Source: Desulfonema limicola (GTDB lineage: Bacteria > Desulfobacterota > Desulfobacteria > Desulfobacterales > RPRI01). Taken from it: a stretch of 37,297 nucleotides of DNA. This document shows positions 1 to 37,297 of this stretch, piece by piece. Each line of letters starts with the position of its first letter. The first letter of the stretch is position 1. A program made the translations under genes and the position numbers. The DNA is taken from NCBI GenBank assembly GCA_020723255.1, contig DYJH01000015.1:1-37297 (forward strand), read 5' to 3'. Under the pieces are notes generated by a model that was not told the origin of the DNA, searched no databases, and saw only the letters and a list, made by a program, of their open reading frames with translations.

Positions 1-1850
1 AAGAATTCATCGGCCCCGATATCAAACAGGCTTCCCTGTGGCCGGGTTTGCCCCTCATAGTCTGCTCCTGCCCCGGTAAACGTGCCGGCATCAATGTTCT
101 GCGAGCTGTCATCAAGATGATAATCGTCTATAGTAAAAGAATCACCCTTATCCACAAGACCGGTAACAGCTACATTGCCCTTCACAAAAATTTGTGTCAC
201 CGTGTTGCCGGTTATAAGAAAATGATGCCGCCCGCCGGGTGTGGCAGAAACGTTCAGCATGGTGCCTGCCCATTTATTTCCGGTCCAGGCCTTGGTATTG
301 TCTGTAAGAACTGTGCGGTCATTTACTGCATCATAAACAGGATCAAGGCTCCAACTGCCTGAATCTACGGTTTCACCCACAATTCCCGGCGCCCAGTTAT
401 GGTTGTTGCTGAGGCCTTCGTACCCTATCTCAAGGAAAGAAAGGTCGTTTCCCAAAGCCTGATTGTTCCGATGTAAAATATTTGCCTGATTATAAAAGTC
501 GTTGTGAGTGATGTAGAGATTAAGCTCCCCTTCCTCCCATATAGCCGTGTCCACTCCGGAAAAAATATTGTCCCTGACAACCGAACTGGGAGCGTCATTG
601 TCTATATTGACACACGATTCATTCGTGTTATATCCGCCGTAAAAGGTATTGTTGACTACCGTAACATTTTGATGGGTGTAAAATCCGGCACCCAGCAGTT
701 TATTCGTTCCGGTAAGCGTATTGTAAAGAAAATAATTGTTCGAAATAACGGCGTCATTCGCATTGCCACCGGCTTTATTAAGGTAAAACCCGCCGCCAGA
801 AGAACTACCGGAATTTTTGCTAAATATATTGGCGTTAATTTTGCCTGTCACATATCCGCCAATGTAAAACCCGCTGCCATAACTACCAGAGTTTCCGCTG
901 AAATTGTTATTAAAAATATCGCCTGTTATATATCCACCAATTCGAAAACCGCCGCCATAGCTACCACCAGAGTTTCCGCTGAAATTGTTGCCGGAAATAT
1001 TTCCGACAAAATTTGATCCGATGTTAAAACCGCCGCCATAATTACCAGCAGTGGAATTTCCACTGAAACTATTTCCTGTCACATTGCCGGTAAAAATGGA
1101 TTTAACGTAAAAACCACCACCATAGCCGGTGTTTCCACTGAAACTATTTCCTGAAATATCAAGATATGAAGCAGAATCAACATAAATACCTCCGCCAAAA
1201 CTTCCTGTATTTCCGGTGAAAGTGTTTCCGGTTGTCGTAAATCCATCGCCGGAAAGCCATATACCTCCCCCGTATGAACTCTTATTGTTTTTAATCACAC
1301 AGCTCTGGACTGTACCGGAACTTTCAATGAACTCACAGGCTCCGCCTTTAATTGTTCCGCCCGTCCGCTTCATGTCTTTTAACGTTAAATTCGTAATTTT
1401 GAACCCTGATATATTGTCGCCGCGGATGAGGGCCGCATTGCTGTTAGCATTGAACGCACCGCTGATAATACAGTTTTCTGCTCCATCCTCCCCCTGAATC
1501 GTCATCCCGTTTCGCATTTCGAGCGGAAAGACTTCACGCTCATCGGCAGGCTTTGCAGGATCAGCATCATACGTTCCGGCCTTGATATGCACCACCCAGG
1601 GATCAGGCAAACTCCTGCTGTTTGCTATAAACAAAGCATATGTGATGGACTTGAACGGGCTCGCAGATGTGCCGGTTGTACCTGTACTATTTATACCGGT
1701 GGACTGATTAACGTAGATGTGTTCGACGGCCAGAGCAGCTTGTACGGGTAATAAGAAACACAGCATATAGGCCATGACAAGAAGTAAAGATGTATTCAAA
1801 ATTCCAAATCCGCTTTTTGATGAGAGCAGCTTCCTGTTTCGCATGTTCAT
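1..1850 (-). CDS. Secreted right-handed beta-helix repeat protein (partial, 3' end outside window)
   Basis: An open frame of 616 codons runs from an ATG at 1850 off the left edge without a stop. AGAGG lies 8 bases before the ATG. Residues 1-41 form a signal peptide (hydrophobic run ending near QAALA). Residues ~43-120 look like the DUF1565 entry region of secreted parallel beta-helix proteins (IYVNQSTG, SASPFKSITYAL, VVHIKAGTYD, then MTIQGEDG). After that come at least six rungs of about 22-24 residues built on SGNxFSGNxGxYGGGF. The visible end, FDIGADEF, is typical of the end of the helix in choice-of-anchor Q proteins, so a C-terminal anchor may follow outside the window. Likely a surface or exported protein; substrate unknown. 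The lipoprotein gene lies 270 bases upstream in the same direction. Confidence 0.85.
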   Translation of the reverse strand, partial: MNMRNRKLLSSKSGFGILNTSLLLVMAYMLCFLLPVQAALAVEHIYVNQSTGINSTGTTGTSASPFKSITYALFIANSRSLPDPWVVHIKAGTYDADPAKPADEREVFPLEMRNGMTIQGEDGAENCIISGAFNANSNAALIRGDNISGFKITNLTLKDMKRTGGTIKGGACEFIESSGTVQSCVIKNNKSSYGGGIWLSGDGFTTTGNTFTGNTGSFGGGIYVDSASYLDISGNSFSGNTGYGGGFYVKSIFTGNVTGNSFSGNSTAGNYGGGFNIGSNFVGNISGNNFSGNSGGSYGGGFRIGGYITGDIFNNNFSGNSGSYGSGFYIGGYVTGKINANIFSKNSGSSSGGGFYLNKAGGNANDAVISNNYFLYNTLTGTNKLLGAGFYTHQNVTVVNNTFYGGYNTNESCVNIDNDAPSSVVRDNIFSGVDTAIWEEGELNLYITHNDFYNQANILHRNNQALGNDLSFLEIGYEGLSNNHNWAPGIVGETVDSGSWSLDPVYDAVNDRTVLTDNTKAWTGNKWAGTMLNVSATPGGRHHFLITGNTVTQIFVKGNVAVTGLVDKGDSFTIDDYHLDDSSQNIDAGTFTGAGADYEGQTRPQGSLFDIGADEF

Positions 1851-2119
1851 GATATAAACCTCTTTCAAATGCAAAAAAATAATATTAATAGTATGTGGAA
1901 GATAAAGAAAATTGCAAATTGCAAAACCACAGCAGGTCATGCCTTTACTAACATACTAATTGGTGTATAATAAATAAGTTACTCATGAGCCCATAATTAT
2001 ATGGATATCAAAGACTAATTCTTACTTCCTCCCTTTGCGAAAGAGAGGAATTTCCCTCTTTGGGAAAGAGGGGCTATGGGAGATTTTCGAAAAAATACGT
2101 TCAATCGATTATGGACTCC
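1851..2119. other. Intergenic stretch with stem-loops
   Basis: No gene seen. It holds the AGAGG ribosome site of the beta-helix gene, an AT-rich stretch that could carry a promoter, and the paired stem-loops described separately. Confidence 0.6.
2031..2072. repeat. Paired stem-loop repeat, possible terminator
   Basis: Two adjacent hairpins: an imperfect one (CTCCCTTT gcg AAAGAGAG, about 2033-2047) and a perfect one (CCCTCTTT ggg AAAGAGGG, 2054-2072). They lie between the lipoprotein gene and the beta-helix gene. No clean T-run follows, so a dispersed intergenic repeat is as likely as a terminator. Confidence 0.5.
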
Positions 2120-2872
2120 TTAATTTGCCTTGTCAGCCCGCATTTGGATTTTAGATTGAATCTCCGTGGATATTTTCTGGCTGGCTTCTGCTAAAGCATC
2201 GGATATAACTGTTTCCCCCCACGCAGTCCTATGCCAATTCCTACCAAAAATGCCTGCATCAAAGATCGCATCAAAGATCGTTATTTTGGCAAAATACCAT
2301 TCCGTTTTCTTATTAAACGTTGTAATTGGCGTTACACCTTTTTCGTTGTTAACATCAATAAGCTGAGAATTAATTCCGATTCTTGTCCAGACCGGCTGAA
2401 CAAATGGAATTATTATAAAGCCCCAGAAATTGGTCTTCCCGTCCGTAACTTTGGTCATGACAAGATATTCCGCCCCCGCATCTTTTGCAGCCTTAAGAGC
2501 CTGATCTTCAAAAATTGGCGACCGGGAATTTTCATTAGCCATTTTTGTGTCATATCCAATTTTACCAAGGTCTTCGCATATACTTCTGGCAATGTAATGT
2601 GATACCGGAAGCGATTGACCTGCCGCATCTCTGGCATAAAAACTAACCGGCAACCAGTAAGATACGCCCTGGCCAATCCTGTCCGGAGACTCTCCATCCC
2701 TTGAATCTCCAATATCTGCAACCATTATACTTGTTGATTTGCTTTTATCCAGGGCGGTCAAGTTATGGCTTGGAGTATGTTGAAGGGCAACAGAACAAGC
2801 GTTAAGCATAAGTAACATGAAAACAGAAACCACGAGCAACAGCATCTTTTTAGTACAGAATGATCTTAACAT
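2120..2872 (-). CDS. Predicted lipoprotein with CsgG/YajG-like domain
   Basis: 250 residues. GGAGG lies 4 bases before the ATG. The N-terminus is a lipoprotein signal peptide with lipobox LNAC, so Cys26 would be acylated and the protein membrane-anchored in the periplasm. The body (residues ~45-245) starts with a beta strand IMVADIGDSRD, then an alternating alpha/beta pattern with AGAEYLVMTKVTDG and a final helix. This outline recalls the CsgG/YajG/LpoB class of periplasmic nucleotide-binding-like folds; this is a pattern judgement, no diagnostic motif was seen. Its upstream region carries the same 21-base motif as the sigma-factor operon at 12402, which suggests co-regulation. Function unknown. 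Confidence 0.75.
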   Translation of the reverse strand: MLRSFCTKKMLLLVVSVFMLLMLNACSVALQHTPSHNLTALDKSKSTSIMVADIGDSRDGESPDRIGQGVSYWLPVSFYARDAAGQSLPVSHYIARSICEDLGKIGYDTKMANENSRSPIFEDQALKAAKDAGAEYLVMTKVTDGKTNFWGFIIIPFVQPVWTRIGINSQLIDVNNEKGVTPITTFNKKTEWYFAKITIFDAIFDAGIFGRNWHRTAWGETVISDALAEASQKISTEIQSKIQMRADKAN

Positions 2873-2931
2873 AATACCTCCGATTCTAAAGTGATTTGTT
2901 TCTATAGTGAACGTAAATAATAAGTTTTCGC

Positions 2932-2955
2932 ACCCCTCACCCTATCCTCTCTTCA
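2932..2955. repeat. Fragment of dispersed CCCTCACCCTAACCCTCTC-type repeat
   Basis: The stretch cacccctcaccctatcctct matches the start of the dispersed repeat seen complete at 21811-21850 inside the gspI leader. Only one arm is present here. Confidence 0.4.
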
Positions 2956-3000
2956 AAGTGGAAATGGGAAATTATATTGTTATACCACTTTGATAGTATT

Positions 3001-3030
3001 GACACCTCTAATAGAAAAATCTTACAAATA
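3001..3030 (-). promoter_or_regulatory. Candidate ECF-sigma promoter of the lipoprotein gene
   Basis: Read on the - strand: TATTTGTAAGATTTT, nine variable bases, then GGTGTC. The same 21 fixed bases with the same spacing occur at 12499-12528 before the sigma-factor operon. TTGTAA and TGTC are 17 bases apart, which fits -35 and -10 elements; TGTC/GTC is a common ECF -10 core. The start codon at 2872 lies about 130 bases downstream. Confidence 0.6.
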
Positions 3031-3065
3031 AAAGCAATAAAAATCTGCCTCCCACCATTTTATCC

Positions 3066-3094
3066 TTGACACAAAGAAACAATACCTTTATTTT
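3066..3094 (+). promoter_or_regulatory. Sigma-70 promoter of the AAA ATPase gene
   Basis: TTGACA (3066-3071), exactly 17 bases, then TATTTT (3089-3094). The ATG at 3101 is 7 bases after the -10, where transcription should start, so the mRNA is probably leaderless. No Shine-Dalgarno sequence is visible before this ATG. Confidence 0.65.
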
Positions 3095-3100
3095 TTCTTT

Positions 3101-4393
3101 ATGGAAAAGAAAGAAATCATTAAATCTCTTATTCGTGAATTTCATCATAAATCTCTTCCGAAATACCGCACCAGAGAAATTTTGATTCCGTTAAATCTGG
3201 AGAAGGTTATTACGCTTATAGGCTCCAGAAGAAGTGGAAAGACTTTTCTGTTATATCAGATTATTGACCATCTGCTTCAGGAAATAGATAAAACGGCAAT
3301 TGTATATTTTAATTTTGAAGATGAACGCTTAGAACTTATCGACGGTGAAGCTGATCTTATTTTACAGTCTTACAGAGAACTTTATCCGAACCACAATCTG
3401 ACGTCCTGTTATTTTTTTTTTGATGAAATACAAAATCTTCCGGGGTGGGAAAAATTTGTTCGAAGGCTTTACGACACAGTTTCGCGCTATATTTTTCTTA
3501 CCGGTTCCAACGCAAAATTACTTAGTTCCGAAATATCGACGTCCTTACACGGACGAAGTATAAGTTTTGAGGTCTTTCCGTTAAGTTTCAGGGAATATCT
3601 GTCTTTTAACGACATACCAATCGACTTTTATCTTCCGGATATAAAAGGAAATATTTATAACGCCCTTGAAATATACCTTGAATTCGGCGGGTTTCCCGAA
3701 TTGGGAACAATTGCCGACCCCAATATTAAATACAGGATTCTTCAGGAATATTTTGATGTGATGCTTTTTAGAGATCTTGTCGAGCATTATAATATTAATA
3801 ATCTGATTTCTTTGAAATTTTTTTTAAAGCGAGTTTTTGGCTGTGCAACCAAACAGATTTCGATCAACCGTATCTATAACGATCTCAAGTCCACCGGAAT
3901 TAAAATTGGTAAAAACAGCCTATATGAATTTCTGGAACAGGCGGAATCGATATTTCTTTTACAAACATTAAAAAAATACTCTCCAAAACTTTCCGTGCAG
4001 GAATTTGGAGAAAGAAAAATATTTATTATAGATAATGGATTGCTAAATTCGGTGGTTTTTAAGTTTTCCGCTGATAGGGGTAAAGCAATGGAACAGGTTG
4101 TATTCTGGGAATTGCGCAGAAGGGGTAAATCACTTTTTTTTCTTAAAAACGGATATGAGTGTGATTTCGCCATTATATCTAAATCCGGCGAGATTAACGA
4201 AATTATTCAGGTTTGCAGCGATATTAGTGATTCTCGCACCCTATCCCGTGAAGTCAGGGGAATCAGCACAGCTTGTAAACGATTGGGTATTTCTCAAGGG
4301 ACTATCATAACCTATGACAGGAAGGACCAAATAAAAGTGGGTGATATCAGCATTAGTCTGATTCCGCTGCCGGTTTTTCTTTTAGCACAGTGA
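3101..4393 (+). CDS. AAA ATPase with DUF4143 C-terminal region
   Basis: 430 residues. Walker A GSRRSGKT at 41-48, Walker B YFFFDE at 105-110, sensor-like LTGSNA at 134-139, then HGRSISFEVFPLSFREY, the usual linker of this family. The DUF4143 part (about 200-430) has GNSLYEFLEQAE-like text and, near the end, E..VFWEL, YECDFAII and EIIQV, which resemble a PD-(D/E)XK nuclease core with Q in place of the usual acidic/Lys pair. The family is common in bacteria and archaea, often in variable regions; cellular role unresolved. The start fits the family N-terminus, yet no ribosome site precedes it. It is the only + strand gene in the left half and converges on the outer-membrane gene with 9 bases between stops. 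Confidence 0.88.
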   Translation: MEKKEIIKSLIREFHHKSLPKYRTREILIPLNLEKVITLIGSRRSGKTFLLYQIIDHLLQEIDKTAIVYFNFEDERLELIDGEADLILQSYRELYPNHNLTSCYFFFDEIQNLPGWEKFVRRLYDTVSRYIFLTGSNAKLLSSEISTSLHGRSISFEVFPLSFREYLSFNDIPIDFYLPDIKGNIYNALEIYLEFGGFPELGTIADPNIKYRILQEYFDVMLFRDLVEHYNINNLISLKFFLKRVFGCATKQISINRIYNDLKSTGIKIGKNSLYEFLEQAESIFLLQTLKKYSPKLSVQEFGERKIFIIDNGLLNSVVFKFSADRGKAMEQVVFWELRRRGKSLFFLKNGYECDFAIISKSGEINEIIQVCSDISDSRTLSREVRGISTACKRLGISQGTIITYDRKDQIKVGDISISLIPLPVFLLAQ

Positions 4394-4402
4394 ATATATC
4401 CT

Positions 4403-5782
4403 CTAAAAATACACAATCACTGACGAATAAACCGTATGCTCATTCACATCCTGTGAAAAATCCAGATACTCCAGATAAGATTTCCCCACATTGCTTCCGA
4501 AGCGGTACTGGTAAGCAATATCAAAAACAAAGCGCTCAAAAACAATACCGGAGCCAAGGCTGAATCCGAAGAAGTCATCCACACCGTTCACTGCCGGGGC
4601 CGGATCGTAAAATATGCCGGCTCTTAGAGGAACGACATATTCATCACCAATAAACAGGTATTCCGCACCCATGCGAAACTGCCGGGTGGGATCAAGCCAG
4701 GATTCATCTGCATTTTTACCTGTGATGGGATTTTTCTTTTTACCCTTTGAATCTTTTAATACAAAATCATCCCACTCGGTTCGGTAAATATCTGCGGAAA
4801 CCGTAAGATTGTCTGAAAAACGGTAGGAAAACCCTATTCCAAATGACATAGGCATATCCATTTTCTGATTTTCGCTTTGCTGGGAAAAAAAGGTAAGGTT
4901 CTGTTCCGGAAAATCAGGGAAAGTCCAATCTGTCTGCTCGATAGCATCAAAGTCAATTTCTGCGGTAAACGGCGTTTTGAACACTGCCCCTATGGTAAGC
5001 CGGGGTGTGGCATTCCACAGAAATCCCAAGTTTAAATTAAACCCCTCAAATGAGGAGTTTTCCTTTTTGTAATAAGTGTAGTTAAAGTCCGCTCCGTGTC
5101 CACCACCAAAATCCAAATAACCTTTACTGTGAATATTGCTTTCTTTTTTCCAGCCGCTCTTTGATATGTAATCTCCCCAAAAATTTAAGGTCATTCCCAA
5201 TGACAAATAAGGAGTTGCCTGTATGGCGTACGCCAGACCTATGGCCGATAGTTTACCCCACTGGTCAAATTTTATATTTTCAAATGTGCTGACATTTTCC
5301 GCACCGTAGAATAATCTATAATCCCACGATTTTGTAAAATCATAAAGGTGCTGATAATTCAGCGATACAACTATATTACGGTTAAACAGCGTGAAAGGAT
5401 AAGCCACGCTCATATAATTTAGATTTGATTCGGAAATATTCTGTTTCCCGCAAGCTTCAGGATTTAAGCCAAAACTGTTGTCTTCCGTCCGGTAAAGAGA
5501 TGCGCCTACAATGGAAATCTCAGGCCTTTCAAGCTGAATCAGCCCGCCCGGATTCCACGAAGCAGCAGTGGCATCGTCGGCAACGGCGATAAACGCCCCG
5601 CCCATGCCCAAAGCACGCGCCCCTGAACCTACCGGGTTAAAAGACGATGGAATTTCCAAATGTTGTCGTTGAAACAGATCGCTTCCCGGTGTTGTGGATG
5701 GAAGCATAAAAATGCCGGCAATGAAACAGATAAAATATACCGGCACTTTGAAACCTTTATTGATGTGAATTTTTCTGCGCAT
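4403..5782 (-). CDS. Outer-membrane beta-barrel protein, PorV/OmpP1-FadL-like
   Basis: 459 residues. A signal peptide (about 1-33) is followed by FNPVGSGARALGMGGAFIAV and DDATAASWNPGGLIQL, the hallmark N-terminus of the PorV/UPF0164/OmpP1-FadL group. The rest is alternating short amphipathic strands (YLSLGMTLNFWG, PLRAGIFYDP, FVFDIAYQYRFG) and the chain ends in aromatic VIVYF, as outer-membrane barrels do. AAGGAAA precedes the ATG. It is the last gene of the sigma-factor operon, 8 bases after the cyclase-CHAT gene. It may move hydrophobic or signalling molecules through the outer membrane, or help surface export as PorV does; neither is shown by sequence. A decayed paralogue 3' end lies at 16640-16704. 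Confidence 0.85.
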   Translation of the reverse strand: MRRKIHINKGFKVPVYFICFIAGIFMLPSTTPGSDLFQRQHLEIPSSFNPVGSGARALGMGGAFIAVADDATAASWNPGGLIQLERPEISIVGASLYRTEDNSFGLNPEACGKQNISESNLNYMSVAYPFTLFNRNIVVSLNYQHLYDFTKSWDYRLFYGAENVSTFENIKFDQWGKLSAIGLAYAIQATPYLSLGMTLNFWGDYISKSGWKKESNIHSKGYLDFGGGHGADFNYTYYKKENSSFEGFNLNLGFLWNATPRLTIGAVFKTPFTAEIDFDAIEQTDWTFPDFPEQNLTFFSQQSENQKMDMPMSFGIGFSYRFSDNLTVSADIYRTEWDDFVLKDSKGKKKNPITGKNADESWLDPTRQFRMGAEYLFIGDEYVVPLRAGIFYDPAPAVNGVDDFFGFSLGSGIVFERFVFDIAYQYRFGSNVGKSYLEYLDFSQDVNEHTVYSSVIVYF

Positions 5783-5790
5783 AGGTTTCC

Positions 5791-8700
5791 TTAACTTGCA
5801 TTAATTATCTGTTCCACCCGTTGTCCTTTTTCAAGCGACAGAGCGCCTTTAATAATCTTTGCCTCGCTTTGTTCTTTTTGTGCCGATACAATTTCCAATA
5901 CAACATCGGAATTTATAATTTTAAATTGCTGCCCTTTTACAATTCCCGCATCTTCGCCGATATCTACGATTGCCAGGTTTTCTTTTGAGTTTAATATACT
6001 TCCTCTCAATGGATAGGCAGTATTAATTTTACGGGTAAGAGCCTGGGCAATTATTGCGCTCATTTCATATACCGGTAGGGCGCTGCCGAATGTTTCGTTT
6101 GCAGCGGCAGTTATTTTTCCGGTTTCTGTCTCGATGATCCTAATGGATACCTGGGTTTGAGGGCCGGCGTAAATTATATTTCCGGAAAGAATCAGCCGGG
6201 CAGCCAGGATTTTGCCCAAAGAAAGGGCGGTTTTTTTATCCGCAAGCTGTGACGTTCCAAGCTTCAATTCTTCCATCAGCGCATCCAGCAGTGCGCGTTC
6301 CACCAACCGTATACGGCCGTCCGAGAGCATCTGATCGGTGATACCAGCCGTTAAAAGCTTTTCCCCTGCCTCCTGTAGCGAATAGCCCTGAGTTGAAAAA
6401 TCCATAATCCACAAAGTCAATGGCTTAGACTTCCAATCGTTCGTTAGAACTGCCGTTTGCGGGCCTTTCATGCGATCTATAAGTTCTTTTACTAGTTTGT
6501 CAATCTTTTCTTTCTTTTCACGGTCTTTGACAAGCTCGGCTTTTTTCCGTGTCTGCCCGGTCATAGATGCAATGATGCGGTTGTCCGGCGCCATACGGCC
6601 GGCTTTTTCAAAAACGCTTAGCGCCTGATCCGGTTGCCCCTTTTCATCCAGAATCAAGCCCTGAGCCAGATATCCGCTTTCGTTTGCAGGATCGATTTGC
6701 GTGGCTTTTTGGTAATAATCTATAGACATATCGGTATTCTTGTTTATGGAGGCAATTCGCCCAAGGCCCAAATATGCTTCGGCTTGTTCAGATGCGCTTC
6801 CTTTTTGGGCTTTTAAGGCTGCCTGGTAATTTTTCCGGGCCTCTTCAATATTTCCTTTCCTGAAATATATATCACCTTCAACCAGATAGCTCATACGCAC
6901 GTTGGGGTCTTTTTTTTGAAGAATTTCGCAGGCCCTGATGGCAGAGTCATATTCGGCCATCGCATATAACTGCCGGATTTCCTTCTGCCGGCTGGTTGTG
7001 TCGGTTCGGATGAATCCGAAATACCATCCCAGAAAGGCTATTGCTATGATGGAGGCGATTGCGGCTGTTATCAGAATTTTATTGTTTTTTTTCTGTGTGC
7101 TTTGCCGGCCAAAATCAATCACGTTTTCTTCCGCACGGGTTATTGTTTCAGAAATCGATTTGGACTCAAGCCCCGGCGCTTCTTCAGCCGCTTCAACTGA
7201 TCTGATCTGCTCCATATAGTTAAATGTTGGATCACCATATAACATATAGCTCGCCCATGTGATTTTCTCTTCTCCATATTCTTTAATCTGGGTCAGCCGG
7301 GACAGACGAAGGGCTTCGCCCACGCTTTGGCCTGAAAGCACGTTTTGATAAAAGTCCATGGCAAAGCGCCTGCTGGGTTCGTCTAAAATCTCCCAGAATG
7401 TTCCGATGTAGTGACGCACACCGGACAAAATAAAGGCGCTGGCAAGACTGAAAATCTGTCCGTGAAATTTCTCGCTTAAGTTCCAGGTATCGGATAAAGC
7501 CGACTGACAGGCATTTGAAAAAATAAATGCCGGCATCGTGGCTGTTCCAGTCATTTTAATGACATCTCCTGCGCTGAATATTCCTTTAGTTAAACGCCAA
7601 CCGCACTTGTCACGGTTGTTTTCGTCATAATCCATATGACCTGCAAAATGCACAATGTCAAAATTCCGTATTTTTTTCTGGAGATAATCCGGCTCAATGT
7701 TTTCCGACAAAAATGTGGCATTAATAATATTTTTTGACTGGTCCAGAAAATCACGGACGTAAATACCTTCATTATACGCTTCTTTCAAATCTCCCCTGGG
7801 ATCTGCCAGAATCAACATTTTCAGAGGTTGGCCAAGAGCCCTGACCTTGGCCGTTCCGATAAAATTCTGCTTGGTCCTAACCAGCCGGCCCATGCTGAAA
7901 CGCTGGCAGAGAAATTCTTTCCCGTCATGCATCAATTCCCATGGAACCAGAGCCATATAATCGTCAATGTTCACCACCAGGTGATCCGATTTTGTCTGTC
8001 TTAACTTTTCCTTAATATTAGTAGGTATTAAATCATCAAAAAACATCTGGCCGATTTCCTTGAGATTCGTTAAAATTTCCCTGTTAAGACGGCCCTGGCG
8101 ATTAGCCCTGTTCAATGTATCCACGATTTCATGGCATCTCTGATGTATCCTGTCCATTGAGACCGGTATTTCCTCATATAGCCTGACAGTGCTGGTCTCG
8201 CCGACGAGTTGCTCAAAAGATCCGACTTTGACGCCATCTTCCATTTTTTCGATTTCAAGATAAAACTGGCTGGCAGGACGCTTTGTTATCTTCCGGACTT
8301 CTTCCTCTGTGGCCCTTGTCCTTGTTTCAACCCTGCCGCCGATATCTTCATCCCTCCATACCACCCGGTATAAATTTAGCTTTTGGGTTTTGCCTTTAAC
8401 TGAAACACTGTCATGAAACCTGCAAAGTATGTCGTTGCTTCCCCGAATCTCCTCATAAACGTCCTCAGATACAAGAATTTCATCTTTACCGGCGACGGAT
8501 TCGATCCTGGATGCCACGTTTACAGCATCACCGGCGATATGTTGATTGTCGACTAATATTTTGCCCGCATTGATGCCGATAGAAACATGTATCTCATCTT
8601 CGGACGACACTTTCCCGTTATGTCCACCAAGAGCTTTTTGTGCCTCCACACAGGATTTTACGGCCAACAATGTATCTTCAAAAGAACACATCAGGCCGTC

Positions 8701-8973
8701 GCCCATGATGACTAAAACCTTACCGCCATGATTTTCAATTATGGGGAAAACAATATCATGATGCTTTTGCATCCAGGCTCTGCCAAGTATGTCTCCGTGT
8801 TTATCCATATAGGCGGTATAGCCGCAAACGTCGGTAAAAACGATGGCCATTTTTTTACTGAATTTTTCATTCAGCACCTGGTCTAACTTCGCCCTTTCCT
8901 GAAGAACCTGTTCAATATTGTTAATCGCCATACCCGGTTCCTGTTTTTTTTCATACTTATTATTATCCGGCAT
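5791..8973 (-). CDS. Class III nucleotide cyclase - CHAT protease - TM - TPR - CsgG-like fusion
   Basis: 1060 residues. Domains in order: class III cyclase (~40-205); linker (~206-330); CHAT caspase-like protease (~330-590) with catalytic His446 (FAGH) and Cys489 (NACQSA); one membrane helix (~632-654); TPR helices (~664-800); CsgG/TolB-N-like domain (~850-985); small beta domain (~995-1058; IVDIGEDAGIVKGQQF). The helix implies cyclase and protease in the cytoplasm, TPR and CsgG-like parts in the periplasm. Cyclase metal ligands Asp48 and Asp92 and transition-state Asn152 and Arg156 are present. Positions that choose the base (Val88, His145) match neither adenylate (Lys/Asp) nor guanylate (Glu/Cys) cyclases. 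AGGAG lies 7 bases before the ATG, which overlaps the anti-sigma gene by 11 bases. Probably an envelope-sensing protein with protease output; substrate unknown. Confidence 0.9.
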   Translation of the reverse strand: MPDNNKYEKKQEPGMAINNIEQVLQERAKLDQVLNEKFSKKMAIVFTDVCGYTAYMDKHGDILGRAWMQKHHDIVFPIIENHGGKVLVIMGDGLMCSFEDTLLAVKSCVEAQKALGGHNGKVSSEDEIHVSIGINAGKILVDNQHIAGDAVNVASRIESVAGKDEILVSEDVYEEIRGSNDILCRFHDSVSVKGKTQKLNLYRVVWRDEDIGGRVETRTRATEEEVRKITKRPASQFYLEIEKMEDGVKVGSFEQLVGETSTVRLYEEIPVSMDRIHQRCHEIVDTLNRANRQGRLNREILTNLKEIGQMFFDDLIPTNIKEKLRQTKSDHLVVNIDDYMALVPWELMHDGKEFLCQRFSMGRLVRTKQNFIGTAKVRALGQPLKMLILADPRGDLKEAYNEGIYVRDFLDQSKNIINATFLSENIEPDYLQKKIRNFDIVHFAGHMDYDENNRDKCGWRLTKGIFSAGDVIKMTGTATMPAFIFSNACQSALSDTWNLSEKFHGQIFSLASAFILSGVRHYIGTFWEILDEPSRRFAMDFYQNVLSGQSVGEALRLSRLTQIKEYGEEKITWASYMLYGDPTFNYMEQIRSVEAAEEAPGLESKSISETITRAEENVIDFGRQSTQKKNNKILITAAIASIIAIAFLGWYFGFIRTDTTSRQKEIRQLYAMAEYDSAIRACEILQKKDPNVRMSYLVEGDIYFRKGNIEEARKNYQAALKAQKGSASEQAEAYLGLGRIASINKNTDMSIDYYQKATQIDPANESGYLAQGLILDEKGQPDQALSVFEKAGRMAPDNRIIASMTGQTRKKAELVKDREKKEKIDKLVKELIDRMKGPQTAVLTNDWKSKPLTLWIMDFSTQGYSLQEAGEKLLTAGITDQMLSDGRIRLVERALLDALMEELKLGTSQLADKKTALSLGKILAARLILSGNIIYAGPQTQVSIRIIETETGKITAAANETFGSALPVYEMSAIIAQALTRKINTAYPLRGSILNSKENLAIVDIGEDAGIVKGQQFKIINSDVVLEIVSAQKEQSEAKIIKGALSLEKGQRVEQIINAS

Positions 8974-9631
8974 CCGGTGTCTCCTTTATCTCAAATGGAT
9001 AAATACCGATATTTTTACCGTTTCGACTAAATACCATAGCATAACAACCATATGGGATATGGCTGAATACCTTTGTACCACCCGGATCAAGTAAATACGA
9101 CAAAAGATCCCTGTCTTTTTTTCTAAGAGTTACACGCAGGTTATCATTATTTTTCACGTCTTTCATGATGGTTACCCGGATATCGACATGTTGATCATTA
9201 ATCTTTTCGATCTCAATCATTGTTTTAATTTCCTGAAAATCCAGATTAACACGAATCAGATCCCGGAAAATGATTTTTTCAGGTCCTCTTACGGGTTGAA
9301 GACGGGGCGGCACACCAAAAAAAGCGTTTAAATAATCCGATGTTTCCAGAAGCATATGAGTAGCGGATCTTTTAATTTGACGCACAACCGATAGTATTTT
9401 GCTTGAATTCCGGTTTCGGATTAAATCCATAATATTTTGCACAAGCTTTTCCGAAACCTTACCTTGTTTATCCTTATTATATGCAACACCTATTATTTTC
9501 AAAGCCGCCAGCTCGTCAAGGCAAATTTTACAATCGGAAAAATGGGTCTCAAGTTTGATTTTTTGTTCATCTGAAAGAGATCCCTGTAAATAATCGGCAA
9601 TGGTTTCTTCCTGCGGGCATGTGTTTTTCAT
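8963..9631 (-). CDS. Zinc-finger (ZAS-type) anti-sigma factor
   Basis: 222 residues from the ATG at 9631, which has AGGA six bases upstream. A GTG at 9718 would add 29 unrelated residues without a ribosome site, so the shorter form is preferred. The N-terminus has the zinc anti-sigma pattern: Cys5, then His30-x3-Cys34-x2-Cys37 within LETHFSDCKICLDELAAL. No membrane helix is visible; residues ~110-222 are beta-rich and end in a domain with DLLSYLLDPGGTKVF and GCYAMVFSRNGKNIGIYPFEI, so the protein is probably soluble rather than a membrane-bound anti-sigma. It sits 117 bases after the sigma gene and overlaps the cyclase-CHAT gene, so it should bind the ECF sigma factor. How it is released is not visible; the adjoining CHAT protease is an obvious candidate. 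Confidence 0.8.
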   Translation of the reverse strand: MKNTCPQEETIADYLQGSLSDEQKIKLETHFSDCKICLDELAALKIIGVAYNKDKQGKVSEKLVQNIMDLIRNRNSSKILSVVRQIKRSATHMLLETSDYLNAFFGVPPRLQPVRGPEKIIFRDLIRVNLDFQEIKTMIEIEKINDQHVDIRVTIMKDVKNNDNLRVTLRKKDRDLLSYLLDPGGTKVFSHIPYGCYAMVFSRNGKNIGIYPFEIKETPDAG

Positions 9632-9748
9632 AAATTTTCCTGTATATTGTATTAAGTCCAATTGCGGGTTATCCTGGCCAACTTCCCCACTCTCCTTGCT
9701 CTTTATATATATAGACACAGTTATTTTATGTTTCTTACATATAAGACT

Positions 9749-10369
9749 CTAATCATTCCCGGTCTGTTCCTCATTCATAATAATTTCTCTTAAACTGGAA
9801 ACAGCCCGATGCTTAAGCGTATAAGCGCTGCCCATGGTTAATCCCATTGTCTCAGCCACGTCTTTTAAAGAAAGGTTGTTTTCAATATGAAGACGCAAAA
9901 ACATCCGGTCTCTTGCAGAAAGCTTTTTCAATCCTTTCTGCACCCGTTTTTCACTTTCCATTCTTATCATAAGATCTGTAATCCCGGGCTCATTTGCTTT
10001 TAGATCTTCAATATCTTCAAGGTATTGCCGGTTTTGATGAGATCCGTTAATTTTTGAAAATTTTTGCCGGATATCATTCAGCACGATTCGCACAGTCACC
10101 ACACGCAGCCACGTGGCAAGGCTACAGCCGTTTAACCCTTTGTACTGATGAAGTTTCTTACAATCATTTTCTATCAGTTTTATAAAAACAGTATTGTGCA
10201 GATCTTCAATGTCCTGTTGATTGGACCATACATTTTTAGCGGCAAGAGTCTTACTCACAGTATTACATATCAGAGGAGAAAAACGCCGGATAAAATCTTC
10301 CAGGGTTTTTTTGTCACCCAAAAAGCATTTATCAAGCATCTGCCTGTCTTTTAAAATACCGGCTTTCAT
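9749..10369 (-). CDS. ECF-type RNA polymerase sigma factor
   Basis: 206 residues. Region 2 spans about 24-106 (EDFIRRFSPLICNTV, IEDLHNTVFIKLIEN, LATWLRVVTVRIVLNDIRQ). Region 4 spans about 140-196 with an HTH in SLKDVAETMGLTMGSAYTLK. There is no region 1 or 3, as expected for an ECF factor. The start overlaps the stop of the upstream gene by ATGA, so translation is probably coupled; the ribosome site is weak. It should recognise the motif at 12499-12528 and 3001-3030 (inference), which would make the operon self-activating. The next gene is its probable anti-sigma factor. Confidence 0.88.
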   Translation of the reverse strand: MKAGILKDRQMLDKCFLGDKKTLEDFIRRFSPLICNTVSKTLAAKNVWSNQQDIEDLHNTVFIKLIENDCKKLHQYKGLNGCSLATWLRVVTVRIVLNDIRQKFSKINGSHQNRQYLEDIEDLKANEPGITDLMIRMESEKRVQKGLKKLSARDRMFLRLHIENNLSLKDVAETMGLTMGSAYTLKHRAVSSLREIIMNEEQTGND

Positions 10370-12402
10370 TCCGTGACGACTTTGTCCATGAGTTTGATTT
10401 TTGAAGTATCGCCCTGTGAGATTTTTGTTTTTGACATGTCTTGCATAACCTGGGTAACGCGCAATCGCCCTAAAATAATATTATCCGAACCGAGCATTTT
10501 CCCGGTTATGGGGTGCCTGATGGGCTCTTCCTTATAAACAATCAATCTTCTGGTAACTTTTACCATACCTTGTCCCAGATCGGTGAATATATCGCTGCCT
10601 TTTTGTTGAACTACCAGGCCAAACGCCATTGGAAACTGCCGGTGAAACTTGATTGCTAACCCGGTGGCCAAAGATGACATGGTTTTTAAATCCTTTCCTT
10701 CATCATATACATCACTTGCAGCTAATATTTCAGAAGTTTCCGCGTCGATCATGCGTGCGACTATCTCCACGCCTTTTCTCGTTTCAACCACTGAGCCGGT
10801 AATGATGGATTGGGCTGCCAAGAGTTTTCCAACCTTAACGGCTGTTTTGTTGTCTATAAGCTTTGTCTTGCTGAGTTGTTGTTCCTGAAGAACAATATCC
10901 AGCTTTTCCCGTTCCACCATATTGAAACGATCCCTTTCGGTAAGGGCATTGATGAGATTATCCTCAAACGAAATGAACGCCTGCGACACCTCGCCGCTTG
11001 CTTCAAAAGGAAGCACCGCCACACCTAAGCGCTCCGAAAGGCTCAAAGCCTTTGGCGTTTTTCTGGTTACGGATGTTTTTTTTGTGGATGTGTTTCCGTT
11101 TTCATCAGTTGCCTTTATTAAAATGACGTTGTCACCTTCATTCAGATCAATGAGCCGGTTGAAAAATATAATTTGACCTTCCCGGCGAAGGACAGGAACC
11201 TGGTTCACAGATACGGAAACGACCTTGTTTTCATCTATGATTTCACCCTCTAAGTATATTTTTTCCATAAAAACGGTTTGGGCATCCGTCCAGCCTTTCA
11301 GATTTATTACGGGCGCCTTTTTATCCTTATTTCCCAGAATGGAGGCCGTTAAAAACTTTGTAGCATCCGAATCCAAAGAAGCCAGCAAATTTGAATGTTT
11401 TTCGGGAAGATCGATCTTTGCAGTGGTGATATTGCCCAGTTTGTCTTCGGCCGTTACTTCCAGAGTATTATCTTCAGGATGAATTGACCGATTGAACTCT
11501 ATCTCTGTTTCTCCATGGGTCGAAATTTCCGAACCGCAAATGCGCAACACTGCAATGCCTGATTCATCTATTGCCGATCCCGATATCCTGACGGTTTTAG
11601 CGTCCCCGCCGGAGTCAGGCGTCAACTCATCTATGCTAATAAACGGGCCGTGCCTGTCCACGTGGATGATGATTTTTTTGTCGGCTTTCTTTTCCAAAAG
11701 ATTTTTAGCCGTAATATTGATATCGTGCCGTCCCTGACCAAGAATCAGTTTCTTTTCAAACTTAACATTCCTTTGCGCCCCATCCATAAACACAAAATCG
11801 TCGCCGACGGAAATGGCGGACACAAAATTCGAATCACCGGCTGTCCCGCTGATAACTACCGGGTCTGCATTGGTCCGGATTTCATCTTGTTGAAGATCAA
11901 GCGCAAGAACAGGCGGCACCACATCTTTTTCTGTTATTTTAATAATCTCTTTTCGAACCTGGTCCAGATAGAATCGGGCTTTTGCGGACGGATACTGGGA
12001 AAGGGATAATTCCAGCAATTTTTTAGCTTCGTCAAGGTTACCCATCTGAAAGCAGATTATGCCAAGTTCGCGGTTGGGAAAGTAGTCGATAAAATGCATG
12101 CCGTAAGTGCGGGCCATCCGTTGATCTTCTCCTCTCTGCTTAATAGCTTCATTTAAATCATTAACCGCTTCGGCAAAAAACTCCCCATCGGCAAAAGAAA
12201 GACTTCTCTCATAATAGTTCCACCACCGGTGTCTGAAAGACCCGGTGACAAGGCCGTATTCCTTCCCGTCCCTGATATATCGCATGGCGGCATTTGCATT
12301 TGACTCTTCGGAATTGATGAAAAGAGATATTAAGCACAATGTAAGAATAATACTCGCAATAGCTGTAAAAGCCGGTATATTTTTACGTTTTGAATTGCTC
12401 AT
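10366..12402 (-). CDS. Membrane-anchored TPR / Ig-like / CsgG-like protein
   Basis: 678 residues. One hydrophobic segment (10-29) is an uncleaved anchor or signal peptide. Then TPR-like helices (~64-150), three Ig-like or bacterial 'glucodextranase B' style beta domains (~163-250, 252-335, 365-447, each ending in DxxGN or a similar turn), a CsgG-like domain (~457-590; LGVAVLPFEASG, FNMVEREKLDIVL, AAQSIITGSV) and a C-terminal beta domain (~595-677). The last two match the order of the C-terminal pair in the cyclase-CHAT protein, so both proteins share a periplasmic module. First gene of the operon; AGGA lies 7 bases before the ATG and the sigma-type motif about 97 bases upstream. Probably an envelope sensor or scaffold; function not known. 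Confidence 0.85.
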   Translation of the reverse strand: MSNSKRKNIPAFTAIASIILTLCLISLFINSEESNANAAMRYIRDGKEYGLVTGSFRHRWWNYYERSLSFADGEFFAEAVNDLNEAIKQRGEDQRMARTYGMHFIDYFPNRELGIICFQMGNLDEAKKLLELSLSQYPSAKARFYLDQVRKEIIKITEKDVVPPVLALDLQQDEIRTNADPVVISGTAGDSNFVSAISVGDDFVFMDGAQRNVKFEKKLILGQGRHDINITAKNLLEKKADKKIIIHVDRHGPFISIDELTPDSGGDAKTVRISGSAIDESGIAVLRICGSEISTHGETEIEFNRSIHPEDNTLEVTAEDKLGNITTAKIDLPEKHSNLLASLDSDATKFLTASILGNKDKKAPVINLKGWTDAQTVFMEKIYLEGEIIDENKVVSVSVNQVPVLRREGQIIFFNRLIDLNEGDNVILIKATDENGNTSTKKTSVTRKTPKALSLSERLGVAVLPFEASGEVSQAFISFEDNLINALTERDRFNMVEREKLDIVLQEQQLSKTKLIDNKTAVKVGKLLAAQSIITGSVVETRKGVEIVARMIDAETSEILAASDVYDEGKDLKTMSSLATGLAIKFHRQFPMAFGLVVQQKGSDIFTDLGQGMVKVTRRLIVYKEEPIRHPITGKMLGSDNIILGRLRVTQVMQDMSKTKISQGDTSKIKLMDKVVTE

Positions 12403-12498
12403 GATTTATCCTATCAGGAACTAAGTAATTCCATAAATTTTCTATAAAAGTTGTCGTCAAAATGATCGGATTGTAAAAAAGTCCCATCTTGTATAATA

Positions 12499-12528
12499 GA
12501 CACCACATTTAATAAAATCTTACAAATA
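12499..12528 (-). promoter_or_regulatory. Candidate ECF-sigma promoter of the sigma/CHAT operon
   Basis: On the - strand: TATTTGTAAGATTTT, nine variable bases, GGTGTC, followed by TATTAT. All 21 fixed bases and the spacing equal those at 3001-3030. The start codon at 12402 lies about 97 bases downstream. An ECF operon that is transcribed from its own type of promoter is the usual arrangement. Confidence 0.65.
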
Positions 12529-12651
12529 CATTACAAGGAATTACGAGAAACGGCAAGAAGGTTTCCCCACAGGCGTTATATGTAATACGCCGAGGATAGA
12601 ACAGACGAAGCCAATGCAGCTAGAATTTGAATGCAACTTGGTATGTAAAAG

Positions 12652-12882
12652 CTAAATGCATTGGCCCTCCCGTTTGATTTTAATGAAAAATTGAGGGGGA
12701 TCGGTTTCCACCTCAATTAAAGAAAAAGAAGGATATATCTTTTGTAAGAGCCATGTCCGAATCTCCTTTATACGGAAAAAATTCTATTCCGCGAATTCTT
12801 TTGTACATAACTTATAAAACTTGAATTTTTCATCCGGATATCTGGTTGAGATATTAATCCTATAAGTCATGTGCTTGTTCAT
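12652..12882 (-). pseudogene. Small gene interrupted by an in-frame TAG
   Basis: ATG at 12882 with GAGGG five bases upstream. Translation gives 32 residues (MNKHMTYRINISTRYPDEKF, then KFYKLCTKEFAE), a TAG at 12784-12786, then 43 further residues in the same frame (NFFRIKEIRTWLLQ ... FFIKIKREGQCI) up to a TAG at 12652. Both halves look protein-like and the frame is kept, so this is either a gene of about 76 codons broken by one nonsense change or, less likely, a gene read through at the amber codon. No family recognised. Confidence 0.5.
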
Positions 12883-12959
12883 TTTATCCCTCAATTACTT
12901 TTACCAGCCTATAAAATACGTATTACGTATATTGTATAAGAAACCTATCACTTATATTT

Positions 12960-13006
12960 ACTATAACTCGGCCTTTCCCTATGTGAAGGAAAGGCCGAGT
13001 TATAGT
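12960..13006. terminator. Perfect 19-bp stem-loop
   Basis: ACTATAACTCGGCCTTTCC (12960-12978), a 9-base loop, then its exact complement (12988-13006). It lies just after the stop of the VCBS pseudogene. There is no T-run on either side, so it may terminate transcription in a factor-assisted way or be a transposon-related hairpin. Confidence 0.5.
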
Positions 13007-13018
13007 GATATAATATAA

Positions 13019-13350
13019 TTACTGGATTTCCCAAGCCATATCTGCGACCGTCCCTAATGTACCCTTGCTGAGAATGCCGATGCCGGCAGGATTTGTTAAC
13101 CAGACATTAATCTGACCTGTCTGTCTGTTCCGCCATAAAAGATCTGTATTACTGCCAGTATTGAAATTGCCGGTGTTTATAATTTACCAGTTCAAATCGC
13201 TAACAGTTCCCGGAGCGCTGGAAAGAAGTTCAGTGCTGCCAGAGTTCGTTAACCATCTCTGAGATAAAGAGTTTCTTCCGCAGCTAAAACATCAGATGCC
13301 AGCATAAAAAACAAAAAAACCGGCAAGAATTATCACCCAAAATATCTTAT
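13019..13350 (-). pseudogene. Remnant of a VCBS-repeat secreted protein
   Basis: The stop at 13019-13021 closes a frame ending GTLGTVADMAWEIQ. Upstream in this frame are LLWRNRQTGQINVWLT and LSSAPGTVSDLNW, the same repeats as in the intact gene at 15136-16617. A TAA replaces the expected Glu codon in LNW-EII (about 13183). Further right a different frame encodes signal-peptide-like text (FFMLASDVLAAEETLYL, from 13305) and a frameshift in a T-run separates it from an older start. So only a signal peptide and the last two repeats survive, with an internal deletion. Not functional. Confidence 0.75.
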
Positions 13351-13499
13351 TTGATGAAACCGTAAAAAGTCCACCAAACCGTCATACCTGCGAAACCATG
13401 TATCCAGAACATATTTATTTTACTCGATTTAAATTTTCACGCCTGCGCGAGGACAAGCTTCACGGGAATGACACAATAGGATATTTTCCGACTTTTTAC
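13351..13499. repeat. MITE-like element, copy 1
   Basis: Begins ttgatgaaaccgtaaaaagtc and ends gactttttac: the 10 bases GTAAAAAGTC (13362-13371) and GACTTTTTAC (13490-13499) are perfect inverted repeats. Inside are GTCATACCTGCGAA and TTCACGGGAATGACAC, arms of a GTCATTCCxGCGAA-type dispersed repeat. A related copy starts at 14835. It adjoins the 5' end of the VCBS pseudogene. Confidence 0.55.
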
Positions 13500-13514
13500 T
13501 GGACCATCAATTTT

Positions 13515-13604
13515 GGTAACCGCAGAAAGAATTTTACGGGAGAGAAATTTTGGGCACGTGGGTATTTTGTGTCAACCTGTGGAAAAGATGATTTGGAAAC
13601 CCTT
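13515..13604 (+). pseudogene. Scrap of an IS200/IS605-family TnpA transposase
   Basis: The + frame reads NRRKNFTGEKFWARGYFVST then CGKDDLETL, close to the C-terminal segment of IS200-type Y1 transposases (xKNFxGExFWARGYFVSTVG). The catalytic HUH and Tyr parts are missing, the frame around it is not coherent, and it adjoins the MITE-like repeat. A dead fragment. Confidence 0.5.
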
Positions 13605-13697
13605 TCAGCAGGGAATGGATGGTGGCTTCAACGTTACGAAAGTTCATAGTTGTCAAATCTTGAAAAATTGGTTGACGGTTTACTTGCTTACAGTCTT
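13605..13697. other. Short spacer without recognised content
   Basis: Only a partial TTGACGGTT heptamer (13672-13681) of a kind that also appears near 14675 and 16798 was noticed. Confidence 0.4.
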
Positions 13698-14138
13698 TCA
13701 GTCAGCGGAATCCGTTCGCTTCAAATGCAATTTTTCTTCTATACTCTTTAACAGACTTTCAATATCCTTTCTTCCCTTTTTCAGCACATTATAAAGGATA
13801 TCATAATCTATTTTGTCATAATCATGCGTTATTATATTTCTAAAGCCCACCATTTTCACAAGCTCAGCGGTCAATTTTGGTGAAAGAAAGTTTTCCTCAT
13901 TTAAAATATCAAATGCTTCGCTCATTGTTGTGGGCTTCCGGAAACATTTATATGCGATCACAGCCTCCGCCAGATCAATAGCTGCCTGGACTGCAAGATA
14001 GAGATAACGCTCAACAGCTCCCCTAATGTCTATATTTTCTTCGATTTCTTCTTTTTTATAGCTATGGTAACGTTTGAGAATCTTGAGATATTTTTTTGCT
14101 GAGCTTATCTTGTTTTCAATTACTTTTATACCGCTCAT
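13698..14138 (-). CDS. hepT: HepT-like toxin (DUF86 HEPN ribonuclease)
   Basis: 146 residues, mostly helical. The HEPN motif R-x4-H-x-Y is present as RNIITHDY (Arg100, His105, Tyr107). In HepT toxins Arg and His form the RNase site and Tyr is the residue modified by MntA. The start overlaps the stop of the MntA-like gene by ATGA, so the antitoxin is made first. Length and order match known mntA-hepT modules. Such pairs are often found in variable regions such as this one. The downstream neighbour is the decayed stretch at 13.0-13.7 kb. Confidence 0.85.
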   Translation of the reverse strand: MSGIKVIENKISSAKKYLKILKRYHSYKKEEIEENIDIRGAVERYLYLAVQAAIDLAEAVIAYKCFRKPTTMSEAFDILNEENFLSPKLTAELVKMVGFRNIITHDYDKIDYDILYNVLKKGRKDIESLLKSIEEKLHLKRTDSAD

Positions 14139-14533
14139 ATCGGAGCCTTTGTTAAATTATATTTGGCCAGCATTATATGAAAATCAAAATATTCATTAAG
14201 GATTCGGGGTTCGACAAGCACTTTATATGGCTTCTTCTCATAAATTAAACGGCCCTCTTTTATAATCAGATATTTGAGATCCGGGTTATCAGTTAAATTT
14301 AAAACAACCACATCTATCCTGTCGGTTATCAGCAGTCTGCTGATTTTAACGATCATATCAATTTTGATCTCGTATATTTTTTCTTTTTCCCTGGTGCCAA
14401 GGTAAACGGCAAAATCATAATCGCTCAATTTACTATGTTCCTCTCTTGATCTGGATCCAAAAAAGTAAACAAGTTTTATCTCAGGATAGGTCTTAAAAAA
14501 TGCTTTGAGTTTTCGTATTTCTTCCCGGGTCAT
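14135..14533 (-). CDS. mntA: MntA-like nucleotidyltransferase antitoxin
   Basis: 132 residues. The minimal nucleotidyltransferase motif GS-x10-D-x-D is complete: FGSRSR...LSDYDFAVYLG with Gly26, Ser27, Asp38, Asp40. A further strand, RIDVVVLNL, may bear the third acidic residue. In characterised pairs MntA transfers AMP to a Tyr of HepT and blocks it. Gene order and ATGA overlap with HepT support that pairing. The ATG at 14533 is preceded by no strong ribosome site (only TTAAGTC-type sequence). Forms its own transcription unit on the - strand. Confidence 0.85.
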   Translation of the reverse strand: MTREEIRKLKAFFKTYPEIKLVYFFGSRSREEHSKLSDYDFAVYLGTREKEKIYEIKIDMIVKISRLLITDRIDVVVLNLTDNPDLKYLIIKEGRLIYEKKPYKVLVEPRILNEYFDFHIMLAKYNLTKAPI

Positions 14534-14695
14534 GACTTAATTCCATTAATAATCATAGTGGATCATAGGTGTCAAATTTGAATTGTGAATTTAGCTCTTC
14601 AGGTTCTACTCCCGCTTTTCTATCCGCAACAGAAGATTGTTTTGAGTTTTGAGTAATAAAAAATAGAAGTTTGTTGACGGTTGGCAGTTGACCGT
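14534..14695. other. Intergenic stretch with TTGACxG heptamers
   Basis: No gene seen. Bases 14672-14697 contain degenerate heptamers (TTGACGG, TTGGCAG, TTGACCG), a low-complexity motif that recurs near 13672 and 16798. Confidence 0.45.
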
Positions 14696-14840
14696 TTACG
14701 CCACTTTCTGAGGGAATGCTTTTTCAAGAATTAAATTTTCAGTTGAAATATTAAAAATATCAGCAAGAGAATACCTTCCTACAGCATCCAAAACCTCTAT
14801 CCCGATCATTTTTCCGGATTCGTCAAGGTCAATATTGATG
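14696..14840 (-). pseudogene. Fragment of a DUF2283-family protein
   Basis: The - frame ending at the TAA 14696-14698 reads INIDLDESGKMIGIEVLDAV then GRYSLADIF ... LEKAFPQKVA. The string DxDESGKxIGIEVLDA is the core of DUF2283 (YuzE-like) proteins. No start codon remains: the frame is cut at about 14840 by the repeat that begins at 14835. DUF2283 genes usually sit beside a toxin gene; none remains here. Confidence 0.6.
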
Positions 14841-15085
14841 AAACCGTAAAAAGTCCGAAAACCTCTCTATCGTCATACCGGACATAATCCGGCATCCAGT
14901 AAATTCAATATGTAATGAATTCAAGCCAATTTTATAATATTCAACACCAAATCTGCAAGTGGAATCTCAAGCCGAACCTAAGAAATCCATTTCATAATTT
15001 TGGTGTCAGATTTTTCACATTCCTGCCTGTGCGCAGCACGCAAACACACGTTTGAAATGACAATACATAACTGAATTTAGTAAGA
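14835..15085. repeat. MITE-like element, copy 2 (degenerate)
   Basis: Starts with ttgatgaaaccgtaaaaagt, identical to copy 1 at 13351. It contains CGTCATACCGGACATAATCC and GGCATCCAGTA, and later TTCACATTCCTGCC and GAAATGACAATAC, matching the second arm of copy 1. The closing GACTTTTTAC arm is not seen, so the right edge is uncertain. It cuts the DUF2283 fragment. The rest, to 15135, shows nothing. Confidence 0.45.
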
Positions 15086-15135
15086 GGGAAATAGTTGTAA
15101 CGGAACAGGCCACTTTTTATGAAGGAGCCTATCGC

Positions 15136-16617
15136 TTACTGGATTGCCCAGTTCATGTCGCTTACCGTACCCGGAGACCCAATGGAAGACACTCCTATGC
15201 TGCCGGGCTTTGTCAGCCAAACAAATACCATCCCGGTCTGATTATGCCTCCACAGAAGATCAGCATTACTGTCGGCATTGAAATCACCTGTTTTTATAAT
15301 CTCCCAGGCCAGGTCGCTTACTGTGCCTAATGTGCCTTTGGATAACAGGGCGGTTCCATTCATTAACCACACATTAACCTGTCCTGTCACTTTATTTCTC
15401 CAAAGAATGTCTGTTTTAGCATCTGTTGCGGAATTGAAATTGCCGACGCCGATAATCTCCCAGTTCTTGTCACTTACCGTACCCGGAGATCCGTAGGAAA
15501 GCAGTCCGATACCGCCCGGTTTCGTTAACCAGACATTAACCTGCCCGGTCTGGTTGTTTAGCAACAGTACATCCTGGTTGCCGTCACCATTAAAATCCAT
15601 CTTAAGCTTCCCGGTATTTTCCTCACCCACCAGGTAAACATAAGCCGAGTCTCCGGCACCCACGATGACATAATCTCCGGACATGCTAACTGACCAGCCA
15701 AAACTGCCGGTTAATGCACCATCAATAGCAGTGAGTTTGGCAGTTTGTGTCATGTCAGTCCATCCACCAACAGGCTTTTTGAATATGTAAGCCGGGCCAA
15801 CACTATATGGAATGGTGGCTAAAGAAACAACACCAGCTCCAGAGACGCCGCCCACAATTACATATTCTCCCGAGATACTCACTGACCAGCCAAAACAGTC
15901 GTACTCTGCTCCGTCACTTGCGGTGAGTTTAGCTCGTTGAATCCAATTACTGCCTGACCGCTCAAAGATATAAGCCGAGCCGGAGAATATTCCATTATCA
16001 TCGTCATGAGGGGCACCCACAATGGCATAATTTCCTGAAATGCTCACTCCGCCGCCTGCTCCTCCATCATTTGCGGTGAGTTTTGCCCGTTGAATCCAAT
16101 CACTACCTGTTCGCTCAAATATGTAAGCCGAGCCGGAACGCTGGCCCACAATGGCATAATTTCCTGAAATGCTCACTGATTCGCCAAAACCGTCGTCTGC
16201 TCCTCCATCATTTGCGGTGAGTTTTGCCCGTTGAATCCAATCACTACCAATTCTCTCAAATATGTAGGCCGAGCCGGAGAATATTCCATTATCATCGTCA
16301 AGAGGAGCACCCACGATGACATAATCTCCGGACATGCTCACTGAAAGGCCAAAACCGTCGTCCGCTGCTCCATCACTGGCAGTGAGTTTTGCCCGTTGAA
16401 TCCAATTACTGCCTGATCGCTCAAATATGTACGCCGAACCGCGACTACGGCTTACAAAGTCACCCATAATGGCATAATTCCCCGATATGCTCACTGAATC
16501 GTTACCGGCAGCCAATTTTCGCTCATCATACTGGGCCCAGGAAGAAGTAGTCAGAAGATAAAAGCAGAAAAAAAACAGAAGTGATCCAAAAGATATGAAA
16601 CGTCTTAATTCTTTCAT
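15136..16617 (-). CDS. Secreted FG-GAP / VCBS repeat protein
   Basis: 493 residues from the ATG at 16617, which has GAGG five bases upstream. An upstream ATG at 16647 would add MIVQFDNEVS, but that text is the reading-through tail of a dead gene (see 16640-16704). Signal peptide 1-29 ending SSWA. Residues ~30-318 hold about six repeats of SVSISGNYAIVGAPxDDDNG and GSAYIFERxGSxWIQRAKL, FG-GAP-like beta-propeller blades. Residues ~328-493 are three VCBS/FG-GAP repeats with a Ca-binding-type DFNGDGNQD and GQVNVWLTKPG, ending NWAIQ. Probably exported or on the cell surface, possibly adhesive; the type II system just upstream is a plausible exporter (inference). Confidence 0.85.
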   Translation of the reverse strand: MKELRRFISFGSLLFFFCFYLLTTSSWAQYDERKLAAGNDSVSISGNYAIMGDFVSRSRGSAYIFERSGSNWIQRAKLTASDGAADDGFGLSVSMSGDYVIVGAPLDDDNGIFSGSAYIFERIGSDWIQRAKLTANDGGADDGFGESVSISGNYAIVGQRSGSAYIFERTGSDWIQRAKLTANDGGAGGGVSISGNYAIVGAPHDDDNGIFSGSAYIFERSGSNWIQRAKLTASDGAEYDCFGWSVSISGEYVIVGGVSGAGVVSLATIPYSVGPAYIFKKPVGGWTDMTQTAKLTAIDGALTGSFGWSVSMSGDYVIVGAGDSAYVYLVGEENTGKLKMDFNGDGNQDVLLLNNQTGQVNVWLTKPGGIGLLSYGSPGTVSDKNWEIIGVGNFNSATDAKTDILWRNKVTGQVNVWLMNGTALLSKGTLGTVSDLAWEIIKTGDFNADSNADLLWRHNQTGMVFVWLTKPGSIGVSSIGSPGTVSDMNWAIQ

Positions 16618-16639
16618 AGAAACCTCGTTATCAAATTGT

Positions 16640-16704
16640 ACAATCACTGACTAATAAGCCGTATGCTCACTAACATCCTGTGAAAAACCCAGATGCTCCG
16701 GACT
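16640..16704 (-). pseudogene. 3' remnant of a paralogue of the outer-membrane gene at 4403-5782
   Basis: About 65 bases match 4413-4477 with few differences. Translated in the same frame they read PEHLGFSQDVSEHTAY, stop, SVIV, against LEYLDFSQDVNEHTVYSSVIV in the intact protein. A TAG replaces a Ser codon. Nothing of the rest of the gene remains to the right (16705-16857). Confidence 0.7.
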
Positions 16705-16857
16705 TATCAACTTCTTTTTTCGATTTTTTATACCGGTTTGAGTGTTTTACATAATGCCCACTTTTAAAAATAACTGTTTTGAGTGTTTTATTTTGAGTTG
16801 ACAGTTGATGGTTTGATCCTGCAAAATGATCCTGCTATCCATAAATAAAATGCGCGT
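16705..16857. other. Spacer with small direct repeats
   Basis: Contains TTGAGTGTTTTA-type direct repeats (near 16738 and 16780), TTGACAGTTGATGG heptamer-like sequence (16798), and the tandem TGATCCTGCAAAA / TGATCCTGC (16814-16835). No gene or clear terminator seen. Confidence 0.5.
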
Positions 16858-17631
16858 TTAGTTATTTCTTCCCATTTGCATCATTCTTGTTCGTGTTCTT
16901 GGCGAAATATATGGAGCAGCCGGATCGGGAGCTGCCGCATTTATCGTTACAGCGTCATCAGCAACCGGTTCGGTTCCTGATGTTGAAGGCAGAACTTGCA
17001 TCGGCATAGAGTTCGTCACTTCCGGTTTTTCAGCAGTTGACGGGAAAGCCGGCTTCCTTATATTTGCAGCGGACTTGATACCCGTCAAAACTTTGGAGGA
17101 ATCCTGTGTTTCTCTTGTTTTCGGCTTTCCGGAATCTATCAGATTAACAGTCATCTTATTTTCACCCTTAACCAGTTCAATCTTATTATCGTCTATATCG
17201 GTAAGGGTATAACCGCTTATAACGCTTCCCTTCTTAAGAACCAGTTGCCTCCTGCCTCTTCCCGGTGTGTTGTATGGCGCTTTTTTATCCTCCAGATATG
17301 CGTAACTTTCATTATCCGTAATAAGAATTCCATAAAGAACAATCTCAGGAGGAGGAACAGGAGGAGCGGTAGTCTTTTCTGCAGGAATAACTCTGTCCGG
17401 ATGAAAAAGATTCTGCTCTGCTACCATAATAAATTCGGAAATGGACGGGATCTGCTCCACATCCTGTTTTTTGTCTTCTTCTATAACTGCCTCCGGGCTT
17501 TTTGGCACATTGAATTTAATGCTTGTATTTAATACAGGCAAGACATCATACCTGATCAGAAAGACAAGGGAGATAATAAGGGTAATATTAAGAAGATGGA
17601 TGCTTTTAACAATATATTTAAAAAATCGCAT
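16858..17631 (-). CDS. gspC: GspC-like inner-membrane protein of type II secretion
   Basis: 257 residues. A short cytoplasmic N-terminus, one membrane helix (~13-30), then a periplasmic part with the HR-domain pattern: EQNLFHPDRV (~72-81), PPPEIVLYGILITDNESYAYLEDKK (~93-117), KKGSVISGYTLTDIDDNKIEL (~134-154). That is the GspC homology region that contacts the secretin N0 domain. There is no PDZ domain; the C-terminal 80 residues are low-complexity (Pro, Ala, Thr). Last gene of the gsp run, 3 bases after gspM; in the usual order gspC comes first. Together with gspM it completes the inner-membrane platform. Confidence 0.75.
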   Translation of the reverse strand: MRFFKYIVKSIHLLNITLIISLVFLIRYDVLPVLNTSIKFNVPKSPEAVIEEDKKQDVEQIPSISEFIMVAEQNLFHPDRVIPAEKTTAPPVPPPEIVLYGILITDNESYAYLEDKKAPYNTPGRGRRQLVLKKGSVISGYTLTDIDDNKIELVKGENKMTVNLIDSGKPKTRETQDSSKVLTGIKSAANIRKPAFPSTAEKPEVTNSMPMQVLPSTSGTEPVADDAVTINAAAPDPAAPYISPRTRTRMMQMGRNN

Positions 17632-17634
17632 AGG

Positions 17635-18189
17635 TTACCTTGCAGCAGTAATGGCCGATACTTTTAATTTCACCATAAGTTCCTTCGGGTCCCGGAAATT
17701 TTTAACTCTTGTGTCAAACTCTTTTACTACAAGATAAGGCGTTTGTGTCTCAATTGCATAAAGAGTATCGCCCAACGCCCTGGTGTCAGGCATAGACATG
17801 TCAATGGTAATGCTTATCTTTTTAAAACTATTGTAATCCTCAGGTTTCTCAACCCGCTCGCTGTATATAGCGCCGCCCCTCGCAGTAATTATTCCCTTAA
17901 CAGCATTCTGCAAAGATGCTGCGGCAATAGCTATGGTTTGCCCGTCTATAATTTTATCATTATCGGCTTTCCTGATATCTTTCAGCAAGGACAGCCTTTT
18001 CTCCAGTTTGGGTTTACGTGCAACCATTGCCATATATTTTTTAAGACTCTTTGTCTTGAATGTTTTCATTTCTTCAATTGAAGACACCTCATGCCTGATC
18101 CTTAAGAAACCGTATTGATAAATGAATATGCCCAGAAGTATTATTGTAAACGGTACTGTAATGACTAAAATTTTACTTTTGTGTCTCAC
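17635..18189 (-). CDS. gspM: GspM-like type II secretion platform protein
   Basis: 184 residues. One N-terminal membrane helix (~8-28), a coiled-coil stretch (~35-75), then a periplasmic ferredoxin-like domain (~90-182; GGAIYSERVEKP, FKKISITIDM, ALGDTLYAIETQTPYLVVKEF, ELMVKLKVSAI). That is the layout of GspM/PilO partners of GspL. The start overlaps the gspL stop by ATGA. Weak sequence conservation is normal for GspM; position in the operon supports the call. Confidence 0.75.
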   Translation of the reverse strand: MRHKSKILVITVPFTIILLGIFIYQYGFLRIRHEVSSIEEMKTFKTKSLKKYMAMVARKPKLEKRLSLLKDIRKADNDKIIDGQTIAIAAASLQNAVKGIITARGGAIYSERVEKPEDYNSFKKISITIDMSMPDTRALGDTLYAIETQTPYLVVKEFDTRVKNFRDPKELMVKLKVSAITAAR

Positions 18190-19721
18190 TTTTTCGCAGC
18201 CTCTTTTTTATCCTTTTCGCTGCCTCTGATCTCCATCTTAATTGCAAACCGGTCAACATTCTTTCTGGGATCTCTTGTGGTTGTTGAGGCAAATTCGGCT
18301 TTGTTGAAATATGAAGATGCTTCCAGTTTCGGCAGGATATCTGTAGCAGCTTCGGCATAACCTTCAATTTCAACTGTTGTTTCAGTAATTTTTATTCTTG
18401 TCAGCCATGCTTTCGCGGGAAGTATGATAGTCAGCTCCTTAAGAATCGGCAAATACATGGGGCTATTGTGTTTAAAATTATGAACCGCTTGGATTTCACT
18501 TTCCAGCGATTCCGTTTCCTTTTTTATTTCTTCAACTTTTCCTGCTTCATCTTTAATCAACACAATCTGTCTGTCAATCTCAGCAAGCCTTTGCTTTTCC
18601 ATCTTAAATGGCATAATGACATGAAAAACACCAATTGCTGAAATGACCAGCATAAGAAAGATGCTTAAAGCCAAAGGAGTTTTGGATTGCCTGTGAGTTC
18701 CTTTGCAGAGCAGGTCAGGTTTTACTGCTTTTGATTGTAAAGACTCCAGCATTCCACCGGCTGAGATTAATGGCGCCTTTTTTATGTCCTGATGGCTTTT
18801 CCCGGCAAGCGAAAGCTTAAAATCCATATGGCCAAGGTTACAAACAGACATCGAAAGCTTGTGCTCAGGAATTACTCCCGCTCCGTTTAGGAAATCAGCT
18901 ATTATCTTCAAGGGCTTGCCATACCCGCTGTGAGCAGTAATCATAGCATTGATCTCTTTAACAAGAGTTTCGTCATATCCGGGCTTTTCATTTTCACTAA
19001 AACTGCCTGTAAACCCTGCTGAGATCGAACCGTCTGTTATGAGCCCGCCTTCATAACCATATTTGGTTGTCTGCACAAAAATGAAATCCGATTTTTGATC
19101 CATATGGCTCAAAAGTGCGCCTATCCCGGAAAGGTTTACAGTTACTCTTTTCACCTGAATATCTTTAACTGCAAGCGATTCGATGTATCGATTTACAAGC
19201 TCGGCTTTTGCAGCAATTAAAAGCAGGCAGATCTTATCATCTTTTTCGTTTTTTATAGTAAAATCGTATAAGGCGTTTTCCGGAGAAAAAGGCGTCAGTC
19301 TGTCAAGCTCAAAAGAAACGGCGCTTGAGAGTTCTTTTTTAACAACAAGAGGAAACTCAACAAGCCGGATAATAGCCCATGACTTGGGAATGCTGAGTGT
19401 TATATCGCTTTTATTTGTTCCAAGCTCATTTACAGCAGAAAAAACATTTGAAGCGAAATCCTCAGGATCAGGACAGCAGCCATTTTTAAAGAGAATATCT
19501 TTAAAACCTATAATTCTGATGCGGGATAAAAACTTTGAACCGTAACATATTCCAATTCTATCTGCTCCGATAGAAATGCAAAGATTTTTTCCCGGAATAA
19601 TAGCTGCATCCGCAAGGCTTGCGGTCAGCAATTTCCACATCAGGCGTCCTGTGTTGCCAAGCCCGGAAAATATAAATGTTAAAAAGGTTTTAAGTTTTTC
19701 AAGTTGTATTATTTGTTTCAA
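18186..19721 (-). CDS. gspL: GspL-like protein (PilM-like plus PilN-like parts)
   Basis: 511 residues. Residues ~45-330 form an actin-like PilM/GspL cytoplasmic domain (LCISIGADRIGICYG, ITLSIPKSWAIIRLVEFP, SAVSFELDRLTPFSPENA). A membrane helix spans ~349-371. A coiled coil (~375-415) leads to a periplasmic PilN/GspL-like ferredoxin domain (~425-500; ILPAKAWLTRIKITETTVEI). GspL couples the GspE ATPase to the platform. Seven bases separate it from gspK; it overlaps gspM by 4. Confidence 0.85.
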   Translation of the reverse strand: MKQIIQLEKLKTFLTFIFSGLGNTGRLMWKLLTASLADAAIIPGKNLCISIGADRIGICYGSKFLSRIRIIGFKDILFKNGCCPDPEDFASNVFSAVNELGTNKSDITLSIPKSWAIIRLVEFPLVVKKELSSAVSFELDRLTPFSPENALYDFTIKNEKDDKICLLLIAAKAELVNRYIESLAVKDIQVKRVTVNLSGIGALLSHMDQKSDFIFVQTTKYGYEGGLITDGSISAGFTGSFSENEKPGYDETLVKEINAMITAHSGYGKPLKIIADFLNGAGVIPEHKLSMSVCNLGHMDFKLSLAGKSHQDIKKAPLISAGGMLESLQSKAVKPDLLCKGTHRQSKTPLALSIFLMLVISAIGVFHVIMPFKMEKQRLAEIDRQIVLIKDEAGKVEEIKKETESLESEIQAVHNFKHNSPMYLPILKELTIILPAKAWLTRIKITETTVEIEGYAEAATDILPKLEASSYFNKAEFASTTTRDPRKNVDRFAIKMEIRGSEKDKKEAAKK

Positions 19722-19728
19722 AACTCTC

Positions 19729-20691
19729 CTAAGCAGGGCTCTTATAATAAACCGTCCGGGCCTTGTTATTATTCTCTATAATAACCGATGATTTGATAGA
19801 GTAACATTTCTTTCTTTCTGTCATATAGCCGGCAGCATCAATTGTATAAATATTTGAATCCATCACCCCGATATATGGCGCCATTATATCATATCCCTTT
19901 CCCATAACTGTCTGCATGTGAGCAATAATATTCTCAGGCTCTGGATCTCTAAGCGTTATGATGTCCTCAGCAAGCTCGGCAGTAAATCCGGGTATTGCCA
20001 TTAATACCTCAATTGAAGCTGACTTAATATTTATCACATTTGTATTTGAATATATCGTAAGAGAGTTGGCTATGCCCTTCTTCTTCGCTCCATCACCATA
20101 CAGTATCTCCAAAGTCATTCCCTTGACAAGAAGCAGTTCTTCAAGCGTATCGAATTTACTATTCTTTGATTTGTAAGGGTTCGGCAGGGACATATAGTAA
20201 TCGCTTTCAGCGCCACTTAGCCTGTGCAGTTCGTCTTCATCTTTCCAATCCAAAACTGAATCTGCAACCGTATTCGCCTGCTCTTCCGAAAGACCATAGT
20301 TAACCAACAGATTAAAAAATATGATGCGAGTATTGTCCGATAAATAATTTATATTAATTTTTCCAGACTCATCTTTGATGCTGAAAGAGTAATAGCCCTT
20401 ACCTGCTCTTCCGGAATATTCCGTACCGTCAGTTTTGAGCACTTCCCGGCCTTCAAGCACAATTTTTTGATCTTTATTTGTGTTACGGTAAAATATTTCC
20501 ATAATACTTCTTTCTATCCCTGCTTCGGCCAGAAATTTATTTGCCATATCTTCCTTGAAAGATAATGTTGAATATACTTCCGATCTTACAGCCAAAGAAA
20601 AAGAGAGTACCATTACAGTTAGAAATGTAAGAACCCAAATAACCATAAGCAGGGCAATGCCCTTCTGGGAGGAATTAGGCGGCCTCTTCAT
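19729..20691 (-). CDS. gspK: GspK minor pseudopilin
   Basis: 320 residues. A type IV prepilin leader ends at Gly11, followed by IALLMVIWVLTFLTVMVLSF. As in GspK generally, residue +5 of the mature chain is not Glu. The large C-terminal domain (~45-315) carries T2SSK text: ADSVLDWKDEDELHRLSGAE, LPNPYKSKNSKFDTLEELLLVKGM. GspK with GspI and GspJ forms the pseudopilus tip. It overlaps gspJ by 4 bases (ATGA). Confidence 0.9.
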   Translation of the reverse strand: MKRPPNSSQKGIALLMVIWVLTFLTVMVLSFSLAVRSEVYSTLSFKEDMANKFLAEAGIERSIMEIFYRNTNKDQKIVLEGREVLKTDGTEYSGRAGKGYYSFSIKDESGKININYLSDNTRIIFFNLLVNYGLSEEQANTVADSVLDWKDEDELHRLSGAESDYYMSLPNPYKSKNSKFDTLEELLLVKGMTLEILYGDGAKKKGIANSLTIYSNTNVINIKSASIEVLMAIPGFTAELAEDIITLRDPEPENIIAHMQTVMGKGYDIMAPYIGVMDSNIYTIDAAGYMTERKKCYSIKSSVIIENNNKARTVYYKSPA

Positions 20692-21347
20692 TTTATTAAG
20701 GTTCCTCTTGCTCTTAAGGGTATAATAACAGAAAATTTTGTTACCCCTTTTACAATATTAATCCTTATTTTTTCAGGGATATTATTTCCTGCTGTCCATT
20801 CCGATATCCATTTTTCTTGTTCTGTGGAATTCTTGTCAAAATAATCAAAACATATTTCTTCGAGAGCATCAAAAAGCTTTGCCTCTCTTTTGGCTGATAA
20901 CCCGATTGTATTTTCCGTTACATATAAAGCCTGCTTTCCGAATTCATCCGACTCTATTCTATAGGCAGCTATAGTATAACCCAGATGCCCACCCCACAAG
21001 GAATAATTTGTCGAAAATTGCAGTGTTTTTCCGTCTCCCTTGAAATAGAAAGTTCTGCCGTCTTCTCCATCATAGGATAGCGGAACTTCCGATTGAAGCT
21101 GAGCATCAACGATGCTGAGAGATGACCTGAAACGTTCCAGGGAATCCATTTTTTTTTCGCCTGCGTTAATTGAACGATACCCAAGTCTTATAGCACTTCC
21201 GGCTATGGTAATGATAAGCACAAGTATGGAAATGGAAATCAGCAGTTCAATAAGAGTAAAGCCTAAATCATTGAACCCATGCTCCGCTTTCCTTTTACCT
21301 TTTACCTCGCACCTTGAACCTTTCACCTTTTTCCTTTCCGTTCTCAT
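20688..21347 (-). CDS. gspJ: GspJ minor pseudopilin
   Basis: 219 residues. Prepilin cleavage follows Gly29: NDLG, then FTLIELLISISILVLIITIAG with Glu at +5. The body matches the GspJ class (FRSSLSIVDAQLQSEVPLSYD, FKGDGKTLQFSTN, EEICFDYFDKNS). The leader is unusually long (29 residues) and Lys/Arg/Gly-rich because its DNA (21290-21335) consists of degenerate AAGGTxxA-type repeats. No better internal start was found; the ATGA overlap with gspI favours this ATG. Confidence 0.85.
   Translation of the reverse strand: MRTERKKVKGSRCEVKGKRKAEHGFNDLGFTLIELLISISILVLIITIAGSAIRLGYRSINAGEKKMDSLERFRSSLSIVDAQLQSEVPLSYDGEDGRTFYFKGDGKTLQFSTNYSLWGGHLGYTIAAYRIESDEFGKQALYVTENTIGLSAKREAKLFDALEEICFDYFDKNSTEQEKWISEWTAGNNIPEKIRINIVKGVTKFSVIIPLRARGTLIK
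21290..21335. repeat. Degenerate AAGGT-type repeats in the gspJ leader
   Basis: On the - strand AAAGGTGAAAGGTTCAAGGT continues as GCGAGGTAAAAGGTAAAAGG: five or six copies of a 7-8 base unit. It codes for the leader KVKGSRCEVKGKRK of GspJ. Confidence 0.5.
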
Positions 21348-21910
21348 ATCTCTTTTAAAGATTCCAATTGCGATTCGGATTTGTCAACAATTTTAAAAGA
21401 ATTTAAAGTCAATGCTTTTTCCCTGTTTCCATGCTGCCAGTGAACAGTCAGATCAACTTCCAGAAGCTTTACCCGCAGGTTTTCGGTCCGGTCCGGAAGA
21501 ACATCGGAAACCATCAGGTCTATCCTGTAGCCGTCATCTGTAACCTCGCTTACAGATTGCTCTTTTAATTGGTCATCGTCAAGAACCTGTCTCATTCTGG
21601 TTTCTGCCTTTATAGCCGCATTCACATAATTGCCCGATGCCGATATAGATACCAGGTTTACCGAAAAAAGCTGTATTACATATGTTACTGCAATGCCCAT
21701 TATGGCAAGAGCCACAAGTATTTCAAGCAGCGTAAATCCATTAGAGAGACCTTTGGAAAACGCCCTCTTTTGTATAACAATCTTTTTTATCCGATTAACC
21801 CTGAACCTTTGACCCCTCACCCTAACCCTCTCCCGCAAGGGGAGAGGAGGCTCGAATCCTCGACCCCTTGAATCCTTTTTTTTACCAGGCGGGTTATGAA
21901 CCACCCCCAA
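21344..21910 (-). CDS. gspI: GspI minor pseudopilin with repeat-derived leader
   Basis: The core is a prepilin: NGFTLLEILVALAIMGIAVTYVIQLF, then a small GspI domain ending DLTVHWQHGNREKALTLNSFKIV. The longest frame (188 residues, ATG at 21910) places PLPLRERVRVRGQRF in the leader, which is a translated dispersed repeat (21811-21850). A GTG at 21820, inside that repeat and preceded by GAGAGG at good distance, would give a 158-residue protein with a 29-residue leader up to Gly; it seems the likelier start. It overlaps gspJ by 4 bases. Confidence 0.8.
   Translation of the reverse strand: MGVVHNPPGKKKDSRGRGFEPPLPLRERVRVRGQRFRVNRIKKIVIQKRAFSKGLSNGFTLLEILVALAIMGIAVTYVIQLFSVNLVSISASGNYVNAAIKAETRMRQVLDDDQLKEQSVSEVTDDGYRIDLMVSDVLPDRTENLRVKLLEVDLTVHWQHGNREKALTLNSFKIVDKSESQLESLKEI
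21811..21850. repeat. Dispersed CCCTCACCCTAACCCTCTC-type repeat within gspI leader
   Basis: Reads ccctcaccctaaccctctcc then cgcaaggggagaggag, with CCTCTCCC / GGGGAGAGG forming a hairpin. This is a repeat known from many proteobacterial genomes. On the - strand it is read in the gspI frame. A second arm fragment lies near 2932. Confidence 0.65.
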
Positions 21911-21946
21911 CCTTCTTTCCGGCCCCTGATCCCCGAACCCTGACCC

Positions 21947-22438
21947 CTATTTTATAATCACCGATCCGACTACAGGATCTGTCCGTATATTTAATTGTTT
22001 CTTATTATTCCAGAGCACTATGTTTTCACCTCCGGCAGATCCGGTTGCAGGATAAACCATGATATATTTACCGGTTGAAATCTCTCCTGAAACAGGATCA
22101 ACCACCTTTATGCTTACATCTTTTGGGATAATCCTGCTGTTGCGGCCTTCAATGCGATACAGTCTTGAGTCAAGGTCAATGGTAACAATCTGTTTTTCAT
22201 GGTTTATACGGGCAAGAGACTTGGCATATCTCATAATTGCAGCTATTTCTCTTGCAGTTGACTCGATCCTTGCAGATGCCAGACCGCCGGAGAAATAAAC
22301 CGTTGACAAGCCAAGTATCAGTGTAATGAAAAAAAGTACAACCAGCATTTCTATAAGAGTAAACCCAAAATTATTAAATTCCTGTTTTAGATTTTTTATT
22401 CGAGACATTAGCGTATTGCTTATTATTGTTCTTATCAA
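21947..22438 (-). CDS. gspH: GspH-like minor pseudopilin
   Basis: Up to 163 residues. Prepilin cleavage site NNFG then FTLIEMLVVLFFITLILGL, with Glu at +5. The body (STAREIAAIMRYAKSLARI, QIVTIDLDSRLYRIEG, GGENIVLWNNKKQLNI) is typical of GspH. The longest frame starts with TTG at 22438; an ATG at 22408 would give 153 residues with a 15-residue leader. Neither has a clear ribosome site. It follows gspF by 23 bases. Confidence 0.8.
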   Translation of the reverse strand: MIRTIISNTLMSRIKNLKQEFNNFGFTLIEMLVVLFFITLILGLSTVYFSGGLASARIESTAREIAAIMRYAKSLARINHEKQIVTIDLDSRLYRIEGRNSRIIPKDVSIKVVDPVSGEISTGKYIMVYPATGSAGGENIVLWNNKKQLNIRTDPVVGSVIIK

Positions 22439-22461
22439 CTTACGAACTAATAAACTATTTT

Positions 22462-23655
22462 TTACATCGGCAAATCTGTAATGCTGAATATCCCTACAAG
22501 CATTGAAATCACAATAAAACCTACTACAAGTCCCATAGTAAGAATCATGAAGGGTTCCAGAAGGCTCATAAACCGCTTGACGGTCTCACGCAGAGTTTTT
22601 TCATAAGCTGAAGCCACTTTAAGAAGCATATCATCAAGCTGGCCGCTGTCTTCCCCAACCTTTATCATAGACAATGCCAGAGTCGGAAATACCTTTGCCT
22701 CTGTCAGCGGGGCCACGATGCCCCTGCCTTCCTTTGTTCCTTTTGAAACTGCGCTGAGCGCTGAAGCAAAAACCTGATTGCCGATAACCTCTTTAGCGTT
22801 GTTTAATGCCTGGATAAGCGGAACACCGCTTTTAATAAGCATACCAAGTGTTCTGCAGAATCTGGCGGTTTCAAGCTTTGCGATCAAATCTCCAAAAAGT
22901 CTGAACTTTACAGCGTCCCACCTATACCGGCCTTTTGGAGTCGAAATATAATATTTAGCCAATATCCATCCTATAATTACTGCCGGTAAGAGCACCCACC
23001 ATATTGCTTTAACAGCGTTGCTTGCCGATATAAGAATACGGGTAGGCAATGGCAATGCGCCCCCAAGTTCAGCAAAAATCGTTGAAAATTTTGGAAGAAC
23101 AAATGCTATCAGGACAATTAAAGAAATACCCCCAGTGATTACCAGTATGGCCGGATAAATCATTGCTGAAATGATATGATCCCGCAATTCCTTTGAAGAT
23201 TCTAAAAATTCATTCAGTTTTTCCAGCACGACGTTCAATACCCCGCTCGCCTCACCGGCTCTGACCATATTGATATAAAGACGCGGAAATGTCCTGGGAT
23301 GTTTCATAAGAGCATCTGAAAAAGAACTTCCTTCTCTGACTGATTGCTGAAGAGACCGAACAATGCCTTTCATCCCGCTGTACTCAGTTATGTTTGAGAT
23401 TATATTGAGGCTTTTGTCCAGCGGCAAGCCTGCATTTATAAGCACTGACAGTTGCCCTGTAAATGTTTGAATATCCGCTTTTGCGGAGCTTATACCTGAT
23501 TTAGACTTGAAGGTTTCTTTCTTTGCGGTTATTTTTAAAGGAATAACCCCGCTGTCTTTCAACCTCTCGATTGCGCTTTTTTCATCCGCTGCTTCGATAA
23601 CGCCTTCAAGAATATCACCGCTTCTTGTTGATGTCCGGTATGAAAATACTGCCAA
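22462..23655 (-). CDS. gspF: GspF inner-membrane platform protein
   Basis: 397 residues, the usual GspF length. Two homologous cytoplasmic helical domains (~68-190 and ~270-390; FTGQLSVLINAGLPLDKSL and FCRTLGMLIKSGVPLIQAL) alternate with three membrane segments (~165-193, 218-240, 370-392). N-terminal FSYRTSTRSGDILEGVIEA is a family signature. It starts immediately after gspE stops (23656). GspF forms the platform core above the GspE ATPase. Confidence 0.95.
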   Translation of the reverse strand: MAVFSYRTSTRSGDILEGVIEAADEKSAIERLKDSGVIPLKITAKKETFKSKSGISSAKADIQTFTGQLSVLINAGLPLDKSLNIISNITEYSGMKGIVRSLQQSVREGSSFSDALMKHPRTFPRLYINMVRAGEASGVLNVVLEKLNEFLESSKELRDHIISAMIYPAILVITGGISLIVLIAFVLPKFSTIFAELGGALPLPTRILISASNAVKAIWWVLLPAVIIGWILAKYYISTPKGRYRWDAVKFRLFGDLIAKLETARFCRTLGMLIKSGVPLIQALNNAKEVIGNQVFASALSAVSKGTKEGRGIVAPLTEAKVFPTLALSMIKVGEDSGQLDDMLLKVASAYEKTLRETVKRFMSLLEPFMILTMGLVVGFIVISMLVGIFSITDLPM

Positions 23656-25170
23656 TTACATCTCCTGTGTAACCCTGAATATTTCACTTAGAGTAGTTAC
23701 ACCCTCTTTTACTTTTTTAATCCCGTCTTCAAGCAAAGATCTCATGCCGTTTTTCTTTGCAGCTTGCCTTATGCTGCCAACTTCGGCATCCTTAAGAATC
23801 ATATGGCGTATATTCTCATCTACATAAAGTAATTCGAAGATTCCGGTTCTGCCGAAATAACCTGTATATGAGCATTTTTCACACCCTTTCCCTCTGTAAA
23901 GTCTCACGCCTTCTCCGATGCCGAAGCGTATTAAATCTTCTTTGTTAAGAGCAAGCTCATCAATCTCTTTACAGTCAGGACAGATTACCCTCACAAGCCT
24001 TTGGGCAAGAATCCCTGATATTGTTGAAGAAATCAAAAAATTCTCAACTCCTATATCAATAAGCCTGGTAATGGCGCTTGGAGCATCGTTTGTGTGCAAT
24101 GTTGAAAACACGAGATGCCCTGTAAGGGCTGACTGAATAGCTATTTCGGCTGTCTCCAGATCTCTGATTTCACCAATCATAATTATATCCGGGTCCTGTC
24201 TTACAATATGCCGGAGAATATTGGGGAAATTTAATCCTATCTGCGGTTTGACCTGAATCTGATTGATCCCCTTGAGTTGGTATTCAATAGGATCTTCGAC
24301 AGTAATTATTTTTTTATCCGGGGAGTTTATTTTATCAAGAGCGCCGTAGAGTGTGGTGGTTTTGCCGCTTCCTGTCGGTCCGGTCACAAGGAAAATGCCG
24401 TTTGGCTTCTTAATGAGCTGATTGAAAACCGAAAGAGTGTCTTCGGCAAATCCCAGCCGGTTCAGGTCAATAACTATTCCCTCCTGATCGAGAATTCTCA
24501 TTACCACGCTTTCCCCGTAAAGCACCGGAATACTTGAAACACGAAGATCTATTTCCCTGTTGCCGACAATCATTTTTATACGGCCGTCCTGCGGAAGCCT
24601 TCTTTCTGCTATATTGAGCTTCGACATTATCTTGACTCTTGAAACAACAGCGGCCTGGAGCTTCTTCGGAACAGATTCAATATCATGCAAAACGCCATCT
24701 ATCCTGTATCTGACTTTCAGTTCATCCTCAAACGGTTCTATATGAATATCGCTGGATCTGCTTTCAACAGCCCGTGTAATAAAAAGATTCACAAGCCTGA
24801 TAATGGGCGCTTCAGCGGCAAGGTCTTTGAGGTGTCCGATGTCTTCTTCATCCTCACCCGCAAACTGGACTTCGTTTTCATCTATATTTTCTATTATATG
24901 ATTTATATCGGAAGATTCCTGACCATAGAACTTGGCAATGTAATCATCTATCATTCTGCCGTCGGCCTCATATACCATTACATTTGCTGACAGAGCCACT
25001 CTAAGGGCGTCTATAGTCGCTTTATCCTGAGGGTTTGACATCACAACGGACAGGGAGTTATTTTTCATGTCTATGGGAACGACTTTGTTCTCGCGGATAA
25101 AACGCGAGGATATCCCTTCCACAATGAAGGGTACTTTTGGAAAGGAATCGATTTTTAAGGGAAGGCTCAT
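23656..25170 (-). CDS. gspE: GspE secretion ATPase
   Basis: 504 residues. Short N-terminal domain (~1-110), then the ATPase: Walker A GPTGSGKT at 264-271, Asp box VEDPIEY at 291-297, Walker B DIIMIGEIRD at 328-337, His box TGHLVFSTLHTND at 350-362. A four-Cys zinc site is present (Cys397, Cys400, Cys430, Cys433). It powers pseudopilus assembly from the cytoplasmic face of the platform. The start overlaps the gspD stop by ATGA. Confidence 0.95.
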   Translation of the reverse strand: MSLPLKIDSFPKVPFIVEGISSRFIRENKVVPIDMKNNSLSVVMSNPQDKATIDALRVALSANVMVYEADGRMIDDYIAKFYGQESSDINHIIENIDENEVQFAGEDEEDIGHLKDLAAEAPIIRLVNLFITRAVESRSSDIHIEPFEDELKVRYRIDGVLHDIESVPKKLQAAVVSRVKIMSKLNIAERRLPQDGRIKMIVGNREIDLRVSSIPVLYGESVVMRILDQEGIVIDLNRLGFAEDTLSVFNQLIKKPNGIFLVTGPTGSGKTTTLYGALDKINSPDKKIITVEDPIEYQLKGINQIQVKPQIGLNFPNILRHIVRQDPDIIMIGEIRDLETAEIAIQSALTGHLVFSTLHTNDAPSAITRLIDIGVENFLISSTISGILAQRLVRVICPDCKEIDELALNKEDLIRFGIGEGVRLYRGKGCEKCSYTGYFGRTGIFELLYVDENIRHMILKDAEVGSIRQAAKKNGMRSLLEDGIKKVKEGVTTLSEIFRVTQEM

Positions 25171-27077
25171 TTGACTTCCTGACTCCCTGAATCTTTTTTT
25201 ATTGAAGAATTTTCAAGTATGCGGCTGCCTTCCATCAACTCCTCTTTATTTATCCCCCCCTTGCCTTCTTCGGTAAATTTATCGACAAAACTGGTGGTTA
25301 GAGACTTTGCCTCATTCTGATTCTTTACCACATGAGGTGTAAGAAGTATCACAATCTCAGTTCTCGACTGGTCATCAACCGTATTACCGAAAAGAAAACC
25401 CAAAAGCGGAACCTTGCTCAGCCAGGGAATTCCGGTTCTTGACTTTGTTTTGTCTTCTCTTATAAGACCTCCAATTATAATCGTGTGTCCGTCCTGCACA
25501 ACAAGATTCGTTGAAGCTTCCGTCTTGTTGAGGATAATATCCTTTTGTGTGGCTGAAAGAGTTATTGTTTCATAAGAGGATATCTCCTGTTTTATATCGA
25601 GAGAAACCAGCCCGCTGTCGTTAACCTGCGGTTTTACTTTAAGGATGATTCCGATATCTTTATATTGAATAGTCCTTTGCGGAGCAACCGTCGTAGAGCC
25701 GAAAGTCTCCGATGTAACAATCGGCACCTGCTGACCTACCTGAATACTGGCTTCCCTGTTATCGGATACAAGAATATGGGGAGTCGCAAGCAGTTTCGCT
25801 TTAGACTGGGCTGCCAGTGCGGTGATAACGGCTCTCACCGCATCTCCCGAGTCTGTTCCAACAAATCTAAGACCTGTGCCGGGAAAATTCGCAGGATCGA
25901 GGCTGGATGCGTTGAATTTTATGTTTGCGGGGGAGCCCCCAAAATTTTCGGTATTAATAGACCATGCCAATCCAAGGCTTAAGTTGTCCTTTAACACGAT
26001 CTGGGCAATCATGCCTTCAATCATAACCTGCCTTGGTTCAAGATCTATTTTTGCAATCGCATCTTTTATAATTCCATAGTCTTCGGGAGTTGAGAGCACA
26101 ATAACGGCATTGAGCGTTTCATCTGAAAATATACGTGTAATGCCGGAAACTACGGCTTCTTCGCCGGAAGGCTGCCTTAAAACCTGCGGGCCCTGGACAG
26201 GAATCTTTTGAGATTGCGACGTTACTGCAACTATGGGTTTATCAGCGCCGGACTTTGCGCCAAGAAAAATCTGCTGAAGTTGAGTTGCAATATCTTTTGC
26301 CTTGCCGTTCTGAACAGGATAAACAAAAACCTGCGGACCTTTTTTTTTCTGCTGCTCATTATCGAAAATTTCTACAAGCTCAAGAAGCCTTTTTATATTG
26401 GCATCAGTGTCCACAATAATAATCTGATTGCTCATAGGAACATCAACCATAACAGCATTTGTGGAAACAAACGGTGCAAGAAGCTTTAATACGTCAGATG
26501 ATTGCATGTATCGAATCGGCACCACCTGAAGCAGCGCTTTACCGGACAAAAGTATACTTTTAGAATCTCTCCCAAGTTTCACGGCAGCAGGTTCTTTAGA
26601 GATGTCGCTAATAGGGATAATGCGGTAAAGACCGGACTCTTCCACCACTGCAATACCATTCAGCCTTAAAATAACTTCCATCAGCGGAAGAACATTAGCG
26701 TGGGCCACAGGGGCTGTGGACCTGAATGTAACACGCCCCTTGACACGCGGATCAACGATATAATTTACTTTGAGCACTTGTCCGAAAACAGTTTGAACAA
26801 CCTCATAGACATCTGCATCGTCAAAATTAAGTGCAACCTTGCCTGCTCCGAAGGGACTCTTTTGGGGGGAAACATTTTGAGCTGCCGGTTCTTGTAAGGC
26901 TTTATCGGGTGCAGGAGAAGCTGCAACCTGTTCCTGCGTATTCGCTTCCTGTGCATAAACTGATAATTGAAAAGAAAAGCTTAGAGAAAATATAAAGGTT
27001 AAATATACTGCAAAAAAGCCGACAAGCTTAAAAATAAGCCTTTTTTTATAATTTTTTATTATGTAAAAATATTTCAT
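25167..27077 (-). CDS. gspD: GspD outer-membrane secretin
   Basis: 636 residues. Long signal peptide (to about residue 43, SVYAQ), Pro/Ala-rich linker, N0 domain (~80-156; VALNFDDADVYEVVQTVFGQ), N1 (~180-240), N2/N3 (~250-345), and secretin barrel (~350-585) with VPIVTSETFGSTTVAPQ, TNLVVQDGHTIIIGGL and VPLLGFLFG. The C-terminal tail (586-636) is Lys/Glu/Ser-rich and could be a pilotin contact, though no pilotin gene is recognised. It forms the outer-membrane pore of the system. It follows gspG by 33 bases. Confidence 0.95.
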   Translation of the reverse strand: MKYFYIIKNYKKRLIFKLVGFFAVYLTFIFSLSFSFQLSVYAQEANTQEQVAASPAPDKALQEPAAQNVSPQKSPFGAGKVALNFDDADVYEVVQTVFGQVLKVNYIVDPRVKGRVTFRSTAPVAHANVLPLMEVILRLNGIAVVEESGLYRIIPISDISKEPAAVKLGRDSKSILLSGKALLQVVPIRYMQSSDVLKLLAPFVSTNAVMVDVPMSNQIIIVDTDANIKRLLELVEIFDNEQQKKKGPQVFVYPVQNGKAKDIATQLQQIFLGAKSGADKPIVAVTSQSQKIPVQGPQVLRQPSGEEAVVSGITRIFSDETLNAVIVLSTPEDYGIIKDAIAKIDLEPRQVMIEGMIAQIVLKDNLSLGLAWSINTENFGGSPANIKFNASSLDPANFPGTGLRFVGTDSGDAVRAVITALAAQSKAKLLATPHILVSDNREASIQVGQQVPIVTSETFGSTTVAPQRTIQYKDIGIILKVKPQVNDSGLVSLDIKQEISSYETITLSATQKDIILNKTEASTNLVVQDGHTIIIGGLIREDKTKSRTGIPWLSKVPLLGFLFGNTVDDQSRTEIVILLTPHVVKNQNEAKSLTTSFVDKFTEEGKGGINKEELMEGSRILENSSIKKDSGSQEVK

Positions 27078-27110
27078 TTTTTCTTGTAACCTTGTTGGTT
27101 TTATAAAAAA

Positions 27111-27566
27111 TTATTCCCAGCTTAATACATCTTTGTCTTCTCCTTCACCTCCCGGAGCGTCATCTCTGCCATAAGTAAAAAGATCGTAATCGCCATGTGC
27201 GCCGGGAGACTGATAATGATATGGTTTTCCCCAAGGATCATTCGGGATGCCTTTTTTAGGATATGGCCCGTCCCAGTTATCTGTTCCGGGATTTACGATC
27301 AGCGCATTCAGCCCTTCCTGGGTTGTAGGATATCTGCCTATATCAAGTCTGAAAAGATCCAAAGCCTGCCCAAGCAATTCTATCTGAGCCTTGGCAGTGG
27401 ACTGCTTTCCCTTTCCAACCTTAGAAAAAAGCCTCGGGCCTACAAGCGCAGCCAGAAGCGCAATCATTACCATTACCACCATTATTTCAACGAGAGTGAA
27501 ACCTCGCCTGTATTTATCAATTGATAATTTGCTGACAACACCAGCCGTTAACAGGGACCTTTGCAT
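27111..27566 (-). CDS. gspG: GspG major pseudopilin
   Basis: 151 residues from the ATG at 27566, which has AGGAGG four bases upstream (AGGAGGTATTATG); a longer frame from 27623 would overlap the upstream gene and is unlikely. Prepilin cleavage after Gly22: RRG, then FTLVEIMVVMVMIALLAALV with Glu at +5. GspG signatures follow: LDLFRLDIGRYPTTQEGLNAL, GPYPKKGIPNDPWGKPYHYQ, DLFTYGRDDAPGGEGED. The Asp-rich end fits the calcium site of GspG. First gsp gene of the run, 19 bases after the Wzz-like gene. Confidence 0.95.
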   Translation of the reverse strand: MQRSLLTAGVVSKLSIDKYRRGFTLVEIMVVMVMIALLAALVGPRLFSKVGKGKQSTAKAQIELLGQALDLFRLDIGRYPTTQEGLNALIVNPGTDNWDGPYPKKGIPNDPWGKPYHYQSPGAHGDYDLFTYGRDDAPGGEGEDKDVLSWE

Positions 27567-27585
27567 AATACCTCCTGTATAATCA

Positions 27586-28593
27586 TTAAAGCTTTGGCCT
27601 CCTTTTTCGGAATAAATAGCCATCCCTCAAAGCTTTATAACGCTCAGGCTCTTCCGATTTGATTTTTGATATGCTTTCAAGAATAAATGAGAGAAGAACC
27701 ACAACGAGAAAAGCAGCCAGAACGGATATTATGCATATAAGTGCTCTTTTCGGTTTTACCTCTTTATCTAAATCCGGTGCTATAGGCGGGTCAAGAACCA
27801 TAAATCCATAGTATTTTTGTGCAAGAGCAAAGGTTTCTTTCTCAATTTCTCTTACAAGAAAGTTATAAATTTTTTCCTTAAGCAGAGCATCGCTTGTTTT
27901 TTTAAGTTGCTCATTGAAAAAACGCTGATTCTCTGTTGAATCTTTGAGAACTTCCTCACGAAGCGTATCGCTTAATTCTGTAAGATAATAATCCGCTATT
28001 TTCTTTGCAGTTGATGGTTCAGGATAATGAAACCCAAAGACGATTGTCTTATTTTTATTGTCTTTGTTAACTTTAAGCAGCTCTTTTTGTACGACTTTAA
28101 GTCCGTCCTGAAGAGTTGGCGGTTTATCTTTCGACCCTTTGATAATCCATGTTTTCTTATCTTTATCCCACTCATCGGGGAAAATAAGCGGCATCAGATC
28201 GTACTTGTTAATAACTCTTGAACTAAGAGCCCTGCTTTTTAATAACGTTTCCAGCTTTTCAAGGTCACTGCTGCCGCTGCCAAGACCAAAGTCAGCGGCA
28301 ACCATTGCGCCCAATCCGCCCAAGGCTCTCGGCAGCGAGATTGCGGATTCTTTATCTGAAGGTCTTAGACCAATCGTTGCTTCTGAACGGTATATATTCG
28401 GCATGAGAAGACTTATTATAACAGCAGCAGCTCCTGTGATAATTACAATTGTTATTATCATAACTTTATATTTTACAAGAACAAAAAACATATCAAGCAG
28501 ATTGATCTCATCCCTATCCTCATCAAAACAAGGATAAGCTGGATAATATACATGAGGTGTAATCGGCGGCTTCCGGTCCAGCTTGTCGTCCAT
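27586..28593 (-). CDS. Wzz-type polysaccharide chain-length / co-polymerase protein
   Basis: 335 residues. Two membrane helices (44-64 and 284-305) flank a periplasmic helical region, the PCP layout. After the first helix comes IYRSEATIGLRPSD; before the second is a PKRA-type motif following a Pro-rich stretch (LDPPIAPDLDKEVKPKRA). There is no C-terminal tyrosine kinase domain; the tail is basic (RKRRPKL). It should set chain length and join synthesis to export of an exopolysaccharide. It lies between the SLBB exporter (36 bases away) and gspG. Confidence 0.85.
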   Translation of the reverse strand: MDDKLDRKPPITPHVYYPAYPCFDEDRDEINLLDMFFVLVKYKVMIITIVIITGAAAVIISLLMPNIYRSEATIGLRPSDKESAISLPRALGGLGAMVAADFGLGSGSSDLEKLETLLKSRALSSRVINKYDLMPLIFPDEWDKDKKTWIIKGSKDKPPTLQDGLKVVQKELLKVNKDNKNKTIVFGFHYPEPSTAKKIADYYLTELSDTLREEVLKDSTENQRFFNEQLKKTSDALLKEKIYNFLVREIEKETFALAQKYYGFMVLDPPIAPDLDKEVKPKRALICIISVLAAFLVVVLLSFILESISKIKSEEPERYKALRDGYLFRKRRPKL

Positions 28594-28629
28594 ATGTTTT
28601 CCTTTTATCTGCCAGTAATTATCAACATA

Positions 28630-31623
28630 TTAAAATATCTGCGTAATCGTAATTCCTGCAATTACGGCTATCTGATAAAGAACCTCTGTGATATCTTTCA
28701 CTTCCCGCATAAAAGTCGGTTTTACGATTTTTTCAGGCACAAGTATCGTATCACCGGGATTGATTGGAAGCTCTTCAAATTTTTCCCAAAATCCCCAACG
28801 CTTTCTGTCCTGACTCCAGGAAGCGCCGAAAAATGAAGGTTCCTGTCTGCTGCTGAAAACCGTGCCGTCAACTCTAACAACATATATGGATTCTTCTTCT
28901 GCATTCCTTGTAGGCCCCCCTGTCTGGGCAATATAATATTTTAATGTTTTATCTTTGTTATAAGTAAAGGAACTCGGATTATATACTGCTCCTAAAACAT
29001 TTACAGTAGCAGGTTCTTTAGGAATATACAGACTGTCCCCGCCCTGAAGCTTTATATCGGAAGAACTATTTTTAAATAACTTTACAGGCAGCATTTTCAG
29101 AACAACTCTTCCGCTGGCTTTTGTCAGCTTTAATTTAGCAATAAGCGCTTTTTGGGCAGCCAGAAACTGTCCCTGAGTTGCAAGATCTTCCTTGGATAAT
29201 GCGGATTGGGTTTCTTGAGATGAGAATCTCGCATAATCCTCTTCAAGGCGGCTTAACATATCATCAATTCTTTGCTGCTGAATCTTTTTTTCCGATTCTC
29301 TGGTAAACACAGCGCCCTGCAAATAGGAATATTCAGTAAAACCACCTGCTCTTTGAATAAGTTCAGATATCTTTTCACCTTTACGAATATTATACCTGCC
29401 TGGGAAAAAAACTTCTCCGGTAATTTCAACTTCATTTTTTAATCCCCACCAGTCCGGAATTGCTTTAACTGTTATTACATCCAAAGGTTCCAATTTTTTA
29501 TTGTGGACAGGATCATTATTTAACGCAAGTGTTATGTTAAAAGGTATAACGGAAGTCTCTACCTGCCTGCTCTCGATAATATTCGTCCTTACAAGTTCTG
29601 CTTCCTCCATGTAAGCGGCTGTTTTAACGTTTCCTGCGATTCTGATCAAGTCTGATGCAGTCATGTTTTCAGCATATGGATATTCACCGGGGTTGCTTAC
29701 CATGCCTTTTATGCTTACAATGTATTTTTCCTTAAAATCCCATTTATTATGAACAATAATCCTGTCCTGATCTTCAAGAATAATATTATTGGCAGGATCT
29801 CCGTTCATAGCTTTTTCGAGATTAAGCGTAATAAGGTTAATTTCTGTGGTGTCTTTTTTAATCCTGTACAAATGAGCGATTCCCATAAAAGCATCCCGGG
29901 TAAGATTGCCAGCCTTCAGGATAAGATCTTTTAACCGCATTCCCTTACTGTCTATAAAATAATTGCCGGGATCTCTGACTTGCCCTTCAATACCGGCGCT
30001 GGTTCTTTCCACAAACATAGATTTGTTAAAAACGTACACTTCATCTCTTGGTTCGAGAAGAATATTCTGGGAATCGTCATTATTCAATATGAGTTTTCCA
30101 AGATCAAAGGGGATAAGACTATATCCCATTGCTTCAAGCGGATAACGCTTAATCAGAGCATAATCAAAATATGTATCGATATTCAAGGCCTCTAAATCAG
30201 GAACCACATCAAGAATACGCATCCCCGTCTTGTGTGCATATTGCCCGGGATACTTGACATTGCCATACAGAACAACAGAATTTCTGCTTTCATCAAAAAT
30301 GGAAAATACTTTTACCTGATCCCCGTCTTTAAGAGAAAAATCTTTAGCTTTTTTAAGCTGATCATAGGGAATATCAAGAATAATCTGGAATCGGTTTTCA
30401 TGATACCGCTGTATTTGTACACGATGATTTAAGGCTCTGGGAGTTAAACCTCCGGCAAGATCAACAGCAGTCAACAAGGTTGGATTATCTGTAAATTCAT
30501 ATATGGCAGGCCTTTTCACGTCACCAGATACAGAAACCATGGTTTTTGCCTGGGGAACAAATATTACATCCTGCGACATCAGCCTTACATCTTTTGATGT
30601 ATCGCCTTTTAGCATAAAATCGTAGAGGTCTATTGTGCTAAAAAGTTTTTTTCCTCTTTTTACCTGGATATTTCTGAGAGAACCCAGTTCGGTAGGACCT
30701 CCTGAATAGAGCAACGCATTGGAAACAGTTGCAATCGAGCTTACAGTATAAATTCCCGGAGATTTAACTTCACCTAACACAAAAACCTGTATGGACCTCA
30801 GCTTTCCCATTGAAACAGAAATGTTAACCCCTGTAATAGATTCCGCTTTACCTATGATGACATTGCTCATCTCTTCAAAGGTTAGTCCTGCAACCTGAAT
30901 CGGACCGATTTGCGGAAAATTAATTTTTCCTTCTCTGTCCACCTTCAATATATAGCGGGCATTGATCCTTCCCCACATTAATATCTCTATCTCATCATCA
31001 GGACCAACAACATAATCTCTTGAAACAGGTACATTGGATAGAGGTTCAAAAGTTCCCGGCAATCCCGATAAAAGTTTATGACCAAAAATATAAAGGGGCT
31101 TCTCTTTTTCTGTTTCCGGTTTAGTGTAAGATTCTTCTTCCGGTTTTTCTTTATCCTCAACAACTTCTTTTCCTTTTTCTATAAGAAGCTTATCTTCCTC
31201 TTTATCTTTTTCTTTATCTTCTATTAAGCCTTTTTCTTTAACACCCTTGTATTCCTCTTTTTTTTTGTCTTGTATTATTTCCTTTTCTTTAACACTCTTA
31301 TATTCATCTTTTTTCTTGTCTTGTGTTATTTCCTTTTCTTTAACGCTTTTCTTTTCATTTTGTCTTTTCAGTGCTTCTTTGTTTCCTTCTACTGTTTTTT
31401 CTACCTTTTCAAATAGTTGAGGATTTATATTATTCTGCCTCGCTACTTCCAGTATAGCCTCAATTTCCTGCGGAGTCAGTTTGCTGACATCAATTCCGTT
31501 TACCACGCCTGAAGATACGTTCGTCTCTGCATAGCCATTCTGCAGTAATATGCAGTATAAAAAAAGTATCATAACGCTTGTTAAAATTGCAAAACCACAA
31601 ATTTTAGTGCCTGACAGATTCAT
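28630..31623 (-). CDS. SLBB-repeat polysaccharide export protein (Wza-like, enlarged)
   Basis: 997 residues from the ATG at 31623 (GAGG nearby upstream); a frame starting at 31662 adds 13 residues without support. Signal peptide ~1-32 (QNGYA), no lipobox. Residues ~92-175 are a charged Lys/Glu repeat region. Then the Poly_export domain (~200-277; DYVVGPDDEIEILMWG, DREGKINFPQIGPIQVAG) and seven SLBB repeats beginning near 280, 363, 450, 544, 636, 732 and 874, each with GxVxxPGxY. A C-terminal hydrophobic helix (~977-997) may insert in the outer membrane as in Wza. Wza itself has two to three such repeats and about 380 residues, so this is an extended form. Partner of the Wzz-like protein. Confidence 0.9.
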   Translation of the reverse strand: MNLSGTKICGFAILTSVMILFLYCILLQNGYAETNVSSGVVNGIDVSKLTPQEIEAILEVARQNNINPQLFEKVEKTVEGNKEALKRQNEKKSVKEKEITQDKKKDEYKSVKEKEIIQDKKKEEYKGVKEKGLIEDKEKDKEEDKLLIEKGKEVVEDKEKPEEESYTKPETEKEKPLYIFGHKLLSGLPGTFEPLSNVPVSRDYVVGPDDEIEILMWGRINARYILKVDREGKINFPQIGPIQVAGLTFEEMSNVIIGKAESITGVNISVSMGKLRSIQVFVLGEVKSPGIYTVSSIATVSNALLYSGGPTELGSLRNIQVKRGKKLFSTIDLYDFMLKGDTSKDVRLMSQDVIFVPQAKTMVSVSGDVKRPAIYEFTDNPTLLTAVDLAGGLTPRALNHRVQIQRYHENRFQIILDIPYDQLKKAKDFSLKDGDQVKVFSIFDESRNSVVLYGNVKYPGQYAHKTGMRILDVVPDLEALNIDTYFDYALIKRYPLEAMGYSLIPFDLGKLILNNDDSQNILLEPRDEVYVFNKSMFVERTSAGIEGQVRDPGNYFIDSKGMRLKDLILKAGNLTRDAFMGIAHLYRIKKDTTEINLITLNLEKAMNGDPANNIILEDQDRIIVHNKWDFKEKYIVSIKGMVSNPGEYPYAENMTASDLIRIAGNVKTAAYMEEAELVRTNIIESRQVETSVIPFNITLALNNDPVHNKKLEPLDVITVKAIPDWWGLKNEVEITGEVFFPGRYNIRKGEKISELIQRAGGFTEYSYLQGAVFTRESEKKIQQQRIDDMLSRLEEDYARFSSQETQSALSKEDLATQGQFLAAQKALIAKLKLTKASGRVVLKMLPVKLFKNSSSDIKLQGGDSLYIPKEPATVNVLGAVYNPSSFTYNKDKTLKYYIAQTGGPTRNAEEESIYVVRVDGTVFSSRQEPSFFGASWSQDRKRWGFWEKFEELPINPGDTILVPEKIVKPTFMREVKDITEVLYQIAVIAGITITQIF
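31198..31350 (-). repeat. 51-bp tandem repeat inside the SLBB exporter gene
   Basis: Three copies of a 17-residue unit: KSVKEKEITQDKKKDEY, KSVKEKEIIQDKKKEEY, and a diverged KGVKEKGLIEDKEKDKE. The first two are nearly identical at DNA level, so copy number may vary between strains. Confidence 0.75.
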
Positions 31624-31639
31624 GCTATTTTCCTCAATC

Positions 31640-32164
31640 CTATTTTCCTTCCTTAACTCCAACTTGTTTATAGAGTTCCATAAGTTTTTTTCGCCATCTT
31701 TCCGTTTCGATACGTCCTTTTTCTATCTGCTTATTAGCATATAAAAGATACGATGCATCTTTTCTTTCAAGAGCTTGTTGTTTATAAACAAAACCGCTAT
31801 AAAGCATTTCAGATCCATTAACATAAATTATGTGTAATTGAGATACTTCATCAGTTTCGGGCCGAATTTTTTTTAGCAATTCGAGAAATCTCTTATAAAC
31901 CGGAATCACATCGTTTTTCAATGTTTCATATACATCATGCTCATTCTTATAGTTGACGCCTGTAACAGAAGCATATTTGCTTAACGCAGTTTTTTCAAGA
32001 TTTGCAATATCCAGTATCTCTTGATTGACATAAGCCACAAGATCAACGGCTACCTTTCTTTCAGCGCATCCTTCAAAATTAATAGATATCCCTAAAGATA
32101 TGATAATAGATAGTGGTAATACAAAGGAATATGGAAGAAGGCTTTTTTTTTTCAAACAAGTCAT
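31640..32164 (-). CDS. Predicted lipoprotein, helical, at head of the export operon
   Basis: 174 residues. The signal peptide ends in FEGC (Cys33), a usable lipobox. The rest is helical with many charged residues (YVNQEILDIANLEKTALSKY, LKNDVIPVYKRFLELLKKIR, KQQALERKDASYLLYANKQI). GGAGA lies just before the ATG. First gene of the long - strand run, 16 bases before the SLBB exporter, so it is probably an accessory of polysaccharide export or a pilotin-like helper of the secretin; no family was recognised. Confidence 0.7.
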   Translation of the reverse strand: MTCLKKKSLLPYSFVLPLSIIISLGISINFEGCAERKVAVDLVAYVNQEILDIANLEKTALSKYASVTGVNYKNEHDVYETLKNDVIPVYKRFLELLKKIRPETDEVSQLHIIYVNGSEMLYSGFVYKQQALERKDASYLLYANKQIEKGRIETERWRKKLMELYKQVGVKEGK

Positions 32165-32394
32165 TCTCCGCCATATTTTATAATAATTGACTTGAAAACA
32201 ATCTCTGTGGTAGTGAAATCAGCCATTATTCCAACATATAAAAATATCAAGATAATTGAAGCTCCCCGCTGCAAGCATCGGGATTAGAGCTCGCTATTGA
32301 TGTCCAATAAATTTTAATAAATGCCGGGTTATTTTTGTAAGTTACTATCATATACACATCTATATATCAAGAGACATATCGGATTTTTATAAGA
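32165..32394. promoter_or_regulatory. Divergent promoter region
   Basis: Separates the - strand export/secretion run from the + strand yjbH-like gene. For the + side, TTGTAA (32335-32340), 17 bases, ATCTAT (32358-32363) is a weak sigma-70-like pair. For the - side only AT-rich sequence was seen. No operator palindrome stood out. Confidence 0.4.
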
Positions 32395-34425
32395 ATGAAT
32401 ATTATCTATAAAGGAATTTTATTTCTTTTTATATTGTTTCCGATAAGTATCCTGCCAAGTGCTTTTTCGTCAGATTACCCCTATAATAATTCTTCCAACT
32501 GGGGTGGCACCGGCCTTATGGAGATCCCAACTGCTCGAATAATCAACGATGGCATTATAAGATTCGGATATTCACAGGCTCTTCCTTTCAGATTGTTCAG
32601 CGGAGCCGTCGGAATTTTCCCGGGAATGGAGTTCGGGGGACGCCTCACAGAATTAACAAATATCCCGGGTGGACTGGGTTCAGACTATGGAAATTATAAA
32701 GATAAGGCTTTAGACATAAAATACCAGATCCTTCCGGAATCAAAATATTTGCCTGCTTTAGCAATTGGCATAAACGATTTTCAAGGAACACGCCTTTTTC
32801 AATCTCAATATATAACAATGAGCCGTCAGATTTTCCCGATAGATATTACAATCGGTATAGGAACAAACCGTTTTAAAGGGCCTATTACTTTACCCCCGGC
32901 AAATAAAATTGGCTTATTCGGAGGATTTGAGTGGGAGATTATCAAGGGTTTTAACCTTATGGCCGAATATAATCCCATCGAGTATGAAAATGATAAAATA
33001 AAAGCTGTCCCCGAAGGAAGCAAATCTCCTTTAAATGCCGGTTTAAGGATAACTGCACTGCCTGATGTAAAAATAGACCTTTCTTATCAAAGAGGCACTA
33101 CTTTCGGGTTTTCATTCAGCCTGGAGTTTGAACTTGGCAAACCGATTGTAGGGAAAAAAGCAGACCCGCGGATCTGGTATCCTGTTGACAGAAGAATGTT
33201 TGAGGAAAGAGACAGGCAAGAGCTTGTTAATACTGTCAGAAAAGCCGTCACAGAAGCTGGATTTCATTCGGTATGTGTCTATAATGAAGAAAAGAATTTA
33301 ACAGTCGAGTTAGAAAATAATAAATATCCTTCAAATCAGAAAGCTGTCGGCAGGGCTTTACGAATACTGCTTTTTTATTCCCCGAAAGACAGCAAAATGC
33401 TTAGCGTAATTTTGACCCGGCGCCGGATACCGTTTTTAAGAGTTTCTGTAACTCCTGATTATTTTGAAGAATATATTTTGGAGAAACTGCCCGAAGATGA
33501 TTTTTTCGACCACATTAAAATTGAAACCATACCCTTCAAAAAAGATAAAAACAAACCGGAATTCATTAGCACTCCGGATGGAGAATTCGATTATAATTTA
33601 GGCATAAAACCCGATATTCAAACTTATCTAAATGATCCATCCGGATTTTTTAAATGCAAATTAGGCATAAAGCCTTATTATGATTCAACAATTTGGAAGG
33701 GTGGAGCTGTTGCCGCAAGATTAGACCTGCCTTTTTATTCAAACATTTCTTCAAGTAATCCAGACTTGCCTGATCCTGTCAGAAGCGATTCTTGGAGATA
33801 TTCACAAGATAACATAGCTCTTGACTATTTTCTAATAGATCAGGTTGTAAAATTATCCGATAAAACATTTGGCAGAATAAGCGCTGGTTATTTAGAAAGA
33901 ATGTATGCAGGCGCCGGTTCTGAAATATTGACGTTTTTTGGAGAAGGCAATATCGCTCTCGGTATTGAGTGGGACTTGGTAAAAAAACGTAAATCATCTT
34001 CACTCCTTGATTCTTATAACTCTTATGAACACACTATACTTGGAAATTTCTATTATAAATGCCTTCCCCTCGATCTGATATTTCAGTTACAGTACGGAAG
34101 GTTTTTAGCCGGAGACAGGGGTTGGAAGATTGTTGCCAGCCGCGAATACAATACAGGCGCTGAAATAGGTTTCTGGCACAGCAAAACCAATACCGGTAAT
34201 TTTTCAGATCAGTTTAACAGAGGATATAATGATAAAGGTGTCTTCTTATCTATACCATTAAATATGTTTACCACTTATGAAACCAGGACAAAATATGGAT
34301 ATGCAATATCTCCCTGGACACGTGATGTAGCAGCCCGTTCATTTCACTGGCAGAATGTTTTTGATATAGCTTCTGACCTTATGCCTGGAAGTTTTAAGTC
34401 TGATTTGAAAAAATTGAAAAAATAA
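32395..34425 (+). CDS. YjbH-family outer-membrane beta-barrel (exopolysaccharide export)
   Basis: 676 residues. Signal peptide ~1-25. Residues ~30-250 carry the YjbH pattern: NWGGTGLMEIPTARIINDGI, RFGYSQALPFRLFSG, GNYKDKALDIKYQIL, LPALAIGINDFQGTRLFQSQ. A periplasmic-type mixed region (~270-400; VRKAVTEAGFHSVCVY) precedes more barrel strands to the end. YjbH proteins accompany exopolysaccharide genes such as yjbEFGH and are thought to act in outer-membrane export. Divergent from the Wza/Wzz-like genes, which supports that role. The ribosome site is weak (only AAG six bases upstream). Confidence 0.85.
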   Translation: MNIIYKGILFLFILFPISILPSAFSSDYPYNNSSNWGGTGLMEIPTARIINDGIIRFGYSQALPFRLFSGAVGIFPGMEFGGRLTELTNIPGGLGSDYGNYKDKALDIKYQILPESKYLPALAIGINDFQGTRLFQSQYITMSRQIFPIDITIGIGTNRFKGPITLPPANKIGLFGGFEWEIIKGFNLMAEYNPIEYENDKIKAVPEGSKSPLNAGLRITALPDVKIDLSYQRGTTFGFSFSLEFELGKPIVGKKADPRIWYPVDRRMFEERDRQELVNTVRKAVTEAGFHSVCVYNEEKNLTVELENNKYPSNQKAVGRALRILLFYSPKDSKMLSVILTRRRIPFLRVSVTPDYFEEYILEKLPEDDFFDHIKIETIPFKKDKNKPEFISTPDGEFDYNLGIKPDIQTYLNDPSGFFKCKLGIKPYYDSTIWKGGAVAARLDLPFYSNISSSNPDLPDPVRSDSWRYSQDNIALDYFLIDQVVKLSDKTFGRISAGYLERMYAGAGSEILTFFGEGNIALGIEWDLVKKRKSSSLLDSYNSYEHTILGNFYYKCLPLDLIFQLQYGRFLAGDRGWKIVASREYNTGAEIGFWHSKTNTGNFSDQFNRGYNDKGVFLSIPLNMFTTYETRTKYGYAISPWTRDVAARSFHWQNVFDIASDLMPGSFKSDLKKLKK

Positions 34426-34454
34426 ATAAATTTATTATAGTAACTGAATTTCAC

Positions 34455-34482
34455 TTGACTTTTTATGACAAAGCTGTAAAAA
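34455..34482 (+). promoter_or_regulatory. Possible sigma-70 promoter of the small secreted protein
   Basis: TTGACT (34455-34460), 16 bases, TAAAAA (34477-34482), about 32 bases before the start codon at 34515. The -10 is weak. Confidence 0.35.
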
Positions 34483-34514
34483 GATAACATCTTATGAATA
34501 AGTGGAGGGCAGGT

Positions 34515-34859
34515 ATGAAAAGTTTTTGTTCAGTAATTAGTAGATTGACAGTTTTAATCCTGGTTTTTGCTCTGGCTCTATTCCCGGTTTCTTCTTTTGC
34601 AGAAGAATCTGCTAACAAGCCTGCAACCGGAACCCAGCAAGGTGCAAGTTCAGGCTCCACAGCCGGTACAGGCAATGAAACCGAAACAGGCATTGCAGCA
34701 GAGGCAGGCGCCGGTGAAGCAGGAACTGGTGTAGCTAATCTTAGCACGGCTGCAATCGTGGGACTAGCTGTTGGAGGGGCAGCAGTAGTAGGCATCACTG
34801 CTGCGGCTCTAAGCAATAATGACGGTGGCGGACATAGAGCAACAACTGTACATCACTAA
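34515..34859 (+). CDS. Small secreted Gly/Ala/Thr-rich protein with C-terminal hydrophobic segment
   Basis: 114 residues from the ATG at 34515, which has GGAGG six bases upstream; an ATG at 34494 lacks one. Signal peptide ~1-22, cleavage after SSFA. A low-complexity stretch (~23-68; Gly, Thr, Glu, Ala, Gln) leads to one hydrophobic Gly/Ala helix (~72-95; LSTAAIVGLAVGGAAVVGIT) and a His-rich tail (NNDGGGHRATTVHH). No family was recognised. Sited between the YjbH-like gene and the aminotransferase, it may go with exopolysaccharide export or the cell surface. Confidence 0.7.
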   Translation: MKSFCSVISRLTVLILVFALALFPVSSFAEESANKPATGTQQGASSGSTAGTGNETETGIAAEAGAGEAGTGVANLSTAAIVGLAVGGAAVVGITAAALSNNDGGGHRATTVHH

Positions 34860-34893
34860 TTTTTATTATAAGTTTTTCCTTATATATAACTAT

Positions 34894-34922
34894 AGCCAGA
34901 GATCGTAAATTATTCTCTGGCT
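34894..34922. terminator. Stem-loop after the small secreted protein gene
   Basis: AGCCAGAGA (34894-34902), 11-base loop, TCTCTGGCT (34914-34922), a perfect 9-bp stem. No T-run follows, so termination is only possible, not shown. The rest of 34860-35076 has no convincing gene. Confidence 0.4.
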
Positions 34923-35076
34923 GGTTATGTCTGAAGGTTTAAATAATTTACCGACAGTATTCCAATATATCCTTAATAATTTGAGACTATTTTTTCCTCT
35001 TCTTTTATCAATCCCGCTCGTTATTTTTATCAATAAGTTAAATATTACGGATCTGCGTACACAATAAGGCGCTCAT

Positions 35077-36219
35077 ATGAAATTCAAATCCAAACTTCCT
35101 GATATAGGGGTAACCATATTTACAATTATGACAGCCCTTGCAAATGAATATGACGCCATCAATCTTTCGCAGGGATTTCCGGATTTTGATACAGATCCCC
35201 AATTGATGGATCTTGTGCATAAATACATTAAAAACGGATTCAACCAGTATGCTCCAATGCAGGGTGTTATGGTTCTGAGAGAAAGGATAGCTGAAAAAAC
35301 ATTAAAACTATACAATTCCTCATACGATCCATATACGGAAATTACAGTTACTTCCGGAGCAACTGAGGCGCTGTTTGCCGCTATTATGGCAATTGTTAAC
35401 AAAGGAGATGAAGTAATTGTTTTTGAGCCTGCTTTTGATTCCTATGTTCCTGCGATTCTTCTAAGCGGCGGTGTCCCAAAATTTATCAAGCTTAAACCAC
35501 CTTATTATAACATAGATTGGGAAGAAGTAAAAAATGCTTTATCGAAAAGAACCAAGCTTATGATTTTAAACTCACCGCATAATCCGACAGGTTCTGTTCT
35601 TTTTAAAGAAGATATCTCGTCACTTCAGGATGTTGTTGAAAAAACCGGAATTTTTATTTTAAGCGATGAGGTTTATGAACATATTGTTTTCGATGGTCTT
35701 AAAAATGAAAGCATGTCAAAGTATCCTGATCTAGCTGATCGCAGCTTTGTTATATGCTCTTTCGGCAAAACTTATCATACTACAGGATGGAAAATTGGAT
35801 ATTGCCTAGCACCAAAACCGCTTTCTGCAGAATTTCAAAAAATACACCAGTTTCTGACATTTGCAACAAATACTCCCATCCAGCATGCATATGCTGAATT
35901 CTTGCAGAATGAAAAGGCATACCTTGGCTTATCCGTTTTTTACCAACAAAAGAGAGACAAGTTTATATCTCTTTTAAAAAACTCCCGTTTTAAAGCTATA
36001 CCAAGCAAAGGAACTTATTTTCAGATGCTTGACTATTCGTCAATATCTGATGAAGCTGACACTGAATTTTCAAAACGGTTAACAATAGAACATGGTGTAG
36101 CCTCTGTTCCTCCTTCGGTATTTTACCACGACAATGACGATCACAAGATGCTTCGCTTCTGTTTTGCAAAAAAAGATGAAACTCTTGAAAAGGCAGCGGA
36201 AAAATTATGCAGGATTTGA
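35077..36219 (+). CDS. PLP aminotransferase, methionine/KAT-type (YbdL-like)
   Basis: 380 residues, class I aminotransferase fold type I. Seen: N-terminal INLSQGFPDFDTDP, SGATEALFAAIMAIV, NPTG-type SPHNPTG (Asn168), LSDEVYEHI with Asp197 and Tyr200, Schiff-base Lys231 in SFGKTYHTTGWKIGY, and substrate-carboxylate Arg360 in MLRFCFAKKDE. The subgroup includes E. coli YbdL and kynurenine/glutamine transaminases, which take methionine and glutamine. It overlaps the omega-amidase gene by 13 bases. Together they would convert 2-oxo-4-methylthiobutanoate to methionine using glutamine, then hydrolyse the 2-oxoglutaramate formed. AAGG lies 7 bases before the ATG. Confidence 0.85.
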   Translation: MKFKSKLPDIGVTIFTIMTALANEYDAINLSQGFPDFDTDPQLMDLVHKYIKNGFNQYAPMQGVMVLRERIAEKTLKLYNSSYDPYTEITVTSGATEALFAAIMAIVNKGDEVIVFEPAFDSYVPAILLSGGVPKFIKLKPPYYNIDWEEVKNALSKRTKLMILNSPHNPTGSVLFKEDISSLQDVVEKTGIFILSDEVYEHIVFDGLKNESMSKYPDLADRSFVICSFGKTYHTTGWKIGYCLAPKPLSAEFQKIHQFLTFATNTPIQHAYAEFLQNEKAYLGLSVFYQQKRDKFISLLKNSRFKAIPSKGTYFQMLDYSSISDEADTEFSKRLTIEHGVASVPPSVFYHDNDDHKMLRFCFAKKDETLEKAAEKLCRI

Positions 36220-36977
36220 ATATAACAATCATACAGTCAAATCTCATCTGGGAAGATATAGAATCAAATATATCTGTTTTTGATGAAAAGATAGACAGCA
36301 TAGGGAAAAAAACGGACATCATAGTGCTTCCGGAAATGTTTACCACCGGGTTCAGCATGAATGCAAAAAACCTTGCCCAGGAAATGGACGGCATATCAGT
36401 TGCCTGGCTGAAAGATAAATCCCGCAGCAAAGAGGTGGATATAACAGGAAGCATGATCATTAAAGAAGACGGAAAATATTTCAACCGGCTATTATGGGCA
36501 AAACCTGACGGGACTTTGCTTCATTATGACAAAAAACATCTGTTTCGTATGACCGGAGAAGAAAAAGTATACAGTGAAGGGGAGGAGAAATTAACCGTTG
36601 AACTTAATGGTTGGAAAATCAGACCTTTTATATGTTATGATTTAAGGTTCCCATGCTGGACAAGAAATTTTAATAAAGCCTACGATGTTGCAGTATTTAT
36701 AGCAAACTGGCCGGAAGCGCGTTCCTATCACTGGGAAATACTGCTTCTTGCAAGAGCAATCGAAAATCAATGCTATATTATCGGTGTAAACCGGGTTGGA
36801 AAAGACGGAAACGGCTATAACTACATCGGAAGTTCTTCAGTAATAGATCCTGCGGGAAATATATTATTCAGAAAGCAAAATAAAGAGTTCATACATACGG
36901 CGAAACTTTCATATTCGGTTTTGCAGGAATATCGCAAGTCTTTTCCGGCATGGATGGATGCGGACAGTAATGAATAA
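36207..36977 (+). CDS. Nitrilase-superfamily omega-amidase (YafV/Nit2-like)
   Basis: 256 residues. The Glu-Lys-Cys triad is complete: Glu43 in LPEMFTTGFSMN, Lys109 in HYDKKHLF, Cys143 in FICYDLRFP. The MFTTGFSM string is typical of YafV/omega-amidase members. The enzyme hydrolyses 2-oxoglutaramate to 2-oxoglutarate and ammonia, in the cytoplasm. Its start lies within the end of the aminotransferase gene, so the two are co-translated; this pairing is found in many bacteria and closes methionine salvage. Confidence 0.88.
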   Translation: MQDLNITIIQSNLIWEDIESNISVFDEKIDSIGKKTDIIVLPEMFTTGFSMNAKNLAQEMDGISVAWLKDKSRSKEVDITGSMIIKEDGKYFNRLLWAKPDGTLLHYDKKHLFRMTGEEKVYSEGEEKLTVELNGWKIRPFICYDLRFPCWTRNFNKAYDVAVFIANWPEARSYHWEILLLARAIENQCYIIGVNRVGKDGNGYNYIGSSSVIDPAGNILFRKQNKEFIHTAKLSYSVLQEYRKSFPAWMDADSNE

Positions 36978-37090
36978 AGACCCAAAATCCGCTATTAACG
37001 CGAAAATTTATGAAATAAATATTGAAAAACCTCGTTGATTCAGATAGATATGTGTTATCAAGACAGCATAAATATCTAACCAACGAGGTT
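36978..37090. repeat. Spacer with terminal-type inverted repeat
   Basis: AACCTCGTTG (37028-37037) and CAACGAGGTT (37081-37090) are perfect 10-base inverted repeats with a 43-base loop, directly before the transposase fragment. They may mark the left end of the IS or an attenuator of it. Confidence 0.45.
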
Positions 37091-37194
37091 ATGAATATGA
37101 TAAAACAAACAGTGTTACCATTCAAGATAGAAATTACTAAAGATATGATAACATCACATGCAGGGCTGGCACTATTGGGGGAATTTGCGATTGT
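37091..37194 (+). pseudogene. 5' fragment of an IS1380-family transposase
   Basis: From the ATG at 37091: MNMIKQTVLPFKIEITKDMI then TSHAGLALLGEF, matching the N-terminus of IS1380-type DDE transposases (KxxLPFKIExTxExLTxxAGLxLxGEF). The match ends near 37185; the frame then reads into an unrelated repeat and stops at 37225. The catalytic core is missing. Confidence 0.6.
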
Positions 37195-37297
37195 GTCAGG
37201 AAATGGGAAATGGGGTCAAGTCTAAATGGGAAATGGGGTCAGAAATAGGGTCAAGTCTATATTTGACCTTTAGTTATTTTTTCTTTTAATGTTTGGA
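37195..37297. repeat. GGGTCAAGTCTA-type repeat at right edge
   Basis: Contains AAATGGGGTCAAGTCTAAAT, then GGGAAATGGGGTCAGAAATA, and a palindrome-like GGTCAAgtctatatTTGACC (37249-37268). Such sequence is common beside REP-associated (Y1) transposases; none is visible before the window ends. Confidence 0.5.

Follow-up and report, generated by a model that had tools for sequence, protein, structure and literature searches.

A conserved two-block motif, very probably an ECF sigma factor promoter, in a sigma/zinc anti-sigma/CHAT cassette of Desulfonema limicola

The window analyzed here, i.e., the whole 37,297-nt stretch of Desulfonema limicola DNA, carries a minus-strand operon encoding, in this order, a TPR/Ig-like/CsgG protein, an ECF sigma factor, an HxxxCxxC protein, a CHAT protein, and an outer-membrane barrel (Table 1). 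The sigma factor has the make-up of the ECF (group IV) type, with regions 2 and 4 only and a short linker between them; TIGR02937 spans its residues 23-195, and its Sigma70_r2 match is weak and below cut-off. The HxxxCxxC motif encoded beside the sigma gene is that of zinc anti-sigma (ZAS) factors and was found in 36 of 36 relatives. A GTG start at 9718 is unlikely for this protein because most aligned relatives start matching near 9631, and the ATG at that position was taken instead. As in Craspase-like loci, a CHAT domain with a His-Cys pair adjoins the sigma and inhibitor genes, and this pair (His446-Cys489) is kept in every relative covering both residues.

Table 1 Cassette genes, downstream lipoprotein gene, and motif sites in the window
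Feature	Coordinates	Strand	Basis
First operon gene	10366..12402	-	TPR, Ig-like, and CsgG/FlgO-like domains; N-terminal membrane or signal segment
ECF sigma factor, 206 aa	9749..10369	-	TIGR02937 69 bits vs cut-off 42.9; Sigma70_r4 above cut-off
Soluble zinc-type anti-sigma (HxxxCxxC)	8963..9631	-	zf-HC2 below cut-off, E 0.012; no membrane segment
Cyclase-CHAT protease-membrane segment-TPR-CsgG protein, 1060 aa	5791..8973	-	Nucleotide cyclase domain; His446 and Cys489
Outer-membrane barrel (OmpP1/FadL, PorV-like), cassette member	4403..5782	-	Domain matches; present in relatives' cassettes
Orphan lipoprotein downstream of site B	2120..2872	-	LNAC lipobox in translation
Site A, putative ECF promoter of operon	12499..12528	-	Exact pattern; rank 2 in window by relatives-only matrix
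Site C, TGTAAGAAACATAAAATAACTGTGTCTAT, putative internal promoter between sigma and anti-sigma	9711..9739	-	Same place in relatives; matrix rank 1
Site B, before lipoprotein gene	3001..3030	-	Fixed bases identical to site A; matrix rank only 6

The lipoprotein had no Pfam match and no homologue in 58 relatives, and its single-sequence structure prediction (mean pLDDT 39) was too poor for use. Divergent from its gene lies an AAA/DUF4143 ATPase gene (3101-4393) with a strong match to the PADLOC candidate defence model PDC-S01 (E 1e-102). Upstream of the cassette, the window includes an intergenic, terminator-like inverted repeat (12960-13006; 19 bp, perfect, loop of 9 nt), and a HepT/MntA type VII toxin-antitoxin pair is encoded at 13698-14533, both members scoring above the NCBIfam cut-offs. 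A 70-nt stretch from the 3' end of the outer-membrane gene (4406-4475) recurs with 86% identity beside an FG-GAP gene (16633-16702), probably as the remnant of a duplication.

An earlier note on this DNA had described a bipartite motif, TATTTGTAAGATTTT-N9-GGTGTC, before both the sigma operon and the lipoprotein gene, with 21 fixed bases and the gap length shared and the nine gap bases different. This description was exact at the minus-strand coordinates given: the window contains exactly two matches (sites A and B), where none was expected in shuffled sequence, and the two 30-mers share 24 of their 30 bases (all 21 fixed ones and 3 of the 9 in the gap). Markov sequence simulated at the composition of the window (30 Mb) contained no stretch matching site A at more than 18 of the 21 fixed bases; the next-best real match within the window reached 15. 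Across the whole assembly (3.67 Mb in 217 contigs, 87% complete, the window being contig 169), only these two exact copies were detected, along with two matches carrying 3 mismatches, and a control with the reversed pattern gave 0 matches genome-wide. The two 3-mismatch matches were set aside as weak, one running into the antisense of a TerC-like gene and the other lying ~345 nt before a 308-aa ORF. Looser patterns (14 fixed bases, 2 mismatches) yielded chance numbers in this genome once the window sites were left aside (18 vs 20 in the control).

Two near-identical stretches 9.5 kb apart could in principle also be a dispersed repeat or the end of a mobile element, with copies inserted between genes at two places. 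A search of nine other genomes of the genus for the ECF cassette yielded weak generic sigma matches only, so that the region may indeed have been acquired. Against a copied repeat, the likeness of sites A and B ends at the two blocks, with unlike flanks on either side, and relatives retain the blocks only, at a fixed functional place; we thus consider this origin extremely improbable.

The sigma factor and the same neighbours occur in other families of the order, at ~27-46% identity. Desulfonema magnum, a culturable relative, also has the cassette. In these relatives, an element of the form TGTAAGAAA-N13-YGTCTAT is located in the gap between the sigma and anti-sigma genes, some copies overlapping the sigma stop codon (TG-TAA-GAAA). 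When the region around the sigma stop (from -60 to +250 nt) was searched for TGTAAGAA/GTCTAT (≤2 mismatches, exact spacing), the element was detected in 20 of 51 cassettes, the window included, compared to 0 for the reverse-strand control and 0-2 for other spacings. It was present in 14 of the 15 sigmas nearest to the window's on the tree, the exception being L036. About half of all 51, chiefly those of another sigma branch, are without it in this form. Some loci were retrieved when the motif was already established. Of these, L176, L177, L178, L194 (labelled Tectomicrobia), L195 (Thermodesulfovibrionia), L197, and L201 agreed with it, whereas L196 had 3 mismatches and L198, L199, L200, L203, and L204 showed no fit. 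The element also stands before the first operon gene, i.e., before omp where omp leads, in L090, L091, L093, L096, L097, and L098, and upstream of the operon with a spacing of 18 in L035; each of these operon-upstream elements outscored all 200 shuffles. An initial impression of non-conservation, the region before the csgG-like gene being empty in the first relatives inspected, was discarded when the site was found in the sigma/anti-sigma gap and before omp. Overall, place, orientation, and spacing of the element are the same in other families and, for a few records, in other phyla.

The window has its own copy in this gap, site C, which has the form TGTAAGAAA-N13-TGTCTAT, was found by the looser genome scan, and is separated by 79 nt from the anti-sigma ATG (9631). 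When a weight matrix derived from 19 relatives, with the window excluded, was applied to ~74,600 window positions, site C ranked first, site A second, and site B sixth. Since this matrix holds no window sequence and still places C and A on top, these two sites are backed independently of each other. Site A consists of TGTAAG (12519-12524) and TGTC (12499-12502) followed by TAT, and is separated by 96 nt from the ATG (12402) of the first operon gene; site B lies 128 nt before the lipoprotein ATG at 2872. The earlier note was therefore close on gene distances, which it had put at 97-130 nt, and right that both of its copies are real, but it had overlooked the third, diverged site between sigma and anti-sigma. 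Its 21-base extent stood only in part: the core shared across relatives is TGTAAGA(A)-N-YGTC(TAT), and the outer TATT, like a TTTT common to both copies, falls outside the family consensus. Within the sigma coding sequence, at about 9880-9921 on the minus strand, TGCAAGAGACCGGATGTTTTTGCGTCTTC took matrix rank 3 (17.6 bits, codirectional), a score unmatched in 6 Mb of random sequence; it may be a further internal promoter or a coincidence.

Site B is the weakest of the three and less certain than A and C, as the case for it comes from its identity with site A. Its sixth rank is mainly due to its GTCAAT, which stands in place of the GTCTAT of site A and lacks the family's CTAT. With such a -10 half, and with a downstream gene that has no homologue in relatives, site B might be a coincidental match or a relic and play no part in lipoprotein expression, A and C being ECF promoters all the same. 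We regard this as unlikely, although it deserves more weight than any other alternative: all 21 fixed bases equal those of site A, 30 Mb of simulated sequence contained 0 matches at ≥19/21, orientation and distance are right, and extra sites in the genomes G284 and G381, near or outside the cassette, also precede secreted-looking proteins.

We next compared the sites with the sigma phylogeny. In the sigma tree, a quick tree with SH-aLRT support only, cassettes with GTCTAT and cassettes with GTGTAT (L038, L039, L043, L050, L103, and L106, grouped from their site sequences) are separated by a single branch, and the -10 half thus seems to change with the sigma lineage. On the separate branch, the gap of L038, L039, L043, and L106 holds a variant element, TGTAAGAAATTTYTRYT..CCKGTGTAWT. 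Same-genus genomes without the sigma showed no excess of sites over the control.

Footprinting reveals a conserved site and not the identity of the protein bound to it, so the two blocks might belong to another DNA-binding regulator of these genes, e.g., a response regulator or activator, with transcription starting from ordinary sigma-70 promoters close by. By inspection, neither copy had a TATAAT-like -10 at 16-18 bp from TTGTAA, and a sigma-70 promoter at the motif itself was rejected. The site is neither a palindrome nor a direct repeat, has one fixed spacing, and is always codirectional with the gene; it resembles ECF promoters in form, accompanies this sigma family, and varies in its -10 half along with the sigma branch. 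Besides the sigma and anti-sigma, no conserved regulator gene was seen in the cassettes. Another regulator consequently appears improbable, and from conservation, orientation, spacing, and agreement with the sigma phylogeny we infer that the reader of the sites is this sigma rather than another factor.

A larger set of sites was found in one relative, the genome with matching contig PEAL01000035 (isolate ER2bin7; G047), with 28 sites compared to 1 in the control at ≤1 mismatch, none of the 28 lying within an ORF of ≥100 aa. Many are 20-270 nt before genes, including those for pseudopilins, PilM, a CheA-type kinase, a sigma-54 activator, a Ser/Thr kinase, a cNMP-binding protein, and a cadherin-domain surface protein. 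The 28 include a few that do not count independently, since L139/L145 have a contig-end sequence in common and L143/L144 precede paralogues, and any of the five sigma paralogues of this genome could read the 28 sites. A whole-genome scan, proposed in the earlier note as a check, turned out as predicted, but the set in the window's own genome is small and local. As a separate observation, genes for pseudopilins and PilM carry an ECF site in G047, and the window also encodes pseudopilins and PilN/PilM-like proteins, within a type II secretion-like set (16858-27077, with GspD, E, F, and K) that is followed by a polysaccharide export gene (28630-31662) and then YjbH (32395-34425).

Taken together, the motif is very probably a promoter recognized by the ECF sigma factor of the cassette, at A and C and, less certainly, at B, a reading drawn from sequence comparison. 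This is the reading that the earlier note had favored, and it gains support from phylogenetic footprinting, the -10 variant of the other sigma branch, and the intergenic set of G047. TGTAAG(A) would act as the -35 and YGTC(TAT) as the -10, with 16 bases between TGTAAG and NGTC; the resulting TGTAAG-N16-YGTC, at fixed spacing across 20 cassettes, has the form of an ECF promoter. A point against this reading is that the -35 consensus TGTAAGAA has TAAG at the place of the AAC known from textbook ECF promoters. AAC/CGT is listed as a hallmark of the first ECF groups studied, and the defining features were later restricted (PMC8103513). Autoregulation is common among ECF factors (PMC8103513), and the cassette is consistent with it, sites A and C of the window occupying the same places in relatives. 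Site A would drive the whole operon, creating a positive feedback. From site C, active sigma would raise the inhibitor and the CHAT protein but not itself, a negative feedback that could shut the response off. Site B would place the neighbouring lipoprotein under the same control.

How the sigma factor might be released is suggested by its neighbours. The transmembrane CHAT protein may use a periplasmic TPR/CsgG part to sense an envelope condition, and the CHAT protease, on the cytoplasmic side, may then cut the soluble zinc anti-sigma, freeing the sigma. Cleavage is proposed because of the invariant His-Cys pair of the CHAT domain, the HxxxCxxC motif retained throughout the relatives, and the Csx29-Csx30-CASP-sigma precedent, and by this analogy we consider an envelope-sensing CHAT protein that cuts the anti-sigma about evenly poised between right and wrong. 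The PDB sigma match 8z6g was considered as a possible CASP-sigma and dismissed, as it appears in an AlgU-MucA paper instead. More tentatively, the cassette may be an undescribed signalling module, found across Desulfobacterota and in a few further phyla, whose target genes are marked by the motif. Its CHAT protease, similar in kind to Csx29 but membrane-spanning and CRISPR-free, would sense the envelope and cleave the zinc anti-sigma, and an internal promoter would replenish the cleaved inhibitor and the protease whenever sigma is active.

Autoregulated ECF promoters are a class already known; what this analysis would add is a concrete promoter sequence and wiring, i.e., an operon promoter and an inhibitor promoter, for an ECF sigma family that is widespread in sulfate-reducing bacteria and related groups. 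No description of this combination was found in the literature consulted, which did not include the main ECF classification paper, and the one paper retrieved by a text search combining TGTAAG with ECF and GTC dealt with CRISPR regulation in Marinomonas. For ECF promoters, a 16±1 spacer with CGTC is established, and the ECF41 promoter reads TGTCACA-n16-CGTC (PMC3426412). Like ECF41, the present element has two blocks, a spacer of 16, and a group-specific -35 with a CGTC-like -10 upstream of the sigma's own neighbourhood. It differs in its -35 (TGTAAGAA), in a -10 extended to YGTCTAT, and in being associated with a separate zinc anti-sigma, where ECF41 has a fused C-terminal domain. In C. glutamicum, a SigH-dependent promoter serves rshA, the anti-sigma gene, alone, and its proposed role is to shut down the response (PMC3489674). 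This resembles the internal sigma-type promoter for the anti-sigma proposed here, but the C. glutamicum sigma gene is on housekeeping promoters, whereas in the window a second sigma-type site stands in front of the entire operon; the proteins also belong to different families. ECF54 likewise links CHAT-domain proteins to an ECF sigma, with proteolytic control proposed and no anti-sigma (PMC8999054), whereas a zinc anti-sigma is encoded here and in relatives covering that place. Finally, in Craspase the TPR-CHAT protease Csx29 cuts Csx30, the inhibitor of the ECF factor CASP-sigma (PMC10028731). As in that system, an ECF sigma, an inhibitor, and a TPR/CHAT protein with a His-Cys pair share one locus that contains several sigma sites. 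Unlike in Craspase, the searched genes of the window included no noticeable Cas7-11 or other CRISPR gene, the CHAT protein is membrane-spanning with a cyclase domain, the inhibitor is of the zinc-finger type, and its cleavage is put forward by analogy. The sigma/zinc anti-sigma/CHAT neighbourhood resembles a CRISPR-free Craspase chain; it could show CHAT protease action outside CRISPR and, perhaps, the origin of the Craspase signalling chain.
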